Source: Verrucomicrobia bacterium LW23 (GTDB lineage Bacteria > Verrucomicrobiota > Verrucomicrobiia > Methylacidiphilales > UBA1321). From it: a stretch of DNA of 64,000 nucleotides. The notes under the pieces are model-generated. The model was not told the DNA's origin. It saw only the letters and a program-made list of their open reading frames with translations, and did not search any database. The position numbers and the translations under genes are program-made. Shown here one piece after another: positions 1 to 64,000 of the stretch. The stretch is taken from the NCBI GenBank assembly GCA_003054695.1, contig QAZA01000045.1:372001-436000 (forward strand), read 5' to 3'. The stretch's first letter is position 1; each line of letters opens with the position of its first letter.

Positions 1-357
1 GTAACCATATACTGGAGTGACGTTGACGAGGCGTGGCTGGCTTTTTCCCCCGACATCCCAGGCTGCAGAGTCCATGGAGATTCGAGAGAAGAGGTCCTTC
101 GAATTTTTGAATCGGCATTGCATGATCATCTCGAATCGATGAAAGAGGATGGTTATCCCATGCCTCCGGTTTCGACAGGCGATCCTTACCATTCCCCAAA
201 AAGAGGGAAAGCGAGCGGTGGACGCACGTTCCATGTTCGCTACGTAGCAGGAAGCGGAGTGGGAGTGGCAAAGCTACGGAAGTCCGCGCGTCACCTGTCC
301 AAGGCTCCCGGTCAATTCGAAAGCTCGCTGGCAGTACGCGCTCCAAAGCGCAAGTGA
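1..357 (+). CDS. HicB-family antitoxin-like protein, 5' truncated
   Basis: The reading frame is open from base 1 and ends at a TGA at 355-357, so the start lies outside the window. The visible N-terminal part reads like the partial RNase H fold of HicB antitoxins: an acidic beta-hairpin, then a segment ending FSPDIPGCRVHGDSREE, a helix, and a short MPPVS tail. HicB proteins neutralise the HicA mRNA interferase and often repress their own operon. HicA is normally encoded just upstream, which would be outside the window, so the pair cannot be confirmed. The C-terminal 55 or so residues are basic and do not resemble the usual HicB C-terminal DNA-binding domain, so this could be a solitary or decayed copy. 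Confidence 0.6.
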   Translation, partial: VTIYWSDVDEAWLAFSPDIPGCRVHGDSREEVLRIFESALHDHLESMKEDGYPMPPVSTGDPYHSPKRGKASGGRTFHVRYVAGSGVGVAKLRKSARHLSKAPGQFESSLAVRAPKRK

Positions 358-427
358 CAAGCCAGTGCCGGAAGTCGGTTCCTCCGCCCCAGACGCGGCC
401 GCGGATTATTATGCCGTAGGGTAACGC

Positions 428-3400
428 CTACATCATTCCCTGTGGGTATTGATTCTTTATCAGGGAATCTACATGCATGCTGCCTGTGCCGCCCAGGCTT
501 TTCCACTCAGGTTGAGTTCGAAGGATGCATTTCTTTATGGCGGTAAGCAGCGTATGGGCGGAGTAGGGCTTATTGAGAAAATGTTCTACATTATCCAACG
601 AGGCCGTGAACCCGTTCTCTTTATCTTTGATTCCGCTTGCGGCGATTATTTTAACGTGAGGATCCATGTGTCGCATGGCGGTAATGGCGGCCGGCCCTGG
701 TAAAACGGGCATCATCATGTCCATAACCACAACGTCTATCTCGCGGCGGCGTTGTGCAAACAGGGCTAGGGCCTGGGCACCGTTTTCCGCCGTAAGTACG
801 TGATAGCCAAAAGACTGCAGTGTATGTTTGGTGATGTCGAGGATGGGCCTTTCGTCATCGACAAGCAGTACGCATTCGCCGTTTCCATACAGATCTTCGC
901 TGTGCGAGCTGAGACTTGCGTCGTTGATTCTGTTTTCGGCAGGAGTGGGCATATACAGGATAAACGTGGTGCCCTTGCCCACCTCGCTCTCTACGGTTAT
1001 CATTCCACCATTGCTGCGTATAATGCCCAGCGTGGTGGAGAGTCCCAGCCCGGTGCCTTTGCCGATCTCCTTAGTGGTGAAGAACGGCTCAAAGATCTTG
1101 TCCAGATGGTCTTTGGCAATGCCGGTACCTGTGTCCGAGATACGGATGCGGACGTAGTGCCCCTCTGAAATAGTGGGCTGCTGCGCGGCATATTGTGCGT
1201 CGATGGTGACGTTATCCGCAGTAACGGACAGGGCGCCGCCGTTGGGCATGGCATCGCGGGCGTTAACGCACAGGTTCAGAAACACCTGGTGGATCTGGGT
1301 AGGATCGCTCTCGATGATCCAGATATCATCGCTTACGCTTGAGGTAAAATTGATATGCTTGGGAAAGGTGCTGCGGATGATCCCGGCCACCTCGTTGATA
1401 ACATCGCCGATGTGGACTGCCACCCGCGCCCCCTCCACGCCGCGGGCGAAGGAGAGCACCTGCTTGACCAGCTCGGCTCCGCGGCGAACGCTGCTCTCGA
1501 TGAGGTTCAGGACATCCGCGGACGTTTTGTTGTCGCTTTGGATCTTGAGCAGGGTGGCCCCCATCAGGATGGGGGCGAGCACGTTGTTGAGATCGTGCGC
1601 GATACCGCCTGCCAGCGTGCCGATGCTCTCCAGCCGCTGGGCGCGCAAAAACTGCAACTCCACCTTTTTGCGCTCGGTAACGTCGGTATTGATGGCGAGC
1701 ACGGACTTGGGTTTACCCGTGTCGTCGCGCAAAAGTGTCCAGCGGCTTTCCACCGTCAGCAGGGCGCCGGTTTTGGTGTGCTGCTGAAGTTCTCCATACC
1801 ACTCTCCCTTCTCAATGGTGATTTGTGTGGCCTCCAGAAAGGCGACCTGTTTGCGGTAGAGGAGCTCGTTCACATGCTTGCCGACAGCTTCCGCGGAGCT
1901 CCAGCCGTAGAGCCGCTCGGCGCCTTTGCTCCAGAACAGGATGCGGTGATCAAGGGTGCGGACCAGGATGGCATCGCGGGCTTCGTCAATAAGGGCGGCC
2001 TGCTCCTTCAGCTTTTGCTCATCCAGTTTGCGGCGGGTGATGTCGCGGAACGTCCAGATGCGGCCGTAGTAGGTGCCGTCATTGCCGCGGACGGGGGCAG
2101 AGTACCGGTCGATGGTGCGGCCGTCGAGCAGCTCAATTTCATCGTGGGCGCTGATGTCCGGGTGCGAATAGAGATAGGTCACCCGGCTCAGGAAGCCCTC
2201 TGGATTGGTTGTCTGTTGGGACGCCCACCGCGTGGCCGCGCTGTCGTCTTGCACGCCCTCGATCGTTTGCGGGAATTTCCAGACTTCGTTTACTTTCTGA
2301 TTCTGAAGGATCGGCTTGCCATTCTCGTCGATGACGAGGACGCCGTCGCTCGATGAGTTGACCTGTGCTTCCAGAAAAGCCGTTTTCCACAGTAGCTCCT
2401 GCTCGGCGTTTTTGCGTTCCGTTACGTCGCGTTGAACGGCGACATAGTGGGTCGTCACGCCCGAGGCATCGCGAACCGGCGCCACTCGCCACTCCAGGTA
2501 AAACGGCGTGCCATCCTTGCGGTAGTTTACGGTCTCGCCAAAGAAGACGCCTCCCTCTTCCAGCTGGCTTTTGAGGCGCTTTAATACGTTGCGATCCGTG
2601 TGCGGGCCCTGGAGAATGCGGGGCGATTTCCCTATTACCTCGCTTGCCTCGTAACCGGTCATCTTGGTAAAGCCGGCGTTTACGTAAACGATCCGGGGCC
2701 CCGGGCTGTTGAGATCCGCGTCCGTAATCACCATCGCCTCACGCGACTGCTCCAGGGCGGAGCTCAGCAACAGCAGGGACTCTTCGGCCGCCTTGCGCTC
2801 CGTGATGTCCCTTGCAACGCCGGCAATGCGGCGGACGTCCTTGGTGTCCCCGTGCACGGCAAACGCGCGGTCGTGGATCCAGCGCACGGTGTTGTCGGGG
2901 CGGACAATGCGGAACTCCGTGTCGAAGTTGCCCCCTTCGTTCAGCGCGATCCGGCTGACGCGTTCGCGATCGTCCGGATGTATGGTCGTGAGCCATTCGC
3001 TTCTGTCCAGGCCAGCCTCCGGTCGCGGGCGGCCCCATATCGATTCGTAGGCGGGGCTAATGTAAAGAGTCCGGTTGCTCTCAAGATCGAGAAGCCAGAA
3101 GACCTCGCCGATGTGCTCCGCAAGCTGCCGAAAGCGCTCTTCACTTTCACGCAGTGCCTTGTCCGCGGCTACTTTTTCCAGCTGATGGCGGCTCTGATCC
3201 ATGGCATGCCGGACGGCCGAGCCCAGGCGTGCCAGACGATCCTTCAGGAGATAGTCGGCGGCGCCATGCCTGATGGCGGAGACTGCCGCGTCCTCGCCTA
3301 TCGTTCCGGAAATGATGATGAAGGGGATTTCCTGGTTCCGGGCGTGCATTATCTCCAGAGCGCGCAGGCCGTTAAACTGCGGCATGTAGAAGTCGGAGAG

Positions 3401-3559
3401 GATGACATCCCAGCTTCGGTCCAGCATTGCGGCGTAGGCTTCTTCGGAGTCAACCCGCTCCCACACGGGGTCATACCCGGCCCGGCGCAGTTCCTTAAGG
3501 ATCAGCGCTGCGTCGGCGGGCTGGTCTTCCAGCAGCAGGACCTGGAGGGGCGTTGCCAT
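428..3559 (-). CDS. Hybrid sensor histidine kinase (REC-PASx4-HK-REC)
   Basis: This 1043-residue kinase has no obvious signal peptide and appears cytoplasmic. Order of domains: an N-terminal receiver (about 1-120, phosphoacceptor Asp near residue 56 in ILSDFYMP), four PAS/PAC units (about 137-640), a HisKA dimerisation domain with the phosphorylatable His in GGIAHDLNNVLAP near 653, an HATPase domain with N, G1 (DTGTG) and G2 (GKGTGLGLS) boxes, and a C-terminal receiver with the Asp in VVMDMMMP near 946. It begins one base after the stop of the response regulator at 3561-4004 and is probably the third gene of a leftward operon with the kinase at 4017-5963. A receiver at each end suggests a phosphorelay node that both accepts and passes on phosphate. 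The signal is unknown. Confidence 0.93.
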   Translation of the reverse strand: MATPLQVLLLEDQPADAALILKELRRAGYDPVWERVDSEEAYAAMLDRSWDVILSDFYMPQFNGLRALEIMHARNQEIPFIIISGTIGEDAAVSAIRHGAADYLLKDRLARLGSAVRHAMDQSRHQLEKVAADKALRESEERFRQLAEHIGEVFWLLDLESNRTLYISPAYESIWGRPRPEAGLDRSEWLTTIHPDDRERVSRIALNEGGNFDTEFRIVRPDNTVRWIHDRAFAVHGDTKDVRRIAGVARDITERKAAEESLLLLSSALEQSREAMVITDADLNSPGPRIVYVNAGFTKMTGYEASEVIGKSPRILQGPHTDRNVLKRLKSQLEEGGVFFGETVNYRKDGTPFYLEWRVAPVRDASGVTTHYVAVQRDVTERKNAEQELLWKTAFLEAQVNSSSDGVLVIDENGKPILQNQKVNEVWKFPQTIEGVQDDSAATRWASQQTTNPEGFLSRVTYLYSHPDISAHDEIELLDGRTIDRYSAPVRGNDGTYYGRIWTFRDITRRKLDEQKLKEQAALIDEARDAILVRTLDHRILFWSKGAERLYGWSSAEAVGKHVNELLYRKQVAFLEATQITIEKGEWYGELQQHTKTGALLTVESRWTLLRDDTGKPKSVLAINTDVTERKKVELQFLRAQRLESIGTLAGGIAHDLNNVLAPILMGATLLKIQSDNKTSADVLNLIESSVRRGAELVKQVLSFARGVEGARVAVHIGDVINEVAGIIRSTFPKHINFTSSVSDDIWIIESDPTQIHQVFLNLCVNARDAMPNGGALSVTADNVTIDAQYAAQQPTISEGHYVRIRISDTGTGIAKDHLDKIFEPFFTTKEIGKGTGLGLSTTLGIIRSNGGMITVESEVGKGTTFILYMPTPAENRINDASLSSHSEDLYGNGECVLLVDDERPILDITKHTLQSFGYHVLTAENGAQALALFAQRRREIDVVVMDMMMPVLPGPAAITAMRHMDPHVKIIAASGIKDKENGFTASLDNVEHFLNKPYSAHTLLTAIKKCILRTQPEWKSLGGTGSMHVDSLIKNQYPQGMM

Positions 3560-3560
3560 G

Positions 3561-4004
3561 TTAGGTGTCCGGTTGCAGCGGTTGATTCAGAAGCAGCCAG
3601 TACATCCCGATCTGAGAGATGGCGGAGGCGAAACTTTCGAAATTGACAGGCTTGACGATATAGCTGTTCACGCCCAGCCGGTAACTCTCCACCAGGTCGA
3701 TCTGCTCTTTGGATGAGGTGAGAATGACCACCGGTATGGCCTGTGTGGCACTGTTGGTTTTGACGCGGCGAAGGACTTCAAGTCCGTCGATTTTGGGCAG
3801 TTTAAGGTCGAGCAGGATGACTTTGGGGGAGACGCAATTTTGCCGCCCCGCGTATTCGCCCTGGGCAAAGATGAAGTTGAGCGCTTCCTCTCCGTCCCTG
3901 GTTACATGGATGGCATTGGTCAAGCCGGCTTTTTTAAAAGCGCGCAGGGCGAGACGAAGATCCTGGGGATTGTCTTCCACGAGTAGTATTTCGACGGCAT
4001 CCAT
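3561..4004 (-). CDS. Single-domain response regulator (Rcp1-like)
   Basis: A stand-alone receiver of 147 residues with no output domain. The acidic pocket (VEDN, residues 9-12), the phosphoacceptor Asp66 in ILLDLKLP, the conserved Thr/Ser in ILTSS and Lys118 in YIVKPV are all present. Its extended alpha4/C-terminal region resembles regulators of the Rcp1 type that pair with phytochrome-like PAS/HisKA kinases. It lies between two kinases on the same strand, 12 bases downstream of one and one base upstream of the other. That placement supports a role as phosphate shuttle between the sensor at 4017-5963 and the hybrid kinase at 428-3559. Confidence 0.93.
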   Translation of the reverse strand: MDAVEILLVEDNPQDLRLALRAFKKAGLTNAIHVTRDGEEALNFIFAQGEYAGRQNCVSPKVILLDLKLPKIDGLEVLRRVKTNSATQAIPVVILTSSKEQIDLVESYRLGVNSYIVKPVNFESFASAISQIGMYWLLLNQPLQPDT

Positions 4005-4016
4005 GCGTATCCTTAA

Positions 4017-5963
4017 TTAAATTCCGAGGGTAAAAAAGAAAGTGGCACCGCGATTGACCTCCGACTCCGCCCACACCATGCCCCCATGCCTGTGGATGAT
4101 CCGCTGTACGATCGCCAGCCCTACACCCGTGCCGTCGTACTCCTCCTGGCGGTGCAGACGCTGGAATACGCCAAAGAGCTTGTCCGCATAATCCATGTTA
4201 AACCCGGCGCCATTATCCTGGACAAAGTAGGCATCCCCTTTAGGTGTCGGGCGGAATCCGATCTGGACGCGGGCGGCCGCCGCCTTTTTTGTGTACTTGA
4301 TGGCGTTGGAGATCAGATTAATCCACACCTGATGCAACAGCGCGGAATCGCCCGAGCAAGGGGGCAGCTCATCCACGATAATGTCAATCACGCGGCACTC
4401 GTGATCCCTCTTCAGGTCGGCCAGAACGCCGCGCACCATCTTTTCCATATCCACCGTTCCTTTGTTTAACGGGGTGCGGCTAAGGCGAGAGAACTTCAGC
4501 AGATCGTCAATCAGCACGCCCATTTTCTGGGCCGCCTGCCTTACGGTCAGCAGGTCCTCCATGCTTTCAGCGGGGATCAGTTTGGCGCAATCCTCCAGTA
4601 TGGCCTGGCTAAAGCCGTCAATGGCGCGAAGGGGTGACCGAAGATCGTGGGAGACCGAGTACGAGAACGCCTCCAGCTCCTTGTTGGCCATCTCCAGCTC
4701 CTGAGTGCGCTGGGCCACCCGCTGCTCCAGACGCTCCTCCGCCTGCTTGATGTCGGTGATATCCGTATTGGTACCAAACCAGCGCACAATGCGGCCCTCC
4801 GCATCCTTCATGGGCTGCACGCGGGTAAGGAAAGGAAAGAACCTGCCATCATGGCGGCGTAAAGGAAACTCCATCACAAATAGCTCTCCCTCCTCAAGAG
4901 CCGCCTTCCACCGCTCCTTAACAGCGGGGAGCGTGTCGGGACGATGAACGCTTTCCCAGCCCCAGCCTTCCATCTCCTGCGGAGTCGTTCCTGTGTACTG
5001 ATACCAGCGCTCGTTGTACCAGACAATGTAGCCATCCGCTTCGGCCATCCACGCAAGTTGTGGAATCGAATCGGCCATCGTGCGGAAGCGCGATTCACTT
5101 TCCCTTAACGCATTTTCCACTTCCTTGCTTTTGGTAATATCCGCGCGGATCGCCACATACTGGGTCGGCCTGCCCTGCGCGTCCAGAAAGGGGACGATCG
5201 TGGTATCCACCCAGTAATAGGTGCCATCCTTGGCCCGGTTCTTGATCTCGCCATGCCAGACTTTGCCGTGGACCAGGGTTCGCCACAAATCGTTGAAAAA
5301 CTCCCGCGGATGGTAGCCGGAATTGATGATGCGGTGATCCTGCCCCAGCAATTCCTCGCGCGAATACTTGGAGATGGAGCAGAACTTGTCGTTGACGAAA
5401 GTGATCCGCCCCCGGGGATCGGTAATGGCCACGATGGCATGCTGATCCAGCGCATCGCGCAGATCATTGACCTCCTTGTGCGAGGCGAGGAGCCGCTCTT
5501 CCGCCATCTTGCGCTCCGTAATGTCGGCGCGAATGGCGTAATACTGGTAAGGCTTACCCTGGGAATCCAGAAAAGGGACAATGGTGGTATCCACCCAGTA
5601 AAGTTTGCCGTGCTTGCCGCGATTCAGGATCTCCCCCTTCCAGACGTGACCCTGGGATATCGTCGTCCACAAGTCGCGAAAGAACTCTTTGCTATGATGG
5701 CCGGAATTGATGATCCGATGATCTTTCCCGATAAGCTCCTCCCGCGAGTACTGCGAGATGGTGCAAAACTTGTCGTTGGCAAAGGTGATCCGCCCGCGGT
5801 TGTCCGTAATGGCGACGATGGCGTGCTCGTTAAGCGCAGCGCGCAGATCATACAACTCCTGACGCGTGGCCGCCAGAATGTCCTCTGCGTCGGCATGAAC
5901 GACCGCATCTCCCGGTCCCACGGAAGCACCGACCTCAGGCAGGGGGTCTGCATTCATTGACAT
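4017..5963 (-). CDS. PAS-domain sensor histidine kinase
   Basis: This 648-residue soluble kinase carries three PAS/PAC units (about 33-165, 166-290, 292-412), then HisKA with the His in SVSHDLRSPLRAIDGFS near 434, and an HATPase domain ending in GVFQRLHRQEEYDGTGVGLA. The first two PAS units are clear tandem duplicates: long stretches such as DHRIINSG and YWVDTTIVPFLD recur in both. The HisKA/HATPase type is that of bacteriophytochrome-like kinases, which commonly phosphorylate small Rcp1-type receivers, and such a receiver follows directly. It is the first gene of the three-gene leftward cluster. PAS units of this kind often bind haem or flavin, but no ligand can be assigned here. Confidence 0.93.
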   Translation of the reverse strand: MSMNADPLPEVGASVGPGDAVVHADAEDILAATRQELYDLRAALNEHAIVAITDNRGRITFANDKFCTISQYSREELIGKDHRIINSGHHSKEFFRDLWTTISQGHVWKGEILNRGKHGKLYWVDTTIVPFLDSQGKPYQYYAIRADITERKMAEERLLASHKEVNDLRDALDQHAIVAITDPRGRITFVNDKFCSISKYSREELLGQDHRIINSGYHPREFFNDLWRTLVHGKVWHGEIKNRAKDGTYYWVDTTIVPFLDAQGRPTQYVAIRADITKSKEVENALRESESRFRTMADSIPQLAWMAEADGYIVWYNERWYQYTGTTPQEMEGWGWESVHRPDTLPAVKERWKAALEEGELFVMEFPLRRHDGRFFPFLTRVQPMKDAEGRIVRWFGTNTDITDIKQAEERLEQRVAQRTQELEMANKELEAFSYSVSHDLRSPLRAIDGFSQAILEDCAKLIPAESMEDLLTVRQAAQKMGVLIDDLLKFSRLSRTPLNKGTVDMEKMVRGVLADLKRDHECRVIDIIVDELPPCSGDSALLHQVWINLISNAIKYTKKAAAARVQIGFRPTPKGDAYFVQDNGAGFNMDYADKLFGVFQRLHRQEEYDGTGVGLAIVQRIIHRHGGMVWAESEVNRGATFFFTLGI

Positions 5964-6236
5964 AACGGCAGCCGCAGGTGTAGTAGGGGGGAGTTAACAA
6001 CCTTCAAAAGACAGGTATGTGAATAGGATAAAGAAGTTTGGTTGTATAAGGCGAGCGGAAAATGTAGATTCTGTGAAACGCAACGTATCTCCCCTCACGG
6101 GAAAGGCGGTCACGTGCCGCTATGGCACGCCCTCACTGGGCGTGAACTCTCCCCATCCCGTTTGCATCAATCCTGCGACACCTTGCGACAATGCTCCGCT
6201 TGCTGCCTGGGGGGAATCGTGAGACGATAGCAGCTT
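5964..6236. other. Divergent intergenic region between kinase operon and RND pump
   Basis: About 270 bases separate the starts of the leftward kinase operon and the rightward efflux gene, so promoters for both should lie here. The part near 6005-6070 is more AT-rich than its surroundings. I see short overlapping open frames without coding character and no recognisable riboswitch or tRNA. Confidence 0.4.
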
Positions 6237-9200
6237 ATGTGGATCGTCCGCCTGGCCCTGCGTATGCCGTACACGTTTACGGTCATGGCCATTGCGCTGC
6301 TGATGATGGGCACGCTCAGCTTTATCCGCATGCCCAAGGATATCTTCCCGCCCATTGATATCCCGGTCGTCTCGGTCATCTGGAGCTACGGCGGCCTCTC
6401 GCCCAAGGAGATCGAAAGCCGCATCGTTACCGTCTCCGAGCGCGCGATGACCACGACGGTCAACGACTTTGAGCGCATGGAGACGCAGATCTTCAACGGC
6501 ATTGCCGTGGTGCGCGTCTACTTCTATCCATCGGCCCGTATCGAGGCGGCCGTCGCCCAGGTTACCGCCATTAACCAGACGTTGCTGCGTACCATGCCGC
6601 CCGGCACGCAGCCGCCGCTTATCCTGCGCTACTCGGCCTCCAACGTGCCCATCCTGCAAATGGCGCTGGGCAGCCAGACGATGTCGGAGAGCGAGCTTTT
6701 TGACAACGCGCAGAATTTTGTCCGCACCCCGCTCGCCGCCACGGAGGGCGCGCAGGTGCCGCTGCCTTACGGCGGCAAGTCGCGCGCCATTCAAATCGAC
6801 CTCGATCTGGAGGCATGCCGCGTCTACGGCGTCTCGCCCAGCGACGTCTCGGGCGCCATCAGCGCGCAGAACCTCATTCTGCCCAGCGGCACGGCCAAGA
6901 TCGGCGAGCGTGAGTACAACGTGCAGATGAACAGCAGCGTCGACATTGTGGAACAGATTGGCGACATGCCCATCCGCGCCGCCGACGGCACCGTCATCTT
7001 TATCCGCGACGTGGCGCAGGTGCGCGACGGTAACTCGCCGCAAACCAACATCGTGCGCGTTAACGGCCGCAAGTCGTCCATGCTAAGCGTGCTCAAAAAC
7101 GGCAACGCCAGCACGCTGGACGTTGTGGATCGCGTGATGAAGCGCCTGCCGCAAATCCGCGCCGGCGTGCCGGAGGCGCTGGAGATTACGCCGCTGTTCG
7201 ATCAGTCGATCTTCGTCCGCGCGGCACTGGCCGGCGTGGAGCACGAGGCGCTGATCGCCGCGGGCCTTACCGCGCTGATGATCCTGCTCTTTCTCGGAAG
7301 CTGGCGCAGCACCCTGGTTGTCGCCGCGTCCATTCCGCTTAGCATATCCGTGGCGCTCATCGGCCTCATCGCGCTGGGCCACACGCTTAACATCATGACA
7401 CTCGGCGGCCTGGCCCTGGCGGTGGGCATTCTGGTGGACGACACGACGGTGGAGATCGAGAACATCCACCGCAATATGGCCATGGGCAAAACGCTGGTGC
7501 AGGCTATTCTGGAGGGCGCGCACCAGGTGGCCGGGCCGGCGTTTGTGGCCACGCTGTGCATCTGCATTGTCTTTGTGCCCATCTTCTTCCTCGGCGGCGT
7601 GGCCTACTTCCTCTTTGCGCCGATGGCCACGGCGGTCATCTTTGCGGTGATGGCCTCCTATTTCCTCTCGCGGACGGTGGTGCCGACGATGGTCTACTAC
7701 TTTTACCACGGCCGCGAGGAGATGATGCACCACGACGACACGGGCTCCAGCCCGGCGCCGCGCGGTTACTTTGCGTGGATCCACTGGCGCTTTAATCAGG
7801 CGTTTGAGGGCGGCCGCCGCCGCTATGTGGGCGCCCTGGCCTGGTGCCTGCGCCACCGCATGTTTGTGCTGGGCGCCGCAATGGCCATCATCGCGGGCTC
7901 CCTTGTCATGGTCATCCCGCAGCTGGGGCAGGATTTCTTTCCCCGCGTGGATGCCGGGCAATTTCGCCTGCACGTGCGCGCACCCTCCGGCACGCGGCTG
8001 GAGGAGACGGAAAAGATCTTTAGCCAGGTGGCCGAGGTGATCCGCGAGGTCATCCCCGCGGACGAAATCAACCTCATCATCGACAACATCGGCCTGCCCC
8101 TGGGCGGCATCAACCTGGCGCTCAGCGACTCCGCGACGATCGGCCCGGCCGACGGCGAAATGCTCATCTCCCTGAAGGAGCACCACGGCGATACCTGGGC
8201 CTACGTGCAAACCGTGCGCAAGCGCCTGCGCGAGAAGTTTCCGGACTGCGTCTTCTTTACGCAACCCTCGGACATCGTGGGCCAGACGCTGAATTTCGGC
8301 CTGCCCTCTCCCATCGACGTTACGGTGGTGGGCCGCAGCCCCAGGAACTGGGACCTCACCAAAAAGCTGGAGGCCGAAATCGCGAAGATCCCCGGCGCGG
8401 TGGACGTGCACGTGCACCAGGTGGTGGACGCCCCGCAGATTGACATCGACGTGGACCGCGTACGCGCCGCCGGCGTCAACCTTACGCAGCGCGACGTGGC
8501 CGGCGACGTTCTGGTGGCGCTCAGCGGCACCTCGCAGACGGAAAACAGCTTCTGGATCAGCCCGCAGGGCGTGCAATACCGCGTTTCCGTCCAAACGCCC
8601 CAGCCGGAGATCAACAGCATGGACGTGCTGCGCAACCTGCCCGTGGGCGACATGAACAGGCAGCAGCTGCTCGGCAACCTGGCCACCTTCAAGCGCGATA
8701 CCACACCCGCCGTCGTCAGCCACCTTACCGTGCAGCCCGTGTATAACATCTACGCCAACGTGGAAGGCCGCGACCTGGGCGGCGTGGCCGGGGAGATCCA
8801 GAAAATCATCGACAAGTACGAGCTGCAAAGCAAAGGCGAGAAGGACGAAGCGAAGAAACTCATCCCGCGCGGCACCCAAATCCGCATGCGCGGCCAGGTG
8901 GACAGCATGAAGAGCGCCTTTACCGGGCTGGCCTACGGGCTGATCGGCGCCATGGTGCTGGTGTATCTCCTTCTCGTGGTTAACTTTCAAAGCTGGATGG
9001 ATCCGCTGATTATCATCACCGCCCTGCCCGGCGCCCTGTGCGGCATTGTGTGGATGCTCTTTGTCACCAGCACCACCATCTCCGTACCGGCCATGATGGG
9101 CGCCATTATGGCCGTAGGCGTGGCCACCGCCAACTCCATCCTGGTCGTCAGCTTTGCCAACGAGCAACGCTGGGCCGGCAAGGACGCGCTCACCGCCGCC

Positions 9201-9617
9201 CTCAGCAGCGGCTACATCCGCCTGCGCCCTGTGTGCATGACGGCCCTGGCCATGATCATCGGCATGCTCCCCATGTCCTTCGGCATCGGCGAGGGCGGCG
9301 AGCAGAACGCCCCCCTGGCCCGCGCCGTCATCGGCGGCCTCATCCTCGCGACGCTAAGCACCCTCTTCATCGTCCCCCTCACCTACAGCCTCCTGCGCAA
9401 AAAGAGTCCCCGCTACAAACGCGACCCCCTCCTGCGCGACCCCGACGACGAGCCCCTCATCGAGGACGTCGACCTCTCCAACATCCTCGCCGACACCACG
9501 CCCCCCGACGGCAACGGCGCCCCCGCCAGCCCCGGCAGCCGAGGCCTGCAACCCACCGCCCCAGGGCCCGGCACCAACGGCAAAACCCACGGCGGCACGC
9601 CTCACGTGGGGAGCTAA
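6237..9617 (+). CDS. RND-family efflux transporter, inner-membrane permease
   Basis: This protein of 1126 residues is of the AcrB/HAE-1-like size. It shows the family layout: TM1 at the N-terminus, a large periplasmic loop, TM2-6 with the paired acidic residues GILVDDTTVEIEN near 400 that carry protons, a second periplasmic loop, and TM8-12 at about 895-1060. The C-terminal 70 or so residues are Pro/Gly-rich and probably disordered in the cytoplasm. Such pumps use the proton gradient to export drugs, solvents or other compounds and need a membrane fusion protein and a TolC partner. No fusion protein is encoded nearby. A TolC-type protein is encoded convergently at 10603-13029. The start ATG follows a short GC-rich leader; no strong ribosome-binding site is evident. 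Confidence 0.93.
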   Translation: MWIVRLALRMPYTFTVMAIALLMMGTLSFIRMPKDIFPPIDIPVVSVIWSYGGLSPKEIESRIVTVSERAMTTTVNDFERMETQIFNGIAVVRVYFYPSARIEAAVAQVTAINQTLLRTMPPGTQPPLILRYSASNVPILQMALGSQTMSESELFDNAQNFVRTPLAATEGAQVPLPYGGKSRAIQIDLDLEACRVYGVSPSDVSGAISAQNLILPSGTAKIGEREYNVQMNSSVDIVEQIGDMPIRAADGTVIFIRDVAQVRDGNSPQTNIVRVNGRKSSMLSVLKNGNASTLDVVDRVMKRLPQIRAGVPEALEITPLFDQSIFVRAALAGVEHEALIAAGLTALMILLFLGSWRSTLVVAASIPLSISVALIGLIALGHTLNIMTLGGLALAVGILVDDTTVEIENIHRNMAMGKTLVQAILEGAHQVAGPAFVATLCICIVFVPIFFLGGVAYFLFAPMATAVIFAVMASYFLSRTVVPTMVYYFYHGREEMMHHDDTGSSPAPRGYFAWIHWRFNQAFEGGRRRYVGALAWCLRHRMFVLGAAMAIIAGSLVMVIPQLGQDFFPRVDAGQFRLHVRAPSGTRLEETEKIFSQVAEVIREVIPADEINLIIDNIGLPLGGINLALSDSATIGPADGEMLISLKEHHGDTWAYVQTVRKRLREKFPDCVFFTQPSDIVGQTLNFGLPSPIDVTVVGRSPRNWDLTKKLEAEIAKIPGAVDVHVHQVVDAPQIDIDVDRVRAAGVNLTQRDVAGDVLVALSGTSQTENSFWISPQGVQYRVSVQTPQPEINSMDVLRNLPVGDMNRQQLLGNLATFKRDTTPAVVSHLTVQPVYNIYANVEGRDLGGVAGEIQKIIDKYELQSKGEKDEAKKLIPRGTQIRMRGQVDSMKSAFTGLAYGLIGAMVLVYLLLVVNFQSWMDPLIIITALPGALCGIVWMLFVTSTTISVPAMMGAIMAVGVATANSILVVSFANEQRWAGKDALTAALSSGYIRLRPVCMTALAMIIGMLPMSFGIGEGGEQNAPLARAVIGGLILATLSTLFIVPLTYSLLRKKSPRYKRDPLLRDPDDEPLIEDVDLSNILADTTPPDGNGAPASPGSRGLQPTAPGPGTNGKTHGGTPHVGS

Positions 9618-9750
9618 AGCGGCTCCAGCGGTGAACGCCAGGGTCGGAAAGATCGCCAGGAGGAACCGCAGACCGCCGAAATGTCGACAGCCTCTAGTGC
9701 GTTGGCAAAGATCTATATTGGGATTAGTCGTGCATGGACCGGGAATGTCC

Positions 9751-9980
9751 GAGAACCTCGAAGAGGTTCTATAACCTAGCCCAGGGTTCCCCGAGCGAAG
9801 CGAGAGAACCATGGGTAAGCGGCAGTTTCAGATCAACCCCAACGCGGGTTGTATCCCTCGGCGTCGAAAAGGGATGCGACCCGCGTTGGGGTCGTTCGAT
9901 TTCGCGCCTTTACCCGGGGTTCTCTCGCTTCGCTCGGGGAACCCTGGGCTAGGTTATACAACCTCGTCGAGGTTGTCAGA
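9751..9980. repeat. Nested inverted-repeat element with perfect 40-bp arms
   Basis: Bases 9771-9810 and 9918-9957 are exact reverse complements over 40 bases, for example AACCTAGCCCAGGG on the left against CCCTGGGCTAGGTT on the right. Outside them, shorter palindromes built on AACCTCG..CGAGGTT continue the structure, and the 107-base loop contains a second inverted repeat (CAACGCGGG / CCCGCGTTG). The whole region can fold as one long hairpin. It lies between the RND gene and the tandem array at 10165-10348. It resembles the dispersed palindromic elements found in intergenic regions of many environmental bacteria. No coding potential is apparent. Confidence 0.85.
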
Positions 9981-10045
9981 GCCTTGCGAACAGCTTTTCT
10001 TGAACCGCCATAATCCTAAAATAGATCCTTGCCGCAGCACTGGTC

Positions 10046-10402
10046 TCCTGAATCAGAAGTAAATATCATAAGTTCCGTTCCGCCCCTTTGTGTCTTCGTG
10101 TCTTTGTGGTTAATGTTCCCCCTCCTCTCTGCTTCTCTGCGAAAATGGGAATGGGGATGATTTAGCCACGAAGCCACGAAGCCACGAAGCCACGAAGCCA
10201 CGAAGCCACGAAGCCACGAAGCCACGAAGCCACGAAGCCACGAAGCCACGAAGCCACGAAGACACGAAGACACGAAGACACGAAGACACGAAGACACGAA
10301 GACACGAAGACACGAAGACACGAAGACACGAAGACACAAAGACACAAAGGGGCGGAACGGAGTGGATAGCAAGCTAATGATACGTATTTCTGACTTAGGA
10401 GA
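10046..10402. repeat. Inverted-repeat-bounded element carrying an 8-bp tandem array
   Basis: Left bases 10046-10108 and right bases 10333-10402 are imperfect inverted copies: CCGTTCCGCCCCTTTGTGTC on the left pairs with the GACACAAAGGGGCGGAACGG arrangement on the right, and the outermost parts (TCCTGAATCAGAA against TTCTGACTTAGGA) also pair. Inside lies a tandem array at 10165-10348. The structure looks like a palindromic interspersed repeat whose hairpin tip has expanded by slippage. Confidence 0.8.
10165..10348. repeat. Tandem array, 23 copies of an 8-bp unit
   Basis: The array is exactly 184 bases: twelve copies of GCCACGAA, then nine of GACACGAA, then two of GACACAAA. The ordered block structure, rather than mixed variants, points to recent slippage expansion of each variant. 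Translation of the minus strand gives a repetitive CLRVFVSS peptide that should not be annotated as a gene. Confidence 0.97.
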
Positions 10403-10443
10403 ATAGAGGTTGTCGACATTCATTTCCCTAGGCATAGCGCGCT

Positions 10444-10465
10444 GAGAACGGCTCCCGCCGTTCTC
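10444..10465. repeat. Short palindrome GAGAACGGC/GCCGTTCTC
   Basis: A 9-base stem with a 4-base loop (TCCC). A related copy with a longer, perfect 13-base stem lies at 50958-50987 downstream of secA, and half copies (CCGCCGTTCT) occur near 10505 and 25800. It is probably a small dispersed REP-like family. There is no T-run, so it is not a standard terminator. Confidence 0.6.
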
Positions 10466-10602
10466 GGAGCCTTGTGCTCGGTCGACTGTATTTGCAAACG
10501 CTCCGCTCCGCCGTTCTTGGAGCCTGGCAGATTCGCGACAAACTATCTGGAAAATGCTCTGAATATGTTGGCAATTGGTCTAACGCCTACACTCAATCGG
10601 CG

Positions 10603-13029
10603 CTACTGTTTGCGCGAGTGCGACGACGACGTGGCACCGCGCGTCCTGGCGCTGCCTTTGCCTTGGGGCGCGCTGACGGGCTTTGCTGTGGGGATAGCGC
10701 CGGCGCGCGGAGGATCCAGCGGACGGGCGACCGGGACATCCGCGTTGAGGGGCGGGACGGGCGCCTCGTCCCTGGCGGCAACGCCGCGGCGGATGGGCGG
10801 GGCGTTGTCGATAAACAGGTTGTTGCGCTGCAGGATAACGCCTTGTGCGCGAACGAGATCCACCACGGCAATTTGCATGTCCGCAATCGCGCGCAGTTCC
10901 CGCAGGCGCGCCGCGGTAAGGTCCTGCTGCAATTGCAGGACGACAAAGCTGGTGCTGGCGCCTTCGTTCAGCTTCAGCTGCTCGTCGCGCAGCGTCTCCT
11001 CCGCCAGTTTGCGGGCCACGGCGGCGCTTACGATGCGCTGCTGGTTGCTGGCCGCGCGGCCGGCCGCATTATCTACCTCCACAATAATGTTTTGCTCCAG
11101 CCGCTTCAGTTCCATCAGCGTTTGCTGGCGGCTGGCGTTGCTGGCCATCAGGCGCCCGCGCGCCTCGCGGTTGCCCAGCGGTATCTCCACCGTCACGCCC
11201 ACCTGCCACTGCGGGTTGTCCGTCTGCGCAATGTTGCCTACGGAGGGGCCGTAGTGCCGCGAAAGCCCGCCGTACCCGTAGTCGGCGCGAAAATCAACCT
11301 GCGGGAGCATCCCGTTCTCGTCCTGCCGCACCTGAATGTTCGCGATCTCCGCCTGCTCCAGCCCGCGCTTCAGGTCCATGCGATTGCGCATGGCCAAGGT
11401 AATGCTGCGCTGCAACGGCACCGGCGTAAACGCGTCGGGCGGTATGTCCGTGGGGATGATGCGGAACTTGAGCCACGGCATGATGTCGTTGGTAATCAAG
11501 CGCTTCAGCACGTTCTCCTGGTCGCGGATGGAGCGTTGCACCCGGTAGAGTTCCTCGCGCCGCGCGGCCGCTTCGGCGCTGGCCTGGCTGATATCAATCG
11601 GCGACATCGTGCCGATCTCCACGCGGGCGGCGTTGTCGCGCAGCAGCTGCTCCGCCAGCTCCAGCGATTCGAGGCGGGTTTGCAAGTCGCGGCGGATGTA
11701 GATCAGCTCAAAATAGGCGGCGCACACGTCGCGCACCACCTGCTGCACCTGGTCGTAAAACGTGGCGTCGGCCACGCGCTGGTTGCGGCGCGCAATGCGC
11801 AGCGAGCCCAGGTTCACGTCCGTACCAAAGCCGCGCAGCAAAGGTTGCACCAGCGACAGGCCCGCATAGGAGTTAAAGGTATCATCGCGCTCGCTCGGCG
11901 CGGACTCTCCGCGGCCCGTGGTGGTGTTGGCGGTGACGGTGGCGCCGGTGGCGGTGCGCTGGGTCATCGCCACCTCATAGTTGTCGCGGCGCGAGGTGCT
12001 TTGGCGCTGTTCCTCGCCCGTTACGGTGGGCGCGAAAAAGGCGCTGGTGTCCTCGCCGTGCGTGTAGCTGGCGCTCAGGCGCGGGTCAAATGCGCCGCGC
12101 TCGGTCATCACATTGGCGCGCGCCACTTCGGGGTTCAGGCGCTCGATCCCGATGTCCAGGTTGCTGCGCAGCGCCAGCAAAATGCACTGGCGCAGCGACA
12201 GCGGCAGGGGCGTCCCCTCGTCGTCGCGCGGCGTGGGCGGGATGTTGATTTGCTCCGCGCTGGCACCCGGCGGCACGGCTACGGGACCCACGTTGCGCCC
12301 GGGCACGGAGCTGGGCGTAATGCCCGGCGAGGCGGGCGCGTTGGTGTCGGTAACCGCGGGTACGCTGGGCCGCCCCGGTTCGGGACGCATCTGAAGGTCC
12401 GCCGGGTTGGCGCCCGGCGTGTTGGTAGTACCAGGGTTAAGTAGCGCGGGCAGATTGGTGCCCGGCACGGTGTTGTAACCGGGCAATGGCGGCTGCGCGG
12501 AAGTGTTTGTGGCGCCGCGGTTTGTGGCGGGCGGTAACGGCGGCAATCCCACAGGCGGCGCCCCGGGAAGCATGCGGCGCGAGGCCTCCGAAGGCGGGCG
12601 CCGGCGGCGCGCGGACGGATCATGCGGTGCGACCGGGGTGCTCGCGGGGGCGGCGGTGGGGGATTCCTTCGCTGTTTCGCGCAGGGTGTCGGAGACATTG
12701 GGCGGCGCCTGCGGGCGGCCGGGGCGCGGGCGCTGGGTCTCGTCCGTAGCGCTCTCCCCGGCAGGTGCGGCCGGCGCGTTGGTGGCGGCTGTGTTGGTGG
12801 GCGAGACGGCGCGGACATCGGGCTCCGGGGCGGCCGGGCCGTTGGTGGAGGTCGGCGCGGCGTCCTCGGAGGCGCCGTCGGCCTGCATCTCCTCGGCGGC
12901 TTCCAGGCTCGCCGCTTCGGCGCGCGCTTCCGTTGGGTAAACGGCGGGGTGGGGCCCGTAGGCGGGTGCCGGGGTTTCGGCCCCCAGGGGGAGAATGGCG
13001 GCGCCGGCGATGGCCAGCACGGTAATCAT
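10603..13029 (-). CDS. TolC-family outer-membrane efflux protein with long Pro-rich N-terminal region
   Basis: The C-terminal 480 or so residues contain two outer-membrane efflux (OEP) repeats: a first beginning near LPLSLRQCILLALRSNLDI and a second near LKRGLEQAEIANIQVRQDE, each with the helical and strand pattern of TolC channels. I chose the ATG at 13029 (808 residues) because it gives a normal signal peptide, MITVLAIAGAAILPLGAETP. A GTG at 13170 would add 47 Arg-rich residues before it. Between signal and channel lie roughly 270 residues rich in Pro, Ala, Thr and Asn, unusual for TolC and probably disordered in the periplasm. It converges on the RND gene at 6237-9617, its likely partner. 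The C-terminal tail is also basic and low complexity. Confidence 0.9.
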   Translation of the reverse strand: MITVLAIAGAAILPLGAETPAPAYGPHPAVYPTEARAEAASLEAAEEMQADGASEDAAPTSTNGPAAPEPDVRAVSPTNTAATNAPAAPAGESATDETQRPRPGRPQAPPNVSDTLRETAKESPTAAPASTPVAPHDPSARRRRPPSEASRRMLPGAPPVGLPPLPPATNRGATNTSAQPPLPGYNTVPGTNLPALLNPGTTNTPGANPADLQMRPEPGRPSVPAVTDTNAPASPGITPSSVPGRNVGPVAVPPGASAEQINIPPTPRDDEGTPLPLSLRQCILLALRSNLDIGIERLNPEVARANVMTERGAFDPRLSASYTHGEDTSAFFAPTVTGEEQRQSTSRRDNYEVAMTQRTATGATVTANTTTGRGESAPSERDDTFNSYAGLSLVQPLLRGFGTDVNLGSLRIARRNQRVADATFYDQVQQVVRDVCAAYFELIYIRRDLQTRLESLELAEQLLRDNAARVEIGTMSPIDISQASAEAAARREELYRVQRSIRDQENVLKRLITNDIMPWLKFRIIPTDIPPDAFTPVPLQRSITLAMRNRMDLKRGLEQAEIANIQVRQDENGMLPQVDFRADYGYGGLSRHYGPSVGNIAQTDNPQWQVGVTVEIPLGNREARGRLMASNASRQQTLMELKRLEQNIIVEVDNAAGRAASNQQRIVSAAVARKLAEETLRDEQLKLNEGASTSFVVLQLQQDLTAARLRELRAIADMQIAVVDLVRAQGVILQRNNLFIDNAPPIRRGVAARDEAPVPPLNADVPVARPLDPPRAGAIPTAKPVSAPQGKGSARTRGATSSSHSRKQ

Positions 13030-13315
13030 GGAAATGCCGCCGCGCGCGCGAGTGGCTGTGTGCGACGTCCCGCTGCCTGCAGCCGTGCAGCGCGCAACGA
13101 GGCGCCTGGCACGGCCGCGGCCTTCTCGGCTTCCATGTAAATGGGCAAAAATCATCGTCTGTAAATGCACGGCTGATACGTCCCGCCGCCGGCCTGTCCA
13201 GCCTGAAACTGGTTTAACCCCTGTTTAGCCAAAAGTTGCGGCAAAGGCCAACAATCGATGCATTTAATATTCCGCCCCATTCAAGCGCTGCAGTGACAGA
13301 GCGTAACGCGGGGTT

Positions 13316-14176
13316 TTACTCGGCTGCCTTTCCCCCGTTGCGATAGGCGGTGGGGCGCTGATTATACAGCTTGTAAAAGCGGTTGGAGAAATAGAAAGGA
13401 TCGTCGTAACCCACATCCGCCGCAATTTCGGCAATGCTTAGCGAGGTGAGCCGCAGCAACTGCGCCGCCTGGTTCAGCCGCTGCTGCTCGTGAAACTGCT
13501 GCGGGGTGGTGCCGGTATGTTGGCGAAAGAGCAGGGACAGGCGGGAGACGGAAAGTCCGCATTGCTTCGCAAGTGCCTGCATATGAAAGGGAAGTGTGGC
13601 GTTAGCCGCCAGATACTCCACGGCCTCCTGCACCCGCGAGTCCATACCGCGGCGGGAAACATCGGCGATGACCCAGAGGAGGGCGCGCTCCAGCGCATTT
13701 GCCGCAAACTCCTGGGCGGCGGGCAGGGGCCGGCGCGAGAAATGGACCATGCGCGTCATCGCGCGCGCGAATTCCTGGCGGGCCTCTCCCTCTTCTAGGC
13801 GCTGCAACCGTAAGCCCTTGTCGCTCAGGGGCCAGCGTAGCCACGGGGACCAGTGCGGGCGCGGCATAAAGTGGGCCCACTGCAGCTGCCATGTGGGGAC
13901 GGCCTCGGGTTGCGACGGTGGGGCCGGGGCGGTGCTGTAGTCCTGGAAATCGCGCGGCGCATACAGGAGGGCGTCGCCGGAGGCGGTGTGCATGTGCGAG
14001 CCGTCGGCGGCCACAATCCGGCCCGCGCCGGCCACTGTGTAGATCAGCAGCCAGTCGCCGGATCCCTCCGCCCGGCGCGTGCCGTACCCCGCCTTGCGCA
14101 CAAAGCTGCCGCACCGCAAAATGCCGCTGCGCAGCGAGGGGGAATCGGGGTTGCGCCAAAAGATGTCTTCAGCCAT
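13316..14176 (-). CDS. AraC-family transcriptional regulator
   Basis: 286 residues. The N-terminal half (about 20-150) is a cupin-type sensing domain, and residues about 185-280 form the two helix-turn-helix motifs of the AraC/XylS family (recognisable at MQALAKQCGLSVSRLSLLFR and IAEIAADVGYDDPFYFSNRF). Members usually bind a sugar or other small molecule and activate neighbouring genes. Here the adjacent genes are not sugar genes: TolC-like downstream and a DUF1460 enzyme upstream, both on the same strand. The 285-base gap to the TolC start makes co-transcription unlikely. The effector is unknown. Confidence 0.92.
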   Translation of the reverse strand: MAEDIFWRNPDSPSLRSGILRCGSFVRKAGYGTRRAEGSGDWLLIYTVAGAGRIVAADGSHMHTASGDALLYAPRDFQDYSTAPAPPSQPEAVPTWQLQWAHFMPRPHWSPWLRWPLSDKGLRLQRLEEGEARQEFARAMTRMVHFSRRPLPAAQEFAANALERALLWVIADVSRRGMDSRVQEAVEYLAANATLPFHMQALAKQCGLSVSRLSLLFRQHTGTTPQQFHEQQRLNQAAQLLRLTSLSIAEIAADVGYDDPFYFSNRFYKLYNQRPTAYRNGGKAAE

Positions 14177-14227
14177 GGCGGGATGCGTGAGGCGCCACGT
14201 GGCGGTTGCAACGCCGCCGGGCCCGGG

Positions 14228-15430
14228 CTACGGCGCGGACGCCGGCGGAGCGGTGGGGATGGAGGCGGAGGCGGCCGGGCTGAGGGGGGCGGCCTGCGTG
14301 GTGGTGGTTGGCGGCAGGGGCGCCGAGAGGGGCGGGGCGTCGATGGGGCGGCCCACAATTATGCCGGCGTGGGATTTGAAGGTGGCGAGGTAGTCACTCA
14401 GGCGCACATCTACCAGCACGCGCTTGTGATTTTTGCTGGCGTGCATAAAGCGCAGCACGCCGCGTTCGTCGCGGTAGGCCAGGCCTACGTGCGAGCAGCA
14501 GCTGCCGTCGTATTTGGTGGTGATGCCGATAACGTCGCCGGTGCGGATCTGCTTCTCAATCTTCGCAACGTTCTCTTTGGGAATATGATACGTGGGAATC
14601 TGGCTCACCATCGCCTCCAGCTCGCCCATGGGGCCGACGAGCTGCGGGTTGGCGCGCAGGTAGCGGTAGCTTTTCCACAGCACCGTCATCTCCTTGGCTT
14701 TGCGGTAGATACGCACGCCGCCGAGCTTTTGGGTGGGGTTGGTGATGAGGCCGCGGCGCTCGTTCTCGTAGTACCATTCCTCCAGGTAGTGGAGGCGGCT
14801 GAGGTAGCTGCCGTTGCATACGCCGTTGCGGTAGCGGTCGCGCTCCACCTCGCGCAGAAGATCCTGCGGCGTAATGACCTGGCCATCCTTGTCCTTGATC
14901 AGCCGGGCAATGCCGAGCGTGATCTCGAAGAACGTCCAGCAATCCATCGCGTTCATGTTGACGGACGGCGCTTCGATATGGTCGTCGATCTCCAGGGTGT
15001 AATTGACGTAGGGCGTGCCGCAAATCTCGTAGCCCACCTTGGCAATGCGCTCGTGCAGCGGCAGCGAGGCCCAGCGGCCGGCGCGTGCCTTGGCAATCAC
15101 CTCGTTAAAGCGGTCGATGCCGACAAAAACGGTGTTGAAGGGAAGGGACGACGCGCGCTTTTTGGCGCTGGAGTTCCCGCCTCCCGCCTTCGCCACCGTA
15201 TCCTCCGGCTTCTTCGCCTTGCGCTCGGACTTTTTGGATGTGGTTGTGCCGGAATCGGTTGTGGCGGGAGCCTTCTTTTTCTTCGGCGCGTCGCTATCCG
15301 CCGCGCGTGCGGCGCTGATGAGAACGGGCGATGCGGCAGCAAGTCCGAGGCCAAGGGCCGCGGCCACCGCTACGGAATAGAGATGATGCCTTGCCCAGGC
15401 CAAAGCATTGGTAGAGAAAACGTTGCGCAT
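14228..15430 (-). CDS. Secreted DUF1460 (N-acetylmuramoyl-L-alanine amidase-like) protein
   Basis: 400 residues from the ATG at 15430, chosen because it precedes a hydrophobic signal sequence ending near AARA; the frame extends 22 codons further upstream. After a Lys/Ser-rich linker, residues about 105-375 match the DUF1460 family, which has an NlpC/P60-like cysteine peptidase/amidase fold. The predicted catalytic Cys164 (MDCWTF) and His314 (CSHVGLAYRD) are present, as is the family TPYVNYTLE segment. It probably acts on peptidoglycan in the periplasm. The C-terminal tail is Pro/Ala-rich. Substrate specificity is inferred from the family only. Confidence 0.85.
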   Translation of the reverse strand: MRNVFSTNALAWARHHLYSVAVAAALGLGLAAASPVLISAARAADSDAPKKKKAPATTDSGTTTSKKSERKAKKPEDTVAKAGGGNSSAKKRASSLPFNTVFVGIDRFNEVIAKARAGRWASLPLHERIAKVGYEICGTPYVNYTLEIDDHIEAPSVNMNAMDCWTFFEITLGIARLIKDKDGQVITPQDLLREVERDRYRNGVCNGSYLSRLHYLEEWYYENERRGLITNPTQKLGGVRIYRKAKEMTVLWKSYRYLRANPQLVGPMGELEAMVSQIPTYHIPKENVAKIEKQIRTGDVIGITTKYDGSCCSHVGLAYRDERGVLRFMHASKNHKRVLVDVRLSDYLATFKSHAGIIVGRPIDAPPLSAPLPPTTTTQAAPLSPAASASIPTAPPASAP

Positions 15431-15686
15431 GAAGCAGAGGGATGGGGGTAAGAGAAAGGCATGGCGACAATCCGCCGGCGCGCCAACCCTTGCCAAAGCA
15501 CGCCGCGCAGGAATCTACGCGATTCCCCCGAAAAAGCGAGCGAAGGAATATGGGTTTATGCTTCTTCTCATCCCGCCCCTCCCCCCCCCGGAGCTTGCGC
15601 CCCGGGGGGTGTATGTGTATGTCGCACCGTCTGTGCTTTGGAGAGCGCACGCCTCCACGGCACAGGCCTCGCGGCCTGCAAAGCGC

Positions 15687-16301
15687 TTAGCTTTCCTTGC
15701 GCAGCAGGGCTACCATAACGCCTTGCACAATAAGCTCTTGCGCGGGCAAAATGTTACGGTGGCGGGGGTTTTCTGCTTTGAGGTAGGGTTTGTTGTTCTG
15801 GACGACGTAGCGTTTGAGGGTGGTTTCGCCGTCGACGAGGGCGGCGACGATGGCGCCGTCGAAGGGGGCTTTGAACTCGAGGATGACGATGTCCTTGTCG
15901 AGTATGCCCGCGTTGATCATGCTGTCGCCGCGGACACGGAGCGCAAACGTGCGGATGCCTTTGGGCAGGCCGAGCGACTCGAGGTCGACGCGCACGCAGC
16001 CCTCATCGCTTTGCGTTTGCGGGGAGGAGGGGCCGGCGGGGATGGCACCGTAGATAGGGATGGAGCCAAGCTCGGTGTTGATGTCGTTGGTCAGCCGCAG
16101 GCCGCGGGCGATGCCGGACGTGCGGGTGAGCGCGCCTTTTTGCTCGATAAGGCGCAGGTGCCCGGCGACGGCGGCCACGCTTTTGAAGCCGAAGTGCTTC
16201 TGGATCTCGCGCCGGCTGGGAGGGATGCCCTGCTGCTGGCGATAGTGGGTGATGAAGTCGATGATTTCCTGCTGGCGGGCGGTTAATGCCATGGTGCTCA
16301 T
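15687..16301 (-). CDS. lexA: LexA repressor, SOS response
   Basis: 204 residues, the standard LexA length. An N-terminal winged helix (about 1-70, LTARQQEIIDFI) binds DNA. The C-terminal S24 peptidase domain has the catalytic dyad Ser127 (RGDSMINAG) and Lys163 (TTLKRYV). The self-cleavage bond is likely Ala89-Gly90 in GAIPAGPS. RecA-stimulated autocleavage releases DNA damage genes. A perfect palindrome, AAATGATC-TAAA-GATCATTT, lies 41-60 bases upstream of the start and is a plausible autoregulatory operator. The gene appears monocistronic. Confidence 0.97.
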   Translation of the reverse strand: MSTMALTARQQEIIDFITHYRQQQGIPPSRREIQKHFGFKSVAAVAGHLRLIEQKGALTRTSGIARGLRLTNDINTELGSIPIYGAIPAGPSSPQTQSDEGCVRVDLESLGLPKGIRTFALRVRGDSMINAGILDKDIVILEFKAPFDGAIVAALVDGETTLKRYVVQNNKPYLKAENPRHRNILPAQELIVQGVMVALLRKES

Positions 16302-16341
16302 GGGATTATGGTGATTTAAAAAGGCTAGATGCGCAAGTCGG

Positions 16342-16361
16342 AAATGATCTAAAGATCATTT
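16342..16361. promoter_or_regulatory. Candidate LexA operator
   Basis: A 20-base dyad, AAATGATC TAAA GATCATTT, lies 41 bases upstream of the lexA start codon. LexA normally represses itself from a palindrome in this position, and LexA motifs differ between phyla. No second copy was noticed in the window, so the assignment rests on position and symmetry only. Confidence 0.5.
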
Positions 16362-16569
16362 GAAATGGATGGAGAAACGCCTTGGCCAATGTGTAAGCTA
16401 TTGAGGAACAGCGGGATGCGTGGATCGAAGTGCTCAGTAAAATAGCGCAGATATTTTTACACGCGGGCCTCGTGATCATCTGCTCGAAACAGGGCGCTCA
16501 GCCGCTGAACTTCATTTTCCGCATTTCGCCCCATCGACATGCGGGGGCACTGAGGTTATAATTGCGGCA

Positions 16570-16941
16570 ATGTCCACAAGCCACGCAACCAATGTCCTGG
16601 GCGGTGATCTCCAGTGCTGCTGCAAGCAGCCGATGACCGGGTTTTACCGTGATGGCTTTTGTCACACCGGGCCCCAGGACCGCGGATTGCATGTGGTGTG
16701 CGCGGAGATGACGGAGGCGTTTTTGGAGTATACGCGCTTGCAGGGCAATGACTTATCGACGCCGATTCCGGAGTATCGCTTCCCCGGCCTGCGGCCCGGC
16801 AACCGCTGGTGCGTGTGCGTAACCCGCTGGCAGGAGGCCGCGCGCGCCGGCTGCGCCCCGCCGGTTGTGCTCGAGTCCACACACGTCTCCGCCCTGGAGT
16901 TTGTGACGCTGGAGGAGTTGCAGCGGTACGCGGTTAAGTAG
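16570..16941 (+). CDS. DUF2237 family protein
   Basis: 123 residues covering the whole family: NVLGG near the start, TGFYRDGFCHTGPQDRGLH, GNDLSTPIPEYRFPGL, GNRWCVCVTRWQEA and a C-terminal APPVVLESTH segment. The family is conserved in bacteria and some eukaryotes, has no established biochemical role, and is rich in conserved Cys and His. It is transcribed divergently from lexA across 268 bases that hold the candidate LexA site, so SOS control is possible but unproven. Confidence 0.92.
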   Translation: MSTSHATNVLGGDLQCCCKQPMTGFYRDGFCHTGPQDRGLHVVCAEMTEAFLEYTRLQGNDLSTPIPEYRFPGLRPGNRWCVCVTRWQEAARAGCAPPVVLESTHVSALEFVTLEELQRYAVK

Positions 16942-17085
16942 CGGCGCGCCCTTGGTGGGTGCGCCTTCGCCGGGATTTCTCCCAAAAAGCTCAGATCATT
17001 GGTCTGACTCACTGACGCTTCCCCGTGCAGGGTCCAGGGGGCCATGCATCAGCACGGCCCCCGGCAGAGGCAGGGAGGGGCGGTT

Positions 17086-19659
17086 TTACTCGGCCCAGGT
17101 GGTCAGGCGCAGCTCGTGCTTCTGGATCAGGTCCATGTGTTTGGGCAACACGCGTACGTTGAACTGGAAGCTGCCGCTGTCGATGGCGCGGACGGTGCCG
17201 CTGAAGGTGGTCCAGCCCTCGCCGGTAGCGGTGCCGGGCTCCAGCTCAAAGGTGTAGAACTGGTCGCGGCCGCCGGCGGAGCGCACGTAGGCTTCCACGC
17301 GCACGTCGTCGGGGGTAAGCTGGCCGAGGAAGACTTTGGTATCGACCTTGAACTGCTCGCCCACGCTTACCTTGGTGGTATTGGCCACCTTCCAGGTCAC
17401 GTCCTTGGCACGTACGCTGGGCCACAGGCTGCGGATCTTTTCCTTCCAGGCGGCGATGCCGCGGCTGCGGGCAAAGCCATTGGCCTGGAAATCCCGGCCG
17501 TGGGCCGCGGCGCCGCGGTAGAACTTGGTGGTGTAATCCTGCACCATGCGGAAGGTGTTGTACACGGGGCTGACCGTCTCGATGGAGTGGCGGCACCATT
17601 TCAGCCACTCGCGCGGGATGCCGTCGGCATCGCGGTTGTAGTAGAGCGGGGCCACGCGTTCCTCCAGCAGGCTGTAGATGGACACGGCGTCGAACTCGTC
17701 CTGGATGTGGGGGTCGGGCGAGGTGACTTCCTCGCCGATGGCCCAGCCGTTGGCGCCGTCATACGCTTCGTCCCACCAGCCGTCGCGCACGGAGAAGTTC
17801 AGGCCGCCGTTCGGCGGGACTTTCTCGCCGGAGGTGCCGGAGGCTTCGAGTGGGCGCGTGGGGTTGTTCATCCACACGTCCACGCCGTGGTACAGGTGGC
17901 GGGCCACGTTAATGTCGTAGTTCTCGACAAACAGGATGCGATCGCGGAACTGCGGCATTTGCGCCACCTGGTAGATGCGCTGGATGAGCTTTTTGCCGGG
18001 CTCGTCGGCGGGGTGCGCCTTGCCGGCAAAGAGGAACTGGATGGGGCGGTCCGGGTTGTTGACGATGGCGTCCAGGCGGTGCAGATCGCGGAACAGCAGC
18101 GTGGCGCGCTTGTAGGTGGCAAAGCGGCGGGCAAAGCCGATGGTGAGGATGTTGGGCTCCAGCACCTCGCTGGCCTGGCGGATCTCCTCCGCGCTAAAGC
18201 CGCTGCGCAGCTTTTGGTGGCGGGAGTTGTTGCGGGCAAAGGCGATGAGCTTGCTTTTGAGCGCCTGGTGCGTGGTCCAGAATTCTTCGTCGGAGAACTT
18301 GCTGTGCACCTTCCAGCTCTCGCGGCTGGAGACGCTGTCCTCCCAGAACGGCTTGCCGTCGCACGCTTTCTCAAACATCGCGCGGATTTCCGGGGCCATC
18401 CACGTGAGCGTGTGGATGCCGTTGGTGATGTGGTCGATGGGAATCTCCGGGTGCGGAACGCCGGGCCACACCACCTGCCACATTTTGCGGGAGACATCGC
18501 CGTGGATGGCGCTGACGCCGTTGGCCTGGCGGCTGGTGCGCAGGGCCAGGATGGTCATGGAGAAGGGCTCGTCGTGGCGCGCCTCCCAGCTGCGGCCCAG
18601 GCGCAGAAATTCGTCCTGCGTAATCTTCAGCTCATGCACCATCGCGCCAAAGTACCGGTTGATGAGGTCGGGATGGAACGCATCGTTGCCGGCGGGCACG
18701 GGGGTGTGCGTGGTAAACAGGGAGCTGGCGGCGACATACTGCAGCGCCTCGCTGAACTTCAGCCCGTGGTCCACAACGCCAACGCGCACGCGCTCCAGGG
18801 AGAGGAACGCGGCGTGGCCTTCGTTCATGTGGTACACGGCCGGCTTCAGGCCCATGGCCGCGATAGCGCGGGCGCCGCCGATGCCCAGCACAATCTCCTG
18901 CTTCACGCGCATCTCGTGGTCGCCGCCGTAAAGCTGAAAGGTGATGCGGCGGTCGTCCTCGGAGTTCTCCGGCACGTCGGTATCCATGAGGAAGAGGCGG
19001 ATCAGGCCGATTTTCACCTCCCACACCTTGACGTACACGTTGCGGCCGGGCAACGCCACGGTCACCGTCAGCGGCAGCTGGGCCTCGCCCGTGCGGACTT
19101 CGGACAGGGGGAGTTCCTCAAACTTCCAGTGAATCTGCTCGCTCTCCTGCCAGCCATCCTTGTTGATGCGCTGCTTGAAGTAGCCCATGCGGTACAGCAG
19201 GCCCACGGCGATGAAAGGGATGCCGAGATCCGACGCTGCCTTGCAGTGGTCGCCGGCGAGGATGCCGAGGCCGCCGGAGTAGATGGGCAGGGACTCGTGG
19301 AAGCCGAACTCCGCCGAGAAGTAGGCGACGAGGTTGTTGGTCTCCTTGTCCGCATAGGTTTTGCGGTACCAGCGGTCCGGCTTGTTGAGGTAGGCGTGCA
19401 GCTCGTCGACAACCTCGTTAAGGTGGGCGACAAAGCTGGGGTCATCGGCCGCGGCCCGCAGGGCCACCTGGCGCACGTCGCGCAACAGGCGGGCGGGGTT
19501 GTGGCCAACGTCTTCCCATAGCTGAGGATCGAGCCGGCGAAAGAGGGCGATGGCCTTGTCAGTCCAGGACCACCAGAGGTTGTAAGCGAGCTCCCGCAGG
19601 GGCTCCAGGCGAGTAGGCAATTGGGGGATTACGGAGAAGCTGTGGGGCCAGTGTGCCAT
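17086..19659 (-). CDS. glgP: Alpha-glucan (glycogen/maltodextrin) phosphorylase, GT35
   Basis: 857 residues from the ATG at 19659, which gives the MAHWPHSFSVIPQLP start; the frame is open 30 codons further but that extension has no coding character. The N-terminal region (about 15-125, NLWWSWTDKA) is the DUF3417 domain of the short alpha-glucan phosphorylase subfamily. The pyridoxal-phosphate lysine is near residue 613 in GTSGEKVPPNGGLNFSVRDG. It releases glucose-1-phosphate from alpha-1,4-glucans in the cytoplasm. The malQ gene at 42489-44204 encodes a partner activity for maltodextrin use. The upstream gene is divergent and the downstream gene convergent, so it is probably transcribed alone. 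Confidence 0.93.
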   Translation of the reverse strand: MAHWPHSFSVIPQLPTRLEPLRELAYNLWWSWTDKAIALFRRLDPQLWEDVGHNPARLLRDVRQVALRAAADDPSFVAHLNEVVDELHAYLNKPDRWYRKTYADKETNNLVAYFSAEFGFHESLPIYSGGLGILAGDHCKAASDLGIPFIAVGLLYRMGYFKQRINKDGWQESEQIHWKFEELPLSEVRTGEAQLPLTVTVALPGRNVYVKVWEVKIGLIRLFLMDTDVPENSEDDRRITFQLYGGDHEMRVKQEIVLGIGGARAIAAMGLKPAVYHMNEGHAAFLSLERVRVGVVDHGLKFSEALQYVAASSLFTTHTPVPAGNDAFHPDLINRYFGAMVHELKITQDEFLRLGRSWEARHDEPFSMTILALRTSRQANGVSAIHGDVSRKMWQVVWPGVPHPEIPIDHITNGIHTLTWMAPEIRAMFEKACDGKPFWEDSVSSRESWKVHSKFSDEEFWTTHQALKSKLIAFARNNSRHQKLRSGFSAEEIRQASEVLEPNILTIGFARRFATYKRATLLFRDLHRLDAIVNNPDRPIQFLFAGKAHPADEPGKKLIQRIYQVAQMPQFRDRILFVENYDINVARHLYHGVDVWMNNPTRPLEASGTSGEKVPPNGGLNFSVRDGWWDEAYDGANGWAIGEEVTSPDPHIQDEFDAVSIYSLLEERVAPLYYNRDADGIPREWLKWCRHSIETVSPVYNTFRMVQDYTTKFYRGAAAHGRDFQANGFARSRGIAAWKEKIRSLWPSVRAKDVTWKVANTTKVSVGEQFKVDTKVFLGQLTPDDVRVEAYVRSAGGRDQFYTFELEPGTATGEGWTTFSGTVRAIDSGSFQFNVRVLPKHMDLIQKHELRLTTWAE

Positions 19660-19922
19660 AGGTAAGTGAGATGGTGTTAGCGCGGGGGGAACCGCAGTCC
19701 CGACCCCGCATGGGGTCAATCTGTCCTTTCCTGTCTGCTGTCCTGTCAAAAGCGCCCCCTATAAAACTCCCTTTACCCGCCAAGGGAAATACAAAAAGCA
19801 TGTGCAATGATGGCAGGAATGAAAAAAGTGGCGGGCGTGTGGACGAGGAGTGTCGGCACCCGGGGATTTGGGGTGGCAAGCGCGCCGCGGTTGGCTAAGC
19901 TGGCCATTACCGCGCAGACGCA

Positions 19923-20648
19923 ATGGCTATGCTACACGTCGTCGAAATTATCGATAAGCTTATGCAGGGAGCGACCGAGCCGCTGCTGTGCAGAGCGGAA
20001 GACGGCAAGCTTTACGTGGTTAAAGGCAAACACGCTGGGAACCGGGCGCTTATCTGCGAGTGGCTGGGCGGGCATCTGGCGCGTGAGCTTGGATTGCCGG
20101 TGCCGCCCTTCGCGTTGCTTCGCCTCAGCCCTGGATTGCTCGCCGGTTCGGCAGACGTGGCTAAGGCAGGACTGCTTGGCGACGGCACGCTCTTTGGATC
20201 AGAGTTTCAGCCGCTGCACGAGGAAATTGGGCAGGACATCGTGGAGTCTGTAGACGAGAGGCTTCGTGCCACAATCCTGCTGTTTGACTGGTGGACAGGG
20301 AACGCCGATCGAACCCTTGTGGACGGCGAGGGAAATCCCAATCTGCTATGGTCCGAACTCACGGAGGAGATTCAGGTTATCGACCACAATCTCACCTTCG
20401 ATTTTTCGTGTAAGCCAGGTATTTTTCGCAGCTATCACATATTCAGAGATAGTGCTGTATGGCTGCGTAATGAAGCGTTTCGTGCAGACGTAGCCCGGAA
20501 GATGGAAGCTGCGATTGATACGATTCCCCCATTGTGGCGCAGCTTGCCGGAGGAATGGACAGAGTCGGAAAATCACCTTACACTTCCTTACCTGCATGCC
20601 TATCTGTCCCGCTTTCGTGGGGATACGTTCTGGAGCGAACTTCTATGA
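19923..20648 (+). CDS. HipA-like kinase domain protein
   Basis: 241 residues resembling the catalytic half of HipA-type Ser/Thr kinases (short HipA_2-like form), without the N-terminal subdomain-1 of classic HipA. Lys-containing strand KLYVVKGK, the catalytic loop FDWWTGNADRT and the metal-binding DHNLTFD are visible. Its stop overlaps the start of the DUF3037 gene in ATGA, so the two are translationally coupled. Pairing of this kinase type with DUF3037 recurs in bacteria as far as I recall, and a toxin-antitoxin-like or signalling role has been suspected by analogy to HipBA. No HipB-type DNA-binding protein is next to it. The target is unknown. Confidence 0.8.
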   Translation: MAMLHVVEIIDKLMQGATEPLLCRAEDGKLYVVKGKHAGNRALICEWLGGHLARELGLPVPPFALLRLSPGLLAGSADVAKAGLLGDGTLFGSEFQPLHEEIGQDIVESVDERLRATILLFDWWTGNADRTLVDGEGNPNLLWSELTEEIQVIDHNLTFDFSCKPGIFRSYHIFRDSAVWLRNEAFRADVARKMEAAIDTIPPLWRSLPEEWTESENHLTLPYLHAYLSRFRGDTFWSELL

Positions 20649-21064
20649 CAACTTCGTATGTATGTAACTATGCGCCGTTACGATTGTTGCCGTACCGGGA
20701 CACAGGAGAGTTCATCAATGTTGGAGTGCTGTTGCACTGCGCGGAAGCCGACAACTTTTTTGGCTGGCGCGGGTACACCGACGAGTATGACAGAATCGCG
20801 CGCTTTTTCCCTGAGCTGGACGGCGACCTGGTAAGGAAGCGTCTCGCGCACTTTGTGGAGGATATTCTCAGTAACGGCTCAAACCGGGTGCGCGCCGGCG
20901 AGCCAACCCAGCGCTTTCGGGAATTGGTCCGTCCGCGCGAAGGGTTCCTTCACTTTGGCCCTATTGGTACTGTAATGGCCGCAGATCCCCGGCAGGCGCT
21001 TGACGAGCTGTACCACCGCTTTGTGGGGCGCAACCTGCGTCGCGAAGAGTCGGCGGCGTCCTGA
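20645..21064 (+). CDS. DUF3037 family protein
   Basis: 139 residues from the ATG at 20645, which overlaps the stop of the HipA-like gene by four bases. The N-terminal segment YAPLRLLPYRDTGEFINVGV is characteristic of DUF3037. The function is unknown. The family is repeatedly found beside HipA-like kinases, which suggests a two-protein module in which it regulates or is modified by the kinase; this is inference from context. The upstream open frame beginning at 20534 is ignored because it lies inside the kinase gene. Confidence 0.82.
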   Translation: MTTSYVCNYAPLRLLPYRDTGEFINVGVLLHCAEADNFFGWRGYTDEYDRIARFFPELDGDLVRKRLAHFVEDILSNGSNRVRAGEPTQRFRELVRPREGFLHFGPIGTVMAADPRQALDELYHRFVGRNLRREESAAS

Positions 21065-21121
21065 ACGGGAATGCGGTGCCCCAAGCGCCTGGAGTTCCGT
21101 CCGTGCCGGCTCGCATCCGCG

Positions 21122-21448
21122 TCAGCCCTTCATCGTGGCCAGCATCCAGAAGACGACGACCAGGAAGATGAAGAGCAGGAGGAAATCCAGACCGCTGAGC
21201 GACTTGACGCAGCACTGGACGAGTTTGCCCTTGGCGGGCATGGCGGCGAGGATCTCATCGCTCAGCCCAAGCGTGGTAATCGGCTTCCAGCTGGAGCGCA
21301 CGTGGCGTTCGCCATCGCCTTCCGCGTACACCACAGCGGCTTTGGAGAGCGTGCCGCATCGGCACATGTCCAGCAGTTCCTCGTACGTAACGGGGCCGCC
21401 TTTGGTGGCGCGATCGGCGTAATAGTAGTGCTTTATCGCTGCTTCCAT
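21122..21448 (-). CDS. Small GYF_2-domain membrane protein
   Basis: 108 residues. The N-terminal part (HYYYADRATKGGPVTYEELL, about 7-60) is a GYF_2/DUF4339 domain, thought to bind proline-rich peptides. A single hydrophobic segment at about 87-104 (FLLLFIFLVVVFWML) anchors the C-terminus in the membrane. A second protein with the same N-terminal domain is encoded at 62106-62840. The window has several proteins with long proline-rich regions that could in principle be ligands, but no specific partner is indicated. Confidence 0.75.
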   Translation of the reverse strand: MEAAIKHYYYADRATKGGPVTYEELLDMCRCGTLSKAAVVYAEGDGERHVRSSWKPITTLGLSDEILAAMPAKGKLVQCCVKSLSGLDFLLLFIFLVVVFWMLATMKG

Positions 21449-21766
21449 AGTGTGTGTATGAGGCTAACCTGCCACGGAGTGGGGACTCCGCAAGCGGCAA
21501 GGCGACATTTTTTCACTCGCGCGATGTCGCCACCATCACGTCCCTCACGGGTCGGGAAAATCGCTCAGCGCAGCGTTCATTGTGTGTATTATGTGTACAT
21601 CGATTCTGCGATTGTACTAGATCAGCGCGCAAGGTAGCGTTTACTTGCGATGGCATCCTTGCAGCGCATGCCGGCCGCGGTCTATCGCCTCGCTCGCTCG
21701 CTCCCCCCGCCCGGCCGATTTCTCCTCTCCTCTCTCCTCTCAGCTCCGTATCCGTACTTCCCCCGC

Positions 21767-24700
21767 ATGAAAAAGCTCTTCCCTTCTCTCTCCCGCGCCG
21801 CACGCGCCGCCCTGGTGCTTGGCGTGGCCTGGACGTGCGTTGCCCTCTGCCCTCTCCCTGCCGCTGCGCAGGATGTGGAGAACCCCACCAGTAATAACCG
21901 CGAGATCTCCGTCGTCCCCACCCCGGGCGCGGTGGTGATTGACGGCAAGGACACAGACTGGGACCTCTCCGCCGGTATCTGGAGCTATAACGACCCGACG
22001 CTGGTAAAGAAATACGGCGTGTGGACGCATATGATGTGGGATGACAAAGGCGTCTACCTGCTGATGCGCTACACGGACAACACGCCGCTGAAGAACGCCA
22101 CGCGCGGCGAGGATTTCCACAAGAGCTGGCAGGCTGACGCCTTCCAGGGCCGCGTCGTCTTTGACGAAAAGACGCCCGAGGAGCACCAGATGCACATCAA
22201 CATCTTCCACAGCAGCACGGAGGATCGCGATTACATGATCGTCAAGCACGGCGGCTTTAAAGCCAAGCCCCCCTACGATGGCACCGGGCCGGATCGCCCC
22301 GATCAGCTGGAAAAATTTGGCGGCACCATGGATAAAGCCGGTGGCAAGGTGGCGCTTGCGCCCTGGGCGGATGGCAAGGGCTACAACCTGGAGGCCTTCT
22401 GGCCGTGGAGCTTTGTGCGCACCAACGGGCAGGCGCTCAAGCCGGGCGAGAGCTTTATCTTTGGCCTGGAAGCCATGTGGGGCGACGCCAAAGGCGAGCG
22501 CGTGGAGCACCGCCTCGTCGATAACATGCGCGATGACAAGGTCAACCGTATCTTCTTCTTCCGCGCCCGCGACGGCTGGGGCAAGGCGGTTATCAGCGAC
22601 AAAGGCAAGCTGGACATCACCGCCGCGCAAAAGGCGCTGCAGGAGGCGCGCCTCAAGCAGTTCGTCAATTACGATACGGAAGGGCCCGTGCCCATCACCT
22701 ACTCCCTGCCGGAGGATCGCGACGTCACCATCGCCATCGATAACGAAAAGGGCGAGCGCGTGCGCAATCTCATCGGCCAGTTCCCCCGCAACAAGGGCAA
22801 TGTTACGGACTACTGGGACGGCCTCGACGATAAAGGCAACGCGGTGCCGCCCGGCACCTACAAAGTCACCATCGTGGACCACGCGCCCTTGACGGTAAAG
22901 TTCGTCAACAGCCTCTACAACGCAGGCACGCCCCCGTGGGCCACCGCCGACGGCAAAAAGAGCTGGGGCAGCAACCACGGCGAGCCTACCACCGTGGCTA
23001 CCCGCGGCGACGTAACACTATGCGGCTTTACCGGCACCGAAGGCGCCCCCGGCCTGCTGCGCGCCACGCCCGAGGGCATTGTGATGTGGAGCGATGTGAC
23101 GGAGCTGCAGGACATTACGCTGGACGACAAGTACGTCTATATCGTCAGCCGCGAGAGCTGGACCAAGCGCACCATGGTGCGCAAGTTTGACGTGAAAACC
23201 GGCGCGCTGATGCTCTTCGAGAACGCCGAGCGCAGCACGGAATCCGTTCTGCCCGTGCCGGTTGCGGAGGTGAAGGACGCCACCATCGCCATGGCCGGCG
23301 GCAAGCTCTTCCCCATGGTGCTGGGCAAAGGCCTCTGGCGGCTGGATCCGGCCACCGGCGCGATCGAAGCCACGCTGACCATGCCCGAGGGCCTCGTCGC
23401 CGTAAAGGAGCACGGCAACAAGCTGTACGGCATGTTCCGCGACGGCGCTATTGCCGAGCTGGACGCCGATGCGAAACGCGGCGCCACGGTCATCGCCCCC
23501 AACCTGCTGAAGGTAGCCAGCGAGAATGCGCCGGAGAGCGCCCCCGCCCGCTTCAACTTTAGCCAGGACGGCCAGCTCATCGCCATCAGCGACCACCGCA
23601 CCAATCAGGTCTTCATCTACAACACCAAAGGCGAGCTGCACCAGACGCTGGGCAAAGCCTACAAGGCCGAGGACGGCGTGCGCCCGGCCGGCAAATTTAT
23701 CGAAACCAACTTTATCGATCCCCACGGCCTGGCCTTTGACAGTAAAGGACGCCTCTGGGTCGCCGAGGCCGAAAGCACGTGCCGCCGCGTCACCGTGTGG
23801 ACGCCGGAAGGCAAACTGGACAAGCAGTTTTGGGGCGGGGCGGATTACGGCGCGATGGCCGGTTTTCCCCTCACCTACGACAGCACCCGCTTTGTCGCCC
23901 GCGGCATCGAGTTTCAGCTCGATCCCAACCCGGACATCATGAACCGCCCCACGGCGGAGAAAGCGCTCTACTTCCACCCCCTGCTGGGCAAGGATCGCGG
24001 CTACATCTACAAGGTCAACGGGCACGAGTACGCGATGAACATGCCCGGCAGCAAGCAACCCAACTTCTGGCTGGCCAAGCGCAACAAGGAGGGCGTGTTC
24101 GTCCCCGTCGTCGAGGTGCAGTACGGTAATGCCCGCGCCAAGGACCCCGCCCTGAAGGAAGGCACCGCGTGGATCGACAAGAACGAGGACGGCAAGCGCG
24201 ACGCGGACGAGCTGTTCAAGGGCGTCAAGGGCACCAGCCATTACTGGACGTCCGGCTGGATGCGGCCCGACCTGACGGTTATCACCGCCGACCAGTGGGT
24301 CTACCCCGTCAAGTCCTTCACCCCCGGCGGCGTGCCGATCTACGACTTTGCCAACGCGCAGGAGCCCGCGCACAAGATTACGCGCGATGGCTTCCACGCC
24401 CAGGGCAGCACGGGCACCATCGTCATGGACGACGCCGGTAATGTCAGCAACGGCATCGCCTACGCCACGGCCGACGGCCGCACTGGCGCGTACCCGAATC
24501 CCTACGGCCGGCACGACGCGCCCGCCGCCCGCCGCGGCCTCCTCATCGCGCCCTTCCGCACCAACGGTGTGGTGGAGAAGGTGCCGGGCGTAGGCAGCAT
24601 TACCGTATTGGGCGGCGACCGCGGCGAGTGGTTCGTGATGTCGATGGACGGCCTCTACATCTCCAGCCTCTTTCAGGACAGTAAAGGCGAGGTGACGCTG

Positions 24701-25618
24701 GACGACAACTTTCTGGGCCAGGAGTCCTTCGGCGGCTTTATCTGGCGCGACGAAAAAGGCCGCGTGATGATGCAGGTGGGCGGCCCGTCCTTCCGCATCA
24801 TGGAGCTCCACGGCCTGGAAACGACGCGCAAGGAGATGAAAACGGTACAGGTCAGCGCCGAGCAAATAGCCGCGGGGCTGAAGCTGGCCGAGAAGAAAGC
24901 CGCGCAACGCCCGAGCGAACCCGAGTCGCTGGTCATCGAGCGGCTGAAGAACGCCCCGCCCACCGCCGCTATCCCGGCCGATATCAGCAGCAAAGTCTCG
25001 CTGATTGAAGGAGCGGAGACCGTGCGGGTGCAGGAGAGCGGCGATCCGAACCGCTGGTTCCGCACCGCCCTGGCCCACGATGGCAAGAACCTCATTGTTG
25101 CCTGGCTCGTCAACGACGCCAACCCGTGGAAGAACGGCGAAGGCCGCTTCAGCCACAGCTTCATTGGCGGTGACTGCGTGGACCTGAAGCTGGACGTGCC
25201 CGGCCGCGGCCCCATCCGCGTCCTGGTCTCCCCCATAGGCGGCAAGGCGGAGGTCACCTACTGGCAAAGCAAGAGCGACAAGCCCGAGAACCCCACCACG
25301 TACGTCGTGGCCAATAACGAGGGCAACGCCCAGAAGTTTGACGTCGTCAAACGCCTGGAGAAGGCGAAGGTGGAAGTCGCCAAAGGCGAGAACAAATACA
25401 CCGTCCTCCTCACCATCCCCCTGGCCGAGCTGGGCATCGACCTCAAAACCACCTCAGAGCTCAAAGGCCTCGTCGGCGTCATCTTCAGCGACCCAAGCGG
25501 TACCAACCGCGCCAGCCGCCTCTATTGGAAGGACAAAACCACCGGCATGGTCTCCGACGTCCCCAGCGAAGCCAAGCTGGACGCCAGGAACTGGGGGCAG
25601 ATCAAGATCGGCAAGTAA
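21767..25618 (+). CDS. Large secreted CBM9-like / NHL-type protein
   Basis: 1283 residues from the ATG at 21767, chosen because MKKLFPSLSRAARAALVLGV starts a signal peptide ending near AAAQ; the frame extends 39 codons upstream. Residues about 48-230 resemble a family 9 carbohydrate-binding/DOMON-like fold (DGKDTDWDLSAG). A FlgD-like Ig segment follows at about 310-380 (DGLDDKGNAVPPGTYKV), then beta-propeller-like repeats including an NHL-type unit at about 645-690 (IDPHGLAFDSKGRLWVAEAE). A second CBM9-like domain occupies about 1075-1283. Such proteins are common in polysaccharide-degrading Verrucomicrobiota and Planctomycetota. No catalytic glycosidase signature is visible. A strong terminator follows at 25651. 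Confidence 0.85.
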   Translation: MKKLFPSLSRAARAALVLGVAWTCVALCPLPAAAQDVENPTSNNREISVVPTPGAVVIDGKDTDWDLSAGIWSYNDPTLVKKYGVWTHMMWDDKGVYLLMRYTDNTPLKNATRGEDFHKSWQADAFQGRVVFDEKTPEEHQMHINIFHSSTEDRDYMIVKHGGFKAKPPYDGTGPDRPDQLEKFGGTMDKAGGKVALAPWADGKGYNLEAFWPWSFVRTNGQALKPGESFIFGLEAMWGDAKGERVEHRLVDNMRDDKVNRIFFFRARDGWGKAVISDKGKLDITAAQKALQEARLKQFVNYDTEGPVPITYSLPEDRDVTIAIDNEKGERVRNLIGQFPRNKGNVTDYWDGLDDKGNAVPPGTYKVTIVDHAPLTVKFVNSLYNAGTPPWATADGKKSWGSNHGEPTTVATRGDVTLCGFTGTEGAPGLLRATPEGIVMWSDVTELQDITLDDKYVYIVSRESWTKRTMVRKFDVKTGALMLFENAERSTESVLPVPVAEVKDATIAMAGGKLFPMVLGKGLWRLDPATGAIEATLTMPEGLVAVKEHGNKLYGMFRDGAIAELDADAKRGATVIAPNLLKVASENAPESAPARFNFSQDGQLIAISDHRTNQVFIYNTKGELHQTLGKAYKAEDGVRPAGKFIETNFIDPHGLAFDSKGRLWVAEAESTCRRVTVWTPEGKLDKQFWGGADYGAMAGFPLTYDSTRFVARGIEFQLDPNPDIMNRPTAEKALYFHPLLGKDRGYIYKVNGHEYAMNMPGSKQPNFWLAKRNKEGVFVPVVEVQYGNARAKDPALKEGTAWIDKNEDGKRDADELFKGVKGTSHYWTSGWMRPDLTVITADQWVYPVKSFTPGGVPIYDFANAQEPAHKITRDGFHAQGSTGTIVMDDAGNVSNGIAYATADGRTGAYPNPYGRHDAPAARRGLLIAPFRTNGVVEKVPGVGSITVLGGDRGEWFVMSMDGLYISSLFQDSKGEVTLDDNFLGQESFGGFIWRDEKGRVMMQVGGPSFRIMELHGLETTRKEMKTVQVSAEQIAAGLKLAEKKAAQRPSEPESLVIERLKNAPPTAAIPADISSKVSLIEGAETVRVQESGDPNRWFRTALAHDGKNLIVAWLVNDANPWKNGEGRFSHSFIGGDCVDLKLDVPGRGPIRVLVSPIGGKAEVTYWQSKSDKPENPTTYVVANNEGNAQKFDVVKRLEKAKVEVAKGENKYTVLLTIPLAELGIDLKTTSELKGLVGVIFSDPSGTNRASRLYWKDKTTGMVSDVPSEAKLDARNWGQIKIGK

Positions 25619-25650
25619 GCGCCGCCCGCAGCCCGATTCCCCCTCCCTCG

Positions 25651-25693
25651 CGCCCGCCCTGCGACACAAACGCAGCGCGGGCGCTTTTGTTTT
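25651..25693 (+). terminator. Rho-independent terminator
   Basis: A GC-rich stem CGCCCGCCCTGCG / CGCAGCGCGGGCG around a 7-base loop ACACAAA, followed by CTTTTGTTTT. It starts 33 bases after the stop of the secreted CBM9-like gene and should end that transcript. Confidence 0.88.
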
Positions 25694-25844
25694 GGAGAGC
25701 GGCGATATCTGAATCTGCCTCGCCTTTGTCCTGGCGATCTTTTCGTCCCTGGTGTCAAAAGCTCCCCTGGTCGTTCATCACACAGATTCAAACGTCCGGC
25801 TCCGCCGTTCTCGGTATAGCGGCTTTGCCGGCTGCCGGTAACGT

Positions 25845-26222
25845 TTATTCCTTTACGGGCGCCGCTTCTACTGGTGCCGAGGCGGCGTGGGCGCTGAGGA
25901 TGCTCTGCAGGAGGCCGGGGAAGCGCTCGTTGAGCTCGCGGCAGCGCAGGCGGCTGAAGAGTTCGACGCCGCGGCGCTCGCTGCGGATGAGGCCGGCTTC
26001 GCGAAGGATGAGGAAGTGCTGGCTGCAGGTGGATTTGGGGAGGCTTTGCTTCACCCGCTCCATCGTTTCGACACAGTTGATCCCGTCCCCGCCGTCGGGT
26101 GGCACGCAGCGTTCCTGCTCCTTAAGCGCGGCCACGATGGCCAGGCGCGTGGGGTCTGCCAGGGCGTGCAGGATGCCGTGGAGGGTGATTTCGTCGGGGG
26201 ATGGATGGCGGAGCGGTCTCAC
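25845..26222 (-). CDS. ArsR-family transcriptional regulator
   Basis: 125 residues with the ArsR winged helix: LHALADPTRLAIVAALKEQE, then CSQHFLILREAGLIRSERRGVEL as recognition helix and wing. Two Cys residues (ERCVPP, INCVE) lie near the N-terminal helices but no classical metal-binding ELCVCDL box is present, so the inducer may be redox or organic rather than arsenite. It is divergent from the old yellow enzyme at 26368, with a dyad 16-42 bases upstream of its start. A redox or electrophile sensor controlling an ene-reductase is a known arrangement and is the likeliest role. Confidence 0.88.
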   Translation of the reverse strand: MRPLRHPSPDEITLHGILHALADPTRLAIVAALKEQERCVPPDGGDGINCVETMERVKQSLPKSTCSQHFLILREAGLIRSERRGVELFSRLRCRELNERFPGLLQSILSAHAASAPVEAAPVKE

Positions 26223-26237
26223 GAAGGGCGGGGGGGA

Positions 26238-26264
26238 TCGTATCGTATAGAGAATAAGATACGA
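26238..26264. promoter_or_regulatory. Candidate operator of the ArsR-type regulator
   Basis: TCGTATC and GATACGA are perfect inverted half-sites separated by 13 bases of AT-rich sequence, directly upstream of the regulator and about 100 bases upstream of the divergent ene-reductase. The position suits control of both genes. It is inferred from symmetry only. Confidence 0.45.
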
Positions 26265-26367
26265 AAAAAAGTTGCGCGGGCAATAGTTCTGTTGTTCCTT
26301 TTTCCTGAACTTAGGCCGTTGTGCTTAGTTCGGGCAGTCTTGCAGTCACACCTCTATTCTACATCCT

Positions 26368-27462
26368 ATGTCCACTTCCGCTACCTCTCTGCTTCTGCAG
26401 CCGGTTCTCATCGGCGAGTTTAACCTGCGCAACCGCCTGGTGATGGCGCCGCTTACCCGTTGCCGCTCGGCGGCCGGGCGCGTGCCGACGCCGCTGATGG
26501 CCGAGTACTACGCCCAGCGCGCCGGCGCGGGCATGATTATCTCCGAGGCAACCAGTGTAACTCCTCAGGGCGTGGGCTATCCCAACACCCCGGGCATCTG
26601 GAGCGAGGAGCAGGTGGAAGGCTGGAAGCAGGTAACCGAGGCGGTGCATGCGCGCGGAGGCACCATTTTGCTGCAGCTGTGGCACGTGGGGCGCATGTCC
26701 GCCCCGCTGTACCTTAACGGCGAGCTGCCCGTGGCGCCCAGCGCCTTGCGTCCGGATGGCAATGTGAGCCTGGTGCGGCCGAAGCAGGAGTTTGTGACGC
26801 CGCGCGCCCTGCGTCTGGATGAAATCCCCGGCGTGGTGGAGGCCTTCCGCAAGGGTGCGGAGAACGCGAAGCGGGCCGGCTTTGACGGCGTGGAGATTCA
26901 CGGCGCCAACGGCTACCTGCTGGATCAGTTTCTGCAGGACAGCACCAACCTGCGCGACGACGAGTACGGCGGGCCGATCGAAAACCGCGCGCGCCTGATG
27001 CTGGAGGTTACCGATGCGGTGATTTCCGTGTGGGGCCCCGGCCGCGTGGGCATGCACCTGGCGCCGCAGGCCGATGTGCACGGCATGGGCGACTCCAACC
27101 TGGCGGCCACGTTTGGCTATGTGGCCAGGGAGCTGGGCAAGCGCGGCATCGCGTTTATCTGCGCGCGCGAGAGCGTGGATAATCCGAAGCGCCTGGGTCC
27201 GCAACTGAAGGCGGCGTTTGGTGGCGCGTACATTGTCAATCAGGGGCTTACAAAAGCCAGCGCCGAGCACGCGATTGCTGAGGGCGAAGCCGAGGCCGCC
27301 GCGTTTGGCGTCCTCTACATCGCCAACCCCGATCTGGAACGCCGCTTTGCCCTGGGCGCTCCCCTCAACACGCCCACGCCGGAGACCTTCTACGAAGGTA
27401 ATGGCGAGGACTATACGGTGGGCTATACGGACCAGCCTGCGCTGGAAACCGCTGCAGCGTAA
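26368..27462 (+). CDS. Alkene reductase, old yellow enzyme family
   Basis: 364 residues, full length for NemA/OYE flavoproteins. The FMN-binding barrel is recognisable from NRLVMAPLTRCRS, the substrate-binding HGANGYLLDQFLQDSTN segment, and the C-terminal GGAYIVNQGLTKASAEHAI phosphate-binding region. These enzymes use NAD(P)H to reduce electrophilic C=C bonds, N-ethylmaleimide, nitrate esters and quinone-like compounds. Divergent transcription from an ArsR-type repressor suggests induction by such electrophiles. No operon partner follows: the next gene is convergent. Confidence 0.94.
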   Translation: MSTSATSLLLQPVLIGEFNLRNRLVMAPLTRCRSAAGRVPTPLMAEYYAQRAGAGMIISEATSVTPQGVGYPNTPGIWSEEQVEGWKQVTEAVHARGGTILLQLWHVGRMSAPLYLNGELPVAPSALRPDGNVSLVRPKQEFVTPRALRLDEIPGVVEAFRKGAENAKRAGFDGVEIHGANGYLLDQFLQDSTNLRDDEYGGPIENRARLMLEVTDAVISVWGPGRVGMHLAPQADVHGMGDSNLAATFGYVARELGKRGIAFICARESVDNPKRLGPQLKAAFGGAYIVNQGLTKASAEHAIAEGEAEAAAFGVLYIANPDLERRFALGAPLNTPTPETFYEGNGEDYTVGYTDQPALETAAA

Positions 27463-27508
27463 CGTGTTGCCCCCCGGGCGGCGGCCGCAGCTTCCTCCCT
27501 CCTCCTCC

Positions 27509-28558
27509 CTACGCGTGCTCCGCCCGCGCCAGGCGCTCGTTAATGGCCAGGCCAAGGCCGTGGGTGGGGAGGGCGGTGGCGATGATGCGGTCAATCGCCG
27601 GATCTTCGTCCAGCTGGCGCAGGGCGGAGAAGAAGCGCGTGGCGGCCTCGGCGAGGTTGCCGGAGGGGGAGAGATCAAGGACTCGGGCGAAGCTGCCAGC
27701 CCGGGCCTGTCCGCCGGGGATTAGCCCCGCAAAGGTCAGCAGCCCAACGCGTTCGGTGCTTTCATGGCTTTCCGGCGCCGTGGTGGCCGTTGTAGCTCCC
27801 ATCTCACACACGCGCAGTGGTTTACGCGGGGCGTAGTGGCTTTTCAGCTGGCCGGGGGCGAGGGGCGAGCTCTCGACGGCTTCGGGGCGGCGCAGGGGGC
27901 CGGTGATGGCCTCAATGGCCTCGCGCGGCAGGCCGCCGGCGCGCAGGAGAAGCGGCTCGCCTTCGTGCCAGCCTATAATGGTGCTTTCCAGCCCCACCTC
28001 GCACGGCCCGGCATCCAGCACCAGGGGCACGGCGCCGCCAAGCTCGGCGGCCACGGCGGCGGCGGTGGTGGGGCTGATGCGCCCGAAACGGTTGGCGCTG
28101 GGCGCGGCAATCGGCCCGCCAAAGCGCGCAATCACCTCGCGCATAACGGGATGCGCCGGGCAGCGCAGCGCGGCGGAAGGCAGCCCGCTTGTGGCCAGAT
28201 GCGGCACCGCGTCCCGCTTGGGCAGCACCAGGGTGAGCGGGCCGGGCCAGAAGGCGGCCGCCAGCCGGCGCGCATCGGCCGGCCAGTCGAGCGTCAGCGC
28301 TTCGGCCTCCGTAAGCCCCGTGACGTGCAGGATAAGCGGATCGAACCGCGGCCGCCCTTTTATCTCGAAGATTTGCGCCAGGGCGCTTTCGCGAAGGCCG
28401 TCGGCGCCCAGCCCGTACACCGTCTCGGTGGGCAGCGCCACGGCTTCCCCGGCGCGCAGCAACTCCACCGCAAGCGCCATGCCCCGGGCATCCGCGGGCT
28501 GGATGTTGGCGGGGCGATCGGGGCGCGAGACGGCGGCGGTTGGCGGCGTGGCTGTCAT
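27509..28558 (-). CDS. L-threonylcarbamoyladenylate synthase, Sua5 type
   Basis: 349 residues from the ATG at 28558; the frame is open 55 codons further but that part lacks family similarity. The YrdC domain (about 20-215) has AVALPTETVYGLGADGL and the SANRFGRISPTTA loop. A C-terminal Sua5 domain (about 250-349) makes it the two-domain Sua5 type rather than short TsaC. It condenses threonine, bicarbonate and ATP to threonylcarbamoyl-AMP for t6A37 modification of ANN-decoding tRNAs. It is divergent from the ion channel gene. Confidence 0.93.
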   Translation of the reverse strand: MTATPPTAAVSRPDRPANIQPADARGMALAVELLRAGEAVALPTETVYGLGADGLRESALAQIFEIKGRPRFDPLILHVTGLTEAEALTLDWPADARRLAAAFWPGPLTLVLPKRDAVPHLATSGLPSAALRCPAHPVMREVIARFGGPIAAPSANRFGRISPTTAAAVAAELGGAVPLVLDAGPCEVGLESTIIGWHEGEPLLLRAGGLPREAIEAITGPLRRPEAVESSPLAPGQLKSHYAPRKPLRVCEMGATTATTAPESHESTERVGLLTFAGLIPGGQARAGSFARVLDLSPSGNLAEAATRFFSALRQLDEDPAIDRIIATALPTHGLGLAINERLARAEHA

Positions 28559-28837
28559 GGAGGCGTTGGGGGGTGCGGGATGCAGGGGCAAGGTTGAAGT
28601 CGGGGAAAAAGCGCACGCAGCATAGCCGGGGCATGCGGAGAGCGCGAGCGAAACACGCGGCACAGGGGCAGGCGGGGCGGAGCCTCTGCGCCGGTGCGCC
28701 TTTATCTGTACCAGAAGTTTCACGGGCTAAAGATTATTCAATTGCGTACAGCCTAAAGTATGGCAACAAAGGAGGGCAGCTACCCGCGGGCCGACCATCG
28801 ACTGTGCGCCCGCGCCCGCCCTTTGTATACCGCCGCC

Positions 28838-30388
28838 ATGCACTTCCCCGCTCTTGCCTTTCTTCCTTCCCTCGCCGCCCGGCCGTATGCCGGGTTGCGG
28901 TGCGCGGCCGTGGTGCCGGCATGGCTGTGGCTGCTGGGGCTGCACGTGGCGTTGATGGCGTGCGTGGCGGTGACCGCAAAGGCGGAGATTCCATGCCTGC
29001 GCGCCCTGGCCGGCCCCGCGGCTGCCGGTTTGGCGCCGTTTACGGATGGCGCGCCCGTTCCGTCGCACTCTCCCGCCGCCACCAACAGTACTCCGGCGGT
29101 GCGGGCTATCGTCACCAACCTGGGCGGGCCATCGTCCGTACCGGCCGCCACTAACGCGCCCGCGGTCCAGAGCTCGCCGGGCCTGCTCTCCAGCCCTGCC
29201 GCGCCGGGCATTACGGCGCCGGCGCCGCGCAGCACCCGGCCGGTGTACCCGCCCGCGGACGACATGCAGAACGGCGGCGGGCTCCTCGGCACCACGTCCG
29301 ACTCCAGCACCGCGGACGCCGGCGCGGGCCCCGACGGCCATCACACGGGCAAAGGTTCCAGCATCCGGCTGCTCGATTCCTCGCCGCTCTCCAGCAAGGA
29401 CGCCGCGCCGGGCATTGCCGACGCCTCCGACCACGAGACCGGCCACGAGAAGCCGGTCGTCGTCAGCATAAGCCTGCGCGTGCTGAATTTTGAGCGCGTG
29501 GATACCAAAAACGGCACCTTCCGCTTTGCCGGCCAGCTGATTGCGGAGTGGGATCCCAGCAGCGTCCCGCCCAAACTGCGCGGTATCAGCCCCAGCGTGC
29601 AGCCGCCCTCGCGTGGCGCGCGGCTAATCCCGGGGCCGTGGAAGGGCTGGGAGCCATCGTTGATCATGATGAACATCCTCGCGGATGTGAACATGGGGCA
29701 TCCCGTGTACTTTTTGCTGAGTAACGGGCGTGTACGAGCGGAAGTCCGTTTTTCAGCGCCCAGTGTGGCATCGCGAATGGATTTTTGCCATTTCCCCTTC
29801 GACACGCAATTTCTGGTGCTGGAGATGGCGCCGGGCGGCGACAATCTGCTGCCGGTGCGGCTGGAGCCGTTGGAGAAGGAGTTTCGCGTGGACAAGGACG
29901 TGCGGCTTTCCGAGTGGCGCATCCAGGGCGCCAGCGCTTACTCCACCATGAGCAACCGCGTGCACTTTTGCGTGGAGGTGCGCCGCTACTGGGGCCACTA
30001 CGTCGGCAACATCTTCCTGCCCATGTTTATTATTGTGGCGGTAAGCTACGCCACCATGTGGGTGCCGCGCAATAACCTGCCCGGCGCGTGCAGCCTGGTT
30101 GGCATCACCATCGCCAGCCTGTTTTTGCTGAAGCTGACCGTGAGCCAGGAGCTGGCGCGCACCGATGGCCTTACGTTTCTGGACGCCATTGCCATCTTCC
30201 ACGTGGCGGCCGCGGCTACGGCGGCCACGCTTAACGTCGTCATTGCCCGCCTGTGGAGGGAGTTGCCGGATCCCCTGGACGAAGGCCCGGCGCGTATGCC
30301 GCGCATTGCTTTCCCCATCGCCTACTTTGCGGGCTGGGTGCTGATTGCCATTTACTACTTTATGTGGCTGGACCACGTGCACGGGTAG
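28838..30388 (+). CDS. Bacterial pentameric ligand-gated ion channel homologue (Cys-loop superfamily)
   Basis: 516 residues from the ATG at 28838. After a hydrophobic signal-like segment (about 25-48) comes a stretch of some 150 residues rich in Pro, Ala, Ser and Thr. From about 205 a beta-sandwich ligand-binding domain begins (VVVSISLRVLNFERVDTKNG, with a WDPS strand typical of loop D). The signature Pro-loop reads DFCHFPFDTQF near 315, with no flanking cysteine pair, as in prokaryotic members such as GLIC and ELIC. Four membrane helices follow: M1 about 388-409, M2 416-442 (pore-lining), M3 446-473, a short basic/acidic linker, and M4 490-511 ending almost at the C-terminus. The ligand and ion selectivity cannot be read. 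The long disordered N-terminal extension is unusual for this family. Confidence 0.82.
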   Translation: MHFPALAFLPSLAARPYAGLRCAAVVPAWLWLLGLHVALMACVAVTAKAEIPCLRALAGPAAAGLAPFTDGAPVPSHSPAATNSTPAVRAIVTNLGGPSSVPAATNAPAVQSSPGLLSSPAAPGITAPAPRSTRPVYPPADDMQNGGGLLGTTSDSSTADAGAGPDGHHTGKGSSIRLLDSSPLSSKDAAPGIADASDHETGHEKPVVVSISLRVLNFERVDTKNGTFRFAGQLIAEWDPSSVPPKLRGISPSVQPPSRGARLIPGPWKGWEPSLIMMNILADVNMGHPVYFLLSNGRVRAEVRFSAPSVASRMDFCHFPFDTQFLVLEMAPGGDNLLPVRLEPLEKEFRVDKDVRLSEWRIQGASAYSTMSNRVHFCVEVRRYWGHYVGNIFLPMFIIVAVSYATMWVPRNNLPGACSLVGITIASLFLLKLTVSQELARTDGLTFLDAIAIFHVAAAATAATLNVVIARLWRELPDPLDEGPARMPRIAFPIAYFAGWVLIAIYYFMWLDHVHG

Positions 30389-30424
30389 CCGGGTGCGGGC
30401 GCGCGCTGCCTGGGTGCTGGGCCC

Positions 30425-31270
30425 TCAAAAATCCATAATGCTCTTCTTGAGCGTCGCGGGGGCTTTGGTCTCCCCGGTTGTCTCGGCGCCGGTGCCGCCG
30501 GGGCGGTAGCTGATGGCCATGGTGGCTTTGCCGCTGGTTTCCAGCGATCTTTTCAGCCCGCTGTACGCTTTGATGAACCCCTCCAGCGTGCCGCCCACGG
30601 GGTTGCCGCCCAGCTTCGTGATCACGTCCCCCGCCTTGATGCCCAGCCCGGCGGCGCGGCTCTGCTTCTCCACGGAGATGACCCGCACGGCGCCGTCGAT
30701 CTCCCCGAGAAACATCCCTTCGGGGAAGTCGAAGTGCACGTCCATCAGGTCCACCGGGTCCGTCTTGAGGTACACCAGCCGTAAATCTGACGCGCGTAGG
30801 TTGGCAAACGCCAGCTGAAAGCGGCGGTAATCCGCCCATTTGGTCTCCTGCACCATCTTTTTGGTGGCCGCCTGCTGCGGCGTAAGCTTGGGGCCGGAGT
30901 CGGGGCGCATGTTGCGCGTCAACACGGCATCCTTGTTGCCCGTGTGGCGCGCGCGGTTCACCTCCGCGTCGTCGGCCCGCAGCGGCACATAGGCCAGGCG
31001 CAGCTGGTCGCCCGGGCGGATGATATAGCGCTGGGTGACAAGTACGGGAAACTTCACCGTTACGGTGTCGCCCCGCGTCTCAAAGGGGAAACTGAGCGCG
31101 ATGTGCGGCTCCATATCGTACGTTTGCGCCCGCGCCGCCGAGGCCGATGCGCCAAGGATGGCAAGCACCACCCCAAGGACAAGCGCGACGGCGAGGGTCC
31201 GGACGCCGGCTGCCCCGGGATGCGGGCGAGGGAGTGTGGTGAGGCGACGGAGCGGAAAGAGGTGTTGCAT
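30425..31270 (-). CDS. Secreted PDZ-domain protein
   Basis: 281 residues from the ATG at 31270, which precedes a signal peptide (LAVALVLGVVLAILGASASAA, cut near ARAQ). The middle part is mixed alpha/beta without a family I recognise. A PDZ domain lies at about 190-260: GMFLGEIDGAVRVISVEKQS and IKAGDVITKLGGNPV match the carboxylate-binding loop and following helix. No protease domain is attached, so it is not a DegP-type enzyme. It probably acts in the periplasm as a binding or scaffolding protein. It converges with the ion channel gene. Confidence 0.8.
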   Translation of the reverse strand: MQHLFPLRRLTTLPRPHPGAAGVRTLAVALVLGVVLAILGASASAARAQTYDMEPHIALSFPFETRGDTVTVKFPVLVTQRYIIRPGDQLRLAYVPLRADDAEVNRARHTGNKDAVLTRNMRPDSGPKLTPQQAATKKMVQETKWADYRRFQLAFANLRASDLRLVYLKTDPVDLMDVHFDFPEGMFLGEIDGAVRVISVEKQSRAAGLGIKAGDVITKLGGNPVGGTLEGFIKAYSGLKRSLETSGKATMAISYRPGGTGAETTGETKAPATLKKSIMDF

Positions 31271-31436
31271 AAGCAAATGGCGTAAAGGGAAGGGGGGAGG
31301 GTGTCTCGGCGGCGGCTTTGCGTTGCAGTGCGACCTGAGAGAACGCGAGCGGGGCAAGGGAATTGTCCCACATCAGGGCGAGCTTTCCAGCAAATCTTTG
31401 CGCACCGGCGGGGGGGTGTTTGGGGGAGTGCGCGTT

Positions 31437-31471
31437 ATTCACGTGAATTAGTGTAAAATGTCGCTTTACAC
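31437..31471. promoter_or_regulatory. Two adjacent dyads upstream of the giant Pro/Ala-rich gene
   Basis: ATTCACGTGAAT at 31437-31448 is a 12-base palindrome, and GTGTAAA (31451-31457) is mirrored by TTTACAC (31465-31471) with a 7-base spacer. They lie 55-90 bases before the start at 31526 in a locally AT-rich stretch, where a promoter is expected. The binding proteins are unknown. Confidence 0.4.
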
Positions 31472-31525
31472 CCTCTGGGTTTTTACGCTACAGATTGTGG
31501 AAAGTTATCTTTCTAACATAAGATC

Positions 31526-34500
31526 ATGTTGTTCAGCAGGTTTTTGTTATTCAAATGCGGAAAAACAATCCCCCATTCCAGGGGATCGGCCTTCCGTTGC
31601 CTGCTCGTCGGTATCCTCGCCGCCGCCTTTGTCGCCAGCGACGCCGCCGCACGGCTCCCTTCCGCAGAGCCCGCCCCGCCGCCCTCCGGCAACGGCAAGC
31701 CCTCACGGCAGAGCTCACGCCTCGAATCCGACAACGACTGGAACGCCGAGACGGAGCAAAAGCCCTCCCCCCTGCCCAGCCGTGGCGCCCGCCCCGCGCC
31801 CGCGCCCGCCGCGGCGCCAACCGCCCCGGCCTCCGCTGAGGCCGCCAAGAGGCCGGAGACGGAATCCAGGCCCGCCGCAAACACAAGCACTTCTACCAAA
31901 ACCGCTTCCGCAGAGCCTTCGGCAAAGCCCGCCGCCGAGAAGCCGGCCGCTGAGGAGGCACCGAAACTCTCCGCTACCGCCGCCACCCCTCCCGCAAAGC
32001 CCCTCGCCGAGAAGCCGACCGAGAAGCGCACGGCCTCAGCAACTCGCTCGGGCAACGCATCTCGCCGCAACGCCTCGGCTTCCGGCCCGCAAAACCGCAC
32101 AGCCGGCCGCAATAAGGAGGAAGTCCGCCCCGCGGAGATCCCACGCCCAATTGAGAATCCGCGCCCGCTCGACTCCGACACTCGCATCATCCCGCTGAGC
32201 GAGGAGCCGCGCCAGCCGGCGGCGCCACACTTTGCCGCGCTGGGCACCTCCAAAGTCGGCAAGCTGCCGCACAAACACGTGGCTCCGCCGGCCGATCCCT
32301 CGCGCAAGGAGCCTGGCAAAACCACGATTGCCGAGGCGATTCTGCCGACCGGCGCGGGCATGCCCAAAGGCATCGGCGAGACGCAACGCCCCGGCCCTCT
32401 TCCGCCCCTGCGCGGCCACTCGGCGGAAGCGCCCACGGGTTCCCACTCCCGCACCGAGACGGCCACCGCAAGCGCCACGCCCAGCCGCAAGGCCACGGCC
32501 GCCACCCCCGCGCCCGCGCCTACCGTCGACAACTCCGCGCCCATCCCGATGCCGCCGCTGACCGGCAACCCGGCCACGCGCGTGCTGGCGCCCCTGCCCC
32601 TGGTGCCGGTTCCCGAGCCCGCGTACAACGTGGAAATGCCTGAGCTTGTGGATGATGTGCCGCCGCCAACCGACCGGGACCCCACCATGGAGCCTCGGCA
32701 AAAGCACGTGCTGGCCCGCAACCTGCAGGCGCTGCGCACCATGCGCATGGTCGATCCCGCGAAGATGAAGCAGGTCTGCCGCGCCAAAATCGCCTCCGCC
32801 GCCACCCCCGCGTCGCTCAAGCTGCTCTATGCGTCCATGCTCACCCTCACGGGCGATCCCTCCGGCCGCGACTTCCTGCGCGTCTCTCTCACCAACGTCA
32901 ACGGCCCGCAGCTGGCGGATACCATGTGGATGCTGCAGTACCTGGCGCTGGAGAGCGACACGCTGAAAGGCGGCCAGCGCCCCGATCTTGCCTGGGCGGA
33001 AGACCTTCTCATTGCAGCACTTAAGGACAAACGCAACGTCCAGACTTCCCGCATCTTCCCCCAGCCCGCCGGCCCGCGCTCCGCCGGTCCGCCCCTCGTC
33101 GCGCCCATGCCGGCCACCGTACAGGTGCGCGAGCTTGCCGTGATGACCGGCCGCTTTCAGGAGATTCTCTCCGCCGCCCGCTCGCGCCGCCTGCCCGGAG
33201 TGCTTGTGGACTGGGCGAAGGAAAGCCCGCCGCCTTCGGATCTCTCCCCCTTCCTGCTCACCCTGGGCCGCTACGATTATGACACCAAGGCGGAAGCCCT
33301 TGTGCTGGAACGCGTTGCCGCGTACGGCAAAGATTTTGGCGCCGCCGCCGCAGCCGCCGTCAGCATGGAGCTGAAGGACGCCGTGCCGCACCTGATGAAG
33401 CACGCTGCCGACCCGCGTGCGCAGGCGGCGCTGGCACGCCTTGGCGATCTGCGTATCGTCAAGGACCTGAAGCACTTGCTACCCAAACTGCCGCGCGGGC
33501 AGCAGCCCGCCATGGAGATGCTCATCATTCGCCTGAGCACGCACGATCCCCTGCCCGCCATGCTGGACTACGTGGAGGACACAAAAAATCCCGCGCGCGC
33601 CCAGGCGCTGGATTACCTCGACACCGTCAGCGATCCGCGCGCCATCGAACTCGCGAAGTTCCTGATGGAGCACGATCCCCTGCCCGACGCGCGGCTGGCC
33701 GGCATCCGCTGCCTGGTGCGCATTGCCCGCACCGGCAATCGCGACGCGCTGCAAGCGCTGATGGCCGGCCTTTCCGTGCCGTTCGATCGCTTGGCGCAAA
33801 CGCCGACCGAGAAGGCGCTGGCCAACGCCAGCTTCCGTGGAGAGATTCTGGAGAGCCTGCGCGGACTGACGCGGCAGGGCTTTGGGATGGATCAGCAGGC
33901 CTGGTACGCGTGGTTCCGCGAAGGCGATGCCGCGATTGCCGCGGGCACGTCAACGGCTACGGAGATTGCCCAGAGCAGCACGCCTGGAACGCCCGGCCAG
34001 TTTGGCCCGCCCGCGCCTGGCGCCGGTCACCCGGAGTCCGACCCGCTGCCGCAGGGTGAAACGCTGCCTATGGCCGGCGATGAAGCCGTGGCCACTTACG
34101 TGGCGCCCGATGGCACGCCTGGCGACGACGAGAATTTGCCCACCCACGACGCACCCGGTCCCGTGGAGCCGCCGACTCCGGCCAGCCTGGTGCCCACGCG
34201 CAAGGATCGCTTTGCGCCCGCCTGGCCCCTGGCCTTCAGCCCCTCCGGCGGCGAAGGCGGCGTGGATGCGTTTGGCCTTAACGAGAGCGGCACCGGCCCC
34301 GGCGGCAGCGGCAACGCGCCCCACGCGGGCGCCGGCCGCGACATGCCCGCCTGGACCATGCGCCTGAGCGTTGACGGCAAGGATGGCGAGAGCGGAACCG
34401 GTAAGGTTCAGGGCCCGCCCGTGCCGGAGGAGCTTACCCGGCCGACCACGTTTATGGTAGCCAGCGCGCAGGACATGGTGTCCGGCCCGCCCACGCCCGG

Positions 34501-36229
34501 CAGCTTTTACGCGCGCGTGTTTGCAAAGGATAACCCCTACACGCAGGGCGGCCTCGCCTCTCTGGTTAACGGCCAGGGCCCGGCGGGGGGCAACGCCACC
34601 GCGGACGGCAATGGTGGCGCAGACCGCCCGCTGGTGCCCTCCGGCTCGGTGCCGGATATCCGCATCGTTGCGTCGTACACGCCGGCGGAGGATCCCGATG
34701 CCTGGAAGGGTCATGCCTCCCGCAACGCCCGGCGATCGCTGGACGCCGTCTTGCGTCCACCCCGGCAGCTGGCTGCGGCTTTCCGCGATGACGAGGACTC
34801 GCAGAAGCAGGGCCCGCCGCTGCCCATACCCCGCCCCGTGCCGCTGCCTGGCCAGCCTGGCTTTGCACCGCTGTCCGTTGCCTCCGCCGAGACGAAGGCG
34901 GCGGAAACGCCGGGCATGGAACCCGGGCCGGTGCCCAGCCTTGCCACACTGCCCAAAGCGCCGCCCCCTCCCGCGGGAGGCATGGATGAGGCGCACCCGG
35001 AAGCGGAGAACGCTTCGCACGGTCCTGTGCCGTCCCTCGGCCACCTGAGCAAGGCGACGACGCCGTATGAGCCCGCCACGGACGCCCCCTTGCCCGCGAG
35101 CCGTCCCACCGACGTGGCGCACGTGGAGGTCGCGGTGGATCCGCTGGCCCAGATTATGGAGGCCCCGCCCGAGCCAAAGCCGGCGGCCGTCGACAAGGCA
35201 CCCGAAGCGCCCCATCCCCCCGCCGTTGCGCCCGCGCCCGCGATCGCCTCGCAATCGCCCGTGCCTGCACCCGCGCCTGGCACTGTGCCGACGCCCGAAG
35301 CCGTGCCGGATCGCCAGAAGATGCTCGACGCCCTGGCTGAGGCAAAGGCCGAAGCGGAGAAGGAGCGGATTGCCTCCACCACCCCTGCGCAGCCCTCCGG
35401 CCCCGACGGCAAGCCGCTGCAACCCAACAGCATCGAGGCGATGCTTGCCGCCGATTACTCCAAAGCGCCGGAGCCCAATACGCAGCTTGCGGACATGCTT
35501 GCCGAAGCCGGCACGCCGATTCTTGCCGCGCCCAATCGCGCCCTTCTTCAGCGCAAGGCGGCGGAGACGTTGGCGCTGCAACAGGGCCCCGGCGGCGTGC
35601 GCCTTCCGATCGGCTCGGGCGGCACGTTGCTGAACATCCGCGACGAGTACGCGGTGACGGAGACGCACACGCCCGAGGCAGCCGCCCCGTCGCCGAGCCG
35701 CGGCGAGCTTCCTCGCACAGACGCTGTGTCGCTGATCCTCGCGGCGTTTAATCTGAAGCAGGCACCCGGCCCGGAGACGGCGTCCGTTCCTGCCAACGCG
35801 CCCTCGGCCACCATGCTGGCGGACGCCGGCACGCCGATGATTTCGCCCAGCCTGCGCAATCTGCCTCGCGGCGATGGCAACGGCGGTGCGCCTGTCGTCG
35901 CCGGATTGCCGTCCCGCGCCGGCTCCTCGCCGTCCTCCCGCGCCGCTACGGCGGAGCCTGCAGCCGCGCCCGGCGGGCTGTGGAAGGCGGGAGAAGGGAC
36001 GACGCTGACGCGTATGTTTACGGAGCTGGTTCTGAAACCGCACTCCGACCGCCCGTCCGCATCGACTCCCGCCATGCCGTCTGCAGCGCCCGGATCGCCC
36101 GGCCCGGCGGTTTCCGCGCAGACATCCCCTGCCTCCGCGCCTGCGCCGGCACCCGTGGCTGTGCCAACCGCGGCACCGCTGATGCAGCTGCTGAACGATG
36201 TGGGCACGCCCGCGCCGGCAGCGGGCTAG
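31526..36229 (+). CDS. 1567-residue Pro/Ala-rich protein with HEAT-like core
   Basis: A signal-like N-terminus (RCLLVGILAAAFVASDAAA) suggests export. Residues about 40-390 and 830-1567 are low complexity, dominated by Pro, Ala, Gly and acidic residues. The middle (about 395-790) is helical with short repeated helix pairs such as RAQALDYLDTVSDPRAIELA, resembling HEAT/armadillo repeats. Near the C-terminus a motif of the form (L/M)L-x-(D/E)-(A/V)-GTP recurs at about 1323, 1430 and 1556, and the phrase GPVPSL recurs at two further places. I do not recognise the family. It may be a periplasmic or surface scaffold; this is inference. Its base composition matches its neighbours. Confidence 0.75.
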   Translation: MLFSRFLLFKCGKTIPHSRGSAFRCLLVGILAAAFVASDAAARLPSAEPAPPPSGNGKPSRQSSRLESDNDWNAETEQKPSPLPSRGARPAPAPAAAPTAPASAEAAKRPETESRPAANTSTSTKTASAEPSAKPAAEKPAAEEAPKLSATAATPPAKPLAEKPTEKRTASATRSGNASRRNASASGPQNRTAGRNKEEVRPAEIPRPIENPRPLDSDTRIIPLSEEPRQPAAPHFAALGTSKVGKLPHKHVAPPADPSRKEPGKTTIAEAILPTGAGMPKGIGETQRPGPLPPLRGHSAEAPTGSHSRTETATASATPSRKATAATPAPAPTVDNSAPIPMPPLTGNPATRVLAPLPLVPVPEPAYNVEMPELVDDVPPPTDRDPTMEPRQKHVLARNLQALRTMRMVDPAKMKQVCRAKIASAATPASLKLLYASMLTLTGDPSGRDFLRVSLTNVNGPQLADTMWMLQYLALESDTLKGGQRPDLAWAEDLLIAALKDKRNVQTSRIFPQPAGPRSAGPPLVAPMPATVQVRELAVMTGRFQEILSAARSRRLPGVLVDWAKESPPPSDLSPFLLTLGRYDYDTKAEALVLERVAAYGKDFGAAAAAAVSMELKDAVPHLMKHAADPRAQAALARLGDLRIVKDLKHLLPKLPRGQQPAMEMLIIRLSTHDPLPAMLDYVEDTKNPARAQALDYLDTVSDPRAIELAKFLMEHDPLPDARLAGIRCLVRIARTGNRDALQALMAGLSVPFDRLAQTPTEKALANASFRGEILESLRGLTRQGFGMDQQAWYAWFREGDAAIAAGTSTATEIAQSSTPGTPGQFGPPAPGAGHPESDPLPQGETLPMAGDEAVATYVAPDGTPGDDENLPTHDAPGPVEPPTPASLVPTRKDRFAPAWPLAFSPSGGEGGVDAFGLNESGTGPGGSGNAPHAGAGRDMPAWTMRLSVDGKDGESGTGKVQGPPVPEELTRPTTFMVASAQDMVSGPPTPGSFYARVFAKDNPYTQGGLASLVNGQGPAGGNATADGNGGADRPLVPSGSVPDIRIVASYTPAEDPDAWKGHASRNARRSLDAVLRPPRQLAAAFRDDEDSQKQGPPLPIPRPVPLPGQPGFAPLSVASAETKAAETPGMEPGPVPSLATLPKAPPPPAGGMDEAHPEAENASHGPVPSLGHLSKATTPYEPATDAPLPASRPTDVAHVEVAVDPLAQIMEAPPEPKPAAVDKAPEAPHPPAVAPAPAIASQSPVPAPAPGTVPTPEAVPDRQKMLDALAEAKAEAEKERIASTTPAQPSGPDGKPLQPNSIEAMLAADYSKAPEPNTQLADMLAEAGTPILAAPNRALLQRKAAETLALQQGPGGVRLPIGSGGTLLNIRDEYAVTETHTPEAAAPSPSRGELPRTDAVSLILAAFNLKQAPGPETASVPANAPSATMLADAGTPMISPSLRNLPRGDGNGGAPVVAGLPSRAGSSPSSRAATAEPAAAPGGLWKAGEGTTLTRMFTELVLKPHSDRPSASTPAMPSAAPGSPGPAVSAQTSPASAPAPAPVAVPTAAPLMQLLNDVGTPAPAAG

Positions 36230-36323
36230 GGCGACGTGGAGCTCTCAACTATAGGCTTGCCCTGGGGGCGAAGGCGTGCGACTCTTGGGACGTCATCTAT
36301 TCTCCTCTCGGCCCACTTGCGTA

Positions 36324-36830
36324 ATGACAACTCCTGCCGCAGCTCCCACTCCCCAGCGCCGTCGCAGCGCGCACGATCGCACAGGAGTTACGGAAAGCGC
36401 CGAAGATTATCTGGAGCGGATCTACGAGTTGATTGAGAGCAAGGGCTACGCCCGCGTGTCGGACATTGCCGAGGCACTGAGCCTGTCGCGGCCAAGCGTC
36501 TCCATTATGGTGCAGCGCCTCGACAAGCTGGGCTACCTCCTTTACGAGAAGTACCGGGGGCTGACGCTGACGCCGGAGGGTGTTCGGGTTGCGCAGGCGA
36601 TTCGGCGGCGCCACGCCATTCTTACCGAGTTTTTTGAGCTGCTGGGGCTTCCCGGCGAGATTGTGGAGCGCGACGTGGAGGGTGTGGAACATCACGTGAG
36701 CCAGGAGCTGTTGCAGCGCCTGGAATCGCTTGTCACCCACTGCCGCGTCAATCCGGAGCCGCTTCGCGCCATGCTGGGCCAGGTGTCGGACGCGGCGCCC
36801 GAGCGTGGGAGCGCGGGCAGCGACGCGTGA
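36324..36830 (+). CDS. mntR: DtxR/MntR-family metal-dependent regulator
   Basis: 168 residues from the ATG at 36324. The winged helix (VTESAEDYLERIYELIESKG through VSIMVQRLDKLGYLLYEKYRGLTLTPEG) and the dimerisation domain (HHVSQELLQRLESL) match the short MntR form without an SH3 domain. Asp in SAEDYLE, the Glu/His cluster at RRHAILTEFF and VEHHVS are the expected Mn(II) ligands. MntR represses manganese uptake genes when Mn(II) is bound. No transporter is nearby, so its targets are elsewhere. Confidence 0.88.
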   Translation: MTTPAAAPTPQRRRSAHDRTGVTESAEDYLERIYELIESKGYARVSDIAEALSLSRPSVSIMVQRLDKLGYLLYEKYRGLTLTPEGVRVAQAIRRRHAILTEFFELLGLPGEIVERDVEGVEHHVSQELLQRLESLVTHCRVNPEPLRAMLGQVSDAAPERGSAGSDA

Positions 36831-36895
36831 TTGGTGCGTGCAAGGCGTGGCTACGATTCCCCGCTGATTGCAACCTACCTTCGATTGCCGCGAAT

Positions 36896-36911
36896 TGTTC
36901 CACGTGGAACA
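36896..36911. promoter_or_regulatory. parS-like ParB-binding site 1
   Basis: Perfect 16-base palindrome TGTTCCACGTGGAACA in the gap between the mntR-like and lysozyme-like genes. It has the core of the bacterial parS consensus TGTTNCACGTGNAACA. Three identical copies follow within 3.3 kb. Confidence 0.85.
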
Positions 36912-36974
36912 TTTGCAGGGATTGCTGTTCCTCCGGGCTCGACAGAGGCGGCACTCTCCTCTTGTATAACAGCC

Positions 36975-37811
36975 ATGCTCTCGCGTCTCTTCTTTCCCCG
37001 CATTCGTCGTACTGCCGCCTCCCTTCTCGCCGCAATCGCCGTCGCGTTTGCCGTTGCCGCTCCTGTCGCCGCCGCTCCTGCCTCCGGCTCCGCTCCCATC
37101 AAGCTTACCGATGAGCAGGCGCAAACAATCGGCCGGCAGATCTGGAAGAATGAGTGCGCGGGCACGGTGGAAGGGCTGACCTCGTGGAACAAGGGCGAGT
37201 TCTTTCCGTCGCTCGGCATCGGGCACTTTATCTGGTACCCCAGGGGCGTCACCGGGCCGTTTCAGGAGAGCTTTCCCGGCCTGATTGCCTTTCTCCGCGC
37301 GGATGGCGTGAAGATCCCCGGCTGGCTCGCCAACCCGGAGCAAGGTTGCCCGTGGCCGGACCGCGCCGCCTTTATGGCGGATATCGACGGGCCGAAACTT
37401 TCGGAGTTGCGCAAGCTTCTCGCGGGCACCATTGCCCAGCAGGCTCGCTATGCCGCCCAGCGCAGCCAGCAATCCCTGCCCAAAATGGTGGCGGGTCTGA
37501 GCGCGAGCGACAAGGCTCACGTCGAAAAGCAGTTTGCCTACGTCGCCGCCCACCCCAAAGGCGTTTACGCGCTGGTGGATTATGTGAACTTTAAGGGCGA
37601 AGGCGTGAAGGACACGGAGCGTTACAACGGCCAGGGCTGGGGCCTGCTGCAGATTCTGCAGGAGATGAATGCCAAAGGCCCAGGCGCCGGCGCGGTATCC
37701 GCCTTTGCTGATGGCGCCGCGTTTGTGCTCAAGCGCCGCGTGGAGAACAAGCCCGCCGAGAAGAAGTGGCTGCCCGGCTGGCTTAACCGCGTCAACACCT
37801 ACCGGCCGTGA
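36975..37811 (+). CDS. Secreted lysozyme-like protein
   Basis: 278 residues from the ATG at 36975, chosen because it gives a signal peptide (LLAAIAVAFAVAAPVAAAPA); the frame is open 48 codons upstream across a parS site. The mature region has IWKNECAGTVEGLTSWNKGE followed by FPSLGIGHFIWYP. A Glu shortly before a GIGH segment recalls the catalytic Glu and active-site edge of phage-type lysozymes (GH24-like fold), so peptidoglycan cleavage is plausible. I do not know a characterised member, so the enzyme activity is inference. It is first in a likely three-gene set with 37845-38300 and 38297-39067. Confidence 0.7.
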   Translation: MLSRLFFPRIRRTAASLLAAIAVAFAVAAPVAAAPASGSAPIKLTDEQAQTIGRQIWKNECAGTVEGLTSWNKGEFFPSLGIGHFIWYPRGVTGPFQESFPGLIAFLRADGVKIPGWLANPEQGCPWPDRAAFMADIDGPKLSELRKLLAGTIAQQARYAAQRSQQSLPKMVAGLSASDKAHVEKQFAYVAAHPKGVYALVDYVNFKGEGVKDTERYNGQGWGLLQILQEMNAKGPGAGAVSAFADGAAFVLKRRVENKPAEKKWLPGWLNRVNTYRP

Positions 37812-37844
37812 GCCCCCGCCTCCATCTCAAACGCCGACGCGACC

Positions 37845-38300
37845 ATGCCCGACCCGACTGACGAAACCTTCCGGTCGTCCAGATCCGGCCGCTCCCTGCG
37901 GGATGGCTTTGCGGCACTGGCGGTTTGCGCGGCCGTTGCTGCTGCGCTTTACCTCGTTTCCTTTCCGCTGGCGGTTCGGCAATTCGGATACGTCGTCCTT
38001 GAGGGAAACTCTCTCGATGGCCTCTCGAATTACCGCGTTATCGTCGGGCCCGGCGACCGCCAGGAGATGGCCGGTGCGCTTGTCGAAACCACATACATGC
38101 CGCTGATGTATGCCATTGCGTGGGTGCCGCCCGTGCGCGAGGCGTACAGGTTTGTCTTTGAGGCGATGGGCCTGGTGTTTGGCGCTTACTATAAGGAGTT
38201 GTCGCAGGGGGGCTCGTTCCCGGCTGCCCCCGGCGGGCTGCAGGGACGGCATGCTTTTTCCTGCGGCAAGCGCCCGAAACAGGCTATATTGAGGTCATGA
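37845..38300 (+). CDS. Hypothetical membrane-anchored protein
   Basis: 151 residues. A hydrophobic segment at about 22-45 (FAALAVCAAVAAALYLVSFP) is probably a membrane anchor, and a second weaker one lies at about 86-97 and 100-118. No known domain was recognised. It starts 33 bases after the lysozyme-like gene and its stop overlaps the next start in ATGA, so it is probably co-transcribed and translationally coupled with the HD-type hydrolase. The C-terminal 25 residues are of low complexity. Confidence 0.65.
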   Translation: MPDPTDETFRSSRSGRSLRDGFAALAVCAAVAAALYLVSFPLAVRQFGYVVLEGNSLDGLSNYRVIVGPGDRQEMAGALVETTYMPLMYAIAWVPPVREAYRFVFEAMGLVFGAYYKELSQGGSFPAAPGGLQGRHAFSCGKRPKQAILRS

Positions 38301-39067
38301 ATGCGATGCACCCGGCGGCCCATGACAGGCCTGAGACCCATGCCGCCTCTGTCGCACTGGTGGCGTGGCCGTGGCTATGCGAGGCCTGGTTCTCCCTGAA
38401 CCGTGCGGCGGGAATTGCGGAAGCTCGCGCCCGTTGCCAGGCGGAGCTGCTGGCCTGTGCTTATCAAAAGCCGGATCGCCACTACCACAACCTCGCCCAC
38501 ATTGAGGCGTGTCTGCGGCTTGCGGACGCGGTGCGCCATCGCGGCCACTATGGCCTGGATGAGGACGGGTTTGCCGCGTTGCGCTGGGCCATCTGGTTTC
38601 ACGATCTGGTGGACGAGCGGTACGATAAGGATGGCGTTGTGCGAAGCGGCGAGGCTGGGCGTGCGTATCTGCAGGATGCCGACGCGTGCGATTGCGGCGG
38701 CGTTGCGTTGGGCGATCGCGTGCTGCGCATCGTGCTGGCTACCGATTATTCTGCGGCGGCGCGGGTCGGGGGTATGCCGCCGGGCGGGGGCATTGAGGAC
38801 GATCCCCTTCTCTCGGTCATGCGCGACATTGATCTCAGCATTCTCGGCGCTGAGCAAGCGCATTATGGGCAGTATGCGGAGCAGATTCGCCAGGAGTACG
38901 CCCATGTGGAGGAAGGGGCGTACCGTGCGGGACGCAGCAAGGTCCTTCTTCGCTTTCTTGCCATGCCGCACATTTACGCCAACGGTTGGGCCCGGCATAT
39001 GTTTGAGGATGCGGCGCGCACGAATCTTCAACGGGAGCTTGAGGAGCTGCAAAACGGAGAGCCTTAG
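38297..39067 (+). CDS. Predicted HD-superfamily metal-dependent phosphohydrolase
   Basis: 256 residues. The pattern DRHYHNLAHIEACLRL followed by AIWFHDLVDE and a later Asp (VMRDIDLSILG) fits the HD-type hydrolases of the COG4339 group, which are uncharacterised. The metal ligands would be the His of HNLAHI, the HD pair, and the later Asp. It may hydrolyse a nucleotide or phosphoester; the substrate is unknown. It overlaps the preceding gene by four bases. Confidence 0.82.
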   Translation: MNAMHPAAHDRPETHAASVALVAWPWLCEAWFSLNRAAGIAEARARCQAELLACAYQKPDRHYHNLAHIEACLRLADAVRHRGHYGLDEDGFAALRWAIWFHDLVDERYDKDGVVRSGEAGRAYLQDADACDCGGVALGDRVLRIVLATDYSAAARVGGMPPGGGIEDDPLLSVMRDIDLSILGAEQAHYGQYAEQIRQEYAHVEEGAYRAGRSKVLLRFLAMPHIYANGWARHMFEDAARTNLQRELEELQNGEP

Positions 39068-39091
39068 ATTGCGGGAGCATGCGCGTCGCAT

Positions 39092-39107
39092 TGTTCCACG
39101 TGGAACA
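39092..39107. promoter_or_regulatory. parS-like ParB-binding site 2
   Basis: TGTTCCACGTGGAACA, here extended to a perfect 20-base palindrome ATTGTTCCACGTGGAACAAT (39090-39109). It lies 25 bases after the stop of the HD-type hydrolase gene. Confidence 0.88.
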
Positions 39108-39288
39108 ATGCGGTCGGCGGCTGAGACGGGAAAGTCAGCTCCTTTTGCCGTATCAACACCGCGCAAAGGCATCATCGTCGCTTTAAGGGCCGTTTCCGGC
39201 CGTTTATGAGGGCCCTTCCCAAAATCAAGGAAAAAGCACGCAGTTGAGCGATAATGTTGCCTCGGGGTTCGGTTTCAGGCCGATAGGT

Positions 39289-39304
39289 TGTTCCACGTGG
39301 AACA
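39289..39304. promoter_or_regulatory. parS-like ParB-binding site 3
   Basis: TGTTCCACGTGGAACA, symmetric over 18 bases (39288-39305), about 100 bases before the mnmG start. Confidence 0.88.
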
Positions 39305-39400
39305 AAACTTTAGCGGCGATAGCGCATTCCCCACGGGCGCTTCCGTCATCCCGCTATCAAGCACCTTGCCTTGCCCCCTCCCCTGCCCTAAGATAGTGCT

Positions 39401-41338
39401 GTGTTCTGGTATCCTAAAACTTACGATGTCATTGTCATCGGCGCCGGCCATGCCGGTGTTGAGGCCAGCCTTGCCGCAGCACGCATGGGGCGCGAGACGT
39501 TGCTGCTGACGATGAACCTCGACTCGATCGGACAAATGTCCTGCAACCCCGCCATCGGCGGCCTGGCCAAGGGACATCTTGTGCGGGAGATCGACGCCCT
39601 GGGCGGGGAGATGGGACTGAACACCGACGCGACCGGCATCCAGTTTCGCATGCTTAACGCCAGCAAAGGCCCCAGCGTGCGCGGGCCGCGGGCGCAGGCG
39701 GACAAAAAGGCCTATCAGTTTCGGCTGAAAGCCACGATCGAGCGGCAGCCGTGCCTGGATCTGAAGCAGGGCAGCATTGCGGAGATCATCGCGCCGGACG
39801 GCGTGGTGGAAGGCGTTGTCACCAATCTGGGCGTGGGCTACCGCGGCCGCACGGTGGTGGTGACGACCGGCACATTTCTGCAGGGCCTGATGCATGTGGG
39901 CCTGCGCAACACGCCGGGCGGTCGCATGGGCGATTCCGCCAGCGGCATGTCCGCCTCGCTCCGCTCCCTGGGCATTGAGCTTCAGCGTTTAAAGACCGGC
40001 ACGCCGCCGCGTCTGGTGCGCCGCAGCATCGATTTCAGCCAGTGCCAGATTCAGCCCGGCGACGAGCCGCCGTCCTTGTTCTCCTACATGGCGGATACGA
40101 TTACGCGCGGGCCGGACGAGATCTTTACGCTCAACGAGTGGAAAGGTGGCCCGGGCGGAATGTTCCACGTGGAACAAATCCCGTGCTGGATCACCTTTAC
40201 CAGCCAGGCCACGCACGAGATTATTCGCGCCAACCTCGATAAGTCGCCCATGTATTGTGGCGTTATCGAAGGTGTCGGCCCGCGCTACTGCCCGTCCATC
40301 GAAGACAAAGTGGTGCGTTTTGCGGACAAGGAGCGGCACCAGATTTTTCTGGAGCCGGAAGGCCGCCACACGGACGAGTTTTACATCAACGGCTGCTCCA
40401 CTTCCCTGCCCTTCGAGGTGCAGTATGCGTTCATCCGCAGCATCCCCGGCCTGGAGAACGCCGAGATTATCCGCCCCGGCTACGCCGTGGAGTACGACTT
40501 TGCGCCGCCTACGCAGCTGCAGCCGTGGCTGGAAACCAAGGCGATCTCCGGCCTCTTCTTTGCGGGGCAGATTAACGGCACCAGCGGTTACGAGGAGGCC
40601 GCCGCGCAGGGGTTGATGGCCGGCATCAACGCCGCCCTTAAAACCGCCGGGCGCGAGCCCTTTGTGCTGGGCCGCGACGAAGCGTACATTGGCGTGCTTA
40701 TCGACGATCTGGTAACCAAAGGCACGCAGGAACCCTATCGTATGTTCACCTCGCGCGCCGAGTACCGCCTCATCCTTCGCCAGGACAACGCCGACCTGCG
40801 CCTGACGGAGCGCGGCCATGCCATCGGCCTGGCGTCGGATCTTCGCGTGGCCCGCCTGCGCGAGAAGAAGGCAGGCATTGAGGAGACGCTGCGGCGGCTG
40901 AAGGCCGAGCGTATCGGCACCGAGGCGCTGGCCCACATCCTTAAGCGCCCTACCGTGGCGTGGAAGGATTTGCCAGAAAGCTACCAGTCCGTGCCGCCCG
41001 ACGTGGCCGCGCAGGTGGAGACGGAGATTAAATATAGCGGCTACCTCGGCCGCGAGCTCGCGCAAATCGAAAAAGTGCGCGAAGCCGAGAACCAGCCCAT
41101 CCCCCTGTGGCTGAACTACGACGACGTGCAGGGCCTGAAGAAAGAAGCGCGGCTGAAGCTCAAAAGCGTCCAGCCCAAAACCTTCGGCCAGGCCGGCCGC
41201 ATTTCGGGGATCAATCCAACGGATGTGGCGCTGCTGCGCATCTGGTCCAAACGCGGGCCCTCGGGCGGGGGCGGCGCCGGAAGTGGCGCGGGCACGTCGC
41301 AGCCCAAGCCTGATCCGGAGCCAGAAGCCGTGCGCTAG
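39401..41338 (+). CDS. mnmG: tRNA uridine-5-carboxymethylaminomethyl(34) synthesis enzyme MnmG (GidA)
   Basis: 645 residues starting at a GTG; family length is about 620-640. The FAD-binding Rossmann motif DVIVIGAGHAGVEASLAAAR, the CNPAIGGLAKGH loop and the GTFLQGLMHVG segment are typical. With MnmE it modifies wobble U34 of several tRNAs. The C-terminal 25 residues are Gly/Pro-rich and beyond the conserved region. The gene contains a parS-like site at 40161-40176, read as codons for MFHVEQ. MnmG is near the replication origin and parAB in many bacteria, though rsmG and parAB are not adjacent here. Confidence 0.97.
   Translation: MFWYPKTYDVIVIGAGHAGVEASLAAARMGRETLLLTMNLDSIGQMSCNPAIGGLAKGHLVREIDALGGEMGLNTDATGIQFRMLNASKGPSVRGPRAQADKKAYQFRLKATIERQPCLDLKQGSIAEIIAPDGVVEGVVTNLGVGYRGRTVVVTTGTFLQGLMHVGLRNTPGGRMGDSASGMSASLRSLGIELQRLKTGTPPRLVRRSIDFSQCQIQPGDEPPSLFSYMADTITRGPDEIFTLNEWKGGPGGMFHVEQIPCWITFTSQATHEIIRANLDKSPMYCGVIEGVGPRYCPSIEDKVVRFADKERHQIFLEPEGRHTDEFYINGCSTSLPFEVQYAFIRSIPGLENAEIIRPGYAVEYDFAPPTQLQPWLETKAISGLFFAGQINGTSGYEEAAAQGLMAGINAALKTAGREPFVLGRDEAYIGVLIDDLVTKGTQEPYRMFTSRAEYRLILRQDNADLRLTERGHAIGLASDLRVARLREKKAGIEETLRRLKAERIGTEALAHILKRPTVAWKDLPESYQSVPPDVAAQVETEIKYSGYLGRELAQIEKVREAENQPIPLWLNYDDVQGLKKEARLKLKSVQPKTFGQAGRISGINPTDVALLRIWSKRGPSGGGGAGSGAGTSQPKPDPEPEAVR
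40161..40176. promoter_or_regulatory. parS-like ParB-binding site 4, inside mnmG
   Basis: TGTTCCACGTGGAACA within the mnmG coding sequence. parS sites inside genes are common because ParB spreads over coding DNA. Confidence 0.85.
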
Positions 41339-41370
41339 AGCGGGTTCAGGATGGCCCTCGTCCCCTTCTC

Positions 41371-41477
41371 AAACTTGGTGTCTTGGTGACTTGCTGGTAG
41401 GAAGCCCAGTTCATCCACCCTGGCACGGGCGATAGACAAAGGGAGATAAACCACCAAGACACGAAGACACCAAGTTT
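41371..41477. repeat. Palindromic interspersed repeat with ACACGAAG-type unit
   Basis: Left arm 41371-41389 begins AAACTTGGTGTCTTGGTG; right arm 41451-41477 is its inverse but carries one extra 8-base unit (GACACGAA). This is the same 8-base unit that is expanded to 23 copies at 10165-10348. It lies between mnmG and a hypothetical gene. Confidence 0.75.
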
Positions 41478-41567
41478 CGGATCGGGGGAGCTCCAGCTTG
41501 TTCTCCTTGCCGCGCTATCCCTAGACACAGGAAAGACTAGGCCCTGTCTGCGAAACGAAAGTACCTT

Positions 41568-42005
41568 ATGCCGACTCTGGATTCCATTATCATTTTTGAT
41601 TGGGACGGGGATCTGCGCTACTACGAGGATTTGCGGGCGTTAGCGGCAAATATCGAATCGAACGACCTTTACGACGATGGAGCAGGCGTCCGAAATCGTA
41701 TCGCATACGATAGCAGCGGTTGTAAGTATATGGTCTCGTTGTCGGAGAAGCCGGATCTTGAGTACGTGCAGATGTACGACTTCAAGTATCCGGCCAAAAT
41801 CTTTAAGTTGCCTCCGGAATCCCGCGATGCTGAGGGGTTGAACCGGATACTGACCGAATTTGAGGGTGCAGAATTTCGGAATGCGTCTACCGAAGACATT
41901 CTGAGGTACAATATTTCCCAGGGCAATGTTACCACCCTGTCAGCGGAGGCGCGTAACTGGAAGCCATCTGCCATCTCGGAATGGTTGCACCGATGGTTTG
42001 GCTGA
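41568..42005 (+). CDS. Hypothetical protein
   Basis: 145 residues, acidic, no signal peptide or membrane segment. The start MPTLDSIIIFDWDGDLRYYE and the C-terminal ISEWLHRWFG are compact and protein-like, but no family is recognised. GC content is visibly lower than in flanking genes, which may mean recent acquisition. No ribosome-binding site of note. Small acidic proteins of this kind are sometimes immunity proteins, but nothing here supports that directly. Confidence 0.6.
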   Translation: MPTLDSIIIFDWDGDLRYYEDLRALAANIESNDLYDDGAGVRNRIAYDSSGCKYMVSLSEKPDLEYVQMYDFKYPAKIFKLPPESRDAEGLNRILTEFEGAEFRNASTEDILRYNISQGNVTTLSAEARNWKPSAISEWLHRWFG

Positions 42006-42488
42006 GGCTTCCCGACATGCGCACACGCGACATCCTGATTCCACCGCGGCGTTTATTCCCCTCGCAATATTGTGAATAAGCTCTGAAAAACTTCCGTGAT
42101 TCCGCATTCATCCACATGGTTGTCGCAACGCTTATACGGTTGACGTTCTCCGCCACGCCAGGGTTCCCATCTTAAACCGAGGCGATCCAGACGTTTACGC
42201 TTGGCATTATATGTACGTATAGAACAACCAGCCTCTCGCAACCTGTTCGTCACGATGCCCGCCCTGTGCGAATAACTAGGCCCTTGCGCCCCCAAAAACT
42301 TTTCGCGCTTTCCCCTCCCCCAGCCTTGCAGTCGCGGGGTGTCGTCGTTATGAATAGGGGCCGCTCTACAGAAAGCGCGGCGCCATCGCGTTGCTTTGCA
42401 CTTTGTGCGCATCACGCAGGCGCACGCGCATCACTCGCGCCGCGCCGACGCCGCAGTTCCGATTCCGATATCCCTCATACTCTCATCT
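42006..42488. other. Intergenic region with weak coding signal on the minus strand
   Basis: About 480 bases between a hypothetical gene and malQ. The minus strand between about 42053 and 42290 is open and has a Trp/Arg-rich stretch (LGLRWEPWRGGERQPYKRC) that looks more protein-like than random, but it has no good start. It may be a gene remnant. Composition is lower in GC than the surroundings. Confidence 0.35.
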
Positions 42489-44204
42489 ATGCCTATCCAT
42501 CCCGAGGAAAAAATCGCCGGCATCCTCGCGCCGGTCTTTGCCTTGCGTCACAATCAGGACCTGGGAATCGGCGACACCGAAGCGGTGCGCGAGTCGATCG
42601 AATTTTGCGCCGATCACGGCATCGGCGTGCTGCAGATTCTGCCCATTAACGAGACGGGCGGCGACCACAGCCCGTACAACGCCATCAGCTCCGTGGCGCT
42701 GGAGCCCGTGCTGCTGAGCATGACGCCCGAGGAAGTACCCGGCCTGACCCCGGAGATCCTGGCCGAGCATATCGACGAAGTGCTGCTCACCACCCTGCGC
42801 TCCGGCCCCGTGCTGTACGAGGAGGTGAAGCCGCTGAAGGATAAGTTGCTGGCCGCCGCGTTTGTGGAGTTTGAGGACGTGCACCTGGAGCACGCGACGC
42901 CGCTGGCCACCGAGTTTGCCGGCTTTTTGCAGAGCGAATCCGCGTGGCTCTCCAGCTACACGCTTTTCCGCACGCTGATGAACGAGTACGAGGGCAACCC
43001 GGCGTGGACCAGCTGGAAGCCGGAGCACCTGACCGTGCCGGCGGCCGAGGCGTGGATCACGGCATCCGAGAACTCCGACGAGCTGAACCGCTTTCGCACC
43101 TATGCGGCTTATGTGCAGTGGGTTGCGTTTCGTCAGTGGAAGGCCGTGCACGATTTTGCCTCGCAGCACAAGGTCAGGATTATTGGCGACATCCCCTTCG
43201 GCATCAGCCGTTACTCCGCCGACGTGTGGGCCGAGCCGGAGCTGTTTGACCTGACCTGGTCGGGCGGTGCCCCTCCCGAGGGCTTTTTCCAGACGGACGA
43301 GTTTACGCGCAAGTGGGGGCAGAACTGGGGCGTGCCGCTCTACCCGTGGGATGTGCATCGCGAGACCAACTTTGCGTGGTGGAAGCAGCGCATCACCAAA
43401 ACGCTGGAGACGTGCCACGGCTTCCGCATCGACCACGTGCTTGGCTTCTTCCGCATCTACTCCTTCCCGTGGACGCCCGACCGCAACTGGGAGTTTACGG
43501 ATCTTACGCAGGAGGAAGCGCTTCTGCTGACCAACGGGCGTGAGCCGCAGTTTCTGCCCCGCCCGGACGAGCCCGAGGAGCTGGGCGAGCGCAACGCGGC
43601 GGAAGGCTCGGCCATCCTGCGCGTGTTTATCGAGGCCGCCAAGGGCGACGCGATTATTGCCGAGGACCTGGGCTGCGTGCCGCCCTACATGCCGCGCGTG
43701 CTTACGGAGCTCGGCATCCCCGGCTTTGTGCTGCCGCAGTTTGAGAAGGACGAAAAGACCTGGGAGATCCGCAACATTGCGGACTTCCCCGTCAACCGCC
43801 TGGCCACCTATGCCACGCACGATCACGATCCGCTCGCCAAGTACTACGAGAACCTGGTGGCCAAGTGGCTGGGCCCCAACGGCCACGACGGCTGGCTGGA
43901 GGTGCAGCGCGTGATGCGCTATCTGGGCCTGGACGACAAGAAGCCGCCGACTGAGTTTACGCATGAGCTGCACGAGGCGTTTATCGAGAAGCTGGTGGAG
44001 CTGCCCTGCGCCTGGGTTATCTACATGATTACCGACGTGCTGGGCACCACCCAACGCTTCAACATGCCCGGCACCAGCACCAGCAGCAACTGGAGCGAGC
44101 GCCTGGAAGCCAGCCTGGACGACCTGGCCCTGGACGGCCGCTATGCCAGCAAATTTGCGCTGCTAAAGAAAGTGATTGAGAAGCACGGGCGCCTGCCCAA
44201 GTAG
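42489..44204 (+). CDS. malQ: 4-alpha-glucanotransferase (amylomaltase, GH77)
   Basis: 571 residues from the ATG at 42489; the frame is open 31 codons upstream without similarity. GH77 signatures: PYNAISSVALEPVLLS near the start, the nucleophile Asp in GFRIDHVLGFFR near 315, the acid/base Glu in IIAEDLGCVPPYMP near 389, and YATHDHDPL with the third carboxylate. It transfers segments of alpha-1,4-glucan between chains in the cytoplasm and would supply substrate to the phosphorylase at 17086-19659. It appears monocistronic. Confidence 0.94.
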   Translation: MPIHPEEKIAGILAPVFALRHNQDLGIGDTEAVRESIEFCADHGIGVLQILPINETGGDHSPYNAISSVALEPVLLSMTPEEVPGLTPEILAEHIDEVLLTTLRSGPVLYEEVKPLKDKLLAAAFVEFEDVHLEHATPLATEFAGFLQSESAWLSSYTLFRTLMNEYEGNPAWTSWKPEHLTVPAAEAWITASENSDELNRFRTYAAYVQWVAFRQWKAVHDFASQHKVRIIGDIPFGISRYSADVWAEPELFDLTWSGGAPPEGFFQTDEFTRKWGQNWGVPLYPWDVHRETNFAWWKQRITKTLETCHGFRIDHVLGFFRIYSFPWTPDRNWEFTDLTQEEALLLTNGREPQFLPRPDEPEELGERNAAEGSAILRVFIEAAKGDAIIAEDLGCVPPYMPRVLTELGIPGFVLPQFEKDEKTWEIRNIADFPVNRLATYATHDHDPLAKYYENLVAKWLGPNGHDGWLEVQRVMRYLGLDDKKPPTEFTHELHEAFIEKLVELPCAWVIYMITDVLGTTQRFNMPGTSTSSNWSERLEASLDDLALDGRYASKFALLKKVIEKHGRLPK

Positions 44205-44245
44205 CGCGCTGCTTTCCTCGCGTTCCTCTCGACGCCGGCGCTCCC

Positions 44246-45481
44246 TTACCCCTCCCCCGCGCAACGCATCATCGCCTCATCGGCCGTGATGAACGCGTCG
44301 GGCGGAGGTGGCGTCCAGGGTTGCCGCAGCACGGCATCCACGGCGGCGACGCACTGGCGGATGCGGTCCTCGTAGTCCGGGCCGGAGATGAGCGTGTAGG
44401 CAAGGCCGCGTCGGTCCAGTTCTTCGCGGAACTTGACGTAAAGGCGGTCGCGGCCTTCGGGGCTGTCGCGCTGGCCGTCCTGAATCCACGGGACCTCCGG
44501 GGTAAAAAGCAGGCGCGCGTGGTAGTGGCGCAAATCGCCCAGCAGGGGGATGTGCGGCGGGCAATGGCCGTCGAAGTAGTGGCGCGCATAAATGCTTGTG
44601 GTTATAGGGTCGGAGTCCACAAACATCACGCCCGCCGTCGCCTCGCGGGCAAGGGCGTCCTCCAGCTTCAGGTGCTCGCGCGCAATAACGGGGATGTCGT
44701 CAATGCGCACCACCTGCGGGTCGCGCGTCTCCAGCAAAAGGCGGGCCCATTCGGGCGCCCACACCGTACCGTAGTGCCGTGCCAGCAGTTGCGCGGCGGT
44801 GGTTTTTCCGGTGGACTCCGGGCCGTAGAGAAGGACGCGTTTCACCAGCCACGGGCGCACCGGCACGGGCACAAACGCCCAGTGCTTGGCGGGTTGCGTG
44901 CGGATTTTTGTGGCGGAGACGGGCACGCCAATCCGGCCCACATCCACCGGCCGGTGCTCGCACCCCAGCGCGCGGGAGAGCGGCCAGCCGTACTCCTCGC
45001 TGGAGAAGAGCGCATCGATGGGCGGGACGGGTTCGTCCGAGCGCAGCGGCGGGGACTGCGAAGGCTCCCCGGCCGCGGCGTACGGCGCGTGCAGGGCGGT
45101 ATCCGCTGTCCGCGGCCCGGACAATCCGGCCTGGCCGCCGTGCGCGGCGCTTGCGGCTCCCGCGCCCAGAAAGATTTTGTCGCGCCATATGGCGTAGAAG
45201 TCCGGGTGCTCGTGCGGCTCCTGCGGCACCTCGCTGGTGGAGTGCACCACGTGCACGTGGGGGCCGAGCGCTTCGCACATCTCGCGCATCCAGGCATAGC
45301 GCAGCCGGCCGGGGATGCACTCGCTGCGCAGCGTGCACACCAGCACGGTAAGCCGCCGCGCGCGCCGCGCCGCGCTGGCCACCAGGTGAAAGTGCCCCAG
45401 GTGCGGCGGCAAAAACTTGCCGATAATCACGCCGTGCCGCGCCAACGGTTCCGCTCGCTCCATGGACTCCATGGCGCGCAT
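44246..45481 (-). CDS. NadR-like NMN adenylyltransferase / ribosylnicotinamide kinase
   Basis: 411 residues from the ATG at 45481. The N-terminal nucleotidyltransferase has GVIIGKFLPPHLGHFH. The C-terminal P-loop kinase has LLYGPESTGKTTAAQLLARH near 222 and a C-terminal DRLYVKFREELDRRG segment. SSEEYGWPLSRALG and VPVSATKIRTQPAKHW link the two as in NadR. It would make NAD from ribosylnicotinamide. Unlike enterobacterial NadR there is no N-terminal DNA-binding domain. About 45 Ala/Pro/Gly-rich residues are inserted in the adenylyltransferase after DKIFLGAG, an oddity that may be a surface loop. Confidence 0.85.
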   Translation of the reverse strand: MRAMESMERAEPLARHGVIIGKFLPPHLGHFHLVASAARRARRLTVLVCTLRSECIPGRLRYAWMREMCEALGPHVHVVHSTSEVPQEPHEHPDFYAIWRDKIFLGAGAASAAHGGQAGLSGPRTADTALHAPYAAAGEPSQSPPLRSDEPVPPIDALFSSEEYGWPLSRALGCEHRPVDVGRIGVPVSATKIRTQPAKHWAFVPVPVRPWLVKRVLLYGPESTGKTTAAQLLARHYGTVWAPEWARLLLETRDPQVVRIDDIPVIAREHLKLEDALAREATAGVMFVDSDPITTSIYARHYFDGHCPPHIPLLGDLRHYHARLLFTPEVPWIQDGQRDSPEGRDRLYVKFREELDRRGLAYTLISGPDYEDRIRQCVAAVDAVLRQPWTPPPPDAFITADEAMMRCAGEG

Positions 45482-45546
45482 TAAACCGCATCCCGCGCGG
45501 CGGGTCCAGCGCGGCGAGGGAGGCGGGGGACGGCGGGGCGCCGCAG

Positions 45547-46677
45547 CTACAGATCCAGCGTCTTCCACATGGAGATCAGCTCGTGCCGGCGGGAGATCTC
45601 GAGCTTCTCATAGGTGCTGCTGATCTGGTTGCGCACGGTAATGGGGCTGGTGCCGAGCTTTTTGGCGATCTCCGCGTTGGTGCTGCCTGCGGCGACGAGG
45701 TCGGCGCACTGGCGCTCGCGGCGGGTAAGGGAGCGCACCTTCTCGCGCATCGCGTGCTCGTTGGGCAGGGCGGGTGCGGAGGAGAAGGTGATGAGGAACG
45801 ACCCGCGCGAGAGGCTCAGCGACTTGGCCGGGACAAAATCGACCCGCGCCTCCAGGTGCGGCCGCTGCGTGCATTTGAGCGTAAACAGGTGGAGGGCGTT
45901 GCGGGCAAACGGGGGCTGGCTGGTGCGGATCTGCGGGATGCTGGGGCGGCTTTTCTCCACGGCGGCCACCACTTCGCCGGGCACCACCAGGCGGCGCTGC
46001 CGTTTCAGGTGGGGTACGGCGTCGCCAAAGCGCCACTTTTCGCACGTCTCCACGGCGGCGGCGTTGTGGTGAATCACGCGCAGCTCCCAGTCCAGGATGA
46101 TGACGGCGGTGGGCAGGGCCCACACAAAAGTTTCCAGCGATTCACTGGCCAGGCGCGTCTCGTGCCACTTGGCCAGGCGCTTGATGCACGAGGCAAAGTG
46201 CGGCTGCCAAGAGGCGAGCAGCTCCATCTCGGCGTCGGTGACGTCGGTTTGCTCCTCGTTGCGAAACACCGTGAGGGTGGCCAGCCACGTGTTGCCGCGC
46301 CAGGCGGTGATGCTGGTGCCGTAGCACGCGCCGATCGGCTCCATAATCAGCTTGTAGAACTTGCTGGCCTTAAGCATCTCCAGCGGCGTGTACTCGGAGT
46401 GCCGAACAAGGGTGACGTTGGGGCCGATGGGGCTGCGTTCCAGCCAGATGTCGTACTTGTGGCCGTTCTCGATGTACTCGTCGCATTGCGCTCTGAGGTC
46501 GGGCCGGGTGGTTTGGCACGGCAGGTCAAACTCGCCCGGCCGGCAAAACAGATACAGCATGACGTTGGGGATGCGTCCGCCGATGAGGGCAAATAAACCC
46601 TGCGCGAGCTGCGGAATGTCCATCGCCTCGTACAGGCGAAGGACCTGGGCGTCTTCGGTGCGGGGGGGCGGGCTCAT
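45547..46677 (-). CDS. LuxR-family transcriptional regulator
   Basis: 376 residues from the ATG at 46677 (MSPPPRTEDAQVLRLYEAMD); the frame is open 99 codons further upstream but that part looks non-coding. Residues about 310-370 form a LuxR/GerE helix-turn-helix (LTRRERQCADLVAAGSTNAEIAKKLGTSPITVRNQISS, split here for reading). The N-terminal two thirds is mixed alpha/beta and may be a PAS/GAF-like sensor. No receiver Asp pocket is present, so it is not a response regulator. The target is unknown. Confidence 0.85.
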   Translation of the reverse strand: MSPPPRTEDAQVLRLYEAMDIPQLAQGLFALIGGRIPNVMLYLFCRPGEFDLPCQTTRPDLRAQCDEYIENGHKYDIWLERSPIGPNVTLVRHSEYTPLEMLKASKFYKLIMEPIGACYGTSITAWRGNTWLATLTVFRNEEQTDVTDAEMELLASWQPHFASCIKRLAKWHETRLASESLETFVWALPTAVIILDWELRVIHHNAAAVETCEKWRFGDAVPHLKRQRRLVVPGEVVAAVEKSRPSIPQIRTSQPPFARNALHLFTLKCTQRPHLEARVDFVPAKSLSLSRGSFLITFSSAPALPNEHAMREKVRSLTRRERQCADLVAAGSTNAEIAKKLGTSPITVRNQISSTYEKLEISRRHELISMWKTLDL

Positions 46678-47153
46678 ACGCGGGGGGCAGAACTCCCTGC
46701 GTATAAGGTGGTGAAGGTGATGGCGGCGGCGCCGGGATGGCGGCGAGATGTGGGTGCTGCTGCGGAGGAGATCGCGATCATAGTACGGCTTTTGCGTGAC
46801 CGCGCGGATGTGTGGCGCGGGAAAGGTGACGGTACTCAGAGGTAAGCAGACGAGGTTGGATTTCGGCAAGCCCAAGCTACAATTTAGGGGGGTAACCCAA
46901 AAAAGTTGGGTTACTTTCTGAAACTTATGCGTTACACTGCATCCCAGCGCAACACTGCACGAAGGCGCATCCATTCACTGCTGCCATACCCCCTTATGCG
47001 GCATAGCAATGCCAGGTATAACCTCGGAGAGTTTTGATCCTGATGAGACATGGCGGTGTATACACGTGCCTTTAAGAAGCGCCAACGCCGTTGATCAGCG
47101 CCAGGGCACTTGCAGTGCAAGGGCTGGGTGCCAAAGCGAGTGCTTTTCCATCA
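46678..47153. other. Intergenic region with a 9-bp hairpin
   Basis: About 475 bases between the LuxR-type gene and the Nudix gene. It contains the perfect stem GTAACCCAA / TTGGGTTAC around AAAAG at 46892-46914, in an AT-rich part upstream of the LuxR-type gene that may be its promoter or an operator. No gene is evident in the rest. Confidence 0.45.
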
Positions 47154-47678
47154 CTAAGATGCGGCGTCACGCTCCGCTGAACCCCTCACCTTTGCCCAAA
47201 GGTAGCGCAGCGCCGGGGCAAAATCCCCGGGCCTTGCGGCCAGCCAGGCGTCTACCTCGGCGGGGGGGAAGAACGCGCCGTCCACAATCTCGCGCGGGCA
47301 GAGGGCAAACGGCCCCTCGCATTGCCAGCGGTACACCCACACGAACTCATTGCCTGTCTCCGGGCACGCGGTGAGATAAAAGAGGCGGTGCAGCTCGGCG
47401 GCGGGAGCGCGGACACCAAGCTCCTCGGCGATCTCCCGTACGGCGGAGGTATCGTAGTCCTCACCGCTGTCGACATGGCCGCTGCTGCTGCTGTCCCAGG
47501 TAAGCGGGTGCAAATCCTTGCTGGCGGAGCGCTTTTGCAGAAAAACGTGGCCCGAAGCGTTAAACACCAGGATGTGCACCGCGCGATGCCGCAGCCCGCA
47601 CGCATGCACCACGCTGCGCCGCTCCTGTCCCACCACCCGGTCCTGCTCATCCACCACATCAAAGATGTCCTCGGCCAT
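47154..47678 (-). CDS. Nudix hydrolase
   Basis: 174 residues. The Nudix box reads GHVDSGEDYDTSAVREIAEELGV and satisfies GX5EX7REUXEEXGU exactly. The N-terminal half (VVDEQDRVVGQERRSVVH, HILVFNASGHVFLQKRS) matches the IDI-like/YfcD branch, which includes isopentenyl-diphosphate isomerase type 1 and related hydrolases of unknown substrate. Isomerase-specific Cys/Glu residues are not clearly present, so hydrolase is the safer call. It is upstream of secA but on the opposite strand. Confidence 0.92.
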   Translation of the reverse strand: MAEDIFDVVDEQDRVVGQERRSVVHACGLRHRAVHILVFNASGHVFLQKRSASKDLHPLTWDSSSSGHVDSGEDYDTSAVREIAEELGVRAPAAELHRLFYLTACPETGNEFVWVYRWQCEGPFALCPREIVDGAFFPPAEVDAWLAARPGDFAPALRYLWAKVRGSAERDAAS

Positions 47679-47731
47679 CCCTGCAGTGCACCACAGGAAC
47701 GGGGAGGCGTCGAGGCAGAAGGAAACCGGGA

Positions 47732-47875
47732 GGGGATTTTAACCACGGATTGCACGGAGGCTGACGGTGGAGAACGACAAGCCGCGTCCCTTTCCCCTCT
47801 CCTTCCGTGAAGTCCGTAGTTGAAAAAATCCCCTCCCCCATCCGTGTCACCGGTGAGATTCGTGGTTTAATCCCC
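47732..47875. repeat. Imperfect inverted repeat, ACCACGGATT-type element
   Basis: Left arm GGGGATTTTAACCACGGAT (47733-47750) is mirrored by ATTCGTGGTTTAATCCCC near 47858-47875, and internal parts (TGCACGGA / TCCGTGTCA) also pair. It lies between the Nudix and secA genes. Elements built on ACCACGGATT/CACGAAT units are widespread intergenic palindromes in this type of genome. Confidence 0.65.
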
Positions 47876-47996
47876 CACCCCGCTGGCGGCGGCGCCATTG
47901 AGTGCTATGGTGTGCTGGCAATATCGCCCTACATCGGTGCTGGCCAAACGGGATGTGATCTGCTAAATTGCACCCTTTCCTCCTTTCCTTTCATTT

Positions 47997-50918
47997 ATGC
48001 TGAGCTGGGTTTTAAAGAAAATTCTCGGGACCAAGAACGAGCGCGAGCTGGCGCGTATTCGGCCCATTGTTGCCAAAATCAACGCCATTGAGCAGGACCT
48101 CCAACAGGTTTCCGACGCCACGCTCATCGCCAAAACGGCGGAGATGAAGGAGCGCTACCAAAAAGGCGAGACGCTCGATCAGCTTCTGCCCGAAGCGTTT
48201 GCGGTTGTGAAAAACTGCGCCCGCCGCTTTGCCGCCGCCAAGCGGCAGGTGGAGGTTCGCGGCCAGATGATGACCTGGGAAATGGTGCACTTTGATGTAC
48301 AGCTGATCGGCGGCATGGTGCTGCACGGCGGCCGTATTGCGGAAATGGGCACCGGCGAAGGCAAAACGCTCGTCGCCACCCTGCCCGTGTACCTCAACGC
48401 GCTTACCGGCAAGGGCGTTCACGTCATCACCGTTAACGACTACCTTGCCTCGCGCGACGCCGAGTGGATGGGGGAGATCTACCGCTTCCTCGGCCTCACT
48501 GTCGGCTGCATCCAGCGCGACCAGTCCCCCGACGTGCGCCGCCAGATGTACCAGTGCGACATCACCTACGGCACCAACTCGGAGTTCGGCTTTGACTACC
48601 TGCGCGACAACGGCATGGCCACCACGCGCGAGGACCAGGTGCAGCGCGGCCACGCCTACGCCATCGTCGACGAAGTCGACTCCATCCTCATCGACGAAGC
48701 GCGCGTGCCCCTCATCATCGCGGGCCCCGTCTCCGTCTCCTCCCACCAGTACGACAAATTCAAGCCCGTTATCGAGCGCCTGGTACAGGCGCAAACCGTG
48801 GAGTGCAACCGCTGGGCCAACGAAGCCAAGCGCCTGATCGACAGCAAGGGCGACATGGAAGAAGCCGGCCGCCTGCTCTACAAGGTCAAGCTCTCCATGC
48901 CCCAGCACCGCATCCTGGCTCGCATCATTGAGGACGGCGTAGCCCGCCGCGCGATGGACGACGCCGAGCTGGTGCTCTATCAGGACCCGCGCCGCATCGA
49001 CTACTTTAAGCTGCGCGAGGAAGCCTACTTCTCCATCGACGTCAAAAGCCACGACGCCGACCTGACCGAGCGGGGCCGCGAGTACCTGAACCCCAACGAC
49101 CCCAAGATGTTCCTCATCCCGGACATCGCCACCGAGTTCCATGAGATCGAGGCCAAGGGCGGAACGGCGGAGGAAAAGGCCCGCCGCAAACAGGAGGCCC
49201 AGGTTAACTACGACGACGCCAGCGAGCGCATCCACAATATCTCCCAACTCCTTAAGGCGTACTGCATTATGGAGAAGGACCGGCAGTATGTGGTGCAGGA
49301 CAACAAGGTCGTCATCGTCGACGAATTTACCGGTCGCCCCATGCCCGGCCGCCGCTGGAGCGACGGCCTGCACCAGGCCGTTGAAGCCAAGGAAGGCGTT
49401 CAGATCGATCGCGAAACGCAAACCATGGCGACGATCACCATCCAGAACTACTTCCGCCTGTACGAGAAGCTGGCCGGCATGACCGGCACGGCCGAGACGG
49501 AGGCGAACGAGTTCAAAGACATCTACAAGCTGGAAGTCATCGTCATCCCGCCCAACCGCAAAATCTCGCGCGTGGATCACAACGACAGCATCTACAAAAC
49601 GCGCCGCGCCAAATACAACGCCATCATCCAGGAGATCAAAGCCGCACACGAGCACGGCCAGCCCGTCCTCGTCGGCACCGTGGCGGTGGACAGCTCCGAG
49701 GTCCTCAGTCGCATGCTCAAGCGCGAGGGCATCCCCCACACCGTGCTGAATGCCCGCTACCACCAGCAGGAAGCGGAAATTGTGGCCCGCGCCGGCCAAA
49801 AAGGCGCCGTCACCATCGCCACCAACATGGCCGGCCGCGGTACGGATATCAAACTGGGCCCCGGCGTGCACGAGCTGGGCGGCCTGTATGTTATTGGCAC
49901 AGAACGCCATGAGGCGCGCCGTATCGACCGCCAGCTGCGCGGCCGCTGCGCCCGCCAGGGCGACCCGGGCGTCTCCAAATTCTACGTCTCCTTTGAGGAC
50001 GACCTGATGACCAACTTCGGCGACTCCCGCCGCATCTCGGGCATCATGACCGCCCTGGGCATGACCGACGACGAAGAGCTGGAGCACCCCTGGCTCAACA
50101 AGTCGGTGGAATCCGCCCAAAAACGCGTGGAGCAGCGCAACTACTCCGTACGCCGCTACACGCTGCAGTACGACGACGTGATGAACCAGCAGCGTATGGT
50201 CATCTACGAGTGGCGCAACGCCATTCTGGATACGGAAACGCCTCGCACGGAAGTATTTGAGGCGATCGAGAAGGTCGTCGGCGACGAATGCAGCGCCCTG
50301 CTCACCGGCGCCTCGGCCGATCCGGAGGAGTTTCTGCAATGGGTCAACACCACCTTCCCCCTCGGCCTGGAGAAGGGCGACCTGCCGTTTGACCAGGGCA
50401 GCGACGCGGTGGAAAAGGCTGTGCTGCAAAAGATTACGGAGGCGTACGAACTAAAGATCAAGTTCGAGCAGGCGGAAGCCATCAAGCACATCGAGCGCTC
50501 CATCGTCCTCACCGCCATCGACAAACTGTGGCAGGAGCACCTGTACGCCATGGACCAGCTGCGCACGGGCATCTCCCTGTACCAGCACGCGCAAAAGGAC
50601 CCGCTTATTGAGTACAAGAAGGAAGCGTTCAAGATGTTTGAGCAGCTGATGGGCACCATCAACGCCGAAATCGTCAACAACTCCTTCCGCAGCGCCTCCA
50701 GCCTCGAAGCCATCGAGAACTTCCTGCACAGCCTGCCCACCAAAATGGTGCACGACCTCAGCGGCAGCGGCCTGGAGTTCACCCTCCCCCTCCCCGGCGA
50801 CTTCCCCGGCCAGGAGCTGCCCCCGCAGAGCACCCCGCCCGCCGAAGAGCCGAAGCCCAGCCAGGGCGGCGGCCAGCACCACGGCGGCGGCCAGCACAAG
50901 AAGAAAAAGCGCCGGTAA
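47997..50918 (+). CDS. secA: Preprotein translocase ATPase SecA
   Basis: 973 residues, full length. Walker A MGTGEGKTLVATLPVYLNAL, DEAD-type IVDEVDSILIDEAR, the pre-protein crosslinking domain, the second helicase domain with MTGTAETEANEFKDIY and TNMAGRGTDIKLGPG, and the helical scaffold near YDDVMNQQR are all present. SecA drives export of unfolded proteins through SecYEG. The C-terminal zinc-binding Cys motif of many SecAs is absent; instead the protein ends in a Gly/His stretch and a basic KKKKRR tail that could bind membrane or ribosome. A perfect 13-base hairpin follows at 50958. Confidence 0.97.
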   Translation: MLSWVLKKILGTKNERELARIRPIVAKINAIEQDLQQVSDATLIAKTAEMKERYQKGETLDQLLPEAFAVVKNCARRFAAAKRQVEVRGQMMTWEMVHFDVQLIGGMVLHGGRIAEMGTGEGKTLVATLPVYLNALTGKGVHVITVNDYLASRDAEWMGEIYRFLGLTVGCIQRDQSPDVRRQMYQCDITYGTNSEFGFDYLRDNGMATTREDQVQRGHAYAIVDEVDSILIDEARVPLIIAGPVSVSSHQYDKFKPVIERLVQAQTVECNRWANEAKRLIDSKGDMEEAGRLLYKVKLSMPQHRILARIIEDGVARRAMDDAELVLYQDPRRIDYFKLREEAYFSIDVKSHDADLTERGREYLNPNDPKMFLIPDIATEFHEIEAKGGTAEEKARRKQEAQVNYDDASERIHNISQLLKAYCIMEKDRQYVVQDNKVVIVDEFTGRPMPGRRWSDGLHQAVEAKEGVQIDRETQTMATITIQNYFRLYEKLAGMTGTAETEANEFKDIYKLEVIVIPPNRKISRVDHNDSIYKTRRAKYNAIIQEIKAAHEHGQPVLVGTVAVDSSEVLSRMLKREGIPHTVLNARYHQQEAEIVARAGQKGAVTIATNMAGRGTDIKLGPGVHELGGLYVIGTERHEARRIDRQLRGRCARQGDPGVSKFYVSFEDDLMTNFGDSRRISGIMTALGMTDDEELEHPWLNKSVESAQKRVEQRNYSVRRYTLQYDDVMNQQRMVIYEWRNAILDTETPRTEVFEAIEKVVGDECSALLTGASADPEEFLQWVNTTFPLGLEKGDLPFDQGSDAVEKAVLQKITEAYELKIKFEQAEAIKHIERSIVLTAIDKLWQEHLYAMDQLRTGISLYQHAQKDPLIEYKKEAFKMFEQLMGTINAEIVNNSFRSASSLEAIENFLHSLPTKMVHDLSGSGLEFTLPLPGDFPGQELPPQSTPPAEEPKPSQGGGQHHGGGQHKKKKRR

Positions 50919-50957
50919 GGCGCGTCGCCAGGGTGCGCCGGGAAGGAACGCGCCTCC

Positions 50958-50987
50958 CTCCGAGAACGGCCGCCGCCGTTCTCGGAG
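50958..50987. repeat. Perfect 13-bp hairpin after secA
   Basis: CTCCGAGAACGGC, loop CGCC, GCCGTTCTCGGAG, 40 bases after the secA stop. There is no T-run, so it is either a weak terminator or a member of the small palindrome family seen at 10444-10465. Confidence 0.7.
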
Positions 50988-51212
50988 CTTGCCGATTGAG
51001 CGAAGATCTCTCTCTGCCAAAACGCTACTAATCAATCCCATCTGCTGGACGCGCCAGTACCACAGCCCGCGATACCACTGGCTGCGCCAGTAGATCTGGT
51101 ACTTCTCAGGAAGCAGCGGAAACCCGTACCAGTGCAGCGGCCCGTAAATCGCCATCAACTACCAGCAAATAACTGGCCGATTTGCATCAGAATGTGCTAC
51201 TAAAGCCGCACC

Positions 51213-52376
51213 ATGAGTCCCGCCAAGAGCAAACCGGCAGCACCTACCGCCACCAAGCCCAGCCGGAAAGCTCCCGCCATCTCTGCCGCCTCGATGAACC
51301 CCGCAGGCAAGGCGCCCAGGAAGGGCTCCGCAAAGAGCCAGCCGGCCAAGCCCGCGCCTGCCGCAAAATCCAGGGAAAAGGCTAAGGCAACACCTCAGGC
51401 CGGGGCAACTCCCTCCCGTAAGCCAACGGCAAAGCCTGCCTCAGAGTCATCAGCAGCCGCCGCCCCTGCACCCACGCCCCAATCCAAGGCAAGCAAGCCC
51501 GCTCGCAAGCTCTCCGCAGCGGCCATCGCGGCCGCGCTTGTCCCCACATCCGCTGCCCCCGCCCCCACTACGCCGCCTCCGGCAGAGTCCATGCTCTGGA
51601 TCCCGTCCCCTTCCCTCGGCGCGGAGCGCGGCTACTGCCTTTCCGCCGTCCTTCACGCGCCGGTCGTCGCCGGTGTGGCAACGAATGCGAAGAAGACTGC
51701 CCGCCCCCTCGTCATCCTCTCCCACGGCTACACGGGCAGCAAGCAGGAGTCCGGCCGCCTCTTCGTCACCACCGCGCGTGCCCTGGCACGCAAGGGCTTA
51801 AGCGCGTTGCGCTTCGACTTTATGGGCTCCGGCGACAGCCACGGCGAGTTCTATGAGATGTCGCCCAACACGGAGATCGCCGACCTGAAGGCGGTCATCG
51901 CCTGGGCGCAGGAGCAGGGCTACGGCCCCATCGGCCTGCTCGGGCTCAGTTTCGGCGGCGCCGTCAGCATCTGCACCACCGCGCAGGTGGAGGCCGCCCG
52001 CCCCGGCACCATCCGCGCGCTGGCCACCTGGTCCAGCGTCCCCAGCTTCAACTTCTGGCGCAAGCAGCCCGACGCCGGCCAGCCGCTCCCCGCCCCCCAC
52101 ACCAACGGCCTGCAGGTTGGCCCGCAGTTCTTTATGGACCGTCCCGCGATGGACGTACCCGCCAGCTACAAAAGCCTGCGCCTGCCGCGCCTGCAGATCC
52201 AGGGGGACAAGGATATCCCCGGCTTTCTCGAAGGCTTTACCGCCTACTTCAAGCAGGCCAAAGGCCCCAAAAAGCACACAGTCATCCCCGGTGCCGACCA
52301 CGTCTTCACCACCTGGCCGCACCGCGTCAAAGTCATCGAAGACACGGCGGCGTGGCTGGCCGAGCAGCTTGCCTAA
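51213..52376 (+). CDS. Alpha/beta hydrolase with Lys/Ala/Pro-rich N-terminus
   Basis: 387 residues. Residues about 1-115 are a basic Lys/Ala/Pro/Ser-rich stretch, probably disordered. The rest is an alpha/beta hydrolase: LVILSHGYTGSKQESGR (oxyanion hole region), LRFDFMGSGDSHGE, nucleophile elbow GLSFGGAV near 247, and candidate Asp (QGDKDIP) and His (GADHVF). No signal peptide, so probably cytoplasmic. Substrate unknown; related serine hydrolases cleave esters. Its last codons overlap the end of the convergent oxidoreductase gene by four bases. Confidence 0.85.
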   Translation: MSPAKSKPAAPTATKPSRKAPAISAASMNPAGKAPRKGSAKSQPAKPAPAAKSREKAKATPQAGATPSRKPTAKPASESSAAAAPAPTPQSKASKPARKLSAAAIAAALVPTSAAPAPTTPPPAESMLWIPSPSLGAERGYCLSAVLHAPVVAGVATNAKKTARPLVILSHGYTGSKQESGRLFVTTARALARKGLSALRFDFMGSGDSHGEFYEMSPNTEIADLKAVIAWAQEQGYGPIGLLGLSFGGAVSICTTAQVEAARPGTIRALATWSSVPSFNFWRKQPDAGQPLPAPHTNGLQVGPQFFMDRPAMDVPASYKSLRLPRLQIQGDKDIPGFLEGFTAYFKQAKGPKKHTVIPGADHVFTTWPHRVKVIEDTAAWLAEQLA

Positions 52377-53458
52377 CTTTGCCGCTTGGCAGAAACAGCT
52401 GCAACCCTCTCCGGCACAACAAGATCCATTATCTCGTTCGTCCGCAGCGCAGTATATCCCGTGCTGCGGCTCGGTATTGTGCAGGTGGGATAGCGCTCGT
52501 CAGCCATCTGCAGCGCATGCATAACCGTCTGGAGCAGAGGTTGTTGGATATGCTCCGGCGCCTCAAACGTGTACTCCTGCCGCTTCCCGTATGCCGTCTC
52601 ATACACAACCGGGCCGTGGCTGAAAAGCCCCGTTCGCAGCGTTCCGCGCCGCCCAAAAATCTCGATGAGATCGGACTTCTCCGTACATGCAAAGTTCCAC
52701 GTGGCGGAGCACGCCAGACTCTGCCCCTCGGCCCCCAGTTCCTCCGCCATATCCGCGCCAGGCCTGTCCACTTCAAACAGCATGCCAACCTGTTGCGCAA
52801 CAACGGGTTGGCCAGGCTGGGAAGGCGCCGGGCGGTTCCATGCCCGCACATGGCGCAGCGGACCAAACCAAAAATCAAATAAATCCAGCGCGTGGCTGCC
52901 TAAATCCACAAACAGCCCGCCGCCGGAAGTCGCCGCATCCCCGCGCCAGCCCAGATCCTTGCCCGGAGCCGCATAGTGCGTACCCGAAAAACGGTAGCGC
53001 AGCTCCGTCACCTCACCTATCAGCCCGGAGGTCATCGCCTCGTGCATCCACACAAACCACGGCAGCGCGCGCCGGTAATACGCCACAAAAAGAGGCTGCC
53101 GCGCTGCCTCAAACGCCGCCACCATGGCCCGCGCCTGAGCCGCGCTCGCGCCCATCGGCTTCTCCACGTAGCACGGTTTACCCGCGGCGGCCACCTTCAG
53201 CGCAAGCTCCGCGTGGCTACCCGGCGGCGTCGCTACATACACGGCGTCAACCTCGGGGTGATGGATCAACGCATCGGCGTCATCCAGCCAGATCGGCACG
53301 CCATGCCGCTCCGCATAGTCGCGAGCCTTCGCACCGTCGCGGCGCATAACGGCAACAAGCCGGCTTCCCTCTATTTTGGAGAGAGCCGGCCCGCTTTTCT
53401 TCTCGGTAACATCGCCGCAGCCCACGATGCCCCAACGTATGATTTTCTTCCGACTCAT
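52373..53458 (-). CDS. Gfo/Idh/MocA-family oxidoreductase
   Basis: 361 residues from the ATG at 53458 (MSRKKIIRWGIVGCGDVTEK); the open frame continues far upstream through the lipoprotein gene in another frame and that part is not coding. The Rossmann motif GIVGCG, the VYVATPPGSH strand and the signature CYVEKPMG are intact. C-terminal SGGGLFVDLGSHALDLFDF is typical of the family. These enzymes oxidise or reduce sugars or inositols with NAD(P). It follows the lipoprotein gene at 53478-53897 after 19 bases and may be co-transcribed with it. Confidence 0.92.
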   Translation of the reverse strand: MSRKKIIRWGIVGCGDVTEKKSGPALSKIEGSRLVAVMRRDGAKARDYAERHGVPIWLDDADALIHHPEVDAVYVATPPGSHAELALKVAAAGKPCYVEKPMGASAAQARAMVAAFEAARQPLFVAYYRRALPWFVWMHEAMTSGLIGEVTELRYRFSGTHYAAPGKDLGWRGDAATSGGGLFVDLGSHALDLFDFWFGPLRHVRAWNRPAPSQPGQPVVAQQVGMLFEVDRPGADMAEELGAEGQSLACSATWNFACTEKSDLIEIFGRRGTLRTGLFSHGPVVYETAYGKRQEYTFEAPEHIQQPLLQTVMHALQMADERYPTCTIPSRSTGYTALRTNEIMDLVVPERVAAVSAKRQS

Positions 53459-53477
53459 CCTGTTGCGCCGCAATAGT

Positions 53478-53897
53478 TTACGGCACAACCATGATCTTCT
53501 GCGTGTACGGGCACCGCACTTCCGTGCCTGTGTTGAAGCCTCGCACGTCCACAAGGCCCGCGTCCGGGGCATACGGGCTGCGCACATAACCCTTCTTCTC
53601 GGGGATGGGAATGCCAGCCGGGTACTTGGGCGCATTGGCCGCCGGGGACTGCGACGGTGGTGGCGGGGGCGTCGTAGGACTGCCCGGAGCGCCCTGAGGG
53701 GGCGCAAAGGACGCGTTCGGGTCCGCCGTGCCAGGCGCATTCTTCTTGGGCGGAAGACGGCCCGTGTCCGTTCCCGGAGGCGCGTACGGGGAGGTAGGTT
53801 GCTGGTCCTCCTCCTGCTTCTTGCCGCCGCCAAAAAGGCCGCAGCCTGTAAGACCCAGGCAGGTGACCGCAATCACGAGAAATCGAATGGCTTTCAC
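53478..53897 (-). CDS. Small Pro-rich lipoprotein
   Basis: 139 residues. [20 protein letters not shown] has a clear lipobox (LTGC), so the mature protein is lipid-anchored. The middle is rich in Pro, and the C-terminal segment [20 protein letters not shown] followed by [16 protein letters not shown] is compact and resembles a conserved domain I associate with Verrucomicrobia proteins of unknown role. Its stop lies just before the oxidoreductase start. Confidence 0.82.
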
Positions 53898-54013
53898 GGC
53901 GCATTACTTTGCACAAATCTGCTCTGCGGGCAACAAAAACGTGCGCAAGTGCCAATCATTCGTGCGATCCAGGCGACAAATCAACACGCAGGGCAACAAC
54001 CTTCCGCCGCGCC

Positions 54014-55126
54014 CTACAGCGTCTGCAAAAACCGAACCAGCTGCTCGCGATTCGCGCTCGTGGCGTGACGCACGTAAAACCCGCTGCTAGCCACTGCCAG
54101 TTGCAGTGAGTGCGGCAGACCGAGCCCAAGGAGGCGCCCGATAACAAAGCCGGCGTTGAAATGATCGCCCGCACCCGTGCTGATCTTCGGCTTCGCCGTA
54201 AACGGCCCGTTCACCGTCGCTTCGCCCTGCGCATCCGCGCCCACAGCGTACTGGATGGGGTGGATAACCACCGTATGCAGCCCCAGTTTCTCGCGAATCG
54301 CCGCCGAAAGCGCAGTAAGACCCTTGGGCGTCTGCGGTGTCTTCTTCAATCGCAACACTTTAGCCACGTGCTGGCTTTCCGGCTCATTCAGCCCCAGAAT
54401 CACGTCGTTATGGGCCTGAAACTCGCCAATAATCTTCAGCGCGGCCAGCAGATCCGCATCCAGCCGCTGCGTAGCGTCGGCCAGGTCAAAAAACATCAGC
54501 CTGCGCGGCAACGGCTTAGCTGGGGTAAAATCGCTCAGCAGGCGCTTCCAGATGGCGGAGAGATGCGGCAGGTTCGTCCAGTTCACCATACCGATAAAGT
54601 GGGCGGAGTTCCACAACTTGCGGAACGGCTCCTCCCCCAGCCGCTTCTTGATGTTCTCCCAGCTAACATCGTGCACACCAGAGATTTGCGAGAGCTTTAC
54701 TTTGCCATCCGGGAAGTCAAAAGTCTGCACCAGGCCCGGCTCCGCAATCGGGTACGTTTTTGTGCGCTTGGCGAACTCGGAGAACACCGGGTGAACCTCC
54801 TTGTTGCCCAGCATGCCCACGTAATGCACCGGCGCACCTAACGTGCTGAGCGCGAACGCCATAACCGGGCCGCAACCGCCGGGGCGCACCGCCGTTTGCA
54901 CAATCTCAAACTCGGCGGCTTTGCCGGAAGCGCCGCTGATGCGCGTGCCGAAAGTTTTGATGTTGCCAAACGAGGTGAACTTGGTGGCCGACTGCCGCTG
55001 ATCTACCACCTCAAAGAGCTGGTCGACATACCCATCGAATCCCAGAAGACACTGGAACTTAAGAAGTTGCGCGCGAGAACCGATAAGCCTCTCAGCGGTT
55101 TGCCGGGCGAGACGGGAGTCAGTCAT
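54014..55126 (-). CDS. PfkB-family carbohydrate kinase
   Basis: 370 residues. The second PfkB signature STGAGDHFNAGFVIG near 330 holds the catalytic Asp and the anion hole; GGCGPVMAFALSTLG is the first. The family phosphorylates sugars or nucleosides with ATP. The sugar is not readable. The gene stands alone between the lipoprotein gene and the divergent metallo-beta-lactamase-fold gene. Confidence 0.9.
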   Translation of the reverse strand: MTDSRLARQTAERLIGSRAQLLKFQCLLGFDGYVDQLFEVVDQRQSATKFTSFGNIKTFGTRISGASGKAAEFEIVQTAVRPGGCGPVMAFALSTLGAPVHYVGMLGNKEVHPVFSEFAKRTKTYPIAEPGLVQTFDFPDGKVKLSQISGVHDVSWENIKKRLGEEPFRKLWNSAHFIGMVNWTNLPHLSAIWKRLLSDFTPAKPLPRRLMFFDLADATQRLDADLLAALKIIGEFQAHNDVILGLNEPESQHVAKVLRLKKTPQTPKGLTALSAAIREKLGLHTVVIHPIQYAVGADAQGEATVNGPFTAKPKISTGAGDHFNAGFVIGRLLGLGLPHSLQLAVASSGFYVRHATSANREQLVRFLQTL

Positions 55127-55310
55127 ATATTCGGGCGCACTCTAGCAAAACAGTCGCGTCTTGACAAGCGGCATCGAGAAGCTGAAATGGAAGCCCGCTT
55201 TTTCATTTCGCCCCTGGCGACGATTGGCGCAATTGCGGCGGGTTCCGGGCATGGGGGCGCAAGCCGAGAGCCTGCCTGTCTGTATAACACACAGCCCATC
55301 AAGCACCTGC

Positions 55311-56309
55311 ATGCATTCGGCCCCTACCCGCGCCCCGCTTCCCCTGCCCTTTCGCCTTCTGCGCGTGGGCTCCTGTACGCACCGCGAAGCTGTAGCTATG
55401 CAGGGGGCTCCCTGGCGGATCATTCGCTTTCCCACGCTGGTGGGCGTCATCCGGCACCCGACACAAGGGGTGATCCTCTACGACACCGGCTACAGCGGCC
55501 ACTTTAGGGACGCGACGAAGCGCTTGCCGGAGCGCATCTACCGCTGGATGACACCTGTCCATCTTCCTGCCCACGAGGTGCTTACAACACAACTTGGGAA
55601 TCTTGGCATTGCCCCGTCCGACGTTCGGCGCGTCATCATTTCCCACTTCCACGCGGACCACATCGCAGGTCTGCGCGATTTCCCACAGGCACGCTTTCTT
55701 TGCATGCGCGCGGACTGGGACTCCTTCCGCCGTATGGGCCGCCTGCAGGGCCTGGGCAAGGGCTTCCTTCCCGCACTTCTCCCGCGTGACTTTGAGGAGC
55801 GGCTTGAATTTGCTGAAGATAGTGCCGAAATATCTCTGCCCGTGGCACTTGCATCGCTGCAGCAATGCGGCCCCGCACGCGACATCCTGGGCGACGGCTC
55901 CCTAACCGCAATACCTCTGCCGGGACACAGTTGTTGCCAGATGGGCCTGTTGTTGCACGCCAGTCGATGGGATGGCATGTCAGGGACATCTGATGTCCCC
56001 GAAAATGCGCAACCCGTTAGCAGAACCGAAGTAGTGTTATCGTCAAAGTCAGCAGAGACACGCGATGTCCCTGCCTGGACGTTCCTGATCTCCGACGCCG
56101 CATGGTCGATTCAGGCGCTGCGAGAAAATCGCCCGCCGCACTGGCTGGCAGACAGCATTGTGCACAGCCGTTCTGCTTACCTCGAAGTCTTTGAGCGGCT
56201 GAGCACCATGGTTCGGACCAGCGAACCGAAACTATTACCGCGCCTTGTCCCATCCCACTGCAGCGCAACCTTTAACGCATGGAGCCAGGGTGACGGGCCG
56301 GCCCTCTGA
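55311..56309 (+). CDS. MBL-fold metallo-hydrolase with in-frame palindromic insertion
   Basis: 332 residues from the ATG at 55311; the frame is open 50 codons upstream without similarity. SHFHADHIAGL near 110-120 is the HxHxDH metal motif, and later PLPGHSCCQMG and ISDAAW supply the other ligands, as in lactonase-like members. About 30 residues (from MSGTSDVPEN to RDVPAW, bases 55983-56072) interrupt the fold between the GHS strand and the SDA strand and coincide with a REPIN-like DNA element. Only three bases separate it from the next gene, so it is probably in an operon with the ATP-grasp and maybe the glycosyltransferase genes. Confidence 0.88.
   Translation: MHSAPTRAPLPLPFRLLRVGSCTHREAVAMQGAPWRIIRFPTLVGVIRHPTQGVILYDTGYSGHFRDATKRLPERIYRWMTPVHLPAHEVLTTQLGNLGIAPSDVRRVIISHFHADHIAGLRDFPQARFLCMRADWDSFRRMGRLQGLGKGFLPALLPRDFEERLEFAEDSAEISLPVALASLQQCGPARDILGDGSLTAIPLPGHSCCQMGLLLHASRWDGMSGTSDVPENAQPVSRTEVVLSSKSAETRDVPAWTFLISDAAWSIQALRENRPPHWLADSIVHSRSAYLEVFERLSTMVRTSEPKLLPRLVPSHCSATFNAWSQGDGPAL
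55983..56072. repeat. REPIN-like palindrome pair inside the MBL-fold gene
   Basis: GGGACATCTGATGTCCC (55983-55999) and a degenerate inverted copy ending GATGTCCCTG (56063-56072) bound about 55 bases of unrelated sequence. The related pair at 57272-57351 has the same outer ends. Confidence 0.6.
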
Positions 56310-56312
56310 TCT

Positions 56313-57614
56313 ATGCGATTCCTCTTTACCGGCGCCCGCTCGCCCGCATGCCTGGAATGGGTCCGCCTTGTGCAACAGGCTGGCGCAGAATGGGTTGTTG
56401 CGGCAGATTCTCTCGCATTTGCACTGGCCGGCTGGAGCAATACGGTCGATGCCTACGAGCGCCTCCCCTCCCCTCGTGCTAATCTAAGGGCTTATGAACA
56501 AGCTCTTTACACACTCATACGGCGCCACCGAATCTCATGCCTCATCCCCACATGCGAGGAGGCTTTTTATATCAGCCAGATTGCCGAGAAGTTACGCGAA
56601 ACGGGATGTCAGGTAGCCGTCCCCGATTTTTCGCTGATGGCCACGCTGCATCATAAGTACTACTTCCAACAATGGGCTGCGAAGCGACTAGGCTCCAGCG
56701 ATCAATGGAGCCAGACAAACGTTACGTTTCCGGAAAGCCATCTCCTTGTTGACAAGCGAGATCTGTACGCGCACGCGGCGCGTCCGGGACAATCAGACAG
56801 TCTCTGGGTCCTGAAGCCAGCCTGGTCCCGGTTTGCAACACAAGTACGGGTGGGCATCCGCTTATCCGAGTTACCAGACGCCGCCTTGCATTCGGGTATC
56901 GCCCCTACCGATCGGATGCCGTGGGTGCTGCAACGTTGTGTTGCCGGCACGGAATATTGTAGCTACAGCATCTTACATCGCGGCCAGGTGGTGGCGCACA
57001 CCTGCTATCAGCCGACGTGGCGCGCCGGTGCGGGTGCAAGTGGCTCCGGGATCTGCTTTCTGCCTCATTCGGCCCAGGCGATTCGGCGATTTGTGGAACG
57101 CTTTGGCGCCGAGACAGGGGCCAGCGGTCAGTTCGCTTTCGACTACATCTACGGAACCACCAGCGAGGCTGGCGCCAGAGCCTACCATGTCCTCGAGTGC
57201 AATCCCCGCGCCACCAGCGGCATTCATTTGGTGTCAGCATCACTGAACGACCGCGAGAAGCGGCAGATGGTGGGACATGGGATGTCCCTGCCAAGGCCTG
57301 AACTGAATGATTTGCCTGGCAAAACGGACTCGCAGGGACATGGGATGTCCCTGGAGGATAATCCCCTCATGGTTGCGTTGGCGATGCTGGTTTTCGGCGC
57401 GCCCTCGGCGCTATGTACTTCTGCTGCATGGCGCAAATTCGCGGGCGACTTTGCCCGAGGCCGTGACGTAATCTACGCGTCCGAGGATCCGCTACCCGTT
57501 GTCGGCCAAATGTTTGCGTTTGCGGAGATTGTCTTGCTGGCACTGCGGCAAGGGCTTCCCCTCACCAGCGCAACCACTGCGGATATCGAGTGGAATGGGC
57601 CGGAGAGCGATTAA
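56313..57614 (+). CDS. ATP-grasp domain protein with in-frame palindromic insertion
   Basis: 433 residues. N-terminal Rossmann-like MRFLFTGARSPACLEWVRLV, then an ATP-grasp fold with the Lys strand SLWVLKPAWSRFATQ, and the metal-binding Glu/Asn of LECNPRATSGIHLV near 290-300. ATP-grasp enzymes join a carboxylate to an amine, thiol or hydroxyl via acyl phosphate; the substrates here are unknown. A 27-residue insert (GHGMSL..QGHGMSL, bases 57272-57351) follows the active site and corresponds to a REPIN-like DNA element. Confidence 0.8.
   Translation: MRFLFTGARSPACLEWVRLVQQAGAEWVVAADSLAFALAGWSNTVDAYERLPSPRANLRAYEQALYTLIRRHRISCLIPTCEEAFYISQIAEKLRETGCQVAVPDFSLMATLHHKYYFQQWAAKRLGSSDQWSQTNVTFPESHLLVDKRDLYAHAARPGQSDSLWVLKPAWSRFATQVRVGIRLSELPDAALHSGIAPTDRMPWVLQRCVAGTEYCSYSILHRGQVVAHTCYQPTWRAGAGASGSGICFLPHSAQAIRRFVERFGAETGASGQFAFDYIYGTTSEAGARAYHVLECNPRATSGIHLVSASLNDREKRQMVGHGMSLPRPELNDLPGKTDSQGHGMSLEDNPLMVALAMLVFGAPSALCTSAAWRKFAGDFARGRDVIYASEDPLPVVGQMFAFAEIVLLALRQGLPLTSATTADIEWNGPESD
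57272..57351. repeat. REPIN-like palindrome pair inside the ATP-grasp gene
   Basis: GGGACATGGGATGTCCC occurs at 57272-57288 and again at 57335-57351, bounding about 46 bases. Each copy is itself a 7-base inverted repeat around GGG. Confidence 0.8.
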
Positions 57615-57757
57615 CCTTCGCTTACTTCGACAGCTTGTCCGCCTCGCCGGGAAAGGGCGGAATAACAATTGGCGCGCGTCCTGGGGTGACATGCGCAGCC
57701 CGAAGGCGGTAGGATGACGCAGTTACCTACCGCGATGCCCTCGCGCTAACTCTCTCT

Positions 57758-59026
57758 ATGCGAATACTTTACCTTTACCCGGAAGAATGGACCGGCCGCC
57801 GTGCACGGGAGGTGCATACGCTTCGCACCTGCGTGGCGCTGGCAGGGGCGGGGGCGTCGGTGCATTTGCTTACAGCCGGCGGCATGGATCTTCCGCAAGA
57901 GCTTCTTCGGCTGGGACTTACATTAGCGGAGACAGCAGCGGCAAGCGAGCGCCTCAGCTCCACGGCCATCTCCCGCCGCTTCGGGCCGCTGAAAAGTGCC
58001 TGGTTTTTTCGTCGCCGCTTTGCCCCCTGGCTGGCGCAGCAGCAGCGCGGGGCGCAGCCTTTTGACGCGGCGTTCATTATCCACCTGAAGGCCGCCGCGA
58101 TGCTGAACGGAAGCCTAACGACGCTGCCGTATGTCTTTGAGGCGCACGAGGTTTTTGCGGAGACGCCGGCTCCGGGAAGCGCCTCGCTGAGGGAAGTGGA
58201 AATGCTGGAGCGCCGCGTCCTGTCGGAGGCGGCGGGGGTGATCGCGACCAGCCAGGCACTGGCTCGGGCGTTATCGTCCCGCTACTTTGCCGCGACGAAG
58301 GCGCCCCGGTTCCACATTATTGCGCACGGGGGTGCTGAGCCAGTGGAGCTGGGGTCAGGGAACGCGGGCACCGGGTCGGCGGAAGGGCCCTTTGTTTATG
58401 CGGGGTCGCTGGGTGACTGGAAGGGGCTGGATATTGCGATGGAGGCGCTGCTGTTGCTTGATGCTCAAAGTCTTACGCGCGCAACCAGGCTGCCGGAGCT
58501 CCGCATTATCGGCGGCAACCGGGACGAGTGGGAGCGATTGCGCGATACTGTGCTTTCCCGACTGCCGGGCACCGTTCGGGCGGGCGCCGGGGAGCGCCTG
58601 CACTGGCACCCGCGGGTGGCCGGCGCGGACCTGCCGCAACATCTTGCCGGGACGCGCGCCGGGCTCATCCCCACGCTTCCGGAGACGGGCAGTGGCCGGT
58701 ACTCCTGCCCCATGAAGTTGTACGACTACGCGCGCATGGGACTGCCGGTAGTGGCTACGGATCTGCCTTCACTGCAATCACTTGCGCTGGATCGCGGGGA
58801 CGCGGCGTCCGGCGGCGCACCGGTCTGGTGCATTCGCGTTACCGAACCTTCGGTGGCGGCGTGGAAAGCAGCGCTCCTGGCCGTGCCTGCGGGGGAGGAG
58901 GCGGCCCGCTGCCGGCCGGCCATCCTGGCATGGGCACGGCGCAACACGTGGGCGCAGAGGGGCCTGCGCCTTCTCGCGGCCATGGAAGGGATGGGAGTGG
59001 GACGGCGATCCGCAGCACCCAGCTAG
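57758..59026 (+). CDS. Glycosyltransferase family 4 protein
   Basis: 422 residues with GT-B layout. The N-terminal domain begins MRILYLYPEEWTGRRAREVH; the C-terminal domain has FVYAGSLGDWKGLDIAMEAL and the nucleotide-sugar site near 310-335 (YSCPMKLYDYARMGLPVVAT). It probably adds a sugar to a cell-surface glycan or natural product. It follows the ATP-grasp gene after 143 bases. Its end overlaps the convergent glycosylase gene by four bases. Confidence 0.85.
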   Translation: MRILYLYPEEWTGRRAREVHTLRTCVALAGAGASVHLLTAGGMDLPQELLRLGLTLAETAAASERLSSTAISRRFGPLKSAWFFRRRFAPWLAQQQRGAQPFDAAFIIHLKAAAMLNGSLTTLPYVFEAHEVFAETPAPGSASLREVEMLERRVLSEAAGVIATSQALARALSSRYFAATKAPRFHIIAHGGAEPVELGSGNAGTGSAEGPFVYAGSLGDWKGLDIAMEALLLLDAQSLTRATRLPELRIIGGNRDEWERLRDTVLSRLPGTVRAGAGERLHWHPRVAGADLPQHLAGTRAGLIPTLPETGSGRYSCPMKLYDYARMGLPVVATDLPSLQSLALDRGDAASGGAPVWCIRVTEPSVAAWKAALLAVPAGEEAARCRPAILAWARRNTWAQRGLRLLAAMEGMGVGRRSAAPS

Positions 59027-60132
59027 CCCGAGGCATGCGCCTGGCCGGTGCGGTACCAGTGAAAGAGAATTTGCTGCGCCACGCCGGCGTGCGGGCCAAA
59101 ATGGCGCGTGGCAAAGGCCCGGATGTATTCAGGCGACGCGGCGTCGGCCTTGCGGCGGATGTAGAGGTTGCTGAGAATGCGCTGTATCCACACGTCGACG
59201 GGGAACGCGTCGGTGCGCTGGTAGGCGAAGAGGAGGATGCATGATGCCACTTTCTCCCCTACGCCGTGAAAGCGCGTGAGGCTTTCGACGGCGGCGGGGA
59301 GGGGAAGCTCCATGATGGCGTCCGGGGAGGGCAGAGCGGGATCGCCCGCGGCAATTTGCCCGGCGGTGCGGAACAGATGCCGGGCGCGGAAGCCGAGCTT
59401 GCAGAGGCGCAGGGCTTCCTCGCCCTGGGCGGCAAGCGCGTCGGGGTGGGGGAAGGGCCAGAGGTGGTCGAGGCGGGCTGAGTCCGATTCTCGGTCAGCA
59501 TAACTTCTTCGCAGAGCGGCATTTATCTGCATAATCTGCAGGATCTGCTTTTGCGCGGAGCAGATGAAGCTGGCGGTTGCCTCCCAGGCGGGCTGCCGCA
59601 GGATACGCATGCCGCCGCAGGTGCGCATGGCGCGGGCCAGGTGGGGATCCTTCGCGGCGGAGGGGAAGGTGCGCAGGAGCGGCGTGTAGGCGGTATCCGT
59701 CTGGAAGTAGGTGCGAAGGGCGGCGACGGAGCTTTCGATCGGCGCAGCGCCGGACGGGAAAATGACGCGAAGCTGCTCGCCGGGGGCAGTCTGGCTGACG
59801 ACGCACGGGATGTCGCCGGCCCAGCCGATCCAGGCCTGGGGCAGGCCGGGTTGGGCCGCGGCGGGAAAGCGGCGCCAGCAGAAGCTTTGGCCGCTCTCCA
59901 GGGTGATCGCCAGGTCATAGGCGAAGGGCGCGAGGTCGGCGGGCATCACCTCGACGGGGAGCTCCGCGCATGCAACGGGACCGAAGGGACTGAGGGTCTC
60001 GGCGGCGGTCCGGGCGATGGGATCGCCGGCGGTTGAAGGGTGGAGCGGGGGCGCGGCGGACACGGAGCGTTGGATAGTTACAGGGGCGTGTGGCCGGCCG
60101 GCGTTTGCATGGCGATGTGGGTAACGATGCAT
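59023..60132 (-). CDS. 8-oxoguanine DNA glycosylase/AP lyase, OGG1 type
   Basis: 369 residues. The N-terminal domain contains LESGQSFCWRRF, as in OGG1, and the helix-hairpin-helix-GPD domain FHGVGEKVASCI has the catalytic Lys near 291 and the VDVWIQRI Asp near 311. It removes 8-oxoguanine opposite cytosine. The first 60 or so residues are low in similarity; an internal ATG at 59946 (MPADLAPFAYDL) has a nearby purine-rich stretch and may be the true start. It is the first gene left of the SufR-like gene, separated by a terminator. Confidence 0.88.
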   Translation of the reverse strand: MHRYPHRHANAGRPHAPVTIQRSVSAAPPLHPSTAGDPIARTAAETLSPFGPVACAELPVEVMPADLAPFAYDLAITLESGQSFCWRRFPAAAQPGLPQAWIGWAGDIPCVVSQTAPGEQLRVIFPSGAAPIESSVAALRTYFQTDTAYTPLLRTFPSAAKDPHLARAMRTCGGMRILRQPAWEATASFICSAQKQILQIMQINAALRRSYADRESDSARLDHLWPFPHPDALAAQGEEALRLCKLGFRARHLFRTAGQIAAGDPALPSPDAIMELPLPAAVESLTRFHGVGEKVASCILLFAYQRTDAFPVDVWIQRILSNLYIRRKADAASPEYIRAFATRHFGPHAGVAQQILFHWYRTGQAHASG

Positions 60133-60178
60133 GTGGTCTGCGACCTCCGCCTCAATCCTCCACCATACACCGGCGCCC

Positions 60179-60212
60179 TAAAAAGAGAAAGCCCGGCATG
60201 GTGTGCCGGGCT
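60179..60212 (-). terminator. Rho-independent terminator, minus strand
   Basis: Stem AGCCCGGCA / TGCCGGGCT at 60190-60212. Read on the minus strand it is followed by TTTCTCTTTTT. It lies 140 bases after the end of the SufR-like gene, which it should terminate. Confidence 0.8.
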
Positions 60213-60352
60213 GTATCTCGTGGGGCAGCGTGCGCTGTTGGGGCGCGCAACCTGCTCCGGGCTGTCGGCCGGGGTGGGTGGCGGACAGCGGTGCGATTGG
60301 GTTTCGCACCAAGGAGGTGGAACGGGAGGGGCAGGCGGGCTTAAGTCCGGGC

Positions 60353-60994
60353 TTACGTCAGGCACGTAAACGTGCACTTGTAGAGGCCGGAGATGCGCTC
60401 CGCGTTGCGGGAGACGGGGACGGACAGCACGCTCTCGAACATGTTCTGCTCCAGGCGGTGCATAATCTTGTAGCGGTCCGCGATGGCGAGTACGGGGCTG
60501 TTGTACTCGATGATCTGGTGCTGCTGGGTGTCCGGGTTAAAGTAGTACTCGCTCATGTAGCCTTCGCTTTCGCGCAGGGCGGCCAGGGAGCGGGCCTTTT
60601 CTTCCAGGTTGGTGCCGGTTACCTTCAGGCGCACCTCGGCGTTCTGGTTCTGATAGATCTGGTAGAGGATCTTTTCAGGGGCGGCCTCGCCGTAAACCTG
60701 GGTGATGGAGTTCAGGATCTCCAGCGTAAAGTTGGTGTACTCGGTAGGAAAGAATTCCTGCGCGAGCTCAGTGAGCCGGTAGGCTTTTTCCGGGCGACCC
60801 ATCCCTTTGGGGCGGCGCCAGGTGTCCAGATAGCCATCTTTTTCCAGCGCAACACAGTGCTGCTTGACCCCCATGTAACTGAGGTTCATGCGGTCACACA
60901 GTTCCGAAACGGACAAGCCCTGGCTGCGCTTGATTTCCGTAAGGATCTGGTATTTTTGGCTTTTGGTAATTTTTCGCAGTAAGCGGCTCTTCAT
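60353..60994 (-). CDS. SufR-like winged-helix regulator with altered cysteine motif
   Basis: 213 residues. The N-terminal HTH (LSVSELCDRMNLSYMGVKQH, then EKDGYLDTWRRPKGMGRPEK) and the layout match the SufR/DeoR-like regulators of Fe-S cluster genes. The family normally has a Cys in NCP, one in a CxLE-type segment and a terminal Cys before CxF. Here the first reads NSP, the second KIMHRLE (His), while YKCTF is kept. Fe-S sensing may therefore be lost or altered. It stands alone in front of about 800 bases without genes. Whether the family match holds needs a profile search. Confidence 0.75.
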   Translation of the reverse strand: MKSRLLRKITKSQKYQILTEIKRSQGLSVSELCDRMNLSYMGVKQHCVALEKDGYLDTWRRPKGMGRPEKAYRLTELAQEFFPTEYTNFTLEILNSITQVYGEAAPEKILYQIYQNQNAEVRLKVTGTNLEEKARSLAALRESEGYMSEYYFNPDTQQHQIIEYNSPVLAIADRYKIMHRLEQNMFESVLSVPVSRNAERISGLYKCTFTCLT

Positions 60995-61762
60995 AACCTA
61001 CTGTGTGGGGGCAGAGTGTTTCAGCGCTTCGATGAGCGCGACATTAAGTAACTCGGTGCAGGGGGGCAAGACATTTATGTGGAAAATGTCTTTTTTCCTG
61101 AAGTCCAATCGTTTGCGGGAATTAACACGCACCCGGCTGGTATTCGCCGTGTCGTTAAAAGGCTATAGCGTAGAAGTTCGACTGTGTGCAAATGGAAAAA
61201 GTATCCGAACATTGTCAACCCCAAAAAGAAAGCAGACTTTATACATTTGCGCAACAGTTATCTCGGAAAACTTTTTGATACATCTGGGGAACCGTAACAT
61301 TTTTTACTTAACTTCGAAAATCGTAACGCCGACAAAGCCGGATTCCGACCATTCGGACACGCACAAAAACCGGACAAAAACGATCCTCAAACGGTGATAC
61401 ATCTGCTGATCAGGCGTACGGTACAAATGTTGAAGGTGCGTTGCACGTTGTTGTCCATACGCCGTTTACAACGCATACATTTACACTGAAAATCGCCGCG
61501 AATCCCCCCGATGCGCCTCGAATCAGGGTTCGCGCAGACCGCTTCGGTTCTTCGCCACTTTTTGCGCGCGTTCAAAAAAATTTCGCGTTTTCGTAAACAT
61601 TTTTTGCACGCGTTGATTAGCAACGATTTACAAAGCAAAAATCGACCACCATGAGGCTGGCCAAGGCAATCCGCGGGGCTTTGGGCCGATTCTGGCGGCC
61701 GGGATGCCGCCGCCGGGCCGTTTCGCGCACATGTTTGAAGTGCGAATCGGCGGGTGAGAGCC
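60995..61762. other. AT-rich intergenic region without recognisable genes
   Basis: About 770 bases upstream of the SufR-like gene, clearly lower in GC than the window average. Open frames here are short and composed of atypical codons. It contains A/T runs near 61290-61310 and 61575-61610. No terminator, tRNA or DnaA-box cluster was seen. The promoter of the SufR-like gene must be at its left end. It may be a remnant of acquired DNA together with the IS remnant that follows. Confidence 0.55.
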
Positions 61763-61764
61763 TA

Positions 61765-62106
61765 GGTAGTGTTCATGAATCCTATTTTCACCTGCGTATA
61801 ACAGGTGAAATGAGATATCGATGAAGCAGCACGCGCGAGTTGGGGTAAGGAAGTTGCTGAGTGATGCGATGTGGGCGGAGTTTGAAAAGGCTCTGGCGGT
61901 GTCGAAGCATTCGCGGGCGGGGGCACCGCCGGCGATGAGCGACCGGGATTTCATCGAAGCGATCCTCTACCTGTATCGCGCCGGGTGCCCGTGGCGAGAC
62001 TTGCCCCAGGAGCTCGGTTACTGGCACGCCGTGTACATGCGGTACCGGCGCTGGCTTCCACCTCGTCTGCGCTTTTATCGCGGTCAAGGGATTCGTGAAC
62101 GCTACC
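61765..62106 (+). mobile_element. IS5-family deletion derivative with both terminal repeats
   Basis: Ends GGTAGTGTTCATGAATCC (61765-61782) and GGATTCGTGAACGCTACC (62089-62106) are inverted repeats with two mismatches in 18, flanked on both sides by TA, the likely target duplication. Inside is the 5' part of an IS5-type transposase gene joined out of frame to its 3' end. At 342 bases it cannot transpose by itself but could be moved by a full-length relative, like a MITE. Confidence 0.82.
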
Positions 62107-62109
62107 TAA
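61821..62109 (+). pseudogene. IS5-family transposase remnant
   Basis: Codons 1-78 (MKQHARVGVRKLLSDAMWAE to VYMRYRRW) match the N-terminal DUF4096-type domain of IS5-family transposases. The catalytic DDE core is deleted. After TGG at 62052-62054, reading in the next frame gives GFHLVCAFIAVKGFVNAT and a TAA at 62107-62109, which looks like the normal C-terminus of such transposases ending in the terminal repeat. The internal deletion therefore removed about three quarters of the gene and shifted the frame. Confidence 0.8.
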
Positions 62110-62840
62110 CGCTTGAGCTTTAACCCGCCATCGCCACCGCTGTCGTCGTCGGTGCCGGAGCTGGTGCTGCTGCCTTTGTCGGACTTGAGTTTGAACCCGC
62201 CGCTCCCGCTGTTGTTATTGTAGCCGCCTCCCCCGCCGCCGCCCTGCAGGTCGATGGACTTGCCGTTAACGCGCAGGATGAGTTTGGTGTACGTGTAGTT
62301 CTCGCCATCTGCCTGATGCTGAACGACATCGATAGTGCCCGAGCCTTTGGAGCCCTTGATGTCGAACGTGGCCGTAAAGGTGTCATTATCGAGATTGCTT
62401 TTGCTGGGGAACGAGTAGGTGATGTCGGAGCCCAGCTCGCGTTGCGCATCGGGCAGCGTCCTCACGTGATCCACCACCGACTTGGTGCGGCCGTCCAGCA
62501 ATGCGTAGCCCGCGTAGAAGAGTCCGCCGCAACTCGCCATCATTACCGCCATGCCGGCGCCGATAACCGCCAGGCAGCCCAGGCCCAGAAGCCAGGGCCA
62601 CCAGCCGCAGCCGCCACCGCCGCTGCGGTGGGGGATGGGGCCGCCGGGCTGTGCGTCGTAGGCGCCAACCGTGCCGCCGGGGAAGAGGTGGGCGCGGTAG
62701 GGCTTCCAATCCTGCGTTCCCTCTTCCAGCACGTTGATGTCGCTGTGGATAAGGCCGCGCTTGTGCATGTCCACCAGCGCCTCGTAGGGCACGGGTCCTG
62801 CGGCCTGTCCCTGGCTGTCCTGATAGTAGTACTTTTTCAT
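62106..62840 (-). CDS. GYF_2-domain membrane protein with Gly-rich C-terminus
   Basis: 244 residues from the ATG at 62840. KKYYYQDSQGQAAGPVPYEA begins a GYF_2 domain (about 1-55), paralogous to the one at 21122-21448. A Gly/Trp-rich segment and a membrane helix (about 84-115) follow, then a region (about 120-195) with a weak resemblance to Coa1-like domains (FTATFDIKGSKGSGTIDV). The C-terminal 50 residues are Gly/Ser/Asp-rich with GGFKLK and GGLKLKR repeats. The stop TAG is formed from the TA next to the IS remnant at 61765-62106, so the original end may have been longer. Confidence 0.72.
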   Translation of the reverse strand: MKKYYYQDSQGQAAGPVPYEALVDMHKRGLIHSDINVLEEGTQDWKPYRAHLFPGGTVGAYDAQPGGPIPHRSGGGGCGWWPWLLGLGCLAVIGAGMAVMMASCGGLFYAGYALLDGRTKSVVDHVRTLPDAQRELGSDITYSFPSKSNLDNDTFTATFDIKGSKGSGTIDVVQHQADGENYTYTKLILRVNGKSIDLQGGGGGGGYNNNSGSGGFKLKSDKGSSTSSGTDDDSGGDGGLKLKR

Positions 62841-63110
62841 GGCGTTACGCACTACTGTACGTGTGATTGTTAACGGTGGAAAGCAGGAAGCAACGTGAAG
62901 TACACGTTCAAGTGCAATCGCCCGGCCTGGAAGCCATGGAATCCCGGCCGCTGCGCAATGTGATTGACTTTTGCTGCCGCCAACGCGATAAATGCTACCA
63001 TAGCATGAATAGTGCGCCTGGCTCTGTGTCAGCGAGCGAGGCCTGTCCGCAGCGGCGCATCGCCCCTTCTCCTCTCCCTTCTCTCCCCATCCCCCCAAGG
63101 AGTTTGCCTT

Positions 63111-64000
63111 ATGGACCAGCTCTCCGGCATGTTTGACGGCGTGCTGCAGCCCGTGCTGCGGCTGGGCATGATCGCCATTGCCCTGATCCTGGGCTTCTGG
63201 GTCGGTATCCAGCTGGTAGGGCTGGACGGCGTCGCCGACCTTAAGCTGGATAAAACGCTGGGCGAGGCCCTGGGCCGCCACGATCCGGCCGAGCTGGGCA
63301 AGGACGTGCAGATTATCGTGGCCTCCTTCCCACAGTTTTGGCTGGCGTGGATCACCTCCGTCTGGCGCTTTCCGTTTGCGATCGTCATCATCTGGCTGGT
63401 TTTTCGCGTTGTGGTGGCGGAGAGCGGCGCGCTGCAGCTGGCCTCCGTTATGCTGGCTGTGCAGGCGGCCGGCACGTACGCTGTGGTGGGCGTTGGCACC
63501 GGCAAGTCGGTCGCCGTCCTGATGGTGCTGTTTGTCGGCACGCTGACCTGGCAGCTATGGAGCTGGTGGCGTGAAACGCACTGGGTGGAAGCGCTGGACG
63601 GCCCCGCCTACGTAGCCAGGGAGCAACGCGAAGCCGCCGAGGAGGGCGCAACGCGGCGCTCCGCACGGGCGGGCGCCAGGCACCCCACCGCCGCGGACGC
63701 CTCGCTGGAAGACGCTTATCAGCAAGCCCTTGCAGGGCAGACCGGCGATGATGCCGCGGAAGCCGACCCGTACGCGGCAGAAACCGCGCGCGAGCTGGAA
63801 GGGTATCACGAAGCCCCGCAGGACGAAACCGCCGCCGCCATCGCCGCGCTCTATGCCGACGACTCCGCGGGAAGGGCCGATGCCCGGCAGGAAATCCCCG
63901 GCGAAACCGAGGAAGAACGCTACGACCGCCTGCGCATGGCCCGCGAAGCCCAGGAGGCCGAAACCCGCGCCCGCCTGCTGGCCCAGCGCAAAGGTCACGG
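63111..64000 (+). CDS. Membrane protein with acidic Ala-rich C-terminal region, 3' truncated
   Basis: The frame opens at the ATG 63111, preceded at the right distance by AAGGAG, and is still open at the window edge (296 codons seen). The first 150 residues contain about four hydrophobic segments (LRLGMIAIALILGFWVGI, FPFAIVIIWLVFRVVV, VMLAVQAAGTYAVVGVG, SVAVLMVLFVGTLTWQLW). The rest is charged, rich in Ala, Glu and Arg, and probably cytoplasmic and partly coiled coil. No family recognised. Confidence 0.75.
   Translation, partial: MDQLSGMFDGVLQPVLRLGMIAIALILGFWVGIQLVGLDGVADLKLDKTLGEALGRHDPAELGKDVQIIVASFPQFWLAWITSVWRFPFAIVIIWLVFRVVVAESGALQLASVMLAVQAAGTYAVVGVGTGKSVAVLMVLFVGTLTWQLWSWWRETHWVEALDGPAYVAREQREAAEEGATRRSARAGARHPTAADASLEDAYQQALAGQTGDDAAEADPYAAETARELEGYHEAPQDETAAAIAALYADDSAGRADARQEIPGETEEERYDRLRMAREAQEAETRARLLAQRKGH

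Follow-up and report, generated by a model that had tools for sequence, protein, structure and literature searches.

A 64,000-nucleotide stretch of Verrucomicrobia bacterium LW23 (contig QAZA01000045.1; hereafter the window) carries a gene for a HipA-type kinase followed at once by a gene for a DUF3037 protein. The locus raises the question of what such a pair does in the absence of HipB, and of what the small size of its DUF3037 protein implies for the answer.

The kinase and its DUF3037 partner

The two genes and their overlap are listed in Table 1. The kinase was matched by the HipA_2 model over positions 1-239 of 240 and the partner by the DUF3037 model over its full length (1-118 of 118). 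Both proteins were assigned to PDC-M66 by PADLOC (A, the kinase; B, the DUF3037 protein), although the match of the partner to PDC-M66B (8.6e-14) covered only positions 5-135 of 281. Neither protein had an NCBIfam match. The pair accounted for the single HipA_2 match and the single DUF3037 match in the source genome (6.61 Mb, 56 contigs).

The sequence-only reading had described a short HipA-type kinase without the N-terminal subdomain, a four-base overlap between the genes and the absence of HipB, and each of these descriptions held. Indeed, E. coli HipA could be aligned with the kinase only from approximately residue 138, and no match to Couple_hipA (PF13657) was found in the kinase or anywhere in the source genome. 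Both ORFs lie at the coordinates given previously, and the overlap was read directly as ATGA, which is consistent with translational coupling of the two genes. A Pfam scan of 10 genes around the pair showed a sole HTH protein, of AraC type, located approximately 6 kb away.

Table 1. Features of the kinase/DUF3037 locus, numbered from the first base of the window.
Feature	Position	Strand	Evidence
HipA_2-type kinase, proposed toxin; 241 aa	19923..20648	+	Pfam PF20613, 2.3e-65; PADLOC PDC-M66A, 2.6e-16
DUF3037 protein, short form, proposed HipD-like antitoxin; 139 aa	20645..21064	+	Pfam PF11236, 2e-24
Overlap of kinase stop and DUF3037 start (ATGA, 4 bases)	20645..20648	+	direct sequence reading

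Searches by sequence identified no solved structure for the kinase or for the DUF3037 protein alone, and profile searches of solved structures returned only designed proteins and other unrelated matches (E 0.12 or worse). An AF2 model of the kinase, generated from an alignment of 41 rows from which some near-copies had been removed by hand, had a pLDDT of 93.9. The solved folds closest to this model were, in order, CtkA (Z 13.4-14.4; best 197 residues, rmsd 3.3), PI4KII (Z 12.3-13.2; best 220 residues, rmsd 3.8), HipT (Z 11.6-11.8; best 188 residues, rmsd 3.5, aligned almost end to end) and HipA (Z up to 11.5, 187 residues, rmsd 3.3). The HipA chain 3dnt_B gave Z 10.9 over 190 residues (rmsd 3.3), and in the E. 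coli HipA rows 3dnt, 3dnu, 3dnv and 3fbr the model was aligned only from about residue 138 onward. CtkA of Helicobacter and PI4KII, the closest folds, shared 12-17% identity with the kinase, and we know of no DUF3037 partner for either. Two structure rows were titled bacterial kinase only and were assigned to HipT through the available portion of PMC9325769.

Residues K34, E46, D122, N127, D129, R130 and D154 were identical in all 67 kinases compared, including that of the window; N140 was kept in 64, and the P-loop carried Ser or Thr at position 18 in 53. By analogy with HipA, we take the invariant residues to include the ATP lysine and its glutamate, a catalytic aspartate, and an asparagine and an aspartate that bind metal. 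The putative catalytic residues are thus present in the window kinase, with their roles assigned by that analogy.

Pairing, distribution and genomic surroundings

The association of the two families was examined in 51 loci retrieved from named genomes by a scan with the kinase alignment, a retrieval that was blind to DUF3037. A DUF3037 gene lay directly downstream of the kinase in 46 of these, and at at least three of the 46 (L073, L082 and L090) the kinase was broken in the reading that was taken. The five loci lacking DUF3037 were one kinase at a contig end (L089) and four distant kinases of Acidobacteriota (L091-L094; 24-29% identity). The four-base overlap was exact in 53 of 68 distinct pairs, a set from which the duplicates L051 (a Lentisphaerae MAG whose kinase equals L008) and L068 (Pontiellaceae, equal to L011) had been dropped. 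For the partner start, the in-frame start codon closest to the end of the kinase gene was taken, a rule that favours overlaps and cannot create an in-frame ATGA.

Of 288 genomes of the PVC phylum, 16 contained HipA_2 and 19 contained DUF3037. Thirteen of 18 HipA_2 places were paired with DUF3037; the remaining five comprised two at contig ends, one below the family cut-off, one weak match and one on contig C6 of genome G293. At this last locus (L015), a 136-aa ORF at 1100-1507 (-) overlaps the kinase stop and by eye resembles a diverged short DUF3037 protein, with no Pfam DUF3037 match. Of the 20 DUF3037 places, 13 were paired and seven (L025, L026, L034, L037, L040, L041 and L042) had no recognised HipA_2 kinase within 1.5 kb; the gene upstream of L034 has a weak DUF1828 match. 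DUF3037 is therefore not solely a kinase partner and may, judging from these sequences, serve other toxins. The HipA_2 family likewise occurs outside the pair, since a Peribacillus kinase (L099, 3986-4762 (+)) lies directly behind a glycosyltransferase gene without DUF3037; this protein also matches PI3_PI4_kinase above the cut-off. The pairing that the sequence-only reading had called constant was therefore nearly so in the kinase-retrieved loci, with the exception of the four Acidobacteriota kinases, and looser in the PVC phylum (13/18 and 13/20). The neighbourhood survey which that reading proposed found the pairing to be common rather than rare.

Kinase and partner have also diverged together. 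Distances between kinases and between DUF3037 domains were correlated over 63 pairs with a Mantel r of 0.875, and the maximum in 500 permutations was 0.18.

Relatives of the pair were found on mobile elements. The coliphage PhiR5_1 (PV340545) carries one between cI and kil, annotated as HipA toxin and HipD antitoxin, and further relatives are on plasmids. Three records listed as plasmids (NZ_LT559118.1, NZ_AP026896.1 and NZ_CP119140.1) are 2.2-11.9 Mb long and are probably chromosomes. A tblastn search of viral contigs with the kinase alone gave no relative. Genome G264 carries the pair twice, on separate contigs (L010 and L023).

In the order to which the source genome belongs, DUF3037 was found in one of 60 genomes, the source genome itself. 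There the pair forms a two-gene unit, with the adjoining glucan phosphorylase and GYF genes on the other strand. The 10 scanned neighbours also include a CBM9/FlgD-like protein and Sua5, and none of them matched PADLOC, so that the pair is not located in a defence island here. The G+C content was 0.53-0.59 over the pair; its surroundings were mostly at 0.60-0.66, apart from one further dip, to 0.56. The glucan phosphorylase gene was present in relatives, but in four genomes searched as far as 15 kb past it, none of 16 other window genes was matched. The GYF gene was present in one of 20 relatives, again only the source genome. No empty insertion site was found through either neighbour, and the argument for horizontal arrival is for that reason drawn from patchiness and G+C. 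Taken together, the patchy distribution, the lower G+C and the ordinary neighbours point to acquisition of the pair alone by horizontal transfer. Elsewhere in the window, a 542-aa protein encoded at 28760-30388 (+) matched PF02931 (neurotransmitter-gated channel ligand-binding) at 7.9e-5, below the curated cut-off, and could be a bacterial protein related to pentameric ligand-gated channels.

Length classes of the DUF3037 partner

The lengths of the partners in the 68 distinct pairs were bimodal. Nine were 124-142 aa, none was 160-250 aa, and the rest were approximately 268-325 aa. The window partner belongs to the short class; it stops at the DUF3037 boundary and is about half as long as the usual partner, an architecture of which the sequence-only reading made no mention. 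Short partners were also found in G287 (of the same class as the source genome), a gammaproteobacterial MAG, a Rubrivivax MAG, Streptomyces, Nonomuraea and Bacteroides, and thus recur across Bacteroidota, Actinomycetota, Pseudomonadota and the PVC phylum. Two further short partners, in Idiomarina (L087, 913-1713) and Hymenobacter (L097, 3989-4837), come from long HipD genes interrupted at the same domain junction by a single in-frame TAG, and the second half is still readable behind it in these two cases only.

To search for remnants of the C-terminal half, 61 long C-termini were used by tblastn, together with a profile made from them, on the 2 kb behind each short partner. Two long positive controls were recovered at 1e-33 or better and, among the short partners, only L087 and L097 retained the second half. 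Truncation of the window partner by a frameshift or stop was considered and rejected, the best C-terminal match in the 2 kb downstream having an E of 0.54. The C-terminal half of three long partners gave no Pfam match at E below 0.01, and for this reason it is not named DUF1829 here. Loss of an operator palindrome along with the C-terminal half was likewise rejected: the mean best arm was 5.3 at 57 long loci and 5.5 at eight short loci, and palindromes at both were indistinguishable from shuffles. Scanning for promoters and terminators yielded no signal beyond that expected by chance.

The history of the short form was followed in kinase trees of 67 of 74 distinct loci, seven kinases shorter than 215 aa having been dropped. 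(The locus table omits L015-L017 and L020-L022, where the kinase is partial or weak or a recognised partner is lacking, as well as L001-L002, which are the window again, and the DUF3037-anchored loci L025-L043.) In a quick tree, the window kinase fell within a group of 56 with moderate support (81-90), in which all partners besides that of the window were long except three. In a more careful tree of these 56, with the 11 outer rows removed, the four short rows required four changes, and the count was four at both ends of the bootstrap range. A single origin of the four was rejected (p-AU 0.00807), although the well-supported branches alone force only two changes and the AU test is weakened by long branches (L053 with L014) and by the first tree having been viewed beforehand. 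On the assumption that the long partner is ancestral in this group, the simplest reading of the sequences would be repeated loss of the C-terminal half, with DUF3037 alone being enough. Because short partners stand in four places and one origin was rejected, DUF3037 by itself probably forms the neutralising core, and the tail is probably dispensable.

A probable minimal HipAD-type module and its possible mode of action

The sequence-only reading held that a module of this kind had not been described in detail. That view was mistaken: PDC-M66 is in PADLOC, and HipAD (DS-6) has been published with knock-outs and a catalytic mutant (PMC12548924, PMC13092281; here and below, as far as the accessible text of these papers extends). 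In Retron-Sda1, the HipA/DUF3037 pair protected against phage Bas51 without the retron, deletion of HipA abolished defence, deletion of DUF3037 was toxic, and the authors concluded that the toxin is neutralised by DUF3037 (PMC12548924). DS-6, identified with DefensePredictor and since renamed HipAD, pairs a HipA-like kinase with a protein that combines DUF3037 and DUF1829; defence was lost in a catalytic mutant of DS-6A, and AlphaFold3 predicted a DS-6A:DS-6B complex and, less strongly, DNA binding (PMC13092281). HipAD is a newly described defence module for which, in these papers, the way in which the antitoxin works was modelled and not demonstrated (PMC12548924, PMC13092281). The available part of a HipA phylogeny paper (PMC8262856) makes no mention of DUF3037, and the literature search returned no experiment on a short-form DUF3037 partner or on the window locus.

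The window proteins resemble PDC-M66 and Retron-Sda1 in forming a two-gene unit and in matching PDC-M66A and B, and differ from Retron-Sda1 in that no reverse transcriptase was present among the 10 neighbours and no Rfam match was found in 15000-27000. HipD of HipAD is approximately 275 aa and has a C-terminal half (DUF1829 in DS-6B, PMC13092281), whereas the window partner is 139 aa. In other respects the window pair is like HipAD/DS-6 and PhiR5_1, with the kinase first and DUF3037 second, a four-base overlap, and the same kinase family and invariant residues, at approximately 31% identity to PhiR5_1 HipA (PV340545). The name HipAD is reportedly due to Brenes and Laub (2025). Since its second protein lacks the C-terminal half, the pair is filed here, by its sequence, as a short variant of HipAD/PDC-M66 and not as HipAD as described.

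Resemblance to the classical systems was more limited. As in HipBST, the kinase lacks N-subdomain 1, adjoins a small separate protein and has a HipT-like fold (Z 11.6-11.8), but no HipB lies beside the pair, no Couple_hipA/HipS was found by sequence in the genome, and DUF3037 follows the kinase. The atypical kinase fold is shared with HipBA of E. coli and Shewanella (3dnt_B, Z 10.9); unlike HipBA, the window pair lacks HipB and N-subdomain 1, and HipA_2 and HipA_C are separate Pfam families.

The pair is best explained as a minimal HipAD-type (PDC-M66) two-gene toxin-antitoxin module, a reading to which we assign a probability of approximately 0.7 and which agrees with the joint, non-canonical toxin-antitoxin function suggested from the sequence alone. 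By analogy with the relatives, defence would be its most likely role. In this model, the product of the upstream gene would be an atypical HipA_2 kinase of Ser/Thr type whose free form arrests the cell, and the downstream gene, coupled to it in translation, would supply a short DUF3037 protein that holds the kinase inactive by binding it. On infection or some other shock, the DUF3037 protein would be removed or titrated, and the freed kinase would phosphorylate a host target and stop growth, which could serve phage defence; by analogy with HipA and HipT, the most obvious candidates for that target would be aminoacyl-tRNA synthetases. Because the window partner consists of DUF3037 without the other half, neutralisation would have to depend on DUF3037, and autorepression by a C-terminal half would be absent. 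The anatomy of the locus, the pairing, the intact invariant residues, the co-divergence, the patchiness and the separate short forms support this reading, and in relatives the kinase was needed for defence, loss of DUF3037 was toxic and a catalytic mutant gave no defence (PMC12548924, PMC13092281). Counted against it are the DUF1829 second domain of the tested DS-6B, missing from the window protein, the absence of PADLOC matches among the 10 neighbours, the seven of 20 DUF3037 places without a kinase and the approximately 31% identity to PhiR5_1 HipA.

That the pair stands by itself among ordinary genes, none of the 10 matching PADLOC, would also suit a regulatory kinase with DUF3037 as an adaptor that recruits it to, or activates it for, a substrate in a metabolic or developmental switch without any toxin-antitoxin function, and the location of short-form relatives in a biosynthetic region of Streptomyces and, in Bacteroides, amid glycoside hydrolases fits the same idea. 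We consider it unlikely, given the toxicity of the DUF3037 deletion and the loss of defence on kinase deletion in Retron-Sda1 (PMC12548924), and given a distribution in the order (1/60) unlike that of a housekeeping function. Less probable still is a decaying HipAD remnant that lost the C-terminal half of HipD and no longer works. The half-length partner would be expected of such a remnant, and the single in-frame TAG at the junction in Idiomarina and Hymenobacter shows a possible route to it; against this, both ORFs are intact and matched end to end by their Pfam models, every invariant kinase residue is retained, no C-terminal remnant lies within 2 kb, and partners of 124-142 aa recur in four groups with none of 68 at 160-250 aa.

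Within the toxin-antitoxin reading, a mechanism may be sought in HipS, which has five strands and three helices and blocks the ATP site of the kinase through the P-loop, according to the available text of PMC9325769 and PMC10653801. A likeness to HipS was expected before the structural search because the window kinase lacks that very subdomain. The DUF3037 model (pLDDT 84.4, 40 rows) had five strands and four helices. A Foldseek search of the PDB gave no hit with an E of 0.001 or below, and four viral proteins, presumed phage relatives, matched the model (TMq 0.57-0.64, best E 8.8e-5). In a second structural comparison of 993 chains, 33 chains (31 entries) reached Z 2 or above and none Z 5. 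Rank 1 was Shewanella HipA residues 7-108 (Z 3.1, 77 residues, rmsd 4.2) and rank 2 was residues 1-102 of 7vkb chain B, taken as Legionella HipS (Z 2.8, 74 residues, rmsd 4.7), with HipS 8ezr at rank 5 (Z 2.7) and E. coli HipA 2-108 at rank 14 (Z 2.2). HipA N-subdomain 1 or HipS thus accounted for ranks 1 and 2 and for four of the 31 entries, each aligned along almost its entire length, at Z values (2.2-3.1) low enough to arise commonly by chance. In a profile comparison with 28 Couple_hipA sequences, DUF3037 scored 18.9 (0/198 shuffles as high; reversed, 15.8), and with a broader alignment 16.6 (7/198 shuffles as high). The first hairpin, the most conserved stretch of DUF3037, was mostly outside the profile alignment with HipS. 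No paper naming both HipS and DUF3037 was found in the literature search.

From these models, the DUF3037 protein might be a very diverged HipS, that is, HipA N-subdomain 1 acting in trans, which would displace the kinase P-loop as HipS does with HipT. This proposal is tentative and, on balance, doubtful. The top-ranking structural rows, the HipS-like count of strands and helices, the missing N-subdomain 1 and the prevalence of Ser/Thr at P-loop position 18 (53/67) argue for it; the low Z values, the empty Foldseek search, the unconvincing profile scores and the position of the conserved hairpin argue against it. The hipST gene order, the reverse of the kinase-DUF3037 order, also counts against it. 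If it were true, HipAD would be a split HipA whose missing subdomain has returned as a translationally coupled antitoxin acting via the P-loop, the tail-less window protein would be its natural minimal form, and HipAD, HipBST and HipBA would be united in one mechanism.

What is new at the window locus is the architecture, a tail-less partner in a module that was already known. The missing tail hints at the half of the antitoxin that matters, in a family whose relatives protect against phages (PMC12548924, PMC13092281), and a small complex would bring the mechanism of neutralisation, as well as the possible link to HipS, within reach of direct tests. The separate occurrence of the short form in several lineages suggests that a DUF3037-only partner is sufficient; if so, the neutralising unit would shrink to approximately 130 residues and the second half of the protein would be an optional addition.

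Follow-up and report, generated by a model that had tools for sequence, protein, structure and literature searches.

A strongly divergent bacterial pentameric ligand-gated ion channel with an unusual pore and a short loop C in Verrucomicrobia bacterium LW23

The genome of Verrucomicrobia bacterium LW23 (6.6 Mb) encodes a protein that sequence and model comparisons identify as a genuine but very divergent bacterial relative of the animal neurotransmitter-gated channels. The protein (P0001; its channel part, residues 202-516, is denoted P0002) is an orphan-like, strongly divergent pentameric ligand-gated ion channel (pLGIC), new within a known superfamily, and its interest lies in the pore and in loop C. 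The gene lies in a stretch of 64,000 nucleotides from contig QAZA01000045.1 that was analysed as a whole (the window; Table 1). We suggest that P0001 is probably a working pLGIC with a displaced gate, a retained coupling core and a linker extension at its N-terminus. Most work on pLGIC gating relies on mutants of a small number of model channels, in which position 9' of the pore helix is the key gate position. A natural channel that has neither the gate residue at 9' nor a charged filter nor the proline between M2 and M3, but in which the core is kept, would be a natural experiment on the requirements of gating.

The gene and its fold

The channel part of P0001 is recognized at the level of both sequence and structure. 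Among PDB sequences, phmmer matched an ELIC/GLIC chimera (E 3.8e-19 over residues 206-508) as well as ELIC (E about 1e-16, residues 203-508, 26-27% identity), and all matches were confined to residues 202-515. The NCBIfam models TIGR00860 and NF033918 also match P0001 (E about 1e-10), although with scores well below their cut-offs. Matches to two Pfam families had been proposed as a check. PF02931 was found at E 7e-5, but its 22.8 bits fall short of the cut-off of 26, and PF02932 gave no match to P0001 at E<=1. This shortfall reflects the detection limit of the two profiles and is outweighed by the phmmer and Foldseek matches. The AlphaFold model, a monomer of full-length P0001 made with 20 relatives, reaches a pLDDT of mostly 75-96 over residues 204-516 and about 90 in the channel. 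Compared with GLIC, the model gave E 4e-24 and a target TM-score of 0.74-0.79 in Foldseek, and a Z of 25.4 over 293 aligned residues in VIA. Both matches span residues 202-508 and cover a beta-sandwich followed by four membrane helices.

The sequence-only reading of the gene as a bacterial pLGIC is thereby borne out by the phmmer matches to ELIC and GLIC together with AlphaFold, Foldseek and VIA. The Pro-loop DFCHFPFDTQF, the beta-sandwich and the four helices it described were all found in the translated reading frame and the model. The metazoan Cys-loop hallmark of two Cys bracketing the Pro-loop was not found, as the sole Cys317 lies inside the loop and has no partner at Cys-loop spacing. 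The start of the gene is putative, and an alternative in-frame ATG upstream at 28760 would give a protein of 542 aa.

Table 1. Features of the channel gene and of other genes in the window (positions counted from the first nucleotide of the window)
Feature	Residues	Position	Strand	Basis or remark
TolC-like outer-membrane factor		10603-13155	-	
Sua5		27509-28723	-	upstream of channel gene, divergent
Gene of the pLGIC subunit	516 aa plus stop	28838-30388	+	ORF, phmmer, AlphaFold, Foldseek
Hydrophobic signal segment with AKA↓E signal-peptidase-like site and lipobox-like LMAC	20-49	28895-28984	+	sequence; one helix (19-48) in model
Lipobox-like LMAC	39-42	28952-28963	+	in signal segment
Pro/Ala/Ser/Thr/Gly-rich extension, predicted disordered	50-203	28985-29446	+	pLDDT, composition, codon-position G+C
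Ligand-binding beta-sandwich domain	204-384	29447-29989	+	sub-threshold PF02931, phmmer to ELIC, model
Pro-loop DFCHFPFDTQF, without flanking Cys pair	315-325	29780-29812	+	translation, alignment
beta9 - loop C - beta10	360-383	29915-29986	+	alignment
Transmembrane helix M1, conserved kink proline P395	385-408	29990-30061	+	model, alignment
Pore helix M2: P-2' G-1' A0' S2' I6' A9' L13' L16' Q20'	411-438	30068-30151	+	model, alignment
Transmembrane helix M3	447-475	30176-30262	+	model
Transmembrane helix M4, with P493	483-515	30284-30382	+	model
PDZ protein		30425-31357	-	downstream of channel gene, convergent
1567-aa protein, weak HEAT match		31526-36229	+	
alpha/beta hydrolase		51213-52376	+	

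Pore, loop C and the retained coupling core

The pore of P0001 deviates from those of its relatives at several positions. The protein was aligned with 56 relatives (57 sequences in total), and the stretch from M1 to M3 is free of gaps compared with the commonest class of relatives, so that the register of the pore is firm. Position 9' is Ala in P0001 alone, the relatives having Leu (52), Ile (2) or Phe (2). At 13', P0001 has Leu where 55 relatives have Ala; the exception is a relative of the same order, with Phe. The residue at 0' is Ala in place of Arg (37 relatives), Gln (13), Asn (4), Met (1) or Leu (1), and the filter region from -2' to 0' (P-2', G-1', A0') is uncharged. The M2-M3 proline (23') is likewise replaced by Ala in P0001 alone, with Pro in 55 relatives and a gap in one. 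A survey of 561 sequences found Leu or Phe at 9' in 88%, a basic residue (R/K) at 0' in 79% and the M2-M3 Pro in 88% (PMC4795631). These are majority rather than defining traits of the superfamily, and P0001 has Ala at all three positions. Each single deviation thus has a precedent given the survey frequencies, and the combination was seen in none of the 56 relatives aligned.

Loop C of P0001 is the shortest of the 57 sequences, with 22 residues between Trp360 and Arg383 compared with 24-38 in the others (24 in the next-shortest, then 26; 38 in ELIC). The sequence-only reading had overlooked both the odd residues of the pore and the brevity of loop C.

The residues of the coupling core are retained. 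The FPFD of the Pro-loop occupies residues 319-322, with P and D invariant across the 57 aligned sequences, and the Pro-loop proline is 100% conserved in the superfamily survey (PMC4795631 Table 1). P0001 keeps the universally or nearly universally conserved P320, D322, R383 (pre-M1) and P395 (M1 kink), as well as the Trp of beta9 (W360). In an Ala scan of GLIC, 14 of 18 prolines tolerated the replacement, and Ala at Pro-119, Pro-203 or Pro-299 abolished current (PMC4813548). P0001 retains the equivalents of these three, with P493 in M4 taken as the counterpart of Pro-299, and is without only the M2-M3 proline. A structure of GLIC P246A has been solved (5heh).

Since the prolines essential in GLIC are retained, the best inference is that the channel works and that its gate has shifted upwards by one turn. 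The gene would then encode one subunit of a putative homopentameric inner-membrane pLGIC, with residues 204-516 predicted to form a canonical subunit of beta-sandwich and four helices. A ligand or another periplasmic signal might open the pore through the retained core of Pro-loop FPxD, pre-M1 Arg, M1 Pro and M4 Pro. The hydrophobic gate would lie one helical turn above its usual place, with Leu13' and Leu16' taking the role of 9'. With no ring of charges at the mouth of the pore, selectivity among ions would be expected to be weak or non-classical. Loop C appears too short for the usual capping of the orthosteric site, which suggests a small ion, pH or a non-classical site as possible triggers. 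In GLIC, 9' acts as the hydrophobic gate, polar substitutions there favour opening, and I233T is a gain-of-function variant (PMC8635979). GLIC I9'A variants have been deposited as open-stabilised channels, according to the titles of the structures matched. The most specific form of the proposal, a natural pLGIC combining a gate moved from 9' to 13'/16' with an uncharged filter, almost no loop C and a non-classical trigger, is possible, if rather doubtful, and would be a natural counterpart of such engineered 9'A open-state mutants.

The same substitutions could also mark a leaky or silent channel that has lost gating or conduction. A decaying or electrically silent pLGIC might still assemble, with relaxed constraint explaining the loss of the gate, filter and M2-M3 residues. 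Such decay would be consistent with the joint change of several strongly conserved positions, the very long branch of P0001 and the absence of an ortholog from the 11 other genomes of the family. However, the reading frame is unbroken and its G+C by codon position is normal. P0001 also keeps every universally conserved coupling residue and the prolines at which GLIC does not tolerate Ala. A large hydrophobic residue has furthermore appeared at 13' exactly where 9' lost one, which is unexpected from random decay. We consider a silent channel unlikely for these reasons.

The N-terminal extension

P0001 carries a long extension between its signal segment and the ligand-binding domain. The roughly 150 extra residues rich in Pro, Ala, Ser and Thr (PAST) that had been claimed are present at residues 50-203 and consist of 52% PAST (64% with Gly) compared with 27% PAST in the channel part. 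The AlphaFold pLDDT drops to 32-48 in the extension, and residues 62-203 are modelled as disordered. Third-position G+C ranges from 0.78 to 0.97, which is equal to or above the rest of the gene and marks the extension as coding. A comparable leader was found in none of the 55 pLGIC relatives collected. Two of the relatives (L021 and L025) have open frames running far upstream, with a signal-like segment just before the ligand-binding domain, and the upstream part is thus probably untranslated.

The extension is not the only stretch of this kind in the window. The TolC-like outer-membrane factor has about 250 PAST-type residues between its signal segment and the OEP domains, and the wording 'AATNAPA' is common to this leader and the channel extension. 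The alpha/beta hydrolase begins with a PAST-rich leader, and the 1567-aa protein contains a long PAST-rich stretch. PAST-rich disordered leaders are apparently a style of this genome. Given these similar stretches and the predicted disorder, the extension is best read as a lineage-typical disordered linker, not as a new domain. The signal segment would export the N-terminus and leave about 154 disordered residues hanging in the periplasm, as a flexible leader of the type that this genome puts on several proteins rather than as a sensor domain. The description of the extension as unusual stands with regard to its absence from the 55 relatives, but a disordered stretch with the same composition as the TolC-like leader appears ordinary in this genome.

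The extension might instead be functional and anchor the channel, perhaps through a lipid on Cys42, to the cell wall or the outer membrane, coupling it to the state of the envelope. The lipobox-like LMAC in the signal segment, the 154 flexible residues, which could span the periplasm, and the uniqueness of the extension to P0001 among the pLGICs collected would all fit such a role. Yet LMAC, downstream of a putative start, is a weak lipobox (Met at -2) and is followed within a few residues by an AKA↓E site that is just as good, and similar leaders are found on other proteins of the window, making a tether very unlikely. Translation could also start downstream so that the extension is not made, in line with the lack of a Shine-Dalgarno-like sequence directly before the ATG at 28838. 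The sole signal-like segment lies upstream of the extension, however, and the third-position G+C of the extension is the strongest in the gene (0.88-0.97). A downstream start is scarcely credible as a result.

Relatives and genomic setting

P0001 sits on a very long branch of 2.9-3.0 changes per site, hence comparisons at single sites are coarse, given how distant the relatives are. The tree places it with a DeCLIC-like clade at 83/54 (unsupported), inside a set of 25 rows at 95/93. Tree tests neither supported nor rejected the DeCLIC-like grouping, and the sister group of P0001 is left unclaimed because long branches are involved. Groupings with the other pLGIC of the order (L086; AU p 0.01) and, weakly, with a second pLGIC of the same genome (L001; AU p 0.04) were rejected, with long branches in both cases.

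The closest known systems differ from P0001 in the pore and loop C. ELIC is the best sequence match in phmmer and has the same domain order, but carries L9', A13', F16', an acidic filter residue and the M2-M3 proline, and its loop C is 16 residues longer. The best structural match is GLIC, the proton-gated channel of Gloeobacter, which has E-2', I9', A13' and the M2-M3 proline where P0001 has P-2', A9', L13' and A23'. DeCLIC and three Rhodospirillales proteins (L033, L035 and L037) resemble P0001 in two respects: additional residues precede the ligand-binding domain, and loop C is rather short (26). The N-terminal region of DeCLIC consists of two folded jelly-roll lobes (PMC9897478). In contrast, the extension of P0001 matches nothing and is predicted to be disordered, and a folded double jelly-roll domain was not found in it. 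The three Rhodospirillales proteins, all from MAGs, contain a folded N-terminal region of the DeCLIC type, roughly 290 aa long, and the match of L035 to DeCLIC (E 1e-92) extends over its full length. The verrucomicrobial pLGICs (L005, L006, L007, L013 and others) belong to the same superfamily and class as P0001 with 22-26% identity. They differ by having only short leaders, a pore with D-1', R0', L9', A13' and P23', and a loop C that is 11 residues longer. Another family of the same order (L086, L087 and L088; family f4) has a further divergent type of pLGIC, in which 13' is Phe and a Lys lies deep within M2 (LLSAIFLQKSYSD).

The channel gene had been described as sitting alone among housekeeping genes, which is right for the locus with its divergent Sua5 and convergent PDZ neighbors. 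A promoter scan upstream of the channel gene revealed no plus-strand site. No pLGIC was detectable in the 11 other genomes of the family, and the distribution in the class is patchy, with 18 of 383 other genomes matching P0002 at E<=1e-5. A scan of the whole collection of GTDB species genomes found no close relatives of P0001, and no relatives were found in a plasmid search or in a viral-contig scan with a three-row alignment. Broader alignments offered no block of sufficient conservation for a pattern search. In those genomes of the family in which Sua5 and the PDZ gene could both be located, they are on separate contigs, so that synteny cannot tell an insertion of the channel gene from its loss. 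Characterised prokaryotic members are indeed few, as had been stated, but in genomes they are widespread though patchy (PMC4795631). At the time of the same survey, prokaryotic pLGICs had no known biological role (PMC4795631), and P0001 alone supplies none. The second pLGIC of the genome (L001) is distinct and has 364 aa. Its gene overlaps by 4 bases the end of the preceding gene, which encodes a 423-aa protein with a dCache_3 sensor domain, and the two (L001:122-2484; G000:C10:408114-410476) likely form an operon of the Cache-pLGIC type. Cache domains fused to pLGICs or in predicted operons with them were described in 2004 (PMC549065), hence the pair represents an already known type.
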